A DNA stretch of 49,997 nt from a virus. The position numbers and the translations under genes were made by a program. The stretch covers positions 1 through 49,997 of IMG/VR virus record IMGVR_UViG_3300013094_000078, one strand, 5' to 3'. The notes under the pieces were generated by a model. That model was given only the letters and a program-made list of their open reading frames with translations, searched no databases and was not told where the DNA came from. Positions 1 to 49,997 of this stretch are shown here, piece by piece (the first letter of the stretch is position 1; every line of letters begins with the position of its first letter).

Positions 1-37
1 GACCGACTAAAAGAAATTATAGCGGCATAGTTTATAT

Positions 38-129
38 GCCCCTATAGTTTAATGGTAAAACAGCGGATTTATATCCCGTGCGCAACAGATAATTGGCCAA
101 TCTCGGTTCGACTCCGGGTGGGGGTACCA
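38..129 (+). tRNA. tRNA, anticodon read as UAU (Ile?), long variable arm
   Basis: The acceptor strands GCCCCTA and TGGGGGT pair, with a G-U first pair, and are followed by an encoded ACCA. D-stem GTTT/AAAC and T-loop TTCGACT are clear. The anticodon loop TTTATAT gives UAU, closed by an A-C mismatch. The region between the anticodon and T stems is about 22 nt with a TTGGCCAA palindrome, which is class II-like and odd for isoleucine. The identity is uncertain. Confidence 0.6.
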
Positions 130-134
130 GTTAC

Positions 135-208
135 GCTCTCATAGTATAAAGGCATTACGCTACATTGGTAATGTAGTAACCCTGGATCGATACCAGGTGG
201 GAGCACCA
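135..208 (+). tRNA. tRNA-Thr(GGU)
   Basis: Acceptor GCTCTCA/TGGGAGC, anticodon stem CTACA/TGTAG with loop TTGGTAA, T-stem CCTGG/CCAGG, discriminator A and encoded CCA. The anticodon GGU reads ACC and ACU. Confidence 0.93.
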
Positions 209-223
209 GTAGTAAAGTTTAAT

Positions 224-297
224 TGGCTCATGGTGTAGTGGTAGCACAACAGGTTTTGATCCTGTTAGTCCTAGTTCGATTCTAGGTGGGCCTGCCA
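224..297 (+). tRNA. tRNA-Gln(UUG)
   Basis: Anticodon stem ACAGG/CCTGT with loop TTTTGAT gives UUG. The T-stem is CTAGT/TCTAG-like with loop TTCGATT. The first acceptor pair is U-U, as expected for the weak 1-72 pair of glutamine tRNAs, and the discriminator is G followed by encoded CCA. Confidence 0.9.
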
Positions 298-435
298 GTT
301 TTGTTAGTGTGTGTACAGTGACCATATGTGACTATAGATTATACTTAATCCTTCTATAGTGTACCTGATGTCTGTAGCAGTATACTTAAGTGTATATTGG
401 TTAGTGAATTAAGTGTAACTAACAGCTAACAAATT

Positions 436-443
436 CATAAATA
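436..443 (+). promoter_or_regulatory. T4-late-like octamer CATAAATA before the structured RNA
   Basis: CATAAATA differs from the T4 late consensus TATAAATA at the first base. A start six bases downstream would fall near 449, at the 5' edge of the hairpin-rich RNA. Short AT-rich octamers also occur by chance, so this is tentative. Confidence 0.3.
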
Positions 444-448
444 AAGAA

Positions 449-568
449 CAGTCCGGAGCATGCGAGTCCCATGATAAGTGGGAGAAAACTCCACTTATAG
501 CTGGAATTTACCAGTGAACCCTATGGACGCATAGGGCTACGGGCATCCTGGGGGATAACTCCAACTAT
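449..568 (+). ncRNA. Hairpin-rich intergenic RNA candidate
   Basis: This stretch between tRNA-Gln and tRNA-Trp codes for no convincing protein but holds three successive hairpins. They are 474-498 (ATAAGTGG/CCACTTAT with an AAAA loop and one bulged G), 501-514 (CTGG/CCAG) and 519-536 (CCCTATG/CATAGGG with a GACG loop). The segment 298-435 upstream shows nothing recognisable. The RNA matches no family I can name. It could be a structured leader cut from the tRNA precursor or an independent small RNA. Confidence 0.4.
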
Positions 569-642
569 TCCGGTGTAGTATAATGGCAGTGCGGCGGTCT
601 CCAAAACCGTTAGTGGGAGTTCGATTCTCTCCACCGGAGCCA
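569..642 (+). tRNA. tRNA-Trp(CCA)
   Basis: Acceptor TCCGGTG/CACCGGA with seven Watson-Crick pairs, anticodon stem GCGGT/ACCGT with loop CTCCAAA, discriminator G and encoded CCA. Confidence 0.93.
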
Positions 643-650
643 AACATAAT

Positions 651-693
651 TTGTACAGTATAATGTACAAAATGTCTTAAATTGTACAGTATA
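651..693 (+). repeat. Two copies of TTGTACAGTATA between tRNA genes
   Basis: TTGTACAGTATA occurs at 651-662 and again at 682-693. The first copy is also half of the inverted repeat TTGTACA/TGTACAA at 651-670. It lies in the short spacer between tRNA-Trp and tRNA-Cys. It may be a processing hairpin or a protein site. Confidence 0.5.
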
Positions 694-716
694 GAGTACA
701 CTTTAATGTATAAAAT

Positions 717-794
717 GCACAGGTGGCAGAGTGGCCCAATGCAAGGGACTGCAAATCCCTAAAGCCGCCGGTTCAAATCCGGCCCTGTGCTCCA
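717..794 (+). tRNA. tRNA-Cys(GCA)
   Basis: Acceptor GCACAGG/CCTGTGC, anticodon stem AGGGA/TCCCT with loop CTGCAAA, T-loop TTCAAAT, discriminator U (standard for cysteine) and encoded CCA. Confidence 0.93.
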
Positions 795-795
795 C

Positions 796-871
796 GGTAA
801 TATAGCTTAGTTGGTAGAGCAGATCCTTCATACGGATAAGGTCACTAGTTCAAATCTAGTTATTACCACCA
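796..871 (+). tRNA. tRNA with CAU anticodon (Met, or Ile2)
   Basis: Acceptor GGTAATA/TATTACC, D arm TAGCTTAGTTGGTAGAGCA, anticodon loop TTCATAC, T-loop TTCAAAT, A discriminator and encoded CCA. CAU can be elongator Met or, after lysidine modification, Ile2 reading AUA. A second CAU tRNA lies at 5390. Confidence 0.88.
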
Positions 872-873
872 AT

Positions 874-953
874 ACGCCTGTACCCCCTCTCGCTACGAAC
901 GAGAACAAAGGTAATGGAGGAAGATGTAGGTTCGAGTCCTACCAGGCGTGCCA
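874..953 (+). tRNA. D-armless tRNA-like element, Arg(ACG)-like
   Basis: Acceptor ACGCCTG/CAGGCGT plus G and encoded CCA, and T arm GTAGG-TTCGAGT-CCTAC are perfect. The hairpin TCTCG-CTACGAA-CGAGA would carry anticodon ACG. Only seven bases separate the acceptor and anticodon stems, so there is no D arm, while about 21 bases separate the anticodon and T stems. TACC (881-884) can pair with GGTA (910-913). It may be a defective tRNA, a tRNA mimic, or a decaying gene. Confidence 0.5.
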
Positions 954-960
954 GTTTTAT

Positions 961-1034
961 GCCTTCATAGTTTAATGGTAAAATTTCTCGTTGCCAACGA
1001 GAGGTCAAGGGATCGTAACCCTTTGAAGGCTCCA
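961..1034 (+). tRNA. tRNA-Gly(GCC)
   Basis: Acceptor GCCTTCA/TGAAGGC, anticodon stem TCTCG/CGAGA with loop TTGCCAA, U discriminator and encoded CCA. Confidence 0.92.
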
Positions 1035-1035
1035 G

Positions 1036-1070
1036 ATAATATCTATAATGTAGTGGTAGCACACAACATT
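1036..1070 (+). pseudogene. 5' half of a tRNA, cut off by a homing endonuclease
   Basis: The stretch TGTAGTGGTAGCACA is a tRNA D arm identical over 15 bases to part of the tRNA-Gln at 224. No anticodon or T arm follows; instead the endonuclease gene starts at 1085. The octamer TAGCACAC at its edge (1057-1064) recurs at 1853-1860 inside tRNA-His. This suggests that the endonuclease cassette entered here and brought a replacement 5' tRNA half. Confidence 0.45.
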
Positions 1071-1071
1071 A

Positions 1072-1079
1072 GATAAATA
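1072..1079 (+). promoter_or_regulatory. T4-late-like octamer GATAAATA, start codon at +1
   Basis: GATAAATA ends five bases before the ATG at 1085. In T4 late promoters the octamer spans about -13 to -6, so +1 would be the A of the ATG. No Shine-Dalgarno sequence is present. Confidence 0.4.
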
Positions 1080-1084
1080 ATAGT

Positions 1085-1855
1085 ATGAATAAAAATTATA
1101 CTGAACTTGCTAAAATAATGAACTCTAAAGTGATGGAGTTATATGCTACCGGCTTATCTAATGTTGATATAGCAAAAGCATTAGACTGTAATGTTAATAC
1201 AGTTTGGCGTCACTTAAAGAAAAATGGTATTTTACGAATATTTACTATAGATAACACATCAATTGATTGGGCTCATGTACAAAGTTTGTATGATAGCGGG
1301 TTATCTGAAAAAGAACTTAAAGAACAAAAAATAGTTAGTAGAACTCAACTTACTCACGCAAAGAACAATGGGATATTTGTGCCAAGAACAGACGCTGAAA
1401 TTAGGAAATTAGCACGAACTAAAACTCCGATACAAGTTCACAGTGATGAGTTTAAGAAACAACAAAGTATGCGAATGACGCAGAGACATAAAGAAGGATT
1501 AGCATACACACTTGGACATAACGAACGATACAAACAACGATCATATCCTGAACAATGGTTTGAAACAGTTATTAAATCCAACCTAACTAATCAAAACTTT
1601 ACACCGCAGTATAGAGAAGGTAGATACTCATTGGATTTTGCCTGGCCAGACTCAAAGAAGTATGTAGAAGTCGATGGCGAAACCCACTATAGATTTGAAG
1701 AAGAACGAATTAAAGATATTAAACGCACCGAGTGGTTAGCTGAACGAGGATGGACTATATTAAGATTTAGATGGAAAACAGTTGTATCTAATAAACAGCA
1801 AGCAATTAATGATTTGAAAAAGTTTATCGATGGAGAAGTTAGTGTTAGCGGATAG
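1085..1855 (+). CDS. VSR/EDxHD-like homing endonuclease in tRNA array
   Basis: A 256-residue protein. Residues 1-55 look like a helix-turn-helix domain (SNVDIAKALDCNVNTVWRHL). Residues about 155-250 match the VSR/DUF559-type PD-(D/E)XK nuclease fold: LDFAWPD, then YVEVDGETHY, then a conserved D/R-rich helix and GWTILRFRW. Enzymes of this kind (the EDxHD homing family) cut DNA so that their own gene is copied into empty sites. The gene sits between a broken tRNA half and tRNA-His, and its last 24 bases, including the TAG stop, are also the 5' half of that tRNA. No ribosome-binding site is visible; the start coincides with a predicted late +1. The nuclease call is firm, the cleavage site unknown. 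Confidence 0.85.
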   Translation: MNKNYTELAKIMNSKVMELYATGLSNVDIAKALDCNVNTVWRHLKKNGILRIFTIDNTSIDWAHVQSLYDSGLSEKELKEQKIVSRTQLTHAKNNGIFVPRTDAEIRKLARTKTPIQVHSDEFKKQQSMRMTQRHKEGLAYTLGHNERYKQRSYPEQWFETVIKSNLTNQNFTPQYREGRYSLDFAWPDSKKYVEVDGETHYRFEEERIKDIKRTEWLAERGWTILRFRWKTVVSNKQQAINDLKKFIDGEVSVSG

Positions 1856-1908
1856 CACACCGGTTTGTGGTTCCGGTAGGATGGATTCGAATTCCATACT
1901 TGTCCCCA
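1832..1908 (+). tRNA. tRNA-His(GUG), overlapping the endonuclease gene
   Basis: Includes the extra G(-1) at 1832 facing discriminator C, the hallmark of histidine tRNAs. Acceptor GAGAAGT/ACTTGTC has one G-G mismatch. D-stem GTGT/GCAC, anticodon loop TTGTGGT (GUG), T arm ATGGA-TTCGAAT-TCCAT and encoded CCA. The first 24 bases double as the 3' end of the endonuclease gene at 1085. Confidence 0.85.
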
Positions 1909-1914
1909 TTTATT

Positions 1915-1937
1915 AAGCCCAGTAGGGCTTTTATTTT
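1915..1937 (+). terminator. Rho-independent terminator after tRNA-His
   Basis: Stem AAGCCC/GGGCTT with an AGTA loop followed by TTATTTT, seven bases after the tRNA CCA end. Confidence 0.65.
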
Positions 1938-1939
1938 GA

Positions 1940-1968
1940 TTGACATTTTGGTAAATTGACTGTATAAT
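1940..1968 (+). promoter_or_regulatory. Sigma70-like promoter, leaderless geometry
   Basis: TTGACA (1940-1945), 17 bases, TATAAT (1963-1968). The spacer starts TTTTGG as in three other promoters of this window. Seven bases after the -10 is the A of ATG 1975, so the transcript would begin at the start codon. Confidence 0.85.
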
Positions 1969-1974
1969 ACACAT

Positions 1975-2139
1975 ATGAAAAATAAAAACACATACACAAA
2001 GTTCCAAGAAGCAGAAGATGCTGAAACAGCCTATGCTATGGTATTATCTGGGCAGTGGACAGTTGAAAGATTTGCTGAATGGTATGATCAAGTCAAGCAT
2101 ATTGAATACATGTATGCTACAGCAGATGAGAGCTTCTAA
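1975..2139 (+). CDS. Small phage protein, 54 aa, leaderless start
   Basis: A 54-residue acidic/aromatic protein that starts MKNKNTYTKFQEAEDAETAY and ends YATADESF. I do not recognise the family. The ATG falls on the predicted +1 of the promoter at 1940-1968 and has no room for a Shine-Dalgarno site. An alternative start is the internal ATG at 2038, which also lacks a strong site. The stop at 2137-2139 abuts the GTG start of the next gene, so the five to seven genes from here to 4306 look like one early operon. Confidence 0.65.
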   Translation: MKNKNTYTKFQEAEDAETAYAMVLSGQWTVERFAEWYDQVKHIEYMYATADESF

Positions 2140-2394
2140 GTGACAGAAGATGAACAATTAGCCTGGGACATATTAAGTACGCCTAACAATGCGGACTTTA
2201 AAGAGTACCGCAGAATGCACTATGCGACATGGCTAACTAAAGAACGCAAGGTATTATTAATATCTGATATGGAAACAGGTTATATTATTAACTGTATTAA
2301 TATGTTAGAACGATTAGAGCAAACAGATACCAAAGCCTACGAGGGCTTGATTAAAGAACTAAGAAAGCGAGGGAGTCGGATAAATGAAAACTAA
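2140..2394 (+). CDS. Small phage protein of unknown function, 84 aa
   Basis: An 84-residue charged, helical-looking protein with a GTG start directly after the stop of the upstream ORF. It has the stretch LTKERKVLLISDMETGYIIN and a basic C-terminus. It overlaps the next gene by 11 bases, a sign of translational coupling. No domain is recognised and no membrane segment or signal peptide is seen. Confidence 0.65.
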   Translation: MTEDEQLAWDILSTPNNADFKEYRRMHYATWLTKERKVLLISDMETGYIINCINMLERLEQTDTKAYEGLIKELRKRGSRINEN

Positions 2395-2731
2395 ATGGGA
2401 TTGGAATGGGCTAAGTGATTTACCTGATGTAAGTCAAGAAGCACTTAAGAACTATATCTTATATGCTCTACCACCAGGTAGTTTCTTAACCAGTTTGTTA
2501 AGCTGTGACCCCTGGACTGACGTTATCGCACGTGCTGATCATTGGAACAAAACACGTTTACAAGAATATCTAAACTGGTTACAGGAATTGGCTCCACCTG
2601 GTAGTTGGGGCAGTCAAGACATTGTTGCTGATTGGTTACGTAAAGGACCAGCATATGAAAAGTTCCAAAAGTCTATGACTTGGGAAATACTACAAGCAAA
2701 TGAATATGAATCAAAAGACTATGACTTCTAA
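2384..2731 (+). CDS. Phage protein of unknown function, 115 aa
   Basis: A 115-residue soluble protein rich in Trp and acidic residues, with the stretch YILYALPPGSFLTSLLSCDPW and a repeated PPGS (residues about 30 and 70). That style of small protein is common in T4-like marine phages, where its function is unknown. It overlaps its upstream neighbour by 11 bases and its downstream neighbour by 32, within the early operon from 1940. Confidence 0.7.
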   Translation: MKTKWDWNGLSDLPDVSQEALKNYILYALPPGSFLTSLLSCDPWTDVIARADHWNKTRLQEYLNWLQELAPPGSWGSQDIVADWLRKGPAYEKFQKSMTWEILQANEYESKDYDF

Positions 2732-2912
2732 ACAACCAAGTTGGGTTGAGGCACGTGAGGCTCTTCGTCGACATGTTGAAGAGCCTTTAGTGTTTGTTGG
2801 TGAAATGGGTGCCGATGGTGTCATTAATGGTCTGTTACCCAACGGTGAACCTTACGGTTGGTATAAACGTAGAGGAACTAAAGATACCAAGTTCAAAGGG
2901 CGCAAGGTATGA
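2700..2912 (+). CDS. Small basic phage protein, 70 aa
   Basis: A 70-residue protein with a basic end (GWYKRRGTKDTKFKGRKV). Several in-frame ATG codons lie at the start (2700, 2706, 2721), so the exact start is uncertain; the last reduces the overlap with the upstream gene. Its stop overlaps the next ATG as ATGA. No family is recognised. Confidence 0.6.
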   Translation: MNMNQKTMTSKQPSWVEAREALRRHVEEPLVFVGEMGADGVINGLLPNGEPYGWYKRRGTKDTKFKGRKV

Positions 2913-3064
2913 CATGGCAATATAATGGTGTAGATAAATTCAGCACCATACTTGCTTGGTGTTATCAGCATCTTGATATTAGTGATTGGGAAACTAACAT
3001 GAATGAAACGATTTGGTTCAAAGCTGAGCCTGCGTATACTATGTTTATGTTACGGTGGGGTTAA
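2909..3064 (+). CDS. Small phage protein, 51 aa
   Basis: A short ORF starting at ATG 2909 in an ATGA overlap with the upstream stop: MTWQYNGVDKFSTILAW, ending AYTMFMLRWG. Its last residues resemble the end of the next protein (ASMFALRWL), which suggests a small repeated family. The ATGA coupling and the coding-like composition support translation. Confidence 0.55.
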   Translation: MTWQYNGVDKFSTILAWCYQHLDISDWETNMNETIWFKAEPAYTMFMLRWG

Positions 3065-3065
3065 G

Positions 3066-3263
3066 TTGGATAACTATCTTAATATTACAGATGAAATATT
3101 TTGGCGTGCTGGATCAAGTTTTAGCCATAACGGAAAATACCCAACGCAAAAAGAAATAGAAAAACATTTTAACTTTTTAGTAGTTAGTTGTGGCGATGGA
3201 AAAATTACAATACAATTTAAGCATGACGCAGATGCTTCAATGTTTGCGTTAAGGTGGCTATAA
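3066..3263 (+). CDS. Small phage protein, 65 aa, TTG start proposed
   Basis: Starting at TTG 3066 gives a 65-residue protein beginning MDNYLNITDEIFWRAG and ending ASMFALRWL. The frame is open back to an ATG at 3003, but that would overlap the upstream gene by 62 bases and adds an unlikely Cys-rich N-terminus. A GGTGGGG sequence lies before the TTG. The end resembles that of the 51-residue neighbour. Function unknown. Confidence 0.55.
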   Translation: MDNYLNITDEIFWRAGSSFSHNGKYPTQKEIEKHFNFLVVSCGDGKITIQFKHDADASMFALRWL

Positions 3264-3523
3264 TGTACTACTGTGAATTTCCAGATGATAAAACTTTAAT
3301 ACGTGGTTACATTTACCCTAACAGAACTGTTGGTAGATACTTAGTTGTTAACCATATCGAACTCCCTTTACCGATTAGTTTTCAGGCACATACTATTGTC
3401 GCACTAACCCCTGGCACTAAAGATTTTTATTGGTATAAGCATAGAGAAAAACAGGATGTAATGTTAACCAAAGAAGAACAGCAAGAATTGTTGCTACAAA
3501 TATTAAAAAGTGAGACTTGGTAA
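3263..3523 (+). CDS. Phage protein of unknown function, 86 aa
   Basis: An 86-residue protein beginning MYYCEFPDDKTLIRGYIY. The ATG at 3263 overlaps the previous stop as TAATG; a GTG nine bases upstream is possible but less likely. Alternating hydrophobic stretches suggest beta structure in the first 50 residues and a Glu/Gln-rich helix at the end. The next gene starts on its stop in the same TAATG manner. Confidence 0.65.
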   Translation: MYYCEFPDDKTLIRGYIYPNRTVGRYLVVNHIELPLPISFQAHTIVALTPGTKDFYWYKHREKQDVMLTKEEQQELLLQILKSETW

Positions 3524-3906
3524 TGGACTTTACAATTGACCCAGCATACCTAACCAGTGTAGAGATTCGCGAAGAATGGAATGAGTATACTAAAAATGGT
3601 CGTGTGCCCACCAATGAAGAATTACTGCTGATTCTACAGGGCAAGGGAACTGTTACCTTAGGTAGATCAGAAGACCACCCAGAGTTTGCTAAACTACGTG
3701 AGCACCTAGGTGAACAGGGTTATATTGAGATACAACGTGGTTGGTGGAATGGTGATAGAGTTTTAAAACCATTTACACTCAATGGATTAAAGTTTAAGAT
3801 AGGCAAACAATTTAGTTGTGCTGGAGCAATGGGCACGCACTTTGCCGTTCGTGCCAAATATCCAGAACATTACAAGGATGAAGAAGATGATGAAACCATG
3901 GATTGA
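3523..3906 (+). CDS. Phage protein of unknown function, 127 aa
   Basis: Starts MDFTIDPAYLTSVEIREEW and ends in a very acidic tail (YKDEEDDETMD). The ATG at 3523 overlaps the upstream stop as TAATG. The middle (residues about 40-75) contains EDHPEFAKLREHLGEQGYI, which resembles a small winged-helix-like unit, but this is only an impression. It overlaps the phosphatase gene by 29 bases. Confidence 0.6.
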   Translation: MDFTIDPAYLTSVEIREEWNEYTKNGRVPTNEELLLILQGKGTVTLGRSEDHPEFAKLREHLGEQGYIEIQRGWWNGDRVLKPFTLNGLKFKIGKQFSCAGAMGTHFAVRAKYPEHYKDEEDDETMD

Positions 3907-4306
3907 AAATATTGGATTAAAGGAAGTCAGAGATGGATACCATCACGATGCTGGCTTCAACAGTATGCTAATCCAAATCGTAGATCCTGGTACAGAGTTT
4001 CCTAAGCCAAAATATCACTTCAAAGAAGTGCGTCAATTCTTCTTTTTAGATGTAGATGATAGTGATCATGATAAGTTTTATTTTGAAGCAGCTATTACCA
4101 ACGAAGACGCAAAGGGTATAGCTGAAGCATTACAACACGCATGGGACAATAGTATGAACGTAGTAGTACATTGTCATATGGGTGTTAGTCGTAGCGGTGC
4201 AGTAGCAGAAGTTGGTACCATGATGGGTTTTCGCGATGTAGGTAATTGGCGAGCACCTAATCCAATGGTCAAACGGAAAGTTATGCACTATTTAGGTTTA
4301 GTTTAA
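3878..4306 (+). CDS. Dual-specificity-type protein phosphatase
   Basis: A 142-residue protein with the cysteine phosphatase P-loop HCHMGVSRSG (C99 to R105, the CX5R signature) and a preceding Asp-rich loop (FLDVDDSDHDK) that could supply the general acid. It would hydrolyse phosphate from Tyr/Ser/Thr or from a small molecule. The open frame extends up to 3818, but ATG 3878 fits better with a CAAGG just before it and keeps the overlap with the upstream gene short. It closes the early operon; tRNA-Phe begins three bases after its stop. Phosphatases of this size occur in T4-like phages; the target is unknown. Confidence 0.8.
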   Translation: MKKMMKPWIENIGLKEVRDGYHHDAGFNSMLIQIVDPGTEFPKPKYHFKEVRQFFFLDVDDSDHDKFYFEAAITNEDAKGIAEALQHAWDNSMNVVVHCHMGVSRSGAVAEVGTMMGFRDVGNWRAPNPMVKRKVMHYLGLV

Positions 4307-4308
4307 AT

Positions 4309-4384
4309 GCTATCTTAGCTCATCTGGTAGAGCACCGGCCTGAAGAGTCGGGTGTGCTTGGTTCAAGTCCAAGAGGTAGCACCA
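4309..4384 (+). tRNA. tRNA-Phe(GAA)
   Basis: Acceptor GCTATCT/AGGTAGC, anticodon stem CCGGC/GTCGG with loop CTGAAGA, T-loop TTCAAGT, A discriminator and encoded CCA. It begins two bases after the phosphatase stop codon. Confidence 0.93.
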
Positions 4385-4457
4385 AAGTTTTAAAGTTTGG
4401 GAGAAAGCCGATACATTATGTATTCGAGGTTAGGAGAGATCGGCAAACCGCCCAACT

Positions 4458-4546
4458 GGAAGGTTATGTGATCTGGGATATCACCGCGCACTTGAAATGC
4501 GCTGGAGCCGAAAGGCCAGGAGTTCGATTCTGCCATCCTTCCGCCA
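4458..4546 (+). tRNA. tRNA-Ser(UGA)
   Basis: Acceptor GGAAGG/CCTTCC, anticodon stem GCGCA/TGCGC with loop CTTGAAA, long variable arm typical of serine, G discriminator and encoded CCA. The T stem has two mismatches. The 73 bases before it hold only a GCCGAT/ATCGGC pairing (4407-4412, 4439-4444), possibly a tRNA relic. Confidence 0.85.
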
Positions 4547-4589
4547 AAATTTAGGCAATAATGTTTTAAGTTAAAATTTGCGTATTCCG

Positions 4590-4597
4590 TATAAATA
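4590..4597 (+). promoter_or_regulatory. T4-late-type promoter TATAAATA
   Basis: A perfect TATAAATA 20 bases before the ATG of the HNH endonuclease, with a TAGGAG ribosome site between them. Confidence 0.55.
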
Positions 4598-4617
4598 ACT
4601 ATAGTAGGAGAACTAAT

Positions 4618-5214
4618 ATGCTATGTGATTATGGATGTGGTAAAGAAGCAAATCATACATTAAAAAACGGAAAACATTGTTGTAGTAAACGCCCAGCAGG
4701 ATGTGAAATTTTAAGAAAACAAAATTCAAAAGGGTTACTCAAAGCATACAACGAAGGTAGAAAAGGATATACATATAATCCAGCAAGTGCCTGGAGTAAA
4801 GGCAAATCATTGACCCCTAATGCTGTTATGTTTGTTGAGAATAGTTATTATTCAAACGAAATTATTAAACAAAGAATAGTTAAAGATAATTTATTAGATT
4901 ATTGTTGTTCTAAATGTGGTATTGATAGTTGGCAAAGTGAAACTATTGTATTAGATTTAGATCATATTAATGGGAATAATACCGATAATAGATTAGAAAA
5001 TTTAAGATATCTGTGTCCTAATTGTCATAGTCAAACTGATACTTACAAAGGTAGAAATAAAAATACAGGAAAACAAAAAATTAGTGACAAAAATCTCTTG
5101 ACAGCATATGAAAAATGTAGTAATATAAGACAAGCATTAATTGAAGTGGGTCTTGCTCCAAAAGGTGGGAACTATGAACGATTAAAAAGATTAATTGCAG
5201 GTATGGTGAAATAG
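4618..5214 (+). CDS. HNH homing endonuclease in tRNA array
   Basis: A 198-residue protein. Residues 1-30 form a small Cys cluster (CDYGCGK...CCSKRPAGC) that is shared with the endonuclease at 45362. Residues about 95-150 are an HNH nuclease domain with CSKCG, LDLDHINGNNTDNR, NLRYLCPNCHSQT; the two CxxC pairs bind a structural zinc and the DH and N/H residues are catalytic. The C-terminal 40 residues look like a helix-turn-helix DNA-binding tail. The last 18 bases of the gene, including its TAG stop, are the first 18 bases of tRNA-Leu. This is the same arrangement as at 1085. Family assignment is firm; the cut site would be expected in the tRNA region of phages lacking the gene. Confidence 0.9.
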   Translation: MLCDYGCGKEANHTLKNGKHCCSKRPAGCEILRKQNSKGLLKAYNEGRKGYTYNPASAWSKGKSLTPNAVMFVENSYYSNEIIKQRIVKDNLLDYCCSKCGIDSWQSETIVLDLDHINGNNTDNRLENLRYLCPNCHSQTDTYKGRNKNTGKQKISDKNLLTAYEKCSNIRQALIEVGLAPKGGNYERLKRLIAGMVK

Positions 5215-5281
5215 GTATACACAAGGCACTTAAAATGCCTCGGCGCAAGCCATGTCAGTTCGATTCTGACTACCTGCACCA
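5197..5281 (+). tRNA. tRNA-Leu(UAA), overlapping the HNH gene
   Basis: Acceptor GCAGGTA/TACCTGC, anticodon stem AGGCA/TGCCT with loop CTTAAAA, class II variable arm CGGCGCAAGCC, T arm GTCAG-TTCGATT-CTGAC, A discriminator and encoded CCA. Its first 18 bases are the end of the endonuclease gene. Confidence 0.93.
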
Positions 5282-5289
5282 AAGTAAAT

Positions 5290-5381
5290 CGAGGGTTGGG
5301 TGAGTTGGCCGAAACCAGCAGTTTGCTAAACTGTCGTACCAGAAATGTGTACCATCCGTTCGAATCGGATACCCTCGGCCA
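5290..5381 (+). tRNA. tRNA-Ser(GCU)
   Basis: Acceptor CGAGGGT/ACCCTCG, anticodon stem GCAGT/ACTGT with loop TTGCTAA, long variable arm, T arm ATCCG-TTCGAAT-CGGAT, G discriminator and encoded CCA. Confidence 0.93.
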
Positions 5382-5389
5382 AGTTTTAA

Positions 5390-5466
5390 GGGCCTATAGC
5401 TTAATTGGTTGAAGCAACAAACTCATAATTTGGAGATTCCTGGTTCAAGTCCAGGTGGGCCCACCA
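5390..5466 (+). tRNA. tRNA with CAU anticodon (Ile2 or Met)
   Basis: Acceptor GGGCCTA/TGGGCCC, anticodon loop CTCATAA, T arm CCTGG-TTCAAGT-CCAGG, A discriminator and encoded CCA. The body resembles bacterial Ile2 tRNAs as I remember them, so this may be the AUA-reading partner of the CAU tRNA at 796. Confidence 0.88.
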
Positions 5467-5469
5467 AAT

Positions 5470-5544
5470 CCGGTGTTAGTTAAATGGATATAACAGGGGA
5501 TTTCTACTCCCTAGTTGGGGGTTCGATTCCCTCACGCCGGACCA
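5470..5544 (+). tRNA. tRNA-Arg(UCU)
   Basis: Acceptor CCGGTGT/ACGCCGG, anticodon stem GGGGA/TCCCT with loop TTTCTAC, T-loop TTCGATT, A discriminator and encoded CCA. It reads AGA/AGG. Confidence 0.92.
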
Positions 5545-5558
5545 TATAAAGGCTATGT

Positions 5559-5807
5559 ATGAAATTAACTCAAGAACAAATCATTGAACTTGCTAAAGAA
5601 GTAGAAGTTAGCGATGAAATTGACTGGGACGATTTGCCCTTAGATAAAGATCGCATATATCAAATCATCGGTAGTCAAACCTACGAACTCTATGAAGAAT
5701 ACTCCAAATCAGAAAACGGTGAAGCCATACTCATCGCTACTGTCATTAAGTTATTAATCGAAAACTTTGTATTAAATTTACATGTTCGAGGAAATAACGT
5801 CATATAA
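5559..5807 (+). CDS. Acidic phage protein of unknown function, 82 aa
   Basis: Starts MKLTQEQIIELAKEVEVSDE and is strongly acidic over its first 55 residues, then ends with a hydrophobic helix (LIATVIKLLIENFVLNL). No family is recognised. It begins 14 bases after tRNA-Arg, with AAAGG before the start. A perfect TATAAATA octamer lies across its stop and serves the next gene. Confidence 0.65.
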   Translation: MKLTQEQIIELAKEVEVSDEIDWDDLPLDKDRIYQIIGSQTYELYEEYSKSENGEAILIATVIKLLIENFVLNLHVRGNNVI

Positions 5808-5810
5808 ATA
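5803..5810 (+). promoter_or_regulatory. T4-late-type promoter TATAAATA, near-leaderless
   Basis: A perfect octamer ending seven bases before ATG 5818; a T4-like start would fall one to two bases before the start codon, leaving almost no leader. It probably drives the lipoprotein, the cyclase and the carboxypeptidase. Confidence 0.55.
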
Positions 5811-5817
5811 CTAATCT

Positions 5818-6027
5818 ATGCTAAAATATCAGTTATTATTCGTATTATTAATCACAGGCTGTGCTGTACAGCCCGCACCAGCAAAAACTATTAAACAAGT
5901 CGAAACTACATCAAACAAACCAGCGTACACATTGTACGTACCACCAGAAGAAATCTGGCCAGAAGATTATCAATCCCCGCCAAAAGTCTGTGCCAGTCCA
6001 TTTAGAGGAAGTATATTAGAAAGATGA
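5818..6027 (+). CDS. Small lipoprotein, 69 aa
   Basis: Starts MLKYQLLFVLLITGC: a basic-hydrophobic signal ending in the lipobox LITGC, so Cys15 should be lipidated and the protein anchored to a membrane facing the periplasm. The mature part is short, Pro-rich (PPEEIWPED, QSPPKVC) and has one further Cys. Its stop overlaps the cyclase start as ATGA, so the two are made together. It could be an outer-membrane spanin subunit or a partner for the periplasmic CHASE2 domain of the cyclase; the sequence does not decide between them. Confidence 0.75.
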   Translation: MLKYQLLFVLLITGCAVQPAPAKTIKQVETTSNKPAYTLYVPPEEIWPEDYQSPPKVCASPFRGSILER

Positions 6028-8075
6028 ACAAATTTAAAAAAATCCTAGTCAGTCCGTGGACTGCTCTCATTACACTTGCCCTTATCGTAGCTGTAGTATT
6101 CCAAGGACCTACATTTGTAGAGTCAGTTAGGCTTAGGTACTTTGACACACTTATTGCTGGCCAAAAGCCCACTCAAAATAATATCTATACAGTAAACATA
6201 GATGAAGCCACTATTGACAAATATGGTCAGTGGCCATTTAAGCGTGACATCTATGCTAATCTAATTGATCAGCTATACGCTCGCAACGCAGGCCTAGTTG
6301 TTTGGGACGTTATGATGCCAGAAAAGGATCGTCAGGGCGGCGATAGTGTATTAGCTTCAGTGTTACAAACACAACATAACGTTATTCTTACTAACATGCC
6401 CGCACAGGCCAATAAGAATATTCCTCGCAAACCAGGTAGTGCTGTAATTGGTGCGGACTATTTAGATACTATCATTAACTATCCAGGCATTATTGCCAAC
6501 ATTCCAGAATTAGAAAAAAATGCCGCAGGTGTCGGTATCGCCAACACACTACCAGAAGTAGATGGTGTTAATCGCAGACTACCATTGTTCGTAGCTAGTA
6601 ACGGTAGTTTGTATCCAAGCGTGCCTTTAGAAGTCTTACGTGTATTAGTAAACACCTCAACATTCCAAGTTAAACTAAATGCCAACGGCGTTGAGAAAAT
6701 GCGTGTTCCTGGCTTTAATCCAATAGCCACAGATAGTTTAGGTCGTATCTGGGTAGATTGGTCACAGAAAGACACACAGGTATCCGCAGTTAACTTACCC
6801 AAAGACTTTGGTGGTGCTGTGGTCATTGTAGGCCTAAGTGCCGCAGGCCTAGGTAATCCAGTTCCAACAAGTATTGGCAGTATTTGGCCACAGGACATGC
6901 AGGCCGCTGTTATTGGTACATTGGCCAATAATGTAAGTATCGAACGACCAGACTGGGCACCTGGTGCTGAGCTATTGGCATTGGTATTAATTAGTTTAAT
7001 CATCTTAGCCTTAAGTCGCTGGGTATATGTGGGTTTAGGTGTAGGCGTTGTATTGCTTGCTAGTTTAGTGCCAGCGAGTATGTATATCTTCGCACACTAT
7101 AAATTCCTAGTTGATGCTATTGTACCTGTAGCTGGTGGTGTACTAGTTATGCTACATGCTTATGGTGTTAAGTTCATCAGCGAATTCCTACAGAAACAGG
7201 CAATTAAGAAACAGTTTGCCGGCTACTGCTCTAAAGAAGTAGTAGAGATGCTACAAAAAGATCCAGAGCTTATTAAACGCGGCGTGCGCAAAGACGTAAG
7301 TGTTATGTTCAGTGACCTACGTGGCTTTACTCCAATCGGCGAACACTACGGTGATGATGTTGCAGGACTTACAAAGTATATGAATGGCTATATGGATAGT
7401 ATTAGTCGTCCTATTATTGATAATAACGGTATGGTTATTAAGTATGTAGGTGATGCAAGTATGCACATTCACGGTGCGCCAATCGATGATGTTAATCACG
7501 CACACACTATCGTTAAAGTTGGATTAGAAATGTTAGATGCGGTTGATGCCTACACCAAAGAAATGGAAGCACAAGGTCTACCACCAGCGGCCATGGGCTG
7601 GGGTTGTAACACAGGTATCGGTTTCATTGGTGAAATGGGTAGCACAGAACGACACGGCTATGACATCTTAGGTGACATGGTTAGTACTGCGGCACGACTA
7701 GAAGCACGTTGTAAAGCATATGGTGTACTATGTATTATTGGTGCTGAAACATACAACCGTACCAAGGATGACTTCTTCTACTTGTTACTAGATAACTTAC
7801 AGCCAAAAGGCAAGACTGTAGCAGACTTAATCTACACAGTATTGCGTACTCGAGGTGCAGACTATACTAAAGATAAAGAAGCACATGACGAAATGCACGC
7901 ACTATATAAGGCTAAGAAGTTTGATGAAGCTGCCAAGATGTGCAGTCAGATGAAAGGACTATTTGGTGGACAAATGGACAAGTACTATAAGATTTGGATT
8001 GAACGCTGTGAGTTTATGAAACAACAAGATCTACCAGATGACTGGAATGGCGAATTTGTGGCCCACGAGAAATAA
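6024..8075 (+). CDS. CHASE2-domain class III adenylate/guanylate cyclase
   Basis: A 683-residue membrane protein in the order of bacterial CHASE2 cyclases: one membrane segment (about 10-28), a CHASE2 sensor (about 35-305, FDTLIAGQKP...VVWDVMMPEKD), membrane segments at about 313-385, then a cyclase homology domain (about 420-600). Class III enzymes make cAMP or cGMP. Metal Asp residues are present: FSDLRGFT (D431) and KYVGDA (D477). K473 and the Asp before LGD (HGYDILGD) are the ATP-type pair. The transition-state Asn, normally in VNxAARLE, is Ser554 (VSTAAR), while Arg558 is kept, so activity may be low or changed. A sensor cyclase in a phage is very unusual; it would inject a second messenger into the host. 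It is coupled to the lipoprotein and followed by a carboxypeptidase, all fitting an envelope-sensing role. Confidence 0.9.
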   Translation: MNKFKKILVSPWTALITLALIVAVVFQGPTFVESVRLRYFDTLIAGQKPTQNNIYTVNIDEATIDKYGQWPFKRDIYANLIDQLYARNAGLVVWDVMMPEKDRQGGDSVLASVLQTQHNVILTNMPAQANKNIPRKPGSAVIGADYLDTIINYPGIIANIPELEKNAAGVGIANTLPEVDGVNRRLPLFVASNGSLYPSVPLEVLRVLVNTSTFQVKLNANGVEKMRVPGFNPIATDSLGRIWVDWSQKDTQVSAVNLPKDFGGAVVIVGLSAAGLGNPVPTSIGSIWPQDMQAAVIGTLANNVSIERPDWAPGAELLALVLISLIILALSRWVYVGLGVGVVLLASLVPASMYIFAHYKFLVDAIVPVAGGVLVMLHAYGVKFISEFLQKQAIKKQFAGYCSKEVVEMLQKDPELIKRGVRKDVSVMFSDLRGFTPIGEHYGDDVAGLTKYMNGYMDSISRPIIDNNGMVIKYVGDASMHIHGAPIDDVNHAHTIVKVGLEMLDAVDAYTKEMEAQGLPPAAMGWGCNTGIGFIGEMGSTERHGYDILGDMVSTAARLEARCKAYGVLCIIGAETYNRTKDDFFYLLLDNLQPKGKTVADLIYTVLRTRGADYTKDKEAHDEMHALYKAKKFDEAAKMCSQMKGLFGGQMDKYYKIWIERCEFMKQQDLPDDWNGEFVAHEK

Positions 8076-8079
8076 GACA

Positions 8080-8832
8080 ATGAAATATCTATTATCATTG
8101 TTGTTCTTAGTCTCTATTAACGCACATGCTGTCACAGCTAAAAGCTATCTTGTAACCGACACACAAGGACAAGTTGTTGTCGAAAAAGATGCTGATCAAC
8201 CACGACCTATTGCTAGTATTACTAAACTAATGACTGTGATGGTTGTGTTAGATGCTAAACAACCTTTAGACGATGTAATTACATTGAACTATAAGCTGGC
8301 TCGACAATATCATACTCACTTACCTCATAGCGTAAAGGCACTTACTCGTCAGGACTTAATTGATCTTGCTATGGTTAAAAGCGATAACTTTGCAGCCTAT
8401 ACTTTGTGCGCGGCATATCCTGGTGGAGTAGATAAGTGTATAGAAGCTATGAATCTTAAGGCCTCGAATCTTGGCATGACCAGCACACACTACACTGATC
8501 CAACTGGACTAGAAGAAACTAATGTCAGCACAGCTCGAGACTTAATTAAACTTATTATTATGGCCAAAGGTTACCCGGATGTTGTAGATGCTACTAAACC
8601 CAGTGTTGAAATTAAAGTAAAGAAACATTGGTATCAGGCATGGAACACTAGCCCTATTGTTAGACAGCACGACGATGATGTTGTAGTAAGTAAAACAGGA
8701 TTTATTAATTCAAGTGGTGGATGTTTGGTAATGCTAATGAATACGCAGTTGGGTCAGCGTATAATTGCCCTACTAGGAAGCCGTAATACTCGCACACGCT
8801 TCCCAGAAGCAGAAGAACTAATTACACGTTAA
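8080..8832 (+). CDS. D-alanyl-D-alanine carboxypeptidase-like (S11) protein
   Basis: A 250-residue secreted protein with signal peptide MKYLLSLLFLVSINAHA. All three penicillin-binding motifs of peptidase family S11 are present: S46-I-T-K49, S101-D-N103 and K205-T-G207. It should trim the terminal D-Ala from peptidoglycan stem peptides in the periplasm. It ends soon after the catalytic domain and lacks the C-terminal beta domain and amphipathic anchor of DacA-type enzymes. The frame extends upstream to 8038, but ATG 8080 starts the signal peptide and lies four bases after the cyclase stop. Its role may be to change the cell wall during infection. Confidence 0.88.
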   Translation: MKYLLSLLFLVSINAHAVTAKSYLVTDTQGQVVVEKDADQPRPIASITKLMTVMVVLDAKQPLDDVITLNYKLARQYHTHLPHSVKALTRQDLIDLAMVKSDNFAAYTLCAAYPGGVDKCIEAMNLKASNLGMTSTHYTDPTGLEETNVSTARDLIKLIIMAKGYPDVVDATKPSVEIKVKKHWYQAWNTSPIVRQHDDDVVVSKTGFINSSGGCLVMLMNTQLGQRIIALLGSRNTRTRFPEAEELITR

Positions 8833-9158
8833 CTGTCGCCACCTGAAGCGGCCATATCGTCTTCTGATTTCTTATGCTTGCTAATATCATTAATTGCTTT
8901 TTCAGCTTCTACACGCTCATATTCGATAGTTTTACCTCGTAGGTGTAATACTGTATTAACTTTTTGATTTAAGCGTATTAGATCATTGTCTAACATACGT
9001 ATACGATCAATAAGCGCAATCAACACAGTGTTAGCGTCACTGATCACGGGCTTAACTTCCTTGGTTGACCACTCCCATACGTATTTGATAATATAGCCCA
9101 TGCCCACTGCCATAACAATGGGGAAGCCATACTTATTGATTAACTCTACAATATCCAT
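8829..9158 (-). CDS. Small membrane-anchored coiled-coil protein
   Basis: A 109-residue protein with one N-terminal membrane segment (MDIVELINKYGFPIVMAVGMGYIIKYVW region) and a charged helical rest (IDRIRMLDNDLIRLNQKVNTVL). It is a relative of the 93-residue protein at 10156: both have GFPI, a membrane segment, then N/DxDVIRI-like coils. Size and layout resemble phage holin-type or lysis-accessory membrane proteins, but there is no direct evidence. The gene converges on the carboxypeptidase and overlaps it by four bases. Confidence 0.65.
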   Translation of the reverse strand: MDIVELINKYGFPIVMAVGMGYIIKYVWEWSTKEVKPVISDANTVLIALIDRIRMLDNDLIRLNQKVNTVLHLRGKTIEYERVEAEKAINDISKHKKSEDDMAASGGDS

Positions 9159-9160
9159 GT

Positions 9161-9256
9161 TTACTTACCTGTAAAAATACCCAACAAGATAGCACCAACG
9201 ATCATTGCAAACATTAGGTATGATGCTATTTTATCTGCTAATTCGCGCTGTGTCAT
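9161..9256 (-). CDS. Single-span membrane peptide, 31 aa
   Basis: A minus-strand ORF starting at ATG 9256: MTQRELADKIASYLMFAMIV, then GAILLGIFTGK. One membrane helix fills most of it. It lies two bases behind the stop of the gene at 9258 and before the one at 8829, in the same direction, so it fits the operon of small membrane proteins. Too short for a confident family. Confidence 0.5.
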   Translation of the reverse strand: MTQRELADKIASYLMFAMIVGAILLGIFTGK

Positions 9257-9257
9257 A

Positions 9258-9830
9258 TTAGAAGAACAAGAAACAACCTTGTAACATTAATAGTACACCA
9301 ACAGCCGCAACACCAAAACTCGACCAAAACAGCATCATACTAACTGATAAGATACTTGCTGATAATAGTACAATTGACAATTGATAAGCTGTGCCAGCGT
9401 AGCCAATCCATGGTGATTTCTTTTTAGCTAGATCACGTTCTGCTTCTAATTTCTTAGCGGCCGCAAACAATGCTGGTTTGCCTTCATCGCCCAATTCATA
9501 ACTAGCGGCCTTTTCACTAAACTTTTTAGCTTTAACTGGATCGTTGGTAGTTTGTGCGGCTAGTTCATACTGGGTCTGTTTGATGCTTTTTGCCTGGTAA
9601 AAGTTCCAAATATCGTTAGATTTGATGGTATTATTCATTACTTTTGAGCTCAAACCGCCACCATACCAAACGTTGAAGGCTAAGAGCGCAGCAAACACAT
9701 TAATTACCATACCCGCTTTATCTTTGATCTTTGCTTCACGTTCACTACGACTACCTGCTGGTGGTTTAGGTGCGTCTGGGTCTTTGGGTTTTTTGTTTAA
9801 TAAGTTTAATACTGAATCTAATAGTGCCAT
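9258..9830 (-). CDS. DUF4337-like membrane protein, 190 aa
   Basis: The sequence INVFAALLAFNVWYGGGLSS, a middle soluble helical section (residues about 65-135, with YQAKSIKQTQYELAAQ) and two C-terminal membrane helices (YAGTAYQLSIVLLSASILSV and AAVGVLLMLQGCFLFF) match the layout of DUF4337 proteins known from bacteria, whose function is unknown. The N-terminus is Pro/Lys-rich and cytoplasmic. It belongs to the minus-strand group of membrane proteins between 8829 and 10437. Confidence 0.7.
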   Translation of the reverse strand: MALLDSVLNLLNKKPKDPDAPKPPAGSRSEREAKIKDKAGMVINVFAALLAFNVWYGGGLSSKVMNNTIKSNDIWNFYQAKSIKQTQYELAAQTTNDPVKAKKFSEKAASYELGDEGKPALFAAAKKLEAERDLAKKKSPWIGYAGTAYQLSIVLLSASILSVSMMLFWSSFGVAAVGVLLMLQGCFLFF

Positions 9831-9831
9831 T

Positions 9832-10143
9832 TTAGAATAATCCTTGTTGTGTGATTTCTGGTAATGTGTAGAACTTATGGGTATATTCTACACCATGGTC
9901 AATTGACCATTTTTGTATACTATTTAATAAATCTGGATCTGTTAATCCGTAATCGGCTACCCAAGCATTTAAGTCATCTGCAGAATCAAATATAAAAGAC
10001 CATACATAGGTAGTTAAACCAGCAATAGAAGTGAAACTAGCATAATTAGATATATTTGCATACCAATCGCTGGCTAAAATATCATTATTAAATGCTCCTG
10101 CGCCTTGCGGGTCATTGATTGTTAGTACATACATTATTGCCAT
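9832..10143 (-). CDS. Phage protein, member of a two-copy family, 103 aa
   Basis: A 103-residue protein starting MAIMYVLTINDPQGAGAF. It is clearly related to the 104-residue protein at 49314: both begin M-A-hydrophobic-YV..INDP, continue SDW..NI.+Y, then FD..D+.N..V..+..TD..+L..IQ.W and end in a THK/THT strand. The family is unknown to me. It sits one base from the DUF4337 gene on the same strand; an alpha/beta fold is likely. Confidence 0.6.
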   Translation of the reverse strand: MAIMYVLTINDPQGAGAFNNDILASDWYANISNYASFTSIAGLTTYVWSFIFDSADDLNAWVADYGLTDPDLLNSIQKWSIDHGVEYTHKFYTLPEITQQGLF

Positions 10144-10155
10144 TATTATTTTTCC

Positions 10156-10437
10156 TTAATCTCGTCTTGCGTCATTTTTACCATCTGCACGTGCAATACG
10201 CTCTACATCTGGTTTAAGTCCAAGTGCATTACTGACAATAGTATCGATACGTATAACGTCGTGGTTCATGGTTTTAACGCGATTGTCTAGGGCTGTGATG
10301 ATACCAGCCATGCCCTTGATTGATCCAAGTACACCGCCTAGTAGTAGTTTGATTGTGAGGTAAACAAAGTATCCACCAGCTAGTGCTACAGCGATAGGAA
10401 ATCCTAAATCACCTATGAGTTTGAATATATCACCCAT
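10156..10437 (-). CDS. Small membrane protein with helical tail, 93 aa
   Basis: Starts MGDIFKLIGDLGFPIAVALA, with one or two membrane segments up to residue 45, then a short coiled stretch (ITALDNRVKTMNHDVIRIDT) and a charged tail. It is a relative of the 109-residue protein at 8829. It is the first gene of the minus-strand membrane group and has a GGAGCAAGC sequence before its ATG and a perfect late octamer 30 bases upstream. Holin-like roles are possible but unproved. Confidence 0.65.
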   Translation of the reverse strand: MGDIFKLIGDLGFPIAVALAGGYFVYLTIKLLLGGVLGSIKGMAGIITALDNRVKTMNHDVIRIDTIVSNALGLKPDVERIARADGKNDARRD

Positions 10438-10466
10438 GCTTGCTCCTTGAAATTCTTATTATATTG

Positions 10467-10474
10467 TATTTATA
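10467..10474 (-). promoter_or_regulatory. T4-late-type promoter TATAAATA (minus strand)
   Basis: The plus strand reads TATTTATA, a perfect octamer on the minus strand, 29 bases before the start of the gene ending at 10156, with a Shine-Dalgarno sequence in between. It would drive the 10437-8829 membrane protein group. Confidence 0.55.
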
Positions 10475-10547
10475 ATTTTAGGTACTTTCATAACTAGTAG
10501 ATGTTATTATGTCACTTATTAAATATGTATATTACCTAGGAAATATT

Positions 10548-11399
10548 ATGAAAATTAAAACTCTTGATAATGGTTGGACTGTTCAAGTCGATGAGTTGGA
10601 TTTACGCACAGCTACTGATGATGAGATTAATATCATCGGACAGTATATTAATACCAATACCGTGGTTGTATTACGGGATCAACATTTAACACATCAGGAC
10701 GAAGTAAACATAGTTAATAGATTTGGATCTGCTAGACAGATGCCCGACAAAAAACTATTTGATGGATATTATGTTGAAGGCAGTGACAGGCATGTAGTTC
10801 GTGTTTCGGGCGGATTAGATGAACATGGCCGTCCTGGTTTATTTGGCCATGTAACTGAATTAGATTGGCATTGTAATGATAGTGCGCATGCTGAACGCAA
10901 ACCATTAATTTGGTTATATAGTGTTGCAGGCTCAGCGGGATCTAGGACAAGTTTTATTAATAACATTCTTTCTTACGAAACCTTACAACAAGAAGATCCG
11001 GAATTCTTTAGTCAAATTAAAGATTTAAAAGTAGTATGCGGATATGAAACAGGTAGGTATTCGCCGACCCAATTAAATGATGTTGATAAATCAGTTAATC
11101 CTTATTTTACTCCGAATATTGTTCATACTAATATTGCAGGTAAGACAGGATTTTATTGTAGTCCCTTGCAGGTATTTTATTTTGATGGTATGACCGAAGA
11201 TGAAAGTCGTCCTATACTAGAAAAAATTTGTGATTATATTATACAAGAGCGATTTATGTATCATCATGATTGGAAAGATAATGATGTATTATTATCTGAA
11301 CAATGGCTAGGTATACATAAACGTTGGGCGTTTGATAAGATTACAGAACGTGTACTACATCGTATTGAAGGATCGTTTGAAAAAGTTAAATTTAATTAG
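10548..11399 (+). CDS. TauD/TfdA-like Fe(II)/2-oxoglutarate oxygenase
   Basis: A 283-residue protein with the general course of TauD-type oxygenases: an early VVLRDQHLTHQDEVNIVNRFG, the metal loop TELDWHCNDSAH (H108 to D111), and the distal GIHKRWAF (H257, R259). These enzymes hydroxylate or desaturate small molecules using O2 and 2-oxoglutarate. The usual His-x-Asp reads His-Cys-Asn-Asp, so the acidic ligand is displaced by one or is Asn. ATG 10548 has AGGAAA before it; an upstream ATG at 10509 adds an unlikely leader. It converges with the glycosyltransferase-like gene, overlapping by eight bases. Substrate unknown. Confidence 0.8.
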   Translation: MKIKTLDNGWTVQVDELDLRTATDDEINIIGQYINTNTVVVLRDQHLTHQDEVNIVNRFGSARQMPDKKLFDGYYVEGSDRHVVRVSGGLDEHGRPGLFGHVTELDWHCNDSAHAERKPLIWLYSVAGSAGSRTSFINNILSYETLQQEDPEFFSQIKDLKVVCGYETGRYSPTQLNDVDKSVNPYFTPNIVHTNIAGKTGFYCSPLQVFYFDGMTEDESRPILEKICDYIIQERFMYHHDWKDNDVLLSEQWLGIHKRWAFDKITERVLHRIEGSFEKVKFN

Positions 11400-12546
11400 T
11401 TAGAATTTTATAAACATCATCATAGGCTATGGTCTTGTCATCATAGCCTATTTCTTTGAATAGCGTGCGGGAGTTATCTAACAATTCTTGTACAATAATA
11501 TTCTTAAATTCATTATAGAAATGATTAAAATTATATTCTACAATAGGTTCTATTTCAGTGATGATCTTAGACTTTTCTTGTTCAGACAAATTACAATACC
11601 ATGCTAGTTGTTTAACTACAGCATCTACCCTGGCATCATTGTCATGTATACTATCGTAACTTTCGTCAATAATATTGCCAAATGTTTTAAACCCATAGTT
11701 TCGTAAGTAGGCTAAATTGCCCGGTGCAGCAATTAACAAAAAAGGTTGTTTACTTACAATAGGTTTAAATATCTTTTCTGTTAAGTGCAGTTTAGGATAA
11801 TAAAATACTGTTTCTGTAACTATATGCCAAAATGCGTCATCGGTATGCTGATTTCGTTGAATAATATTTCTGGGAATATTGGCACTTGCACTCCCATGAA
11901 TATATGGACTATCGATGACTAATTTATTAATATTTGTTAAATGTGTTTCTATGTGAGATTTTGCAGCATCACTAAGTTTACTATCTGGATCGGCTAGTTC
12001 ATCCCTCCAGTCTGGGGTATGATCATCTACTACTCCAAAACTTATTAACCCTCGATCTAATAGATTATTCTCTATTAATTTAGATAGAAAATAAATTCTG
12101 TAACTACGATCATTGTTAATCAATCTATTATAACTAATAAAATCTTTAGAATATGAATGTATAACGGATTTATTATAATTTAAAGCATAGAATCCACGAT
12201 ACCAATCTAATGCAGCAAAGCCATGGAAGAAATAATACATATTTTTATTATTATATTTTTTACTGAAGCTATTAACTTCATCACTGTATTCACTGGTAAC
12301 TAATATCTTAGTAACGTCTGTAGGCAGCGATAAATTATATTTTTCCATATATGGCATAGACATTTGTGATATAAATGGCTCTTGATCGTAAAAGAATATT
12401 ATTTTTTCTGTAAAATCATGGGGCATAAATATTATTACTTCGTTATTAGGCGTTGCCTTAGGGACACCGTCCACTAAGTGGTGAAAAACAAAATCCTTAA
12501 ATAATTCCTGATACAAAAATTCGTAAACGTGATCAATTTGGAGCAT
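11392..12546 (-). CDS. Glycosyltransferase-like protein (GT-B type C-terminus)
   Basis: A 384-residue protein with the phage signature HIVTETVFYYP...LTEKIFKPIVSKQPFLLIAAPG, YLRNYGFKTFGNIIDESYD and IVEYNFNHF. The first half of that signature resembles the donor-sugar end of fucosyltransferase-like GT-B enzymes. The same signature occurs in the protein at 19016, so they are paralogs. Such enzymes could glycosylate virion proteins, DNA or host surface. Its start lies one base from the start of the divergent gene at 12548, so the regulatory region of each lies inside the other. No Shine-Dalgarno sequence is evident. Acceptor and sugar are unknown. Confidence 0.65.
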   Translation of the reverse strand: MLQIDHVYEFLYQELFKDFVFHHLVDGVPKATPNNEVIIFMPHDFTEKIIFFYDQEPFISQMSMPYMEKYNLSLPTDVTKILVTSEYSDEVNSFSKKYNNKNMYYFFHGFAALDWYRGFYALNYNKSVIHSYSKDFISYNRLINNDRSYRIYFLSKLIENNLLDRGLISFGVVDDHTPDWRDELADPDSKLSDAAKSHIETHLTNINKLVIDSPYIHGSASANIPRNIIQRNQHTDDAFWHIVTETVFYYPKLHLTEKIFKPIVSKQPFLLIAAPGNLAYLRNYGFKTFGNIIDESYDSIHDNDARVDAVVKQLAWYCNLSEQEKSKIITEIEPIVEYNFNHFYNEFKNIIVQELLDNSRTLFKEIGYDDKTIAYDDVYKILTN

Positions 12547-12547
12547 T

Positions 12548-13792
12548 ATGTCAATTCAATTAAAAAATGTAGGATTCATTGGAATCGGTAAACTTGGCCT
12601 GGCCTGTGCTGAAGTAATGGCACAATCATATGATGTTACTGGCTATGATATTTACCCACGCACATCAGATAAGATTAAGATATCTGATACACTAGAAGGT
12701 GCTGTACAAGGTAAAGATATTATTTTTGTAGCAGTACAAACACCGCATGATCCGATCTATGATGGTAGTCAACCTATTACCCATTTACCTAATAAAGACT
12801 TTGATTACACTATTGTAAATCAAGTTCTAGCAGATATCAATCAATATGTAACACAAGACCAAATCGTTGTGTTAATATCTACTGTATTACCCGGTACTAC
12901 TCGTCGCGAGCTATGCCAGCATATTACCAACGCACGTTTTATCTATAATCCATACTTAATTGCCATGGGTTCAGTTAAGTGGGACATGGTCAATCCCGAA
13001 ATGATTATCATCGGCACAGAAGATGGATCATTGACTGGCGATGCACAACTACTTAAAGACTTCTACGCACCACTTATGGAAAATGATCCACGCTATGCTA
13101 TAGGCACATGGGATGAAGCAGAAGCCATTAAGATTTTCTACAATACATTCATTAGTACTAAAGTTGGCCTAGTTAACATGATACAGGATGTGGCTATTAA
13201 AAATGGCAATATGAATGTAGATGTAGTAACAGATGCCTTAATCAATTCAACTATACGTATTATCAGCGGCAAGTACATGACCGCAGGTATGGGTGACGCA
13301 GGTCCTTGTCATCCTAGAGATAATATTGCCCTACGTTGGTTAGCTGAAAATCTAAACCTAGGCTACGATATCTTTGACACAGTCATGCACGCACGCGAAC
13401 AACAGGCTCGTAACATGGCTCTATGCCTACACAAATATCAATTGAATACTAAATTACCAATTATCATTCACGGCAAAGCCTACAAGCCAGACGTGGATTT
13501 TCTAGATGGTAGTTACAGTTTATTAATCGGCAGTTACTTAGATGAGTTTGGTGCTGACTATTCATATGCGGATCCTTTGACAGGTGATGTTGTGGAAGGT
13601 GGTACAGTGGCTATTGTATTGTTGGCACATAATCGACAAATTACCTATGGATATACAGGTGAATTACCAGAACAACAGCTATATTTTACTCCGGGTTCTG
13701 GCAGTATCATTGTAGATCCTTGGCGTAAATTTAAAACAGATAATGATGCAATTAAAGTAGTTCACTACGGAAATACACGTGGACAGATTTAA
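12548..13792 (+). CDS. UDP-glucose/GDP-mannose-type nucleotide-sugar dehydrogenase
   Basis: A 414-residue protein with the N-terminal NAD-binding GFIGIGKLGLACA, the conserved VAVQTPH and STVLPGTT loops, the catalytic Cys in GDAGPCHPRD (C254), and the C-terminal sugar-binding part (KAYKPDVDFLDGSYS). The family oxidises a nucleotide sugar twice at C6 to the uronic acid. Compared with bacterial enzymes, GxCxPKD is GPCHPRD and the length is normal. GGAG precedes the ATG. It is followed by, and overlaps, a 2OG oxygenase and an amidinotransferase, suggesting a route to an unusual acidic or guanidinylated sugar. Confidence 0.88.
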   Translation: MSIQLKNVGFIGIGKLGLACAEVMAQSYDVTGYDIYPRTSDKIKISDTLEGAVQGKDIIFVAVQTPHDPIYDGSQPITHLPNKDFDYTIVNQVLADINQYVTQDQIVVLISTVLPGTTRRELCQHITNARFIYNPYLIAMGSVKWDMVNPEMIIIGTEDGSLTGDAQLLKDFYAPLMENDPRYAIGTWDEAEAIKIFYNTFISTKVGLVNMIQDVAIKNGNMNVDVVTDALINSTIRIISGKYMTAGMGDAGPCHPRDNIALRWLAENLNLGYDIFDTVMHAREQQARNMALCLHKYQLNTKLPIIIHGKAYKPDVDFLDGSYSLLIGSYLDEFGADYSYADPLTGDVVEGGTVAIVLLAHNRQITYGYTGELPEQQLYFTPGSGSIIVDPWRKFKTDNDAIKVVHYGNTRGQI

Positions 13793-14282
13793 CATAGAAC
13801 CATTCTGGGATGATAGTTTTAAACATTTAACTTATACTGTAGAAGCATTTAACAATCCTAACGATATTGCCAACTGGATGGAACTTGGATATCCAGGTAA
13901 GTTCACTGGTGCAATGTGTGACATGCGTAGTCCCCAACCTGTTTGGAACAATATGTTTATTAAATACTTTAATCGTCTCGGTTGGAAAGATGTAGGTACT
14001 AGTTATTATCGTATGAGTAGCGGTACTATACTGCCCAACCATCACGATACTTATAAGAGATATATTGAATTGTTTGAATTAGAAAATACTCCTCAATCAA
14101 TATATCGTGCTATTATATTCTTGGAAGATTGGGCCAGCGGACACTATTTAGAAATAGACGGCGAGCCTATTACCAAATGGTCAGCGGGTGATACCGTCTC
14201 TTGGTGTTATGATACTCCACATCTTGCAGCTAATATGGGATATACTCCGAGATATACATTACAAATAACAGGACATATATGA
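13779..14282 (+). CDS. Aspartyl-hydroxylase-like 2OG oxygenase
   Basis: A 167-residue protein with a compact double-stranded beta-helix: metal motif H88-H-D90 in LPNHHDTYKR, then RAIIFLEDWASGHYLEIDG, and the distal PHLAANMG (H148) followed by PRYTLQITG, where the Arg would bind 2-oxoglutarate. It resembles the small 2OG proteins at 47590 and 48620. It overlaps the dehydrogenase by 14 bases and the amidinotransferase by four (ATGA), so all three are coupled. The substrate could be a product of either neighbour. Confidence 0.75.
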   Translation: MDRFNIEPFWDDSFKHLTYTVEAFNNPNDIANWMELGYPGKFTGAMCDMRSPQPVWNNMFIKYFNRLGWKDVGTSYYRMSSGTILPNHHDTYKRYIELFELENTPQSIYRAIIFLEDWASGHYLEIDGEPITKWSAGDTVSWCYDTPHLAANMGYTPRYTLQITGHI

Positions 14283-15193
14283 AAATAAGTAGTAGCAATG
14301 AGTGGGGAAAATTGCGTAGCGTGGTAGTAGGATCAGCAACGTGGGCTAATTGGCCTACAAATGATCCAGTATTTGCTCTAGAAGGCGAAAAAACACTTTG
14401 GAAGGAAACTCCTGTACCTAGTGGTGCTGTACCTCAGTGGCTTATAGATGAAGCCAACGAAGACCTAGAGGATCTGGCTAGCGTATTAACTAAACTAGGA
14501 ATAGAAGTACTTAGACCTAAGGAAATGAATTTTCAAGAGTTAGGTGGCATGTACAATTATTGCCCTAGAGACCGGTTAATCATTGCTGGCGATCGCGTAG
14601 TAGATCCTGTTATGATGTATCCTTGTCGTGATCAAGAAATATACGCATTAGATTATGTTTATCAAAATGCCAGCAAAGTTTTACACATGCCACGTCATAC
14701 TGGTATGGTCATGGATGCAGCCAATGTCTGTCGTATGGGTGACCGCTGGCTGTATTTAGAAAGCCCAAGTGGTAATCGTCAAGCATATGAATGGCTATGT
14801 GAACAACTCCCCGATATTGATATTGAACTTGTAAACTTCTACAGTGGAGTGCATATTGACAGTACTATCTGTCCACTGCGTGAAGGTTTTGTGGTCCTAA
14901 ATGCCAGTCGTGTTACGCAACAAAATTGTCCTAAGAGTTTTGGTGGTTGGACTAAACTATGGGTTAATGATGTAGAGGCGCAGAGTTTCTACGAGTATCC
15001 CTATGCTAGTAAATGGATTGGTATGAATATGTTAAGCATTGATCCTAACACAGTTATTGTAGATAAAAATCAGCATGCCCTAATAGAAGACTTAGAAAAA
15101 GCCAAATTCACAGTAATACCACTGGAATTGCGTCATAGTAGGACACTAGGCGGGGGCTTCCATTGTGTGACCCTTGATTTAGTTAGAGAGTAA
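14279..15193 (+). CDS. Glycine/inosamine-type amidinotransferase
   Basis: A 304-residue protein of the guanidine-modifying fold: N-terminal NEWGKLRSVVVG, the Asp in MDAANV (D146), the catalytic pair in GVHIDSTI (H192, D194) and the C-terminal GGGFHCVTLD with nucleophile C296. These enzymes move the amidino group of arginine to an amine (glycine, aminocyclitols, amino sugars). The lengths and motifs fit transferases rather than arginine deiminase. It follows a 2OG oxygenase with ATGA coupling, after a nucleotide-sugar dehydrogenase. This combination is unusual for a phage. Confidence 0.85.
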   Translation: MKISSSNEWGKLRSVVVGSATWANWPTNDPVFALEGEKTLWKETPVPSGAVPQWLIDEANEDLEDLASVLTKLGIEVLRPKEMNFQELGGMYNYCPRDRLIIAGDRVVDPVMMYPCRDQEIYALDYVYQNASKVLHMPRHTGMVMDAANVCRMGDRWLYLESPSGNRQAYEWLCEQLPDIDIELVNFYSGVHIDSTICPLREGFVVLNASRVTQQNCPKSFGGWTKLWVNDVEAQSFYEYPYASKWIGMNMLSIDPNTVIVDKNQHALIEDLEKAKFTVIPLELRHSRTLGGGFHCVTLDLVRE

Positions 15194-15219
15194 CTAAATA
15201 CTAGAAACATGGAAGAAAT

Positions 15220-15951
15220 ATGCCTACAAGTTTTTCAAAATATACAGAAACGTCTATAAAAGCATTTGATTTTAATCCAAAAAGTCAAGAAGTTGTAGAT
15301 CGTAAGCAAGAGATTGTTAAATCTATTGCAGAACATTATAAAAATACACCCTCTAGCATATTATTCTACGGGTTTAGTCCTTTAATGATGGGCTGTAATT
15401 GTAAGAACATCAGCGTTACAGCTATCACACCAACAATAAAAAATTACTTAGATACCAAAGGTATTAAATATACATATATTGCAGATGATGATCTAGGTCA
15501 ATATCGTAAACAATTTAATTGGGTAGTTGCCAGCGATGAATATTATACATTTGCTAGCAGTGAGCAAGAACAACTAGATAAGATTACAGTAACAGCCAAT
15601 CTAGCTAAAGATCTGATTGTAACTACATTACGTGACTATAAGAATCAAGATTTCCGCGATAGAGAATTTAGTCAGCCATTGGCTGTTCATGCCAACAGTG
15701 ATACTAAGTTGTTTTTAGAATATCATAATTATGATTATACAGATAAGAACAGCTGGAATACCACAGTGTATGAACTACATGGCACAGCCGCAGAAGTTTA
15801 CGGTCCATTTGCACGCCGTAGCATGTTCTTTAAACAAATGGCTAAGTTTAGTATAGATGCAGGTGCAAAGAATTTCTTTGTACATAAAAATTTAATGTAT
15901 AAAAGTCTCATACGTAAAAACTATGAGCATGTAATATCAATTAGTTTTTAA
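15220..15951 (+). CDS. Conserved-looking phage protein, Rossmann-like, 243 aa
   Basis: A 243-residue protein whose middle resembles a methyltransferase-like alpha/beta fold: SSILFYGFSPLMMGC, then KYTYIADDDLG, then FNWVVASDEYYTFASSEQEQ, then LIVTTLRDYKNQD. A clear SAM-binding glycine motif is missing, so activity is doubtful. The last third (FFKQMAKFSIDAGAKNFFVHK) reads like proteins found next to fibre genes in marine T4-like phages. GGAAG precedes the start, and ACTAAATA (15193-15200) may be a weak late octamer. It is followed directly by a fibre-like protein, so a structural or assembly role is possible. Confidence 0.6.
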   Translation: MPTSFSKYTETSIKAFDFNPKSQEVVDRKQEIVKSIAEHYKNTPSSILFYGFSPLMMGCNCKNISVTAITPTIKNYLDTKGIKYTYIADDDLGQYRKQFNWVVASDEYYTFASSEQEQLDKITVTANLAKDLIVTTLRDYKNQDFRDREFSQPLAVHANSDTKLFLEYHNYDYTDKNSWNTTVYELHGTAAEVYGPFARRSMFFKQMAKFSIDAGAKNFFVHKNLMYKSLIRKNYEHVISISF

Positions 15952-15970
15952 TAGAGTTTTCAAAGAGTAT

Positions 15971-17242
15971 ATGGATCTCAATAATCAATTACAGCCTATC
16001 ATAGCCAGCATGATTTCAGAACTGAAAGGTTCTATTAATGCTGAACTACAACAACAGGTCACAGTAGAAGTAGTTAAGACACTGGCTACTACTGAACTAA
16101 CTAGTATAGTCAATGACCTAGTTAAAAAGCAAGTACAAGCACGTCTGGATAAATTTGATTTTGCTGGCACGGGCGAACAAGAAATAAAATCAGCATACAA
16201 ACAAATCATTGATCAAGTTAATAAAAATCTAGCAACCACAGCCAATAAACAAATTATTGATTGGGTTAATCAAAAGCTAGCTGGTGTTAATATTCGTGAA
16301 GCCGTAGAAGCTGTAGTACAACATGCCATTGGTGAAAATCTTAAAGGTAGTACATTCCCAGAAAATAGTATTCCGCATACCAGCGTTAATATCAAAGGTA
16401 TGAAACTCACTGGTGATAATATCCAAGGAGGTATTATCACAAACTTTGCTAGTACTGGCATAGACGATCTAACCACTAAGGTACAAATGACCTTGATGGA
16501 CAGTGCTGTAGCATTTGAAAGCGGGCTACACAGTCCTGAAATAACAGTAACAGGTAATCTTACTGTTAAAGGACAAATGATTGTAGCAGGCACGTTTGAT
16601 CCAACTACACCGGGCTTTAAACAATTGGTGTCTAATACTGGTCAGGCTGTACGTGAAGATCTTAATACAGAATTGTTTAATGGTTTTACAGATACTATCT
16701 TTGACAAAATACAAACAGATGGACTTGACCTAGATAAGATCACACAAGGTGGCAAAGAAGTTGTAAATGGCAATCGTCTAGGTTATCATATTGTTGACAC
16801 TAATATTCAACGTGTGGGTGTGCTTAATGATTTACAAACATCTGGCGAAAACTTGTTTGTTGATACATTGTATGTAACCCAAGGTCGTATAGGTGTTAAC
16901 ACCATGGATCCTAGTCACCCTGTGAGTATCTGGGATCAAGAAGTAGAAATAGTCGCTAGTAAGTATCGCCAAGATACGGGCTTTATTGGTACAGCTAGAA
17001 GCCAAAGTCTAGTACTAGGATCAAATAGTAAACAAAATATCACATTGTTACCAGATGGTAGTGTTGAAATTGACAATCTCAGTATTGGGCCTGTAGCAAT
17101 GACCAGTGGTAGTTTACCCAACTATGAAGGACGTACTGGGCATATTGTTTGGAATGATACACCTGCCCCGGGCGGAGTTATTGGTTGGGTCTGCGTAGGT
17201 GGTTCACGTTGGGCCGCATTTGGTCGCATAGAAAGTTCTTGA
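15971..17242 (+). CDS. Tail-fibre-like virion protein, 423 aa
   Basis: Residues 1-130 are long helices that look like a trimeric coiled-coil shaft (LNNQLQPIIASMISELKG...). From about 140 the sequence turns to beta-rich repeats common in phage fibres (ITVTGNLTVKGQMIVAG, GRIGVNTMDPSHPVSIWD, LVLGSNSKQNITLLPDGSV), and it ends with a GYVCVGGSRWAAFG-like tip (VIGWVCVGGSRWAAFG). A trimeric fibre or baseplate-associated spike is likely. It follows the 243-residue gene by 19 bases with AAAGAG before the start, and is followed by the promoter at 17239. Confidence 0.75.
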   Translation: MDLNNQLQPIIASMISELKGSINAELQQQVTVEVVKTLATTELTSIVNDLVKKQVQARLDKFDFAGTGEQEIKSAYKQIIDQVNKNLATTANKQIIDWVNQKLAGVNIREAVEAVVQHAIGENLKGSTFPENSIPHTSVNIKGMKLTGDNIQGGIITNFASTGIDDLTTKVQMTLMDSAVAFESGLHSPEITVTGNLTVKGQMIVAGTFDPTTPGFKQLVSNTGQAVREDLNTELFNGFTDTIFDKIQTDGLDLDKITQGGKEVVNGNRLGYHIVDTNIQRVGVLNDLQTSGENLFVDTLYVTQGRIGVNTMDPSHPVSIWDQEVEIVASKYRQDTGFIGTARSQSLVLGSNSKQNITLLPDGSVEIDNLSIGPVAMTSGSLPNYEGRTGHIVWNDTPAPGGVIGWVCVGGSRWAAFGRIESS

Positions 17243-17267
17243 CATAATCATTAAATACTGTTATAAT
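17239..17267 (+). promoter_or_regulatory. Sigma70-like promoter of UV endonuclease, leaderless geometry
   Basis: TTGACA (17239-17244), 17 bases, TATAAT (17262-17267). The ATG at 17274 is exactly seven bases past the -10, so transcription would start on the start codon, as at 1975. Confidence 0.85.
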
Positions 17268-17273
17268 AGCCTT

Positions 17274-18308
17274 ATGAATACTAAACGCATAGGCTTTGCT
17301 TGTAAGTGGATCGATCGTCCTGATCAGGTCCTTGGGATCAAACCAACAGATGATGCTAAACAGTACAACACTGGCACAACAACTGTGGCTTGGTTAAATC
17401 GTCAAACACGCGATGTAGCTGAACAGCGGCTATGGGACCTAATGGTACAGAACATTGAGTCTACTCGCAAACTAATTGAAAGAGTAGGTAATCTAGATGA
17501 AACACTTCGTATGGTTCGCATTAGTAGCGACATCTTACCTGTTTATACTGAGTCTAGCTGGCGTTATTATTGGCAATTGGCTGACGTCAAAAGGTATATG
17601 GAAACAGCCTTTAGAGCAGTTGGTGAATTGGCTCGTATTCGTAATGTGCGTCTCAGTTTTCATCCAGGTCAGTTCTGCGTTTTGGCTAGCGATAATGACG
17701 ATATTGTCTCCAGGTCCATAGAAGAATTTGAGTATCATGCGGACATGATCCGTTATATGGGTTACGGCCAACGATTCCAAGATTTTAAATGCAACGTGCA
17801 TATTGCAGGTCGCCGTGGTGCGCAAGGCATCATTGATGTACTACCTAGACTAAGTGTTGAAGCACGCAACACACTTACTATTGAAAATGAGGAAATGAAA
17901 CATGGGTTGGATGATTGTCTTGTGCTTAGTACTGCTGGCGTTCCTATTGTTCTCGATGTCCATCATCACTGGGTACGTGAAGGGGAATACATCAAACCGA
18001 TGGATGACCGTGTCCAACGTGTTATGGAGAGCTGGCGTGGTCTGCGCCCTACTTTACATTATAGTGTTAGTCGTGAAGATTATCTTGTCGCTCATGACAA
18101 TACTCTAGCACCTAACTACGCAGAGTTATTAGAGTCAGGTCATAAGAAAAGTAAACTGCGTGCGCACAGTGACTTCTATTGGAATACTGCTTGTAACGAT
18201 TGGGCATTATCATTCTTAGAGTCATTTGACATCATGTGCGAGAGCAAGGGCAAGAATCTAGCAAGTTTTAGTTTATATGAACGTGCTCGAGAATTGGAGT
18301 TAGTATAA
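17274..18308 (+). CDS. uvsE: UV damage endonuclease UvdE
   Basis: A 344-residue TIM-barrel protein of the UvdE/UvsE family: it starts RIGFACKW, then VRISSDILPVYTESSW, RLSFHPGQFCVLASDN, NVHIAGRRG, TIENEEMKHGLDDCL, VPIVLDVHHHWV, LHYSVSRE and LRAHSDFYW. The His, Glu and Asp residues of these strands bind the metal cluster. The enzyme nicks DNA 5' to cyclobutane dimers and 6-4 photoproducts. The length is as usual for the family. In a phage it would repair sunlight damage. Its mRNA is probably leaderless. Confidence 0.92.
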   Translation: MNTKRIGFACKWIDRPDQVLGIKPTDDAKQYNTGTTTVAWLNRQTRDVAEQRLWDLMVQNIESTRKLIERVGNLDETLRMVRISSDILPVYTESSWRYYWQLADVKRYMETAFRAVGELARIRNVRLSFHPGQFCVLASDNDDIVSRSIEEFEYHADMIRYMGYGQRFQDFKCNVHIAGRRGAQGIIDVLPRLSVEARNTLTIENEEMKHGLDDCLVLSTAGVPIVLDVHHHWVREGEYIKPMDDRVQRVMESWRGLRPTLHYSVSREDYLVAHDNTLAPNYAELLESGHKKSKLRAHSDFYWNTACNDWALSFLESFDIMCESKGKNLASFSLYERARELELV

Positions 18309-18541
18309 TGGGCGCAACATGGACACCTCCTGGATATTTTGACTATCCTGTTACAGACTTTAAGTGGGTAAAACTGTTTGCCTGGTTGCCTAGACAACTA
18401 GCATCAACTGGCAAATGGGTTTGGCTTACAGAAGTTTATCTAGGCGAACGTAGAATTAGTGGCCCAGGTGAAGATGCTATTATACGCAAGTATTTGACAC
18501 CAGAAGAGTTTACTTGGGAAATGCTAACACAAGAGTCGTAA
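18308..18541 (+). CDS. Small aromatic-rich phage protein, 77 aa
   Basis: Starts MGATWTPPGYFDYPVTDFKW and ends EFTWEMLTQES; Trp and Tyr are abundant. The ATG overlaps the UvdE stop (TAATG), so it is co-translated with the endonuclease. It ends at a bidirectional terminator. No family is recognised; a partner of UvdE is possible only from position. Confidence 0.65.
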   Translation: MGATWTPPGYFDYPVTDFKWVKLFAWLPRQLASTGKWVWLTEVYLGERRISGPGEDAIIRKYLTPEEFTWEMLTQES

Positions 18542-18568
18542 AAAAAGCCGCGTAATGCGGCTTTTTGT
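18542..18568. terminator. Bidirectional terminator
   Basis: AAAAAGCCGC/GCGGCTTTTT with a GTAAT loop, symmetrical A and T runs, between the converging genes ending at 18541 (+) and 18579 (-). Confidence 0.9.
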
Positions 18569-18578
18569 TGGGCTAAAA

Positions 18579-18995
18579 TTATTTCTTTTTAGCTGGTGCT
18601 TTGGGTGCTTGTGGTTTAGCTTTAGCTGGTGTTTGAGCTTTAACTACGTTATTGCCACCTTTAGTAGCACCTTCTGTAACCTTAGCAACTGTACCGCCTG
18701 CATTTTTGTTACCACGGTATGGCTTACGTTTCTTATTAGCTGGTTTAGGTGCTGTAGCTGCTGCAACTGCTTTAGCACCTGTTTCACCAATGGCCTTAAC
18801 CTTGTTTACAGGTTTAGCTGGTGGAATGTAAGTAGCTGTCGGTGTAGTAACAGTAGGCACATTACTTGTAGCAGTTGCTACTACAAAGTCAACTGAAGTA
18901 GTTGCTGGTGGTGTTAAGATTTCCTTAACTGTTTCTTTGTGTGCGTGAGCACTTGGTGTTTTAATACCAAATAATTTTTTGATAAATTTAATCAT
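18579..18995 (-). CDS. Lys/Ala/Pro-rich basic protein, 138 aa
   Basis: Starts MIKFIKKLFGIKTPSAHAHK; the rest is low-complexity and rich in Ala, Lys, Pro and Thr with several PAK/PANK units and an end APKAPAKKK. It resembles histone H1-like tails and the protein at 47128. It may bind nucleic acid or be a virion decoration. AAGGAG lies before the ATG and an AGTAAATA octamer upstream, overlapping the stop of the next minus-strand gene. Confidence 0.65.
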   Translation of the reverse strand: MIKFIKKLFGIKTPSAHAHKETVKEILTPPATTSVDFVVATATSNVPTVTTPTATYIPPAKPVNKVKAIGETGAKAVAAATAPKPANKKRKPYRGNKNAGGTVAKVTEGATKGGNNVVKAQTPAKAKPQAPKAPAKKK

Positions 18996-19015
18996 CGATG
19001 ATCTCCTTGATATAA

Positions 19016-20101
19016 TTATTTACTATTATTAAAATGATGTGAAAAATTTCTTGAAAATTTACCATACCAATCAGTGTTTAACATGTGATGGTAATTATAT
19101 TCTACTATAGGTTTAATTTGTTCTAGTATTAAATTTTGTGGTTGGTTAAACAAATATTTCATTTGATCATATACCATAGCATAACGACGATGTTGATCTG
19201 GTTCTTCGTCATAGCTTTCGTCAATGATGCTTCCAAAAGTTTGGAATCCTAAATTGTGTAAGTTACGAATATAATGCTGTCCACTAAATGCTACAAATAA
19301 TCTACGTGCTAAAATAGGCTTAACGGTTTTCTCAGTGTAGAAAGTATAGCTGTTCATGAAATTAGTTTCAGTTACTACACTATATGCAGATTCATTGTAG
19401 ATATTAATAGGAACTATTTGACTAATACTTACTTGCTGTCCGTGTAACTCAACATGTTCTATTGTAAAGTTCACTGGATTATTAGGCACACCGAGACCTT
19501 CTATGTCCCAGGTATATTCATTACTTGGACGACTTTGGATGGTTTGGGCATTGAAGTCATGATCATAAAGTCCTTGCGAAAAATCTCGCATATAAGTTAG
19601 AATAACCTTATCTCGATGTTCTTTAAGATAGTTGTACGCTATATCGCGATGACTACGAGGTTGTCCTAATAGGGCATCAAAGTATTTAGGTTTGACGTTA
19701 TATGGATTAAGTTTATTTAAATAACCAGGAACATTTTTATAGAACTTTAAGGTAGTGGTAAACCAATCCATCCATTGGTCTATATGCGCATGATTCAATC
19801 GTCTATTTAAGTATCCGCAGATATATAAACTAATGTTTGGTCTATCGTAACCTTGAATAAACTGATAGATACGATTGTGTAATTCGCTTGAAAATATAGC
19901 AATATGTTTACAATCGTCAACAATACGATTAAGCCGTCCTAAGAACAAATCACCGTACCCCCCTTTCCAAGGAAACGGTACATGGAACACAGCACTTTTA
20001 ATACCTTGATATTGAACAAATTCGTCAAAGTCTCTAGTACATGGTTGATTGATTTGTTCTAAATGATATTGACACACATCACTGTCGGCGTAGATTAACA
20101 T
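19016..20101 (-). CDS. Glycosyltransferase-like protein, paralog of 11392
   Basis: A 361-residue protein. Its C-terminal half carries YSVVTETNFMNSYTFYTEKT, VKPILARRLFVAFSG, YIRNLHNLGFQTFGSIIDES and IVEYNYHHML, matching the signature of the 384-residue protein at 11392. The N-terminal half differs, which suggests different acceptors. The start codon is the predicted +1 of an AGTAAATA late-like octamer (20107-20114), so the mRNA may be leaderless. The octamer touches the -35 box of the divergent promoter for the gene at 20172. Confidence 0.65.
   Translation of the reverse strand: MLIYADSDVCQYHLEQINQPCTRDFDEFVQYQGIKSAVFHVPFPWKGGYGDLFLGRLNRIVDDCKHIAIFSSELHNRIYQFIQGYDRPNISLYICGYLNRRLNHAHIDQWMDWFTTTLKFYKNVPGYLNKLNPYNVKPKYFDALLGQPRSHRDIAYNYLKEHRDKVILTYMRDFSQGLYDHDFNAQTIQSRPSNEYTWDIEGLGVPNNPVNFTIEHVELHGQQVSISQIVPINIYNESAYSVVTETNFMNSYTFYTEKTVKPILARRLFVAFSGQHYIRNLHNLGFQTFGSIIDESYDEEPDQHRRYAMVYDQMKYLFNQPQNLILEQIKPIVEYNYHHMLNTDWYGKFSRNFSHHFNNSK
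19017..19024 (-). promoter_or_regulatory. Late-like octamer AGTAAATA (minus strand)
   Basis: The same octamer as at 20107, 21 bases before the start of the Lys/Ala-rich gene at 18995, with AAGGAG between. It overlaps the stop codon of the gene at 19016. Two mismatches to TATAAATA make it tentative. Confidence 0.3.
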
Positions 20102-20106
20102 ACAAC

Positions 20107-20114
20107 TATTTACT
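20107..20114 (-). promoter_or_regulatory. Late-like octamer AGTAAATA, start codon at +1
   Basis: On the minus strand it ends five bases before the ATG at 20101. It shares base 20114 with the divergent early promoter, so the two could not be used together. Confidence 0.35.
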
Positions 20115-20142
20115 TGACATTTTGGTTAACTGAGTGTATAAT
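20114..20142 (+). promoter_or_regulatory. Sigma70-like early promoter
   Basis: TTGACA (20114-20119), 17-base spacer with TTTTGG and TGAGTG, TATAAT (20137-20142). AGGAAAGG follows before ATG 20172. Confidence 0.9.
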
Positions 20143-20171
20143 GATTGTATTGAAATTAGGAAAGGTTAATC

Positions 20172-20588
20172 ATGGGTTTAGACATGTATGCTTATGTTGC
20201 TGCCAAAGCAGGGCAAGATAAGGAATATTGGGATAGTTGCGAGTTCGATAAAGAAACTGGCGAATATACTAATTCCAACGTTACCAAACCAATTGAAATT
20301 GCCTACTGGCGCAAACACCCAAACCTACATGGTTGGATGTATAACCTATGGGTTAGCAAAGGTAACAGCGGTGAATTCAACGGTGATGAACTTGAACTAA
20401 CCTGGGAAGACATTGATCAACTTGAAAAAGATCTTAAAAAGGGTCGTGTTAAAGGTGTTAAAGCTACAGGTTTCTTCTGGGGTGATCCGAGTGATGACTA
20501 CTACTATGAAGATGACTTAAAGTTTATTGCAGAAGCACGCAGTCAATTGTTTTTAGGGTTGAAAGTATTTTACAACTCAAGTTGGTAA
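20172..20588 (+). CDS. MGLDMY-type phage protein, 138 aa
   Basis: Starts MGLDMYAYVAAKAGQDKEYW and contains EIAYWRKHPNLHGWMYNLW, then a negatively charged second half (FFWGDPSDDYYYEDD) and ends FLGLKVFYNSSW. Short proteins with this MGLDMY start and WRK motif are common in phages and often carry doubtful enzyme names; I treat the function as unknown. It is the first gene of an early operon with a strong promoter and good ribosome site. Confidence 0.75.
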   Translation: MGLDMYAYVAAKAGQDKEYWDSCEFDKETGEYTNSNVTKPIEIAYWRKHPNLHGWMYNLWVSKGNSGEFNGDELELTWEDIDQLEKDLKKGRVKGVKATGFFWGDPSDDYYYEDDLKFIAEARSQLFLGLKVFYNSSW

Positions 20589-20589
20589 T

Positions 20590-20913
20590 ATGAAACGTTA
20601 CGTATACGAACCTACAGTTAAAAAACTTGAACAGGTATTTCCTTATAGTATCGAAGTACCTCAAGGCTTTAAGGTACACGCACAAAACCTATGCCGCAAA
20701 GTTTTAGGTAAGTGTTACTATCGTTGGGCACCACAGTGGAGGAAACGGTACCATTATGGTTACCATACTGGCCAATATCATTTGATAGCATACAAGCCTT
20801 GGGCTGTAGATGAGGATGCTGTGTGGCAGTACAAGGATGGTATACTCTACTTCAAAGATGAAGGTAATAAGGGTATGGTAACCATGGCTATGTTGAGTAA
20901 AGGACGCAAATGA
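20590..20913 (+). CDS. Phage protein of unknown function, 107 aa
   Basis: A 107-residue basic, Tyr/Trp-rich protein (YYRWAPQWRKRYHYGYHTG) that begins one base after the upstream stop. It overlaps rfbC by four bases (ATGA). No domain is recognised. The order early promoter, this pair and rfbC suggests one transcript. Confidence 0.65.
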   Translation: MKRYVYEPTVKKLEQVFPYSIEVPQGFKVHAQNLCRKVLGKCYYRWAPQWRKRYHYGYHTGQYHLIAYKPWAVDEDAVWQYKDGILYFKDEGNKGMVTMAMLSKGRK

Positions 20914-21455
20914 AAATAGATCAGACAAAATTCTCAGGTGTATACCTAATTGAAAACGATGTCTATGCAGATCATCGTGGTGCATTTACTGAAACGTATA
21001 ATCAGCAAAAGTTTCGTGAAGTTGTAGGTATTAATCCAAAGTTTGTGCAAGATAACCAAGCGTGGTCAACTAAAGGTGCACTCAGGGGTGTACACTATCA
21101 ACATCAACGTCCACAGGCTAAACTAGTACGCTGTAGCTACGGTGAAATCTACGATGTCATTGTTGATCTACGTACTACTAGTGATACCTTTGGAGAGTGG
21201 CTGGGCTTTACTCTATCCAAAGAAAATGGTCGCCAACTTTGGATTCCAGAAGGGTTTGCACATGGATATAAAACCATAAGTGACTCTAGTCTATTTCAAT
21301 ACAAGCTCACTGATCATCGCAATGTAGGTGATGAATATTGTTTGGCTTGGAACGATCCCACTGTGGATATTATATGGCCTGACATGGACCATTTGGTACT
21401 ATCTGACAAAGATCAACAGGGTGATAAGTTTGAGAATTTACCATATTTTAATTGA
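20910..21455 (+). CDS. rfbC: dTDP-4-dehydrorhamnose 3,5-epimerase-like protein
   Basis: A 181-residue cupin of the RmlC family at full length. Family motifs: VYLIENDVYADHRGAFTETY, DNQAWSTKGALRGVHYQ (catalytic His), LVRCSYGEIYDVIVDLR, FGEWLGFTLSKEN and LWIPEGFAHGYKT. The enzyme epimerises C3 and C5 of dTDP-4-keto-6-deoxyglucose on the way to dTDP-rhamnose. No rfbA, B or D is in the window, so it would work on a host intermediate or on a different keto sugar, perhaps feeding the glycosyltransferase-like proteins at 11392 and 19016. Confidence 0.9.
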   Translation: MKIDQTKFSGVYLIENDVYADHRGAFTETYNQQKFREVVGINPKFVQDNQAWSTKGALRGVHYQHQRPQAKLVRCSYGEIYDVIVDLRTTSDTFGEWLGFTLSKENGRQLWIPEGFAHGYKTISDSSLFQYKLTDHRNVGDEYCLAWNDPTVDIIWPDMDHLVLSDKDQQGDKFENLPYFN

Positions 21456-21480
21456 CATTTTGGTTAAAAGAGTCTATAAT
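21452..21480 (+). promoter_or_regulatory. Sigma70-like early promoter of the DksA-ClpP operon
   Basis: TTGACA (21452-21457), 17-base spacer starting TTTTGG, TATAAT (21475-21480), overlapping the end of rfbC. AAGGAG precedes ATG 21513. Confidence 0.9.
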
Positions 21481-21512
21481 AGCACTTGTAAACTTAATAA
21501 GGAGAAAGCGAC

Positions 21513-21698
21513 ATGGATAAGGTAATGAAAGTAATTCAAGGCGTTGGTGAAGTTGGTATTGACACACTAGCAAGTCCGGGCAATGGTCCTTACTATGTCA
21601 AACACTATCGCACAGGCTATGACGTATGTGGCTTTGATAGTGTAGCAGAAGCATTGATGGAATTAGAGTTTGTTGAAGAAGGTGCGGTGGCAGCCTAA
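21513..21698 (+). CDS. Small phage protein, 61 aa
   Basis: Begins MDKVMKVIQGVGEVGIDTLA and ends EFVEEGAVAA. It is the first gene after a strong early promoter with a consensus ribosome site, so it is probably made in quantity. The end shares its stop with the next start (TAATG). The C-terminal AVAA-type end is also how the tmRNA tag ends, which may be coincidence or a built-in degradation signal. Function unknown. Confidence 0.65.
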   Translation: MDKVMKVIQGVGEVGIDTLASPGNGPYYVKHYRTGYDVCGFDSVAEALMELEFVEEGAVAA

Positions 21699-21904
21699 TG
21701 ACTGAACTAGAAGCTCTAAGGCAGGCCATAAGTGAAGCACACGAGCTAGGACATGTCATGATTGCTAATCCAGGTCTCACTCCGGAGTACCGAGCCAGAG
21801 CAGAAAAGTCAGTAAAGAATTTGTTGAGTATACTATATACTAGGTTAAATATGCTTGACGTTAACAGACCGGTTTTACCTAAAAACATAAAGAGTGATTA
21901 CTAA
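21698..21904 (+). CDS. Small helical phage protein, 68 aa
   Basis: Begins MTELEALRQAISEAHELGHV, with two amphipathic helices over residues 1-50 and a Pro-containing tail. TAATG links it to genes on both sides. No family is recognised. Confidence 0.6.
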   Translation: MTELEALRQAISEAHELGHVMIANPGLTPEYRARAEKSVKNLLSILYTRLNMLDVNRPVLPKNIKSDY

Positions 21905-22155
21905 TGAAAGAACTTGATTTAAAAGACGATTGGCAGTATAATAATGAAGAAGAGGCAGAAATGGGCCAGCTTCATGCTATTCACAATAACTTAAATGCTG
22001 TAGCAGGTGTACGCCGTAAGTTGCAAGAACAGGCGGCTAAACCAAGTGCAGAAGAGTGTGAAGAGTGCGGGGATGAAATCCCAGAAGCTAGACGCAAAGC
22101 TGTACCAGGTTGCCAACTTTGCGTGTTCTGTCAAGAAAAACTTGAACGTAGATAA
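21904..22155 (+). CDS. TraR/DksA-type zinc finger protein
   Basis: An 83-residue protein: a helical N-terminal part (residues 1-45, QLHAIHNNLNAVAGVRRKLQE) and a C-terminal four-Cys zinc finger, CEECGDEIPEARRKAVPGC then CVFC. This is the short TraR form of the DksA family, which binds in the secondary channel of RNA polymerase and changes promoter choice without ppGpp. In a phage it could redirect host transcription early, and its place in the strongest early operon fits that. Confidence 0.8.
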   Translation: MKELDLKDDWQYNNEEEAEMGQLHAIHNNLNAVAGVRRKLQEQAAKPSAEECEECGDEIPEARRKAVPGCQLCVFCQEKLERR

Positions 22156-22164
22156 AGGAAACAA

Positions 22165-22260
22165 ATGGATAAAGATCTTTATAAACTTTTAACCGAATGT
22201 TCAGGCAAGTCTCTTTGGGCTCGAGTAAGACCGAGAGATTCCAAAGGTAGATTTATTTAA
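22165..22260 (+). CDS. Small basic protein, 31 aa
   Basis: An ORF from ATG 22165: MDKDLYKLLTECSGKSLWAR, ending RPRDSKGRFI. AAAGGAAA precedes the ATG. The RDSKGRF end is a motif often seen in tiny phage proteins, so I think it is translated. It fills the gap between the zinc finger gene and clpP in the same operon. Confidence 0.5.
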   Translation: MDKDLYKLLTECSGKSLWARVRPRDSKGRFI

Positions 22261-22272
22261 TAAAGGAAAATT

Positions 22273-22893
22273 ATGCCAAATTTAGTGCCAGTAGTAGTAG
22301 AACGTACATCAGACGGTGAACGTAGTTATGATCTATACAGTCGTTTGCTTAAAGACCGTATTGTAATGTTAGACACTGATGTTAGTGAACATTCAGCTAG
22401 TTTAATTGTGGCACAATTGCTGTTCTTAGAAGCAGAAAATTCAGATAAAGATATCTTGCTGTACATTAACAGTCCGGGCGGTAGTGTAACAGCAGGCTTG
22501 GCAATCTATGACACCATGCAGTTTATCAAGCCAGATGTAAGTACTATTGTAGTTGGACAAGCATGTAGTATGGGTAGCTTTCTAGCTAATGCAGGTGCGC
22601 CTGGTAAGCGATTTGTCTTGCCAGAAAGCCGTACAATGATTCACCGTGTGAGTTCAGGTACTCCCGGTACACGAGGTTCAGTACATGTACAAGAACTACA
22701 GTTTGAAGATGCTGTGCGTAGCATGGAAGAAAGCAAGCGTTTAAATGAACGCCTAACTCAACTATATGTGCGTCACAACACTGCTGGCAAGGGCTATGAT
22801 GAGCTGTTTGAAACTATGAAGTTTGATACATTCCTATCTGCAGAAGAAGCTGTTGCCTATGGTCTAGCAGATGAAATTATCACTAAACGATAA
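22273..22893 (+). CDS. clpP: ClpP-like protease subunit
   Basis: A 206-residue protein with the full ClpP triad: S99 in [15 protein letters not shown]124 in [10 protein letters not shown] and D185 in [18 protein letters not shown]. ClpP forms two stacked heptameric rings and degrades proteins delivered by ClpX or ClpA. The stretch between H124 and D185 is about 12 residues longer than in E. coli, so the handle region differs. No ClpX/ClpA gene is in the window, so it would have to use a host unfoldase. AAAGGAAA precedes the start, and it overlaps the radical SAM gene by 23 bases. Together with the tmRNA it could degrade tagged products. Confidence 0.92.
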
Positions 22894-24196
22894 CTTCTGT
22901 AGTAGTCCTTGGTTCCATATTAGAATCAATCCTAGCGGTGATTATATGCCCTGCCGCTGGGATTTTTCAATGACCACATCACCACATAATATCAGAAATA
23001 CCAGTATATTAGAATATATGAACTCTGATATTATGCGTAAATTACGATTAGATTTATTAGAAGGACAGGTCACCGCAACTTGCGTAAGTTGCAAGAATGA
23101 AGACCAGTACAATAAAGTCAGCGGGCGTCAACGTCAACTACTAAAAAGTGCAATTAATATCCAAGAGTTTGACAAGACATTTTGTGCTAGTCCGCATTGG
23201 GCACAATTTGAACACTCATACAATAACCAGGGCCACACAGACAGCATGCCGGTCGATTTACAAATTGATCTTGGTAATACCTGTAATAGTAGTTGCATTA
23301 TGTGTATGCCAATGTATAGCAGTAGACTTGCTGTTGACTATGTTAAATTACAAAAAATAGAACCTGCATTGTTTAATTTACCTGCACTAACAGGCAATTG
23401 GACCGATGACCCAACTTTAGTAGACAAGTTTATCAATGAGTTAGCTGAAATCCCAAATATTAGATACATACATTTCTTGGGCGGCGAAACCTTGTATCTT
23501 AAAAGTTTCTACGATATCTGTAACCGTTTAATAGATATGGGATTAGCCAAAGATATCAGCATAGGGACTACTACTAACTGCACAGTCTACACACCAGAAT
23601 TAGAACAGGTGTTAAAAGCATTTAAACATGCTCACCTAGGATTAAGTATAGAAAGTTTACATTCTATTAATGATTATGTACGTTGGCCTAGCAATATTGC
23701 TACTGTTAAAAAAAATATTGAAAAGTTTGTTAATCTTAGAAATACCATGGACCTACAATTGTCCTTGCGTATCACTCCTAGCAATCTATCTGTGTTTTAT
23801 ATAGATACATTATTTGAATTTATGATTGAGAATTCAATCATAGCTGAAAGTTGTAATCTGTTAACTAGTCCTAGTTGCTTGAGAATAGAACTGTTACCAA
23901 AAGATATATTAAATACTATTTTATCTAGATTAAATGAAATTATAAAAAAATATAATATATCGGACTCCAGTGACTCGCTGGTTAATAGAAGAAATGAAAA
24001 TATTCGAGAGCAAGTCATTGATAAAGTTATTATTGAATACAGAGACACTTTGCAGAATCTACAGATTCCAGATAATGTAGAGCAAGAACGCCATAACCTT
24101 GTTAGATTTTTAAAAGCATTCGAAAGTTTACGCAATAACAGCATATTGGATTATCTACCAGAATATGAAGAATTTCTTAGAAGCTACGGCTACTAA
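22871..24196 (+). CDS. Radical SAM enzyme with N-terminal SPASM/twitch-like Cys region
   Basis: A 441-residue protein. The N-terminus has Cys groups of the auxiliary cluster type ([23 protein letters not shown], then CVSC at about 72-75). The radical SAM core follows with CNSSCIMC (C138, C142, C145), GGETLY and the barrel. Proteins with this layout modify peptides or proteins by radical chemistry. The order, auxiliary region first, is seen in phage-encoded twitch radical SAM proteins. The start lies inside clpP, and the gene overlaps the small beta-rich protein gene by 32 bases, so the two are likely partners. Substrate unknown. Confidence 0.85.
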
Positions 24197-24545
24197 ACCC
24201 ACTCTAAAGTTAGAAGTTGTCTTACGAGTTAAACCTGTAGGCAATGTTAAAGCACGGCTTCGAATCAATGATGCTACTTGGATAACTGAAGTTACTAAAG
24301 AAGAAACATTTATACATGAAATCGGTCTTACTATACCAGTGGATCTGCAGATACAAATTGATCGAAAACACCCTGAGGCGTTAGAAGTAAGTGTAGATAT
24401 TGATGGTCATGCTATATTGCCTATATATTACAAAAGTGCCGGAATATCGACATGTTACATAAACACCAATGATACTTGGAAATTAAATATACCTAACTTC
24501 TATAGTTGGTATCATGAAATTATAGGACAAGGATGGATTATTTAG
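24165..24545 (+). CDS. Beta-rich protein A of a three-member family
   Basis: A 126-residue beta-rich protein ending in TNDTWKLNIPNFYSWYHEII. The end matches those of the proteins at 26025 (NNTLRLIFTTPFALWHTQ) and 48126 (GRTELSFKTPIWMWWCEL): a polar turn, a strand, TP or IP, aromatics and Trp. This family looks like a carbohydrate-binding-type beta sandwich. It overlaps a radical SAM gene on each side (32 and 13 bases). It may be the substrate, the substrate adaptor, or a lectin-like virion protein. Confidence 0.6.
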   Translation: MKNFLEATATKPTLKLEVVLRVKPVGNVKARLRINDATWITEVTKEETFIHEIGLTIPVDLQIQIDRKHPEALEVSVDIDGHAILPIYYKSAGISTCYINTNDTWKLNIPNFYSWYHEIIGQGWII

Positions 24546-26059
24546 ATATTATTTTTTGTTCTATACCTTTTAGGGATTTAGATCAAGTTTATAGTGCTCC
24601 TGCTATATTAAAAGCGGTAGCAATATCTAATGGCTATACTTGTAAAACCAAGGACTTTGGGTTAGATCTATTAGAATTGTGCGGCAATAATACTGAACAG
24701 TTTGATCGCGTACAAAATTATTTTGCCAATGCTGATAATGTTTTAACAACAGAAGAACAATTAATATTAGATCAATTTTATCAAACAGTTATTAATTATT
24801 TTAAAACTAATCCTAGCAAATATATCGGCATTAGTATATTTTCTATATTTACACATAAAGCCACAGCCGAATTACTTAATTTAATTAAAGATAATAATAT
24901 AAATGCTAAGATTATTGTCGGTGGTAGGGGAGCCAAGGTTCCAATAAACATCACAGCCAATGCTATACTAAAACCAAAAGGACTAGAAAAAATATTAGAA
25001 TTTGGTAATTTATTAAAGAACAGAAAACTTGCAGACTATGTGGTGATCGGCGATGGTGAGGATGCTGTATTAGATATTCTTCAGGGTACTAGTATTAAAA
25101 CTAATTATAATTCTGACACTTTCAATTACCCATTACCTGATTATTCAGATTATGAATTCGATAAGTACCTTTGGAATGATGGCCAGGTTATGTTTCCTAT
25201 CACTGGTAGTAAAGGATGTGTGCGTGATTGTGATTTCTGCGATGTTAAATTTCAATTTGGTCGTTACAAATACCGTAGTGGTAGTAATATCGCCGACGAG
25301 ATGATCTACATAGCCGAAACATTAGGATTTCGTAAATTTCAATTCACTGATAGCTTAGTCAATGGTGGGTTGAAAATTTTAGAAGAATTCTGTACAATTA
25401 TTGCTGACTACAATGATAGAAACCCAGATAAAATAATAACTTGGAATGGACAATATATCTGTAGACCTGCTGATCAGATGCCAGAGAGATTATATCCATT
25501 AATGGCACGTGCAGGGGCACATGGACTAACTATCGGGGCAGAAAGTGGTAGCGATCATGTACTTGATGTTATGAATAAAAAGACAGATGTTGATGCGTTA
25601 TATTACGAATTATCTCAATTTCAAAAACATAATATTACATGCGTACTATTAACTTTTGTAGGACATTGGGCAGAAACGCATACTGATTTTGTTAAACATT
25701 GTCGTATGATAGTGAATATATTGCCTTATGTTAGATCAGGCACTATTTCGGCATTAAGTTTAGGATTTCCAGCGGCTATGCTTGAAGGTACTCCTGCTAT
25801 GAATCATGTCGCTGAAAAAACAATTCAGTTATCTGATTTTAATCGAGACTTTGTTTGGTTTTCTGAAACTAACCCTACTAATACATTTAAAGAAAGAATA
25901 TTACGCAGAATAATTTTACACAAATTAGCATCTAACTTACAAATTCCTATCATTGACGAATGGAATTTTCTTAACGTAGTAAATGTTATTGTTAAACAGC
26001 ATTCTGAGGAAATTAACAAATTTTATGAAAACTGCTCAAGAAACCCTAGATCAATTTGA
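24533..26059 (+). CDS. B12-binding-type radical SAM enzyme
   Basis: A 508-residue protein with an N-terminal Rossmann-like part of the B12-binding type (residues about 1-190, IGISIFSIFTHKATAELLNL, KIIVGGRGAK, YVVIGDGEDA) and a radical SAM core with C229-VRD-C233-DF-C236, ITGSKGCVRDCDFCD and TIGAESGSDHVLDVMNKKT. Such enzymes methylate or methylthiolate unactivated carbons, or rearrange rings. The usual DxHxxG cobalamin motif is not evident, so B12 use is open. It is flanked by two of the beta-rich proteins, overlapping both. Confidence 0.82.
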   Translation: MDYLDIIFCSIPFRDLDQVYSAPAILKAVAISNGYTCKTKDFGLDLLELCGNNTEQFDRVQNYFANADNVLTTEEQLILDQFYQTVINYFKTNPSKYIGISIFSIFTHKATAELLNLIKDNNINAKIIVGGRGAKVPINITANAILKPKGLEKILEFGNLLKNRKLADYVVIGDGEDAVLDILQGTSIKTNYNSDTFNYPLPDYSDYEFDKYLWNDGQVMFPITGSKGCVRDCDFCDVKFQFGRYKYRSGSNIADEMIYIAETLGFRKFQFTDSLVNGGLKILEEFCTIIADYNDRNPDKIITWNGQYICRPADQMPERLYPLMARAGAHGLTIGAESGSDHVLDVMNKKTDVDALYYELSQFQKHNITCVLLTFVGHWAETHTDFVKHCRMIVNILPYVRSGTISALSLGFPAAMLEGTPAMNHVAEKTIQLSDFNRDFVWFSETNPTNTFKERILRRIILHKLASNLQIPIIDEWNFLNVVNVIVKQHSEEINKFYENCSRNPRSI

Positions 26060-26597
26060 TAAGTTCTTTGATGAGCTGATTGAATCTGATTCAATTGAAA
26101 TTCAGTTAATTGTATCGGCATTTTGTAGCCCAGGTCTACAAATTACAATAAATTCTAACATTGTATATGATAACATTTTATCGTCTGGGGTTCATACTAT
26201 CAATTTATCATATAAGACAGATCCTAAAATTGTATTAGACATATCAATGTATGGTAAAAGTCCAAAAGATACATTGGTCCAAAATAATCAAATTATCCAA
26301 GATAAATTTATAACCATCGATGGATTAACAATTAATAATTTTGATTTATTTAATGATTCCGACTTATTTTATAATAAATTCCTATATATTAATAATCAAG
26401 GAATAGAAGAACAAGTTAAAGCGGGTTTCTGGGGAAATAATACATTACGTCTAATTTTTACAACCCCTTTTGCGTTATGGCACACACAGAATTCTCATAA
26501 AAATACACATATATCAAACTCTTTACACTATAGAAATAATAGCTTAACTAATGAAGTATTTGAAGATCTAGTAAAAAATATTCAACTTTTAACATGA
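26025..26597 (+). CDS. Beta-rich protein B of a three-member family
   Basis: A 190-residue protein. After a helical start (residues 1-22) it shows alternating strands: IEIQLIVSAFCSPGLQITIN, then MYGKSPKDTLVQNNQIIQDK, then GFWGNNTLRLIFTTPFALWH. The middle motif (YGK..xDxLV.NNQ.I.D) is shared with the 48126 protein. ATG 26025 is preferred over the longer start at 25983, which overlaps the radical SAM gene by 77 bases. It ends the ClpP-radical SAM operon. The tail after residue 165 is Asn/His-rich. Confidence 0.6.
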   Translation: MKTAQETLDQFDKFFDELIESDSIEIQLIVSAFCSPGLQITINSNIVYDNILSSGVHTINLSYKTDPKIVLDISMYGKSPKDTLVQNNQIIQDKFITIDGLTINNFDLFNDSDLFYNKFLYINNQGIEEQVKAGFWGNNTLRLIFTTPFALWHTQNSHKNTHISNSLHYRNNSLTNEVFEDLVKNIQLLT

Positions 26598-26603
26598 TTT
26601 TGG

Positions 26604-26632
26604 TTGACATTTTGGTTTTCTGAGTGTATAAT
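26604..26632 (+). promoter_or_regulatory. Sigma70-like early promoter
   Basis: TTGACA (26604-26609), 17-base spacer with TTTTGG and TGAGTG, TATAAT (26627-26632). CAGGAG precedes ATG 26666. Confidence 0.9.
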
Positions 26633-26665
26633 GTTACACATACACTAACAACACAGGAGCAATAA

Positions 26666-26986
26666 ATGGACATTCAAGCTATTAAGAACGAAGCACAAAC
26701 AGCCGCAATTACAGCAGAACAAGCATTTATTGCCCAACATGGTGAAATGGCCTACTGTGGTTTTGCTTGGGTAGATGTGTTTGTAGCTCGTACTAATTCA
26801 AAAGAAGCTAAAGCACTAGCTGAAATGGGTTTTAAGAAAAGCTATCGTCCAAAAACAATGAACTTGTGGAACTGTGGTAGCTACAATGGTCAAAGTATGG
26901 ACGTTAAAGAAGCTGGTGCACGTGCTTATGCAGATGTACTAGCAAAACATGGTTTCCGTGCTTATATGGGTTCACGTGCTGATTAA
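26666..26986 (+). CDS. Phage protein of unknown function, 106 aa
   Basis: Starts MDIQAIKNEAQTAAITAEQA and has FAWVDVFVARTNSKEAKALA, LAEMGFKKSYRPKTMNLWNC and an end AYADVLAKHGFRAYMGSRAD. The alternating helix/strand pattern resembles small alpha/beta proteins of phages that lack a known function. It has the best kind of early promoter and a good ribosome site, so it should be abundant early. Confidence 0.7.
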   Translation: MDIQAIKNEAQTAAITAEQAFIAQHGEMAYCGFAWVDVFVARTNSKEAKALAEMGFKKSYRPKTMNLWNCGSYNGQSMDVKEAGARAYADVLAKHGFRAYMGSRAD

Positions 26987-27013
26987 TTTTTCAACAACCA
27001 GAAAGGAAGTAAT

Positions 27014-27325
27014 ATGTTTAAAGTAACAGGTATTTCAACGTTTCAAGGTAAGACTAAAGTACGTTTTGCTAATGATCTTGTTAGCCGTGTTAAGATCTTA
27101 GTTAAGAGTGGCCACGAGGATATCAACTTGATTGAACTTCCAAATGAGCTGTCTAAATTAGATTGTATTAAACATCTAAAGTCAACCGACTTGTACTCTA
27201 ATCCTAGGTTTGCTGTTGCCATTGATGCCGCTGAGGAAAAGTATACAGATCTAGGCACTGTGAAGGTTTCTAAATCTGAATTAAGTTTAGACGCAATCAA
27301 AGCTCGAGCAGGTATTACTGCCTAA
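27014..27325 (+). CDS. Phage protein of unknown function, 103 aa
   Basis: Starts MFKVTGISTFQGKTKVRFAN and ends SLDAIKARAGITA. GAAAGGAAG precedes the ATG. The first 45 residues look like a beta hairpin unit, the last 30 like a helix with K/D alternation. It follows the 106-residue gene by 27 bases and probably shares its transcript. No family is recognised. Confidence 0.65.
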   Translation: MFKVTGISTFQGKTKVRFANDLVSRVKILVKSGHEDINLIELPNELSKLDCIKHLKSTDLYSNPRFAVAIDAAEEKYTDLGTVKVSKSELSLDAIKARAGITA

Positions 27326-27386
27326 GGTGTAAATACTGGTATAGCGATCCCGATTATATCCCGACCGCTACTATGGAGGATATGTT

Positions 27387-27767
27387 ATGAGGATCGCTAT
27401 ACTTGCACTATTAGTGTCATTGTCTGCCATTGCAGACGAACCAAAAGAAATGTACATGCCAAATGACAGTGGCGGCTACATTGTATTAACCCTAGAAGAT
27501 TGTCAAGTTAAAACTTCTGATTATCCATATAGGGCCTATGCCACAGAGTCAGAGCCGGGGCCTGCACTACATGAAGGTTGCTGGACTAGATTTACCGATC
27601 CAGAGTATGATAAGTTTGCTGAAAGTATGGTCAGTACCTATTGGGGTCCGGGCTTGATGGCTAGTTTTAGACAGAGATTGTTTAGTCCAAATAAGGCACG
27701 TTGGACCGATGATAAGAGCCCAATGACTATACGTGCACCAGAAGTAGTAGTAAAACCCAATACTTAG
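27387..27767 (+). CDS. Secreted protein of unknown function, 126 aa
   Basis: A signal peptide, MRIAILALLVSLSAIA, is followed by DEPKEMYMPNDSGGYIVLTL and a mature part with Cys pair (about residues 34 and 59), so it is likely periplasmic with a disulfide. The end is APEVVVKPNT. GGAGGA precedes the start, and TGTAAATA at 27328-27335 could be a weak late octamer. The stop lies about 20 bases before the tmRNA. Family not recognised. Confidence 0.65.
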   Translation: MRIAILALLVSLSAIADEPKEMYMPNDSGGYIVLTLEDCQVKTSDYPYRAYATESEPGPALHEGCWTRFTDPEYDKFAESMVSTYWGPGLMASFRQRLFSPNKARWTDDKSPMTIRAPEVVVKPNT

Positions 27768-27789
27768 ATAAGTAAAGTATTAAAGAAAA

Positions 27790-28162
27790 CGACGTAAACC
27801 ATAAAGTAAGGCATGTTGGACGGCGGTTCGATTCCGCCCAGGTCCACCAAAAGCACACTTTTGCCGTAGCCAAGCCGAGGGAGATATCCTTCATAAAAGA
27901 ACTGGAATAGAAAAATTTTGCCGGACCAGTTTAAGTGTGCTTTTGATGGGCCTGACCAGGTTTCGACAGCGTGAGATAGGATAATGGCGTCCGACAAGAA
28001 AGTCGTAAAAATCAAACTCAAGTAAATGCAAAAGCAAATACTAAAGACGTAGTTAAAGTATCTATGGGTCGTGGCTTCCGCTTCGCTCGTGGTACTGAAG
28101 CTGTAGCAGCCTAAGAAACTGCAACGTCCGGGGCAACTATGCCTTGTTACCCAAACTAGTGG
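27790..28162 (+). ncRNA. ssrA: Circularly permuted (two-piece) tmRNA
   Basis: The acceptor piece comes first. It has T arm GGCGG-TTCGATT-CCGCC (822-838 of 27xxx), acceptor strand CAGGTCC and encoded ACCA ending at 27849. The coding piece starts GGGCCTG at 27948, pairs with that strand and gives the G3-U70-type pair for alanylation; TTTCGACAG follows. GTTGGAC (27815-27821) pairs with GTCCGAC (27989-27995) as helix 2. The linker between the pieces closes as AAAAGCACACTT/AAGTGTGCTTTT. The tag frame begins at resume codon GCA 28028 and stops at TAA 28112, 28 codons starting AKANTKDVVK and ending FARGTEAVAA. tmRNA rescues stalled ribosomes and marks proteins for ClpXP. The exact 5' end is not fixed. 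Confidence 0.92.
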
Positions 28163-28187
28163 AACCCACTTCGGTGGGTTTCTTTTT
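28163..28187 (+). terminator. Terminator after tmRNA
   Basis: AACCCAC/GTGGGTT with a TTCG tetraloop followed by TCTTTTT. The next promoter begins three bases later. Confidence 0.9.
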
Positions 28188-28189
28188 GG

Positions 28190-28218
28190 TTGACTTATTA
28201 ATAAGTTGAGTGTATAAT
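28190..28218 (+). promoter_or_regulatory. Sigma70-like early promoter
   Basis: TTGACT (28190-28195), 17 bases ending TGAGTG, TATAAT (28213-28218). TTGGAG precedes the helicase start. Confidence 0.88.
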
Positions 28219-28247
28219 AAGGTTATTAACAATAAATTGGAGTGGGA

Positions 28248-30458
28248 ATGAAATATTATTGTGTAATGTATTGGTACACAACCAAACTCAATCGTACAGT
28301 ACATCAAGTCAAAAATGGATCAGCTAGACGTAAGGCTAATAGTGCCTACGAAGCTGCCGAAATTCGAATTAAAGAACAATTAACAGCAGCTAACAGTGCT
28401 GATCCTTACGAAATTCTTTGGGTAGAAGACGTTAGCGATATTTGTGAAACTGGCGAGAAACATGAAAGTTTGAGTAGGCTACGCCAATTGGAACAAAGTG
28501 TACTACATCCAAAACAAAAGCGTATGGGTATGTGGGTTCCTAGTGATAACACAGCCAGCGAATGGTTCTTTGATCCAAAACAAGAAAGCGTAGACAATGT
28601 AGTTAATGTTGGTAAACAACTTATCAACGAAGTTAGACACGGTGTCATGGCATTGGAAGACTTTCCTGCTTTTCCATATCAACAAACTATTGTCGATTGG
28701 GCTGTGGATCAATTTAAGACTAAAGATGATATTTTAGTTAATGCTATCATGCGAGCTGGTAAGTGTTTTATGACTTATGAAATTGCTCGAGCTATGAAAG
28801 CTAAAACAATTTTAGTAGTTACAGCCAAAGTAGGTGTTAACGATAGCTGGAGTGCGCTATTACCTAACGGTGAAGAAAGTCATGTTAACTACGCCAACTG
28901 GCAATATCACGATTACAAACGAGCTAAAACTCTAGCATTTACACAACCAGTAAATGTAGTGTTTGTCAGTTTACAATTTATCAACAAACATTTTGATAAT
29001 CCTAACAGCATGCTTAAAAGTATTTTTAAGACTGAATGGGATTTGGTAGCATTTGATGAACAGCATTATGCAACTACTACAGATAATACACAGCGTCTTT
29101 GGGATAAACTAAAGTTTGGTAAGAAACTTGAACTAAGTGGTACACCGTATAAGACAGTATTGAGTGGTCGCTATGCGCAAGACAGCATTTATAACTTTGA
29201 CTATGTTGAAGAACAGGTATTGCGTAAACAAGCCTTGTTGACTCCAGATACAATATTAGCCAAGGCATTTAAATATCGTGCAGATATTAACTATGCTATG
29301 ATTCATGTGTCAGATAAAGTCAAAGCACTGCTAGGCGAAGATGGATTTACAATTCCAAAATTGTTTGCAACCGAGCAAGGCCAATTTAAAAACACTATGG
29401 CTGTAAACGAGTTCTTAACTCATGTAGTTTCTGCATATAAAACTCCTCCTGCACGTTTTAACACGTTTGCAGACAAGTTAAGTCGACATGCCTTATGGGT
29501 ATTACCAGACGATGTTAGTGCGATTGGTGCAATGGAAAAAATGTTAAAGTCGCATCCATTCTTTGGCAAGCGTCGTATTATTAACGCTAGCGGTAAAGGT
29601 GTTAAGGACATTCAAACAGTTAAAGATTTAATCCAGCGCGACACTATCAAAAGCGGTGTTGGTACAATTACATTGACGTGTGGTCGTTTCTTAGAAGGTA
29701 CCAGTATCCCAGAATGGTGGAGTGTGCATCAAATGAACAACGACAAAAGTGCCGCAGACTATTTCCAAGGCAGCTTCCGTTGTAAGACTCCTTGGAAGGA
29801 CGGAGACAAACAGAGTGTAGTTGTATTCGATTACACTCCAGAACGTTTTGTCAGTGTAGTTTATCAGCACTGTGAACAAGTAAGTACAATTACAGGCATA
29901 CCTACACAACAGTTAATCACACAGTGGTTGGATGTCAGCGAAGTGTATGACTATACTGGGAATACTTGGAACATATTAACCGGCGAAGATATCAGTCAAC
30001 AATTCTTGAACGATATCAATAACTACATGGATCGTGTTAATAATGCTATTAACCGTGCAGGTATTACTGGTGAAATTGTTACACTATTGCAAGATCTTAA
30101 GAAAGATAGTAATCAAGTTAGTGCAACTAGTCAGTTAAATCAAAATGATGTGCTAACTGGTGCTAACAAGAAACGTATCAATCCCTTGCCAGGCACTAAA
30201 AAGAATCAGCCGACGGATCCTGTAGAAGACACAGTACAGCGTATACGTTACGCATTGAAGCAGGTTTATGAATTGATTAATATTGCTTGGTCAGAAGGCT
30301 GGGAAATCAAACGTATTGAAGATATTGTTAATAGTAACGACTTTGAATTAGTTAAAGAAATTACAGGTATTACTCCTAAAGAATGGTTTAAAATTTCGCC
30401 AGCAATCAATGTAACAAATATGAATCGTGCAATTGGGCAATATAATGCTTTACAATAA
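28248..30458 (+). CDS. SF2 helicase/translocase, restriction-subunit-like
   Basis: A 736-residue SF2 protein: Walker A-like MRAGKCF (K172), a DEAD-type box FDEQHYA (D270), motif III LSGTPYK, a second RecA-like domain with TLTCGRFLEGTSIPEW and motif VI YFQGSFRCKTPW. This arrangement resembles the motor subunits of type I and III restriction systems and Z1-like helicases. No nuclease domain is obvious. The N-terminal 160 residues are unknown and the tail (about 620-736) is Asn/Lys-rich. ATG 28248 is preferred; a GTG lies six bases upstream. It overlaps the methyltransferase-like gene, which itself overlaps an SPPY methyltransferase. Confidence 0.82.
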   Translation: MKYYCVMYWYTTKLNRTVHQVKNGSARRKANSAYEAAEIRIKEQLTAANSADPYEILWVEDVSDICETGEKHESLSRLRQLEQSVLHPKQKRMGMWVPSDNTASEWFFDPKQESVDNVVNVGKQLINEVRHGVMALEDFPAFPYQQTIVDWAVDQFKTKDDILVNAIMRAGKCFMTYEIARAMKAKTILVVTAKVGVNDSWSALLPNGEESHVNYANWQYHDYKRAKTLAFTQPVNVVFVSLQFINKHFDNPNSMLKSIFKTEWDLVAFDEQHYATTTDNTQRLWDKLKFGKKLELSGTPYKTVLSGRYAQDSIYNFDYVEEQVLRKQALLTPDTILAKAFKYRADINYAMIHVSDKVKALLGEDGFTIPKLFATEQGQFKNTMAVNEFLTHVVSAYKTPPARFNTFADKLSRHALWVLPDDVSAIGAMEKMLKSHPFFGKRRIINASGKGVKDIQTVKDLIQRDTIKSGVGTITLTCGRFLEGTSIPEWWSVHQMNNDKSAADYFQGSFRCKTPWKDGDKQSVVVFDYTPERFVSVVYQHCEQVSTITGIPTQQLITQWLDVSEVYDYTGNTWNILTGEDISQQFLNDINNYMDRVNNAINRAGITGEIVTLLQDLKKDSNQVSATSQLNQNDVLTGANKKRINPLPGTKKNQPTDPVEDTVQRIRYALKQVYELINIAWSEGWEIKRIEDIVNSNDFELVKEITGITPKEWFKISPAINVTNMNRAIGQYNALQ

Positions 30459-31629
30459 CATCAGCAAAGTTATTCAAATGATTCCTCTCTTTACTCGAGA
30501 AGGCACTCAAAACATTTTGAGTGTAGAACATGCACATCATGTTGTGTCAATGATCAATAAGAAGGATCTTGCTGACCCTAATACAACCTATCAAGATCCA
30601 CAATGTGGTACAGGGCTTATCATGCTGGTGTTGGCAGAAACTCTCATGGACACGCTGGCAACAGCAATCCCCAATGAGCAAGACCGTCTGAATCATATCT
30701 TTACTAATCAATTATTTTTAAGTGACATCGACAGCACACAGTACCGTGTGGCACGTGCTAATATTCTACGTGCTGTTGGGGATAGAACATTTACAGTTAA
30801 TGTAGCACAGGCTGATTGTTTTGCTAATACACGCAGAACTAACTATACAATTAGTTCAATTGATTTTGAAACTACAAACGAATTTGTTCCGCAATACCTA
30901 CAACAATCAAGCAATGTTATTGTTGTAACACGAGCTAACAAACACAGTTACGAAGGTCGTAACATTACAGATATTAATACCTATAGATTTTTAGGACTAG
31001 CACAAAGTCTAGTGCCTATTTGTATTATGTATTTTAAGTCTGGTAAAAAAACAACCACTGTAGACTTTACTGATGGTGAAAGAACTGTTACAATTAATAA
31101 TCCTACGTTCCTACCCGGACGTGACCTAGACGGTTACTTGTATGCTAATGAAGTTTTAAAGTTGGGTTTTAAAGGATACACAGCCAATTACGGTACTATT
31201 AGTCGAGGTGTTACTGTTAATAATCAAGGTCGTGTGCCAGTTATTTTTGGCGCAGGCGAAAAGAACAGCAGATTTGGTGAAATTATTAAAGTAAGTAAAA
31301 AGATTGTATCAGACCGTGATGGATTGGGTAAACATAAACTAGTTGTTAGCAAGAATGGTAATAGAGGTAGAAGAAGTGTTATCAAGTATGCAGGTCCAGA
31401 ATATGCTATAGGATACACAGCATTATGGATTGAAGTTGCAGATCAAAAAGAGTTCGACAAAATTAATGAAATTTGGGAAGCCGAGGCTTGCTATGATAAA
31501 TTAATACGTATCCTGAAAGAAACTAGCCCAGCAAATGGCACTGAATTTTGGAAGTTAGTTCCTAAGATGGAAAATTTAAAGCAGGTCAAGGCAATCTATG
31601 AGCGTTACTACAAATCAAACAATAATTAA
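30445..31629 (+). CDS. N6-methyltransferase-like protein lacking NPPY
   Basis: A 394-residue protein with the SAM-binding motif I YQDPQCGTGLIML (D51 to G57), the acidic LSDIDSTQYRVARANIL and a QADCF motif III, as in gamma-class N6-adenine methyltransferases of type I and IIG systems. At the place of motif IV, usually NPPY/F, it reads VIVVTRANKHSY, so the catalytic motif is missing and the protein may only bind SAM or DNA. The last 150 residues could recognise DNA. It starts inside the helicase gene and its end overlaps the next by 32 bases. Confidence 0.7.
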   Translation: MLYNNISKVIQMIPLFTREGTQNILSVEHAHHVVSMINKKDLADPNTTYQDPQCGTGLIMLVLAETLMDTLATAIPNEQDRLNHIFTNQLFLSDIDSTQYRVARANILRAVGDRTFTVNVAQADCFANTRRTNYTISSIDFETTNEFVPQYLQQSSNVIVVTRANKHSYEGRNITDINTYRFLGLAQSLVPICIMYFKSGKKTTTVDFTDGERTVTINNPTFLPGRDLDGYLYANEVLKLGFKGYTANYGTISRGVTVNNQGRVPVIFGAGEKNSRFGEIIKVSKKIVSDRDGLGKHKLVVSKNGNRGRRSVIKYAGPEYAIGYTALWIEVADQKEFDKINEIWEAEACYDKLIRILKETSPANGTEFWKLVPKMENLKQVKAIYERYYKSNNN

Positions 31630-32764
31630 TTATCACAACTATCTATGCCAACAGTGGGGATATACCCCATCTGATGTAATGAGCACAGGATATGAAGCAT
31701 CAATGCCTAGATTGCGAGCTTTGAGTAAAGAAGTATGGTTAGCCGCAGATGAAGCAGGGCGTCAAGCAATCGAAGATGAAGTATTTGATATCTATCGTAA
31801 CACTAATATCTTACCTATTCATTATTATAATTTAGAAGGGTGTGAACAGCTAATTTATGAATTAGCTAGTAAGAAAAAATCAGTAGAAGGTCACACAATT
31901 AATGTAGGCAATAATGAAGGATTAACGTTGGGTCGTTTCTGGTTTGAAAACATGCAAGATGCGTATACCAGAACTGACAAAGAAGTTAGCCTACGTGGTC
32001 GTTTTAATAACGATGTTAAACTAAAACGTGCAATTAACTTATGTTATAAACATAGAGATGAAGGTAGTGATGCTGTCATTCCTAAGAATCTACGCAGAGC
32101 ATTTGATCTAGTCAGTGGTGGTAGTATTCAAAATTTTAAACCCATGAATGCCCGAGCTATTTGGGAATATATTTGTCCAACATTATTCGGCCGTGTTTTA
32201 GATTTTAGTTCAGGTTATGGCGGTCGTATGATGGGTGCTATGACATCAAACATGCGTTATCATTATACAGGTATTGATCCAAATACTAAAACTTATAATG
32301 GTTTGGTGGCCATGGGTGAACTACTAAATGAATGTAATCAAGGTAGTGGATATGAAATGCATCACTTGCCAAGCGAAGACTTTGTTCCAGAGCCAGGTAG
32401 TTATGACTGTGCTTTTAGTAGTCCACCATATTTCAATTTAGAAACATACAGCGACGAAGATACACAATGTATGAACCGTTGTTCAAACTTGGACGCTTGG
32501 TTCCAATTGTATGTAGAACCTACGCTTAATATGTTGCATACCGCACTAGACAATGGTGCTATCTATGCTGTGAATATTGCAGACTACAAAATGGGTAAAG
32601 ATCAATTTAAGATTGTTGATCAATGGAAAGAGTTGAGCAAAAAAGCTGGCTTTGAATATCAACACACTGTTAAGATGATGCTAAATGTTCGCCCAGGTCT
32701 AGGCAACGGTAAGAAACAAAACGGTTTCAAATATGAAGGAATTTATATCTTCAAAAAGACTTGA
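31598..32764 (+). CDS. DNA methyltransferase with SPPY motif
   Basis: A 388-residue protein with motif I VLDFSSGYGGRMMGA, an acidic YTGIDPN and the catalytic SPPYF (S275 to Y278), the form typical of N4-cytosine methyltransferases, though some N6-adenine enzymes also use it. The N-terminal 180 residues are not recognised and could bind DNA or the partner proteins. It is the last gene of the helicase operon and ends on the groES promoter. It could protect phage DNA from host restriction. Confidence 0.82.
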   Translation: MSVTTNQTIINYHNYLCQQWGYTPSDVMSTGYEASMPRLRALSKEVWLAADEAGRQAIEDEVFDIYRNTNILPIHYYNLEGCEQLIYELASKKKSVEGHTINVGNNEGLTLGRFWFENMQDAYTRTDKEVSLRGRFNNDVKLKRAINLCYKHRDEGSDAVIPKNLRRAFDLVSGGSIQNFKPMNARAIWEYICPTLFGRVLDFSSGYGGRMMGAMTSNMRYHYTGIDPNTKTYNGLVAMGELLNECNQGSGYEMHHLPSEDFVPEPGSYDCAFSSPPYFNLETYSDEDTQCMNRCSNLDAWFQLYVEPTLNMLHTALDNGAIYAVNIADYKMGKDQFKIVDQWKELSKKAGFEYQHTVKMMLNVRPGLGNGKKQNGFKYEGIYIFKKT

Positions 32765-32789
32765 CATAAATATTTTTCTAGTTTACACT
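32761..32789 (+). promoter_or_regulatory. Promoter of groES-groEL, mixed type
   Basis: TTGACA (32761-32766), 17 bases and a weak TACACT (32784-32789). It also contains the late-like CATAAATA at 32765-32772, so chaperonin could be made in both phases. Confidence 0.6.
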
Positions 32790-32854
32790 AGTAGCTTACG
32801 TGCCTAAGAGGGCGAAGGCTAAAACTTTTTATTTGCTTAACAAAGGAGTAAGAA

Positions 32855-34779
<1,925 letters not shown>

Positions 34780-34792
34780 GTTAGTAATAGTT

Positions 34793-34822
34793 AAAATAGC
34801 ACCCTTAGGGTGCTATTTTTTT
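34793..34822 (+). terminator. Terminator after groEL
   Basis: AAAATAGCACCC/GGGTGCTATTTT with a TTA loop and a T run. Nearly the same hairpin arms recur at 47529. Confidence 0.93.
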
Positions 34823-34834
34823 GGCTATGGGTTA

Positions 34835-34842
34835 GATAAATA
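34835..34842 (+). promoter_or_regulatory. T4-late-like octamer GATAAATA before fibre gene
   Basis: One mismatch to TATAAATA, 34 bases before ATG 34877, with GGGGAA between. A late promoter is expected for a fibre gene. Confidence 0.45.
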
Positions 34843-34876
34843 AACATATTAAGCTATTTTTGGGGAATATGGAACC

Positions 34877-37024
34877 ATGGCGAATCAGAATTTTGTAGTC
34901 CATAACGGACTTACAGTAGGTCAAACACAAATTTTCGCTAGTAACGGCGATATTATTTCAAACGGTAATATTACAATATCAGGTAATCTTAATTTAACTG
35001 GTAGTGGCGGTATTACAGTAAATCAAATTTCAGAAGGTAGTTCAGCGGTATCTGTTAATCCAACATTTGTTAATATTGCTGCAAATGGCACCACTGTGGC
35101 TGTTTTTAATAGTACTAGTGAACAAATAAACGGCTATTTGAATGTTTCTGGTAACGTTTTAGGTTCAACAGCAACATTCAATGGCTTAACCGTTAACGGA
35201 AATGAATCAGTAACTGGTTATTTGAATGTTTCTGGTAATATATTAACATTAACAGCTAACGTTGGACAACTTGGTGTAAGTACAAATATTACAGCTGGTG
35301 GTTTCATTAATGCCACTGGTAATATATTAGGGTCTGCTGCTACATTTACTAGCGGTCAATTTAATAGTACAACCAATGCCACTGGTATTAACTCAGGTGC
35401 TGTGCAATTAAATGGCGGTATGAGCGTGGCCAAAGACCTTTGGGTAGCAGGTAATGTTTATGCTGGTAACTTGGTAAGTGTAACAACTCAAGTTTTAACA
35501 ATACAAGATTCGTTATTGTACTTACAAAATTCCAATGTATATCCATATAGCTACAGTATTGGTTTATATGGACATTATATTGGCGGACCGGCTAATACGT
35601 ATGTACACTCTGCAATAACTCGCCAACCAAACGATAGTGCTTGGTGGTTCTTGAGTAACATCGCCGAACCAAATCCAGTTACTGGTAATATTAACGTTTA
35701 TGATGCTAATAGAATTTTAGATACTATTAATACTGGTGCGCATAATGCCACCGGTAATATCACCATACTTAATAATTATAGCCTAAATGTTAATCCTCCA
35801 ACAACACCATTTAGTAATGCTCCTGTTAACGCTACTTGGAATGTAAATAGCTTTGCACAGGTTAATATTCAAAATACTAACTCAGTAGGTGCGCTAGTTA
35901 GTGCTGACTTTATTGCTACGGCACCTAACGGATCAGATGGTTCTAATTATATTGATGTAGGTATTAACGGTAACAACTGGAGCTCAGGTTCTTGGACCAT
36001 GAGTGGAGCCAACGATGGCTACATCTATGTAGATGGTGGCGCACTAACAGTTGGTACCGATAGTTCCGGTAAGGATTTGATGCTACATAGTGGTGGCACA
36101 TTAGCATCTAGTATCAAAGCAAGGATTTATGACTCTGCGGGTAACCTGACTGTATTTGTTCCGTTGAATTTATCAACAAACAGTAACGTAAATGCTACAG
36201 CAAGTTGGATAAATGCTGGTACAGTTAACATAACTGGTAACTTGTTAGCCGCAACTACTACTTTAGGTGCTACTACACTAAACGGTACTGTAACAGTATC
36301 AAGTGGTTTTTTAAACTCAGCTGGTAACGTAGTTGCCACTGGTGGCGTATTTAATGCCTTACAAGTCAATGGTACAGCAACAGCCACTACATTTAGTGGT
36401 AGTGGTGCTAGTTTAACCAGTATTCCAAATAGTGCATTAAATAACTCAACTATCTCAGGTATCTCATTAGGAGGTACACTTGGTACACTAACATTTGGTA
36501 CACATATGACTGGTACAAGTTATAATGGATCAACTGGTGTTACTATTGCTACAGATGCTACTAACGTCAACACACCTGGTACTATTGTAGCACGTGATGG
36601 TAGTGGTAACTTTAGTGCAGGTACTATTACTGCTACTGCAACGCAAGCCAACTACGCTGACTTGGCAGAAAAATATCAAGCAGATGCGGCCTATGAGCCT
36701 GGCACAGTGGTGATGTTTGGCGGTGAACATGAAGTTACCTTAGCAGACAATGAAACAACCCGTATAGCTGGTGTGATTTCTACTAATCCAGCACATTTGA
36801 TGAATGGTCTATTAGAGGGAGAAAATGTTGTAGCACTAGCACTAACAGGTCGTGTACCATGTAAAGTTACAGGTACAATCCGCAAAGGTGATATGCTAAC
36901 ATCATCAGGTAATGGATATGCTCATGCTAATCCAAATCCGGCAATGGGCAGTGTAATCGGTAAAGCTCTTCAAGATCACGATGGACTAGAAGGTGTTATT
37001 GAAGTTGTAGTTGGCCGCTTGTAA
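34877..37024 (+). CDS. Tail fibre protein, 715 aa
   Basis: A 715-residue fibre. It begins MANQNFVVHNGLTVGQTQIF, continues with repeats of the type NGLTVNGNESVTGYLNVSGN (about 60-180), then a domain (about 181-275) with GMSVAKDLWVAGNVYAGNLV and LLYLQNSNVYPYSYSIGLYG that recurs in the 2281-residue fibre, then more repeats. Residues about 591-715 are the C-terminal module YADLAEKYQADAAYEPGTVV...GRVPCKVTGTIRKGDMLTSS...IGKALQ...IEVVVGRL, common at the end of fibres of marine T4-like phages and similar to autoproteolytic chaperone domains. GGGGAA precedes the start. Role: receptor binding or fibre shaft. Confidence 0.88.
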   Translation: MANQNFVVHNGLTVGQTQIFASNGDIISNGNITISGNLNLTGSGGITVNQISEGSSAVSVNPTFVNIAANGTTVAVFNSTSEQINGYLNVSGNVLGSTATFNGLTVNGNESVTGYLNVSGNILTLTANVGQLGVSTNITAGGFINATGNILGSAATFTSGQFNSTTNATGINSGAVQLNGGMSVAKDLWVAGNVYAGNLVSVTTQVLTIQDSLLYLQNSNVYPYSYSIGLYGHYIGGPANTYVHSAITRQPNDSAWWFLSNIAEPNPVTGNINVYDANRILDTINTGAHNATGNITILNNYSLNVNPPTTPFSNAPVNATWNVNSFAQVNIQNTNSVGALVSADFIATAPNGSDGSNYIDVGINGNNWSSGSWTMSGANDGYIYVDGGALTVGTDSSGKDLMLHSGGTLASSIKARIYDSAGNLTVFVPLNLSTNSNVNATASWINAGTVNITGNLLAATTTLGATTLNGTVTVSSGFLNSAGNVVATGGVFNALQVNGTATATTFSGSGASLTSIPNSALNNSTISGISLGGTLGTLTFGTHMTGTSYNGSTGVTIATDATNVNTPGTIVARDGSGNFSAGTITATATQANYADLAEKYQADAAYEPGTVVMFGGEHEVTLADNETTRIAGVISTNPAHLMNGLLEGENVVALALTGRVPCKVTGTIRKGDMLTSSGNGYAHANPNPAMGSVIGKALQDHDGLEGVIEVVVGRL

Positions 37025-37042
37025 AATTCCGCAAGAAAAACT

Positions 37043-37067
37043 TAGGGCCTACGGGCCCTATTTTTTT
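37043..37067 (+). terminator. Terminator between the fibre genes
   Basis: TAGGGCC/GGCCCTA with a TACG loop and seven T. Confidence 0.93.
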
Positions 37068-37075
37068 GATAAATA
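37068..37075 (+). promoter_or_regulatory. T4-late-like octamer GATAAATA before giant fibre gene
   Basis: Directly after the T run of the terminator and 24 bases before ATG 37100, with AAGAGA between. One mismatch to the T4 late consensus. Confidence 0.45.
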
Positions 37076-37099
37076 TACTAAACTTGTAAGAGATAATCG

Positions 37100-40000
37100 A
37101 TGTCATTAACCAGAGCTAAGATACAAAATCTTGATACCACCGTTGAATGGATTGTAGACCCACTTGTTGTATTCAATCAAGCGGCTACACAGGCCAATGT
37201 AGACGTTGGGCTTATTTTTAATAGAGATAACGGCGCTTCCTCTAGAGTGGCACTCTATTGGAATGAAACATCACAAAAAATAACCACAGCCTATACCTCA
37301 AGTAATGGATTAACTAACAGTAACATTGCCATAGTCAGTTACGCAAATATTCAAGTAAACAGCCTATTTGGTAATTTGTCAGGTGGTACAGGCGGTGATA
37401 CTTATATTACTGGTAATTTGTTACCTACAGGTAACCTAATATACAACCTAGGTAGTCCAACAGCTCGTTTTAAAACTGGTTATTTTAGTGCAGGCACCAT
37501 TGACCTAGGTGGTAGTACAATTAGCGTTGATCCTACAAATGGATTCCAGTTTATAGTAGGCGGCACAGGTACTCCTATATATCTAGCATCCAATGGTGCT
37601 ATTTCGGGAACTACTCTTTCTTCATCCGGTACTTTAAACGTAGGTACTAGTGCTATTATAGGTACTACATTAAATGTAGGTACAAACATTACAGCAGGTG
37701 GATACGTAAATGTAACTGGAAATATCTTAAGTACTGGTGCTATTCATAATAGCTTAACAGTGAACGGTAATCAGACTGTTACAGGATATATTAATACTAC
37801 AGGTAATGTCCTAGCCGCAGTGTTTAATGGTGGTCAAGTTAATACCTCTGGATTGATTAACACGGCAGGTAACTTATTAGCGACCTCTGGGGTATTTAAC
37901 GCATTAACTGTTAACGGCAATGAATCAGTGACTGGATACTTGAATGTAACCGGTAACGTCTTAACTGCACAATTAAACGCAGGACAGATCAACACTACAG
38001 GTAATGTGCTAGCAACAGCAGGTGTGTTTAGTGGCTTAACTGTAAATGGCATAATTAATGCAAGCGGCAACATCTTATCAACTGGTGCTACACACAACAC
38101 ACTTACAGTCAACGGTAATGCTACAATTGGTATAATAAGTGTTCCAGGTGTTGTACACACTCTAATAGGTAACATTAACCAATCAGGTGCAGGTACATTA
38201 TTCTACAATACACCTGGTAACCTAATGGCGGCTATTGGTCGTTTTGGTAGTATATCTTCAGATGGCTTTATCAATACCAGTGCTAATATCAGCGCAAGCC
38301 AAGGTATCTTTGCTACTATTAATACCACAGGACTTATTAACAGTTCGGCTAACATCAGTGCAAGCATGTTCAGTGGTGGGCAAATTTATGTAAGTGGCTT
38401 GGTAAATGCTGGTGGTAATGTTTTAGCACAGGCAGCTACATTCAATGGTATGACAGTTAATGGCAATATTGCTATTGGTTCAGTACTAACGCCAGGTGCA
38501 GGTCATACTATTGTAGGTAATGTTACGCAATCAGGTGCAGGTACAGTATTTTTCAATACACCTGGTAACGTTATGGCCAGTGTTGGTCGTTTTGGTAGTA
38601 TATCATCAGATGGCTTTATCAATACCAGTGCTAATATCAGTGCTAGCTTGGGTAATTTTGGTGCAATCAATACCAGTGGTAATATTTTATCAGCTGGTGC
38701 TATTCTTAACAGTTTAACCGTAAATGGTAACCAAAATATTAACAGTGGTTATTTAAATGTACAAGGTAACATCTTAGGACAAACAGGTACCTTTGGGACT
38801 TTAGTAGTTAATGGTACTACTACAGTTAACAACCTAAATTCAACAGGTAATGTACTTGCTCAAGCAGGCGTGTTTAACGGATTAACTGTTAATGGCGCCA
38901 CTACGCAAGCTGGTACATTAACTATAAGTAGTGGATTTATTAACTCAAGCGGTAACATACTTGCCACCGCAGGTACATTCAATGCTCTAACAGTTAATGG
39001 CAATGAGTCAATAACTGGTTATTTAAACGTTGCTGGTAATATTATAGCCACAACAGCCAATGTACTGTATGCTAACGTATCTAGCAACTTAACAGTTGGC
39101 GGATCTGGATTCTTTGCAGGACAATACACTGAAAACAGTAATATTGCTGGTGTATTCTTGGGTAACAGTGGCACTACAGCAACTCCAAGTATTGGTTTCT
39201 TTAATGGTACTCAAGCACAGAATTGGCAAATAGATAATTTCAATAACACTTTCCGTTGGCGTGTAGGGGGTGCATCTCAGATGACTTTAACATCATCCGG
39301 CCTACTAAGTACCACAGCCCTTAATCTATCAGCTAACATTCTAGCACAGGCTGCAACATTTAATGCCTTGACAGTTAACGGTAACGAAATTGTCACAGGA
39401 TATATTAACAGCACAGGCAATGTGTTAGCATCATCACACACTGGCGGTACTGTATTTGTAACGGGCTATATTAACACAGCGGCCAACGTCTTAGCGGCAG
39501 GCGGCATCTTTAATAGTCTACAGGTCAACGGTAACGAAACCGTAATAGGCTACTTGAATGTTACTGGTAACGTCTTAACAGCACAATTAAATGCTGGTCA
39601 GATTAACACAACTGGCAATATTATAGCTCAATCGGCAACATTTAATAGTAGTCAGATAAACGGTAACGAGTCAATAACTGGTTATTTAAATGTCGCTGGT
39701 AATATTTTAGGATCAGCAGGTACATTAAACAGTTTAACAGTTAATGGTACTACTACTCTAGCTGGTACAGTAACAGTATCGAGTGGTTTCCTTAACGTGG
39801 CGGGCAACGTGGTCGCAAGTACAGTCAATGCTACTACTTTAAATGCCACAGGTAACGTCCTAGCTAATACAGTAGCCGCCTGGGGGTTAACCGGTATTGT
39901 ACAAACAGCGGCACAACCTACTATTACCTCAGTAGGTAACTTAACTAGCCTAAGCGTAGCAGGTACTACTAATATATATGCTGTAACCCATGTAAATGAT

Positions 40001-43000
40001 CCTACTAATGCTATTCCATATCAATTGGGCAGCGGTGCGTTCTACGTAGCTGGTGGTATGAGCATAGGTAAGGATGTTTGGGTTGGTGGCAACTTATATG
40101 CTGCAAACCTTATTTCAGAAACTACTACAATTTTACAAGTTAATGATCCGTTATTATATCTATCTAGTAATACCGTATATCCATACAACTATGACATTGG
40201 ATTCTACAGTCACTTTATTGGTGGGCCTGCAAACGTTTATGCACATACTGGTTTGGTACGTAATGATGCAGATGGCGCCTGGTACCTATTCAGTAACGTT
40301 GGCGAACCTAGTAGCGGACAGGTAACTTTTGATGGCAATACTATCTACGATACCCTAATTGCTGGTACAATTAAACCAGGCGTCAACTTAGTTTCTAGTC
40401 TAGGTAATACTATTTCATACTATGGTAATGCCTACATCAATAACATCTACAGCTTAAGTACCTGGGGTACACTACAAACAGCCGCACAACCAAATATTAC
40501 ATCAGTTGGTATATTAACATCATTAGATGTTAGTGGTAACATATTAGCCGCAGGTGGTGTTTATAACTCACTAGCAGTCAATGGTAATCAATCAGTATCT
40601 GGATACTTAAACGTTGTTGGTAATATACTATCAACAGGGGCCACCTATAACGCACTAACTGTAAACGGGTACATAAACAATAACGGTAATATTTCAACTG
40701 CACAGTTAAACGCAGGTCAAATTAATACCACTGGTAATGTCCTAGCTTCTGGTGCTGTATTCACCGTCACTGGTGTTAATGGTGTACTATATGCAAATGG
40801 CACACAGGATACAAGCTCAACTACTACTGGTGCTATTGTAGTACCAACAGGTGGTATTAGTGTTGCTGGTAATGCCTACGTAGGTAAATCATTATATGTT
40901 GGTGGAACAGCAGCATTCAATGAAAACTTAACTAATCCAATGTTTGTTGCTACTCGTAATGGTAGCGCATACGCACAGGCCGCAATATTTAATACCAACC
41001 CAGCTGCTAGTTCTGATTGGCTTGCTTATCCAAGTGATTACCCAGGACAAAGCAATGACCATGGTTGGGTTGACTTAGGTTTCACAGGCACATCATTTAA
41101 CGACAGCAACTACTCAATTACTCGAGCACAAGATGGCTATGTATTTGCATCAGGTGCAAATGCCAGTGTTGGTGGTAACCTAGTACTGGCTACAGACTAC
41201 ACTGGTAGTTATAACGATATTGTATTTGGTGTGGGTAGTTTCTTAAACACATCAGAAGTTGCACGTTTCCACGGCAATATAGGTACCGCCGGTAACTTAT
41301 GGATCAAATACACTACTCAGGCTAGCTCAGTTAATTCTTTAACAGGTGCTCTACGTGTTGATGGTGGTATTGGTGTATTTGGTAATATCACAGCGGGTAG
41401 TTTAACCACTGGTGGTAGTCAGCATACATTCTTTGGTAATGTACAGGTTAACGGTATTGGCTTTGCTCAAATGCCCGCTGGTACACAACTACAACGTCCA
41501 GGTGCACCAGTTGCTGGTATGATACGTTTCAATTTAGATACTAACCAGTTTGAGGGATATTCAAACGTATGGGCAGGCCTGGGTGGTGGCGGTGGTGGCG
41601 GTAGCGCACCAGGAGGTGTAACCACAACAATACAATATAATGCAGGTAGTAGTGCCCTAGGTGGCATTGCCACAATGAACTACATTGTAGCCAACGGTGC
41701 TATTATCATTTCAACTGGCACAAACTCAACTAGCACCACAACAGGCGCACTACAAGTCATTGGCGGTATCGGTGTTACTGCTAACGTAACTGCTGATATT
41801 GTTCATGCATCTAATAACGGTAACGGTACTAACTTCCAAGTTGGTGATGATGCTTGGATTGGTGACATTAATATTGCTAATACGTTTGGTATAAAAGGTC
41901 AGCAAGATGGTACGCAAGGATATGTACGTTTTGGTAGTGTTAATACCAACTCATTAGGTGTTAACGGTTCTGGTCCTTTAAGTTGGGGCGGCGTATTAAA
42001 CATCGGTGGTAACTTATTAGCGGCTACCACTACCTTAGGTGCTACAGCAGTTAACGGTGTACTTAACACATCCGGTAACCTATTAGCTGCCGCAGGTACA
42101 TTCAGTGGCCTAACTGTAAATGGTAACCAAACTATCAGTGGCTATGTAAATGCCGCAGGTAACGTACTAGCAAGTGTGTTTAACGGTGGACAGGTTAACA
42201 CATCAGGTTTAATTAATACCGCTGGTAATGTCTTAGCAAGTCAGGTAAGTGCGGGATCTGTAGTGACTACAGGTGTGGGTAACTTTGGTGGCAACGTACT
42301 AGCTACAGGCGGCATATTTAATGCCTTGACAGTCAACGGTAACGTACAACTAGGCCTAGTGAGTGTGCCAGGTGCTGGCCATAGCATTATTGGTAACGTA
42401 ACACAAAGTGGTGCTGGTACAATATTCTACAACACACCAGGTAATATCTTAGCCGCACAGGGTAGCTTTGGTACTGTTAATGCCACAGGTTTAATCAACA
42501 CCGCAGGTAACGTTATAGCCGCTGTGATCACAGCTAGTCAATTTAATACGGCTGGTAATGTACTGGCCGCAGGTGGTGTGTATAATGCTCTACAGGTCAA
42601 CGGAGCAACTACTCTAGCTGGTACTGTAACAGTATCAAGTGGTTTTGTTAACTCAAGTGGTAATATTCTAGCAACTGCGGGTACATTTAATGCTCTAACA
42701 GTTAACGGAACTGTAACAGCAACTACATTTAGTGGTGCTGGTACTAGTTTAACCGGTACAGCAAGTAGTTTGAGCATTGGTGGAAGTGCAGCTTCTGCGA
42801 CTACAGTAGCAGTTACAACTACATCAGCGGCAGGAAATTATTATTTAACTCTCAATACAACTTCTGGAACAGCACAAACCCAATACAATAACGGTTCTAT
42901 ATATGCTGTTCCAAGCACAGGCGCTTTAGTAGCAACATCATTCTCAGGCGCAGGTACAGGACTAACAGGTACAGCAAGTAGTTTGAGTATTGGTGGTGCC

Positions 43001-43945
43001 GCACCTGCAGGTAGCCTGTCAGGCTCTACATTAGCCAGTGGTGTTACCGCAAGTAGTTTAACATCAGTTGGTACACTAACTGGATTAACAGTATCAGGTA
43101 CTACTGTACTTTCATCAAGTAGCGGCTACCTTTCGGTAGGTACTTCTTCGCAGTTAAACAGTTTCAAGTATAGCCAGAGTGGCGGATCTTTAGGAGGTAC
43201 AGCAGGTAATCAGGTTCTTCATGCCACTTACAACAATGCTACATCAAATGCTGATTACTTAGAAATTACTAATACAAGAACTGCAACCGGTACTAGCTGG
43301 ACTACAGCAGGTATGCGTCTGCAACAAAAAGTTGATTCAACTTGGATGGGTTGGATGCAATTTAACACTGACCTAGCCAATGGTGGTATTGTCTGGGGGA
43401 CGGGCACTTCAACTGTAGGGCCAACATCAATTGCAGCTCGAACAATACTTGATTCAAGCGGAAATTTTTATCCAGCAGTTAATAATACACAAAACCTTGG
43501 AGCATCCGGTCAAGCATGGGCAACGGTTTACGGAACAACATTCTCGGGTGTATCAACTACTGCAAAATACGCTGACTTAGCTGAAAACTATACCAGTGAC
43601 AAAAAATATGTTCCTGGTACTGTGGTAGTTTTTGGCGGTGACAAAGAAGTTACTATATCAACTGAGTCGCACGATCCAGCAATAGCAGGTATCGTATCAA
43701 CTGATCCAGCATATTTGATGAACAGTGAAGGTGAGGGTGTTGCTGTAGCCCTGCAAGGTCGTGTACCTTGTCGTGTACAGGGTCCAGTTAAGAAAGGTGA
43801 TCGTTTAGTATCTAGTAGCATGCCAGGTGTTGCTACAGTTATGGATAAAACCTTATACGAACCAGGTTGTATTATTGGTAAAGCTCTAGAAGATATCACT
43901 GATGATCGCGTACACACAATTGAAGTAGTAGTTGGTAGAGTTTAA
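37100..43945 (+). CDS. Giant repetitive tail fibre protein, 2281 aa
   Basis: A single intact frame of 2281 residues. Most of it is a low-complexity, Thr/Asn/Gly-rich beta repeat with units of about 20-27 residues (NALTVNGN, VTGYLNVTGN, INTAGNVLA). It contains a 116-residue-spaced duplication (QSGAGTLFYNTPGN and QSGAGTVFFNTPGN, with a third copy near residue 1770), the DPLLYL domain shared with the 715-residue fibre (about 982-1078), a QRPGAPVAGMIRFNLDTNQF element plus a seven-Gly hinge (about 1458-1505) and, from about 2150, the C-terminal YADLAENYTSDKKY...VEVVVGRV-type module. It should form a long thin trimeric fibre, with the tip or its chaperone at the C-terminus. Recombination between repeats would let it change host range. 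Confidence 0.88.
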   Translation: MSLTRAKIQNLDTTVEWIVDPLVVFNQAATQANVDVGLIFNRDNGASSRVALYWNETSQKITTAYTSSNGLTNSNIAIVSYANIQVNSLFGNLSGGTGGDTYITGNLLPTGNLIYNLGSPTARFKTGYFSAGTIDLGGSTISVDPTNGFQFIVGGTGTPIYLASNGAISGTTLSSSGTLNVGTSAIIGTTLNVGTNITAGGYVNVTGNILSTGAIHNSLTVNGNQTVTGYINTTGNVLAAVFNGGQVNTSGLINTAGNLLATSGVFNALTVNGNESVTGYLNVTGNVLTAQLNAGQINTTGNVLATAGVFSGLTVNGIINASGNILSTGATHNTLTVNGNATIGIISVPGVVHTLIGNINQSGAGTLFYNTPGNLMAAIGRFGSISSDGFINTSANISASQGIFATINTTGLINSSANISASMFSGGQIYVSGLVNAGGNVLAQAATFNGMTVNGNIAIGSVLTPGAGHTIVGNVTQSGAGTVFFNTPGNVMASVGRFGSISSDGFINTSANISASLGNFGAINTSGNILSAGAILNSLTVNGNQNINSGYLNVQGNILGQTGTFGTLVVNGTTTVNNLNSTGNVLAQAGVFNGLTVNGATTQAGTLTISSGFINSSGNILATAGTFNALTVNGNESITGYLNVAGNIIATTANVLYANVSSNLTVGGSGFFAGQYTENSNIAGVFLGNSGTTATPSIGFFNGTQAQNWQIDNFNNTFRWRVGGASQMTLTSSGLLSTTALNLSANILAQAATFNALTVNGNEIVTGYINSTGNVLASSHTGGTVFVTGYINTAANVLAAGGIFNSLQVNGNETVIGYLNVTGNVLTAQLNAGQINTTGNIIAQSATFNSSQINGNESITGYLNVAGNILGSAGTLNSLTVNGTTTLAGTVTVSSGFLNVAGNVVASTVNATTLNATGNVLANTVAAWGLTGIVQTAAQPTITSVGNLTSLSVAGTTNIYAVTHVNDPTNAIPYQLGSGAFYVAGGMSIGKDVWVGGNLYAANLISETTTILQVNDPLLYLSSNTVYPYNYDIGFYSHFIGGPANVYAHTGLVRNDADGAWYLFSNVGEPSSGQVTFDGNTIYDTLIAGTIKPGVNLVSSLGNTISYYGNAYINNIYSLSTWGTLQTAAQPNITSVGILTSLDVSGNILAAGGVYNSLAVNGNQSVSGYLNVVGNILSTGATYNALTVNGYINNNGNISTAQLNAGQINTTGNVLASGAVFTVTGVNGVLYANGTQDTSSTTTGAIVVPTGGISVAGNAYVGKSLYVGGTAAFNENLTNPMFVATRNGSAYAQAAIFNTNPAASSDWLAYPSDYPGQSNDHGWVDLGFTGTSFNDSNYSITRAQDGYVFASGANASVGGNLVLATDYTGSYNDIVFGVGSFLNTSEVARFHGNIGTAGNLWIKYTTQASSVNSLTGALRVDGGIGVFGNITAGSLTTGGSQHTFFGNVQVNGIGFAQMPAGTQLQRPGAPVAGMIRFNLDTNQFEGYSNVWAGLGGGGGGGSAPGGVTTTIQYNAGSSALGGIATMNYIVANGAIIISTGTNSTSTTTGALQVIGGIGVTANVTADIVHASNNGNGTNFQVGDDAWIGDINIANTFGIKGQQDGTQGYVRFGSVNTNSLGVNGSGPLSWGGVLNIGGNLLAATTTLGATAVNGVLNTSGNLLAAAGTFSGLTVNGNQTISGYVNAAGNVLASVFNGGQVNTSGLINTAGNVLASQVSAGSVVTTGVGNFGGNVLATGGIFNALTVNGNVQLGLVSVPGAGHSIIGNVTQSGAGTIFYNTPGNILAAQGSFGTVNATGLINTAGNVIAAVITASQFNTAGNVLAAGGVYNALQVNGATTLAGTVTVSSGFVNSSGNILATAGTFNALTVNGTVTATTFSGAGTSLTGTASSLSIGGSAASATTVAVTTTSAAGNYYLTLNTTSGTAQTQYNNGSIYAVPSTGALVATSFSGAGTGLTGTASSLSIGGAAPAGSLSGSTLASGVTASSLTSVGTLTGLTVSGTTVLSSSSGYLSVGTSSQLNSFKYSQSGGSLGGTAGNQVLHATYNNATSNADYLEITNTRTATGTSWTTAGMRLQQKVDSTWMGWMQFNTDLANGGIVWGTGTSTVGPTSIAARTILDSSGNFYPAVNNTQNLGASGQAWATVYGTTFSGVSTTAKYADLAENYTSDKKYVPGTVVVFGGDKEVTISTESHDPAIAGIVSTDPAYLMNSEGEGVAVALQGRVPCRVQGPVKKGDRLVSSSMPGVATVMDKTLYEPGCIIGKALEDITDDRVHTIEVVVGRV

Positions 43946-43952
43946 AAATCAC

Positions 43953-43981
43953 TTGACAACTTAATCAAAAGATCATATAAT
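43953..43981 (+). promoter_or_regulatory. Sigma70-like promoter of DNA ligase
   Basis: TTGACA (43953-43958), 17 bases, TATAAT (43976-43981), 30 bases before ATG 44012. The spacer lacks the TTTTGG/TGAGTG elements. Confidence 0.88.
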
Positions 43982-44011
43982 ACGTTTATAGTTAACAAAT
44001 AGGCGTATTAT

Positions 44012-45313
44012 ATGAATAATCCATGGAATGTTATCCAATCCCTAGAAGCAGATAACAGTCGTCTAGCAAAAGAACAAATAATCGCACAAGAAGCAGCCGC
44101 AGGTAACGCAGAATTCTTTGAAGGCTGTCGTCTTGCCCTAGATGCTATGATTACCTTTGGTGTCAAAGCAGTATCAGAAAAAGAAAAGGATGAAGGAGTT
44201 GGACTTAGTTGGGCAGGTTTTCGCCAACTAGCTGATGCATTAACATCACGTCAACTAACAGGCAATGATGCACAGACAGCTATTGCTCATGCACGTATGA
44301 AAGCAACTAAAGAGCAATGGAATTATTGGTTCCGTCGCATATTAATTAAAGATATGCGAGCAGGTTTTAGTGAAAAAACTATTAATAAGGTAGTAGAAAA
44401 TGATTTTAAAAATTACGCTATTTCTCAGTTTAGTGTTCAACTTGCTCATGATTCTGCCAATCACGAATCTAAAGTTTCAGGAGAAAAACTCATCGAAGTT
44501 AAACTTGATGGAGTACGTGTCATTGCTATTGTGTATCCAACTGGCGCTGTTAGTCTTTTTAGCCGGAACGGTAAATCATTGGACAACTTTCCATTGGTTG
44601 AGCAACAACTAAGCAAACACGCTAAGTTATTCACAGAGCCAATGGTGCTTGATGGTGAGATCATGTCAGCTAGTTTCCAAGACTTAATGAAACAAATTCA
44701 CCGTAAAGATGACACCAAATCCACAGATGCTGTGCTTAATTTATTTGATATTCTTACACTTAAAGATTTTCAAGCAGGTCGTAGCGAGCGCACACAATTA
44801 GAACGCAGTGCTTGGTTAAAGCAATGGTATGAACCACTTGCTGAACACTTGCCAAATGTTTCTATTGTAGGTCAAGAACTTGTGAATCTAGATAAACCAG
44901 AAGGCCAAGCTAGATTTAAAGAGATCAATCAGCAGGCAGTTGAAGGTGGTTATGAAGGGTTGCTTATTAAAGATCCAGAAGCTGTGTATCAATGTAAGCG
45001 CAGTGTAGCTTGGTTAAAGAAAAAGCCTGTAATCTCAGTTGATCTTAAAGTTGTGGCATTAGAAGAAGGTACTGGTAAAAATGTCGGAGTATTAGGAGCA
45101 TTAGTGTGTGAAGGAGTAGACCAAGATAAATCCATTAAAGTAAATGTGGGCTCTGGGTTAACAGATCAGCAACGTAAAGATATGTGGAGCAACCAGGAAT
45201 TAGTAGTTGGACAAACTGTAGAAATTCTAGCAGATGCTATTACTATTTCACAAGATTCGGAAACTTATAGTTTACGGTTTCCGAGATTTTGTAGATTTAG
45301 AGATGATAAATAA
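44012..45313 (+). CDS. ATP-dependent DNA ligase, T4 gp30-like
   Basis: A 433-residue ligase. The N-terminal helical domain (residues 1-150, QLADALTSRQLTGNDAQTAI, RILIKDMRAGFSEKTINKV) resembles that of T4 ligase. The adenylation motif is EVKLDGVR with K164 as the AMP acceptor; VLDGEIM, VLNLFDIL, YEGLLIKDPEA and WLKKKP follow in order, then an OB fold with VGSGLTDQQRKDMW. It seals nicks in phage DNA during replication and repair. The length is slightly below that of T4 gp30 (487 residues). Confidence 0.95.
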   Translation: MNNPWNVIQSLEADNSRLAKEQIIAQEAAAGNAEFFEGCRLALDAMITFGVKAVSEKEKDEGVGLSWAGFRQLADALTSRQLTGNDAQTAIAHARMKATKEQWNYWFRRILIKDMRAGFSEKTINKVVENDFKNYAISQFSVQLAHDSANHESKVSGEKLIEVKLDGVRVIAIVYPTGAVSLFSRNGKSLDNFPLVEQQLSKHAKLFTEPMVLDGEIMSASFQDLMKQIHRKDDTKSTDAVLNLFDILTLKDFQAGRSERTQLERSAWLKQWYEPLAEHLPNVSIVGQELVNLDKPEGQARFKEINQQAVEGGYEGLLIKDPEAVYQCKRSVAWLKKKPVISVDLKVVALEEGTGKNVGVLGALVCEGVDQDKSIKVNVGSGLTDQQRKDMWSNQELVVGQTVEILADAITISQDSETYSLRFPRFCRFRDDK

Positions 45314-45335
45314 ACCATCATAATACCTTCGTAAG

Positions 45336-45343
45336 CATAAATA
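45336..45343 (+). promoter_or_regulatory. T4-late-like octamer CATAAATA
   Basis: One mismatch to TATAAATA, 18 bases before ATG 45362; ATAGGAGA lies between as ribosome site. The HNH endonuclease at 4618 has the same arrangement. Confidence 0.45.
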
Positions 45344-45361
45344 AACATATAGGAGACACGT

Positions 45362-46129
45362 ATGGATCATTTATGTGAATATGGATGCGGAAAAATGGGC
45401 ATTATTAAGAATAAATCCAATAAAGGTTGGCGCTGTTCTAAAAGTCCAAATAGTTGCCCAGGAGTAAAAGCAAGGAAAAAACAATTATTGCTAGACACCT
45501 ATGGAGTAACTAATGTAAGTCAAATACCTGAGGTATTGGCTAAGAAAAAAGAAACATGGATGAATAATTACGGAGTAGATAATCCAGCAAAAGCTCAGGT
45601 AAACAAAGATAAAATCAAAGCATCGTGGCCAAAAATCGAGCGGAAGCGCAAAGAAACTATGATTAAGAAGTACGGGGTTGAAAGTTATAATAGTACCAAA
45701 GAGTTTAATGATAGACGCAAAGCAACATGGATTGAAAAATACGGAGTCGACAATCCTACCAAGAACCGAGAAGTGTTACATAAAGTCATGTTGTCAAATT
45801 CTAATTCAGAATACTTAACTAAGTCATTAACTTTACCAAGCGGTAAAACTATTAGATATCAAGGGTACGAAGATAAAGTTATTTTAGAGTTACTAAAGTC
45901 AGGAATTAAAGAAGACGAAATTGTGACCGGACCAGGCAATGTGCCACAGATACCTTATATTTTTAATGGAATAACACATACCTATTATCCAGATATATAC
46001 ATTCCAAAATATAATAGGATAATCGAAGTTAAATCAAAGTATACTTGGAAAAAATATAAAGAAAAGAATTTAGCAAAGCGAAAGGCTTGTGTCGATGCTG
46101 GGTTTAATGTTAATATAGTAATAAGATGA
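45362..46129 (+). CDS. Homing endonuclease with Cys-cluster N-terminus and PD-(D/E)XK domain
   Basis: A 255-residue protein. Residues 1-32 carry the Cys cluster CEYGCGK...RCSKSPNSCPG, like the HNH enzyme at 4618. Residues 45-145 hold three repeats of the type KYGVDNPTK, with WIEKYGVDNP, as in phage mobile endonucleases. The C-terminal domain reads TYYPDIYIPKYNRIIEVKSKYTW, with D, E and K forming the PD-(D/E)XK centre, and ends AGFNVNIVIR. It is inserted after the ligase gene and before small genes, with an intact ribosome site. Target unknown. Confidence 0.82.
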   Translation: MDHLCEYGCGKMGIIKNKSNKGWRCSKSPNSCPGVKARKKQLLLDTYGVTNVSQIPEVLAKKKETWMNNYGVDNPAKAQVNKDKIKASWPKIERKRKETMIKKYGVESYNSTKEFNDRRKATWIEKYGVDNPTKNREVLHKVMLSNSNSEYLTKSLTLPSGKTIRYQGYEDKVILELLKSGIKEDEIVTGPGNVPQIPYIFNGITHTYYPDIYIPKYNRIIEVKSKYTWKKYKEKNLAKRKACVDAGFNVNIVIR

Positions 46130-46428
46130 TAAAAGTCTGGTATTGGTGGTTATTAAGGAAATTGAAGTTGGCGAAAAACTATAGGTTAGCTCAAGAAGCT
46201 GACAAAGATAAAGTCTACGGAGCTCTTAAGGAGTTTACCCGTAATCAACGTCTATGGCGGTCAAGTCCAGTTGGTCGCGAGTACTGTCACTTGACAGAAG
46301 AAGGCAAAGAAGTTATAGTAGACATGCTACAAGATTTATTGCGTACTATTGATATACTAGAACGTAAAGCATTAGATCAACGTGCTAAAGAAATTGTATT
46401 TGAAACATTGAAAGGCAAAGGTGAATAA
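46126..46428 (+). CDS. Small phage protein, 100 aa
   Basis: Starts MIKVWYWWLLRKLKLAKNYR: an aromatic-basic amphipathic or membrane-associated helix, then charged helices (EEGKEVIVDMLQDLLRTIDI). Its ATG overlaps the endonuclease stop as ATGA, and its stop overlaps the next start as TAATG. No family is recognised. Confidence 0.65.
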   Translation: MIKVWYWWLLRKLKLAKNYRLAQEADKDKVYGALKEFTRNQRLWRSSPVGREYCHLTEEGKEVIVDMLQDLLRTIDILERKALDQRAKEIVFETLKGKGE

Positions 46429-46760
46429 TGGTTTCTGGTATGCGTCATGATTTTATAGAAGAACAGAGTGATACTAATACTATGGTATATTGTAAAGACT
46501 GTAAATATTACTATCGTACATTTGGTATGTGGATGGCTCAAACGGAAGCAAGATGTACTCGCGGCAGTCAACCTAAAGTCAATCTTGTCACAGGTAAAGT
46601 AGCGCCGCTTGATTACTATAACTTAGAACGTTGTAGCCGTGAGCGGACTAATGAGTATAAGATTAATTGCGGCGAAGAAGGCAGATGTTGGTCGCCTCGT
46701 ACACCCTCACCAGAATCAACAATGATATTATTAAAAAGGAATGTAAATGAAACTAACTAA
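46428..46760 (+). CDS. Cys-rich phage protein, possible zinc ribbon
   Basis: A 110-residue protein with CKDCKYYYRTFG (CxxC), then single Cys residues in ARCTRG, ERCSRE and a NCGEEGRCW end. Four to six of them could bind one or two zinc ions. It is coupled to its upstream gene by TAATG and overlaps the next by 14 bases. An in-frame ATG at 46440 is also possible as start. Function unknown. Confidence 0.65.
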   Translation: MVSGMRHDFIEEQSDTNTMVYCKDCKYYYRTFGMWMAQTEARCTRGSQPKVNLVTGKVAPLDYYNLERCSRERTNEYKINCGEEGRCWSPRTPSPESTMILLKRNVNETN

Positions 46761-47037
46761 AGAAGAAATTGTAACAGCACTCAAATCACATGCATATAAC
46801 GTTACATTTACCAAAGTAAACGGTGAAGTTCGTACTATGCCATGTACGCTTAACGAAGAAATTGTTCCTAAGTATGAGCGCAAAACACCAGTTAAAGAAG
46901 CCACAGATAAAGAAAAGGCTACTTTAAGCGTTTGGTGTATCGACAAGAATGCTTGGCGCAGTTTCCGAGTAGACAGTGTGACCAACCTTGAATTGTTTAC
47001 CGCCGACATTGGTAATATGCCTAAGGTAGCAGTTTAA
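46747..47037 (+). CDS. DUF2693-like SH3-barrel phage protein, 96 aa
   Basis: The sequence YNVTFTKVNGEVRTMPCTLN then EEIVPKYERKTP and LSVWCIDKNAWRSFRVDSV matches phage proteins of the DUF2693 / WYL-like small beta-barrel type, which are found widely in T4-like phages and have no proved role. AAAAGGAATG precedes the start. It ends just before the promoter at 47048. Confidence 0.7.
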   Translation: MKLTKEEIVTALKSHAYNVTFTKVNGEVRTMPCTLNEEIVPKYERKTPVKEATDKEKATLSVWCIDKNAWRSFRVDSVTNLELFTADIGNMPKVAV

Positions 47038-47047
47038 CCAAAAGTGG

Positions 47048-47076
47048 TTGACACACTCATAAATTGAGTGCATAAT
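47048..47076 (+). promoter_or_regulatory. Sigma70-like promoter of the histone-like gene
   Basis: TTGACA (47048-47053), 17 bases ending TGAGTG, CATAAT (47071-47076). It lies past the ORF start at 47068, so the protein must start at 47128, where GGAGAAG precedes the ATG. Confidence 0.85.
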
Positions 47077-47127
47077 ATGTGTTCAGTAGCGATAAATTTT
47101 TATCAACTAAAATGGAGAAGTAAACAG

Positions 47128-47514
47128 ATGGCAAAAACATCAACTAAAGTAACAATGGCAACAGCACCAGCTAAGAAAGCACCTGCTAAGGCACCAGCAA
47201 AAGCACCTGCTAAAGCACCTGCTAAGGCTCCAGCAAAAGCACCAGCCAAGGCTCCTAAAAAAGCTTCAGTTAACCTAGCTAAAGTAACTAACCAAAAGGC
47301 ATTCTTAGAGAAATACCTACGTGGTACAGGTCGCACATTGTCAGTAGCGCAGGCTAAAGCTAACTACGGTATTACAAAATTATCAGCACGTATTAGTGAA
47401 ATGCGTGACGCTGGTTTAGTAATCTACACAGATGAAAACACCACTGGTAAAGCAACTTACCGTATCGTTGCTCGTGATGTTACAGGTTCACGTGCAGCTA
47501 AATTTACTGCTTAA
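47128..47514 (+). CDS. Histone-like protein: APAK repeats plus winged helix
   Basis: A 128-residue basic protein. Residues about 10-47 are repeats of Ala-Pro-Ala-Lys, like eukaryotic histone H1 tails and bacterial AlgP/HctB-type proteins. Residues about 50-128 form a helix-turn-helix or winged-helix unit (QKAFLEKYLRGTGRTLSVAQ, KLSARISEMRDAGLVIYTD). Small winged-helix proteins of this kind occur in T4-like phages. It probably coats or bends DNA. It has its own early promoter and terminator, so it is a single-gene unit. A longer start at 47068 is ruled out by the promoter. Confidence 0.8.
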   Translation: MAKTSTKVTMATAPAKKAPAKAPAKAPAKAPAKAPAKAPAKAPKKASVNLAKVTNQKAFLEKYLRGTGRTLSVAQAKANYGITKLSARISEMRDAGLVIYTDENTTGKATYRIVARDVTGSRAAKFTA

Positions 47515-47528
47515 TTATTAAGTAATAT

Positions 47529-47558
47529 AAAAATAGCACCTACGGGTGCTATTTTTTT
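47529..47558 (+). terminator. Terminator after the histone-like gene
   Basis: AAAATAGCACC/GGTGCTATTTT with a TACG loop and a T run; arms nearly identical to the groEL terminator at 34793. Confidence 0.93.
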
Positions 47559-47576
47559 GTGACATAATAACGTATC

Positions 47577-47584
47577 TATAAATA
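47577..47584 (+). promoter_or_regulatory. T4-late-type promoter TATAAATA, start codon at +1
   Basis: A perfect octamer five bases before ATG 47590, so the predicted +1 is the A of the ATG. No Shine-Dalgarno site is present. Confidence 0.55.
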
Positions 47585-47589
47585 TCTAC

Positions 47590-48129
47590 ATGTGTAAATT
47601 CTACAAACATATATCATTTCAAAATATAGATCTAATTACAAATAAGTTGATTAACTTCATTAAAGATCTTCATGAAATTAAAACATCTACCTATAAATTA
47701 GATCATCAACAGTTAATAGAGACGGTACCAGAACTAAAATCTCAACTTGATGAATACGGTTTTAGTTCTATAGGAGTAGCAAGAATTTTAGTAACAGCAC
47801 CCAATAGTACTTTAAGATTACATAACGACGGCAATGATGAAAATCCCAAATATCTTGCTTTAAATTGGCCTTTGCTCAATTGTAATAATACTATAATGCG
47901 TTGGTATAATGCAGATATATCGGTAAAGAATTATGTAGAAGAAGGTTACGGAGTATTTGATTTATATGATATATTTTCTGCTACAAAATTAGCCGAAACA
48001 GAAATTATATCACCCACATTGGTTAATATACAATGTCCGCATGATGTCGATAACCCATTAGACTCTTCGAGATTTATGTTAAGCATACGATTTGATGTTG
48101 AACCGTTTGATATCTACGAAAGTCTATGA
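47590..48129 (+). CDS. 2OG oxygenase-like protein, 179 aa
   Basis: A 179-residue protein with the compact aspartyl-hydroxylase-like fold: H78-N-D80 in LRLHNDGNDENPKYLALNWP, and a distal CPHDVDNP (H151) followed by SSRFMLSIRF with the Arg for 2-oxoglutarate. Small enzymes of this kind hydroxylate proteins or amino acids. It is coupled (ATGA) to the beta-rich protein at 48126, which in turn is coupled to a second 2OG protein. Its mRNA may be leaderless. Substrate unknown. Confidence 0.7.
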   Translation: MCKFYKHISFQNIDLITNKLINFIKDLHEIKTSTYKLDHQQLIETVPELKSQLDEYGFSSIGVARILVTAPNSTLRLHNDGNDENPKYLALNWPLLNCNNTIMRWYNADISVKNYVEEGYGVFDLYDIFSATKLAETEIISPTLVNIQCPHDVDNPLDSSRFMLSIRFDVEPFDIYESL

Positions 48130-48623
48130 AATCTATTACAGTTAAATTTTATCTAACATTACACTATGGTCGCAGACGTCCTACATTTAAAATTATGTGT
48201 AATGATGTAGAAGTGCAGGTTGTAGAAACGCAGATCGAACATATTGCTAATAAAGAAAAGATTATACTAGAGTTTGAATTTCCTATTACTTCTAATCCCA
48301 CACAGACAATAACTTTTATTCATTACGGCAAAACAGACGATGATTTAGTAATAGAAAACAACCAAGTATTAATAGACCATTATATTAAGATAGAAGAAGT
48401 TGAGTTAGATGACATACAATTAGGCAATAACTTATTATATTCTACGGTATTTTATCATGCCATGCCCGATATTTGGGTAAAGGATATGTTAGAATTGGGC
48501 ATTAAAATAGATCCAAGTTATGCGCCTGGGACTGAATTAAAACTCAATGGTCGCACAGAACTTAGTTTTAAAACTCCAATTTGGATGTGGTGGTGCGAAC
48601 TACTACAAGCATATAATATATGA
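48126..48623 (+). CDS. Beta-rich protein C of a three-member family
   Basis: A 165-residue beta-rich protein: ITVKFYLTLHYGRRRPTFKI, then THYGK-like FIHYGKTDDDLVIENNQVL, then GRTELSFKTPIWMWWCELL. The middle and end motifs match the proteins at 24165 and 26025. It overlaps the 2OG gene upstream by four bases and the one downstream by four (ATGA both sides). A beta-sandwich, perhaps sugar-binding, is likely. Role could be substrate or adaptor of the oxygenases. Confidence 0.6.
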   Translation: MKSITVKFYLTLHYGRRRPTFKIMCNDVEVQVVETQIEHIANKEKIILEFEFPITSNPTQTITFIHYGKTDDDLVIENNQVLIDHYIKIEEVELDDIQLGNNLLYSTVFYHAMPDIWVKDMLELGIKIDPSYAPGTELKLNGRTELSFKTPIWMWWCELLQAYNI

Positions 48624-49321
48624 ATAAATTAACCTTAGATTTTTTTAATAACCCCCATCCAGGATTAGACCAATCATTTACTATTGCTGATGATGTATTT
48701 TCTACTAATGTACCTATTGTGGAATTAAAAGTAAATCTTGATGTGGCTCGCATACTTAACGAGGCCTTGGTAATTAGTAAATTTGAAGAACTAGTACGTC
48801 CAGCATATGAATATGAATCTACAGCCCGTGTGGCTAATTGGTTCAAAACTCCTGTATACCAAGAACCAGATATAGAAAAATCTAGATATTATACTAATCT
48901 AATAGAAAGAAAGTTGGGAGATGAACCGTTATTACCGGTTAATACAGATAAAAATAGGTATACAGAATTTTTTTCGCAAATAAATGGCTTTGAAGTTGAG
49001 TGGTGCCATATTATGGAATTAAGACCAGATGGTTATTTAACCCCACATAGAGACATAAACGTTAATACACAGCCATTACGGTATTTTTGGATTCCGTTAA
49101 ATTATCCAGAAGGTAGTAAGTTAGGTATATATCCAATGGGTGAAATATCAATTAATCTTGGTTCGATTTATCTTTTAAATCAGAGAAACTACGTACACAG
49201 TGTAGCTAATTTTGGTAAAGAAAACAGATATATTTTAAATGGTATGTTTAAATTGCCTACATCTGTTTCTTTTGAATCTTATGTTCGATCTTGCATCAGC
49301 CTACAATATAATATTATATAA
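48620..49321 (+). CDS. 2OG oxygenase-like protein, 233 aa
   Basis: A 233-residue protein of the aspartyl/asparaginyl beta-hydroxylase type: metal motif H143-R-D145 in LTPHRDINVNTQPLRYFWIP, INLGSIYLLNQRNYVHSVAN (H193) and ENRYILNGMF with the co-substrate Arg. The N-terminal 110 residues are specific and may bind the substrate. It starts in the preceding stop (ATGA) and overlaps the converging gene at 49314 by eight bases. Confidence 0.75.
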   Translation: MNKLTLDFFNNPHPGLDQSFTIADDVFSTNVPIVELKVNLDVARILNEALVISKFEELVRPAYEYESTARVANWFKTPVYQEPDIEKSRYYTNLIERKLGDEPLLPVNTDKNRYTEFFSQINGFEVEWCHIMELRPDGYLTPHRDINVNTQPLRYFWIPLNYPEGSKLGIYPMGEISINLGSIYLLNQRNYVHSVANFGKENRYILNGMFKLPTSVSFESYVRSCISLQYNII

Positions 49322-49628
49322 CAAAATTACTAGGATTAGTTCCAGATCCTAAATCATATAAAGTATGTGTAACTGTGATGTTATTAGTTGATTGCCATGA
49401 TTGTATATCAGCTAATATTGTTGCATCGGTGCATTTAAATTTATTAACATAATTATTATATTCGTCGATATTATCAAAAAGCAATCCGTATCCTGAATCG
49501 ATGAGGTTTATTTGGTGGGCTAGGTTATAATCAATAATATTTTTGCCCCAATCGGATTCTGTTGCAGAAACTGGAAAAGGTCCCACTGAATTAGGGTCGT
49601 TAATTCTAGCTACATATAATAGTGCCAT
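49314..49628 (-). CDS. Phage protein, second member of a two-copy family, 104 aa
   Basis: Starts MALLYVARINDPNSVGPFPV. It is related to the 103-residue protein at 9832 along its whole length (INDP, SDW, FDN.DE, TDATILADIQSW, VTHTLYDL). Both copies lie on the minus strand and near late octamers. The ribosome site AAGGAT precedes the start. Function unknown. Confidence 0.65.
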   Translation of the reverse strand: MALLYVARINDPNSVGPFPVSATESDWGKNIIDYNLAHQINLIDSGYGLLFDNIDEYNNYVNKFKCTDATILADIQSWQSTNNITVTHTLYDLGSGTNPSNFVI

Positions 49629-49653
49629 TTTGAAATCCTTACAATAATATAAT

Positions 49654-49661
49654 TATTTATC
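49654..49661 (-). promoter_or_regulatory. Late-like octamer GATAAATA (minus strand)
   Basis: 25 bases before the start of the gene ending at 49314, and only three bases from the -35 box of the divergent early promoter, as in the arrangement at 20107-20142. Confidence 0.45.
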
Positions 49662-49664
49662 CAC

Positions 49665-49693
49665 TTGACAAAATATTCTTTTGAATGTATAAT
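49665..49693 (+). promoter_or_regulatory. Sigma70-like early promoter
   Basis: TTGACA (49665-49670), 17 bases, TATAAT (49688-49693). The leader runs to ATG 49726 with TTAGGCAG before it. Confidence 0.88.
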
Positions 49694-49725
49694 ACACATA
49701 TAAATTAATACTTTAGGCAGACATT

Positions 49726-49997
49726 ATGGCATCGACTAAAACATATTTGGCAATTGGCGCAGTGGTTTTTGTAGCAAATGTAGCATATCATGTTAACGAT
49801 CGTATTAGTAATGTAGAAAATGAAGTAACATCTATACACAATGATGTAGAAGATATCAAACAAGCAGTGTTAGAAAGCCAGCCAGTGGCTATTCATTACA
49901 CTAAAAATGATGTAGAATGTCTAGCACGTAATATCTATTATGAAGCAGGTGTTGAGTCAATGGCAGGTAAAATTGCTGTAGGCACTATCACTGTTAA
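49726..49997 (+). CDS. SleB-like cell wall hydrolase (cut by window end)
   Basis: The first 90 residues of a protein that continues beyond the window. An N-terminal membrane anchor (TYLAIGAVVFVANVAYHV) is followed by a short coiled coil (RISNVENEVTSIHNDVEDIK) and then CLARNIYYEAGVESMAGKIA, the start of the SleB cell wall hydrolase domain, whose Glu in YYEA is the catalytic residue of these lytic transglycosylase-like enzymes. Anchoring by a signal-anchor helix would put it in the periplasm, as in SAR endolysins. Its sigma70-like promoter means it is made early or constantly. Confidence 0.75.
   Translation, partial: MASTKTYLAIGAVVFVANVAYHVNDRISNVENEVTSIHNDVEDIKQAVLESQPVAIHYTKNDVECLARNIYYEAGVESMAGKIAVGTITV

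Follow-up and report, generated by a model that had tools for sequence, protein, structure and literature searches.

The window, a stretch of 49,997 bp that is the whole of one IMG/VR virus record, carries a permuted tmRNA gene in which the 3' acceptor half, with its CCA, precedes the 5' half. ARAGORN calls a permuted tmRNA at 27757-28205 on the + strand, with the predicted tag AKANTKDVVKVSMGRGFRFARGTEAVAA. Searches with the Rfam models for permuted tmRNAs, which an earlier note on this DNA had recommended, gave two scores above gathering. RF04321 matches positions 27790-28114 with 102.2 bits (gathering threshold 47, E=7e-19), and the beta_tmRNA model, RF01850, recovers the same tmRNA with 89.7 bits (gathering threshold 84). 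The proposal in that note of a phage-borne permuted tmRNA is therefore borne out.

The acceptor (3') piece at 27790..27849 (+), supported by RF04321, ARAGORN and the sequence, comprises a helix-2 strand and a T arm, followed by the acceptor strand CAGGTCC (27839-27845) and by ACCA (27846-27849), which contains the encoded CCA. The 5' piece at 27948..28160 (+), whose 3' end is approximate, is supported by ARAGORN, Rfam and covariation in the acceptor stem. It begins with GGGCCTG (27948-27954), which pairs with CAGGTCC, and continues with GGTTTCGAC, the mRNA-like region and a distal part. The third pair of the acceptor stem is G-U and corresponds to G3-U70, the alanine identity pair. Between the two pieces lies a segment (27850..27947, +) that is closed by a 12-base inverted repeat (AAAAGCACACTT at 27849-27860 and AAGTGTGCTTTT at 27933-27944) and that, by analogy with other two-piece tmRNAs, would be cut out on processing. 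An intrinsic terminator is located 3' of the tmRNA at 28161..28187 (+).

The tag reading frame (28028..28114, +) consists of 28 codons and a TAA stop codon. It is open after the resume codon, encodes the core VVKVSMGRGFRF and, as called by ARAGORN, ends in the hydrophobic residues AVAA; the same frame is kept in relatives. The earlier note had described this frame with its basic middle, which we find to be aromatic as well, and had placed the CCA end, the start of the 5' half, the G-U pair and the inverted repeat where they indeed occur.

Among the 118 distinct phage relatives listed, the acceptor stem covaries at pair 4 (C-G or G-C) and pair 5 (C-G, A-T or G-C), with 98-100% pairing, and G3-U70 is kept in 116; the IMG/VR scan pattern behind these relatives fixed some other acceptor positions and left pairs 4 and 5 free. 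The permuted tmRNA is thus confirmed, and the gene appears to be an intact two-piece tmRNA of a large, probably jumbo, phage. It shares with the two-piece tmRNA of betaproteobacteria (RF01850, and more generally RF04321) the permuted order, the acceptor stem with G3-U70, the T arm, GGTTTCGAC, the GUAAAUGC resume context and the terminator. However, the window gene is carried by a phage, and its tag has 28 residues with a conserved core, whereas the betaproteobacterial tags are of the ten-residue ANDERFALAA type.

Other genes of the window include an array of 13 tRNA genes found by ARAGORN at 38-5544 (with a weaker Rfam tRNA match at 1833-1905), a CHASE2 sensor fused to an adenylate/guanylate cyclase domain at 6024-8075 (PF05226, PF00211), and a UvdE-type UV-damage endonuclease at 17274-18308 (PF03851). 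Two radical SAM proteins, one with a SPASM domain and one with a weak B12-binding match, are encoded at 22871-26059, between the clpP gene described below and the tmRNA. Right after the tmRNA terminator, a cassette at 28242-32764 encodes a ResIII-type helicase of 738 aa, a 400-aa protein and a methyltransferase-like protein of 388 aa. The same three genes lie directly behind a tmRNA of class B (defined below) in L122 and are also present in L123-L125, where no tmRNA was detected. One possibility is that the cassette is a mobile island, restriction- or defence-like in kind, with a habit of inserting next to tmRNA genes.

Permuted tmRNAs are more widespread in phages than the earlier note supposed in regarding them as mainly a feature of bacteria and organelles. 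The permuted tmRNA pattern matches at least 120 IMG/VR stretches, and PMC9004378 counts 53 two-piece structures in phage genomes by 2021, mostly from marine or aquatic settings. The stress laid on tag length was likewise excessive, given that tmRNA tags of 8-35 residues are already known (PMC8012679). Neither the permutation nor the length of the tag is therefore new by itself.

What distinguishes the window tag is its sequence. Among the matches listed, ARAGORN predicts short tags of 10-15 residues in 91 cases. Long tags, of 22-31 residues, account for approximately one-fifth of the ARAGORN tags in the same set, and these share sequence. They form a family of 22-33 amino acids with recurring cores. 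Class A tags have the form ANADTFDFSAMSFTGNTV...FALAA, class B tags follow A[NK]xxTF[EK][YF]...ALAA, and the window tag represents class C, which has two looser relatives in which IRFSAR replaces GFRFAR.

When all of IMG/VR was scanned with a degenerate DNA pattern for the window core, KVSMGRGFRF, 24 other stretches were found. All 24 prove to be tmRNA tags: 19 are called by ARAGORN and five belong to tmRNAs with diverged 5' motifs, for which a reading as protein genes was considered and rejected. Within IMG/VR, the class C core is thus confined to tmRNA tags. Viral stretches with the class A/B tag pattern number at least 120. Species genomes of bacteria and archaea, 257 Gb in all, yield three matches to it, all in one Helicobacter assembly, which are probably due to chance. 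In this test with the class A/B pattern, the long tags are thus restricted to phages.

The cores also evolve as if the peptide matters. Synonymous change prevails: pN/pS is 0.11 in class C (from five distinct nucleotide sequences and 12 codons), 0.14 in class A and 0.41 in class B, where the motif is short. The variable columns fall mostly at third codon positions. These patterns favour the predicted reading frame and speak for selection acting on the tag peptide. An origin of the core in a phage protein was sought and rejected. A tblastn search of 50,697 phage records gave no match for the window tag and only matches at E=9 for class A, PHROGs and Pfam yielded no significant matches, and a relaxed search of the tag loci returned only tags and noise.

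Approximately 5 kb upstream of the tmRNA, the window carries a phage clpP gene (22273..22893, +; PF00574, 214.5 bits). Its 206-aa product can be aligned over the full length with ClpP structures in the PDB, and these alignments reveal an insertion of ~10 residues in the handle region. The Ser/His/Asp triad positions are conserved, and the motifs GQACSMG, MIH and KFDTFLSA are kept. The protein falls under the curated NCBIfam cut-offs (NF001368, 248.5 versus 249; TIGR00493, 237.7 versus 308.6) and, judged from its sequence, is a divergent ClpP.

The position of this gene is a consistent feature of class C. Each of the 12 class C contigs that were tested, which span 50-329 kb, has a full-length clpP on the same strand 1.3-4.9 kb upstream of the tmRNA. 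A uniform, independent model assigns this placement a probability of ~10^-21, a figure that is overstated because the phages are related. The position is kept although the intervening genes change, even where the clpP belongs to a different clade (L134/G010). Downstream of the tmRNA, the window encodes a phage groES (Cpn10; 32855..33145, +; PF00166, 110 bits) and a phage groEL (33157..34779, +; PF00118, 253.5 bits; phrog_5725). In class C relatives with a long enough flank, this pair again follows the tmRNA, and one gene order is repeated among them: clpP, variable genes, tmRNA, variable genes, groES, groEL.

Other parts of a Clp protease were sought in 36 related tmRNA-bearing phage contigs. 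A full ClpP is encoded in 18 of the 19 class B/C contigs versus one of the 16 with short tags, a Clp ATPase in 12 of 19 versus one of 16, and ClpS in 15 of 19 versus one of 16; kinship among the phages and the size of their genomes both confound this association of tag class with Clp genes, and the Fisher tests applied to it count related phages as independent. The ATPase is ClpA-like, with TIGR02639 as its best family (835-885 bits, short of the equivalog cut-off, 993). All eight ClpA proteins examined have both Walker A motifs, the pore loops KYRG and GYVG, and an IGF loop, the motif by which Clp unfoldases dock on ClpP. Neither clpA nor clpS was found in the window, which is a fragment of a genome. 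Because SmpB was found in none of the 36 contigs, that of the host would be needed.

The association has exceptions. One phage has a long tag and neither a full ClpP nor a ClpA (G020), another has a short tag and both proteins (G033), and the class C contig G010 encodes a ClpP that lacks the handle insertion. A further exception is PA5oct, in which ClpA, ClpP and ClpS are encoded but no tmRNA scores above the cut-off of the standard model. Strict co-evolution of tag class and ClpP clade was rejected, because G010 has this other type of ClpP and the class B contigs G003 and G021 have the insertion type. At 27 of 91 loci, short-tag phages carry another ClpP-like gene, which is shorter and follows the tmRNA at a distance of 0.8-3.9 kb. 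Its product has 190 aa, and the gene is always on the same strand as the tmRNA (for example, in L286, L288 and L291). Genes of the ClpP family thus neighbour phage tmRNAs in two separate and independent arrangements, upstream in class C and downstream in the short-tag phages.

The genes flanking the tmRNA, clpP on one side and groES-groEL on the other, suggest a phage-run pathway that tags and destroys proteins. The earlier note had raised, as speculation from a single sequence, the idea that a long tag could alter what happens to the proteins that carry it. That idea is now better supported, because the core is conserved, is phage-restricted where tested, and is linked to phage clpP, clpA and clpS and to groES-groEL. 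The reading we prefer, with a probability of about one-half, is that of a phage trans-translation system that borrows the SmpB of its host and feeds its tag to a phage ClpAP.

In such a system, the precursor would be transcribed, the intervening segment removed, and the two pieces held together by pairing in the acceptor stem and helix 2. Host alanyl-tRNA synthetase would read G3-U70, and host SmpB would join the RNA for loading into stalled ribosomes. Ribosomes that stall during infection would thereby be freed, and the 28-residue phage-specific tag would be appended to their products. The aromatic and basic core VVKVSMGRGFRF, together with the hydrophobic AVAA end, would then act as a degron for phage ClpA-ClpP, such that stalled and incomplete proteins are delivered to the phage's own protease. 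The adjoining groES-groEL would round off a phage protein quality-control island. What we observe is the anatomy of the gene, the conservation of its tag and the genetic linkage to clpP and groES-groEL; we infer processing, tagging, the use of host SmpB and a tag that is read by phage ClpAP in place of host proteases.

A stronger version proposes an orthogonal pathway: a phage-only degron would be read by phage ClpA-ClpP under modulation by phage ClpS, and host SspB/ClpXP would not read it. This proposal is tentative, and we give it less credence. For the preferred reading, there is a precedent in the Mollicutes, which evolved a longer ssrA tag that is read by Lon (PMC9382460). The exceptions and confounding factors described above count against it. 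The precedent's source provides another point to the contrary, as ClpS reduces the action of ClpA on ssrA tags. Moreover, in E. coli rescue outweighs degradation in importance (PMC8012679).

This last fact agrees with a role in rescue only, in which the tag extension would mark proteins for something other than proteolysis: a phage protein might bind or sequester them through a β-hairpin, or they might bind to the chaperonin. The conserved cores do resemble a strand-turn-strand arrangement (DVVKVSM-GRG-FRFA and GEVTVKA-NKG-IRFSA), some tags end in TFA, FAV or VLA rather than LAA, and groES-groEL lie downstream of the tmRNA. However, most class C tags end in the degron-like AVAA or ALAA, and the linkage to clpP exceeds what such a role would lead one to expect. 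This explanation, the foremost of the alternatives, is unlikely.

Next in order, and also improbable, is an ordinary tmRNA whose long tag is a relic of its lineage, has no special recognition and is degraded by host ClpXP as other ssrA tags are, with clpP and groEL as coincidental cargo of a large phage. Tags of comparable length are known, as noted above, the contigs are related, and jumbo phages without tmRNA have been described that encode ClpP, ClpA, ClpS and chaperonins (PMC7824862, PMC6102473). Against this stand the pN/pS values of 0.11-0.14 in the tag extension, a core seen in IMG/VR solely in tmRNA tags, and the constancy of the clpP site while the genes between change and even when the clpP is of another clade (L134/G010). 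Least probable is a working tmRNA whose aromatic-rich core sends proteins not to ClpXP but to another protease of the host, with Lon, as in Mesoplasma, the likeliest candidate. In its favour, the tags of each of the three classes abound in F, Y and V with a β-strand-like alternation, and the core presumably resembles the aromatic Lon degron of β-galactosidase. Against it, the clpP beside the tmRNA in every one of the 12 class C contigs is left unexplained, and the tags still have A-A-like ends typical of ClpX and ClpA degrons.

The preferred reading, delivery to a phage ClpAP, has partial counterparts in known systems. Marine phages, including the OM43 methylophage Melnitz and pelagiphages, also bear permuted tmRNAs; the Melnitz gene differs in being under glutamine riboswitch control, and the available part of the report describes neither an extended tag family nor a clpP linkage (PMC9004378). 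The long ssrA tag of Mesoplasma florum is likewise a lengthened tag that goes with a switch of protease, but it is bacterial, uses Lon instead of Clp, and is unrelated in sequence. Jumbo phages PA5oct and Atu_ph07 encode ClpP (61% and 53% identical, respectively), ClpA and ClpS. The presence of these Clp proteins has been noted in two papers, neither of which mentions a tmRNA (PMC7824862, PMC6102473), and PA5oct has none above the cut-off of the standard model, whereas in the window clpP is linked to a tmRNA. Open-licence papers were not found to describe the long-tag family or the tmRNA-clpP linkage.

The window tmRNA belongs to a family with long, conserved tags that is phage-restricted where tested, and it is situated within a putative phage protein quality-control island. 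Phage tmRNAs have usually been treated as curiosities without a known purpose. A conserved, phage-restricted tag that is linked to phage Clp and GroEL genes leads to the testable claim that the phage changes the destination of stalled proteins. This would rank among the few known cases outside the Mollicutes in which a tmRNA tag and a protease change together, and the family offers new candidate degron-protease pairs. If the orthogonal pathway exists, then the phage would decide what becomes of the products of stalled ribosomes in the infected cell.
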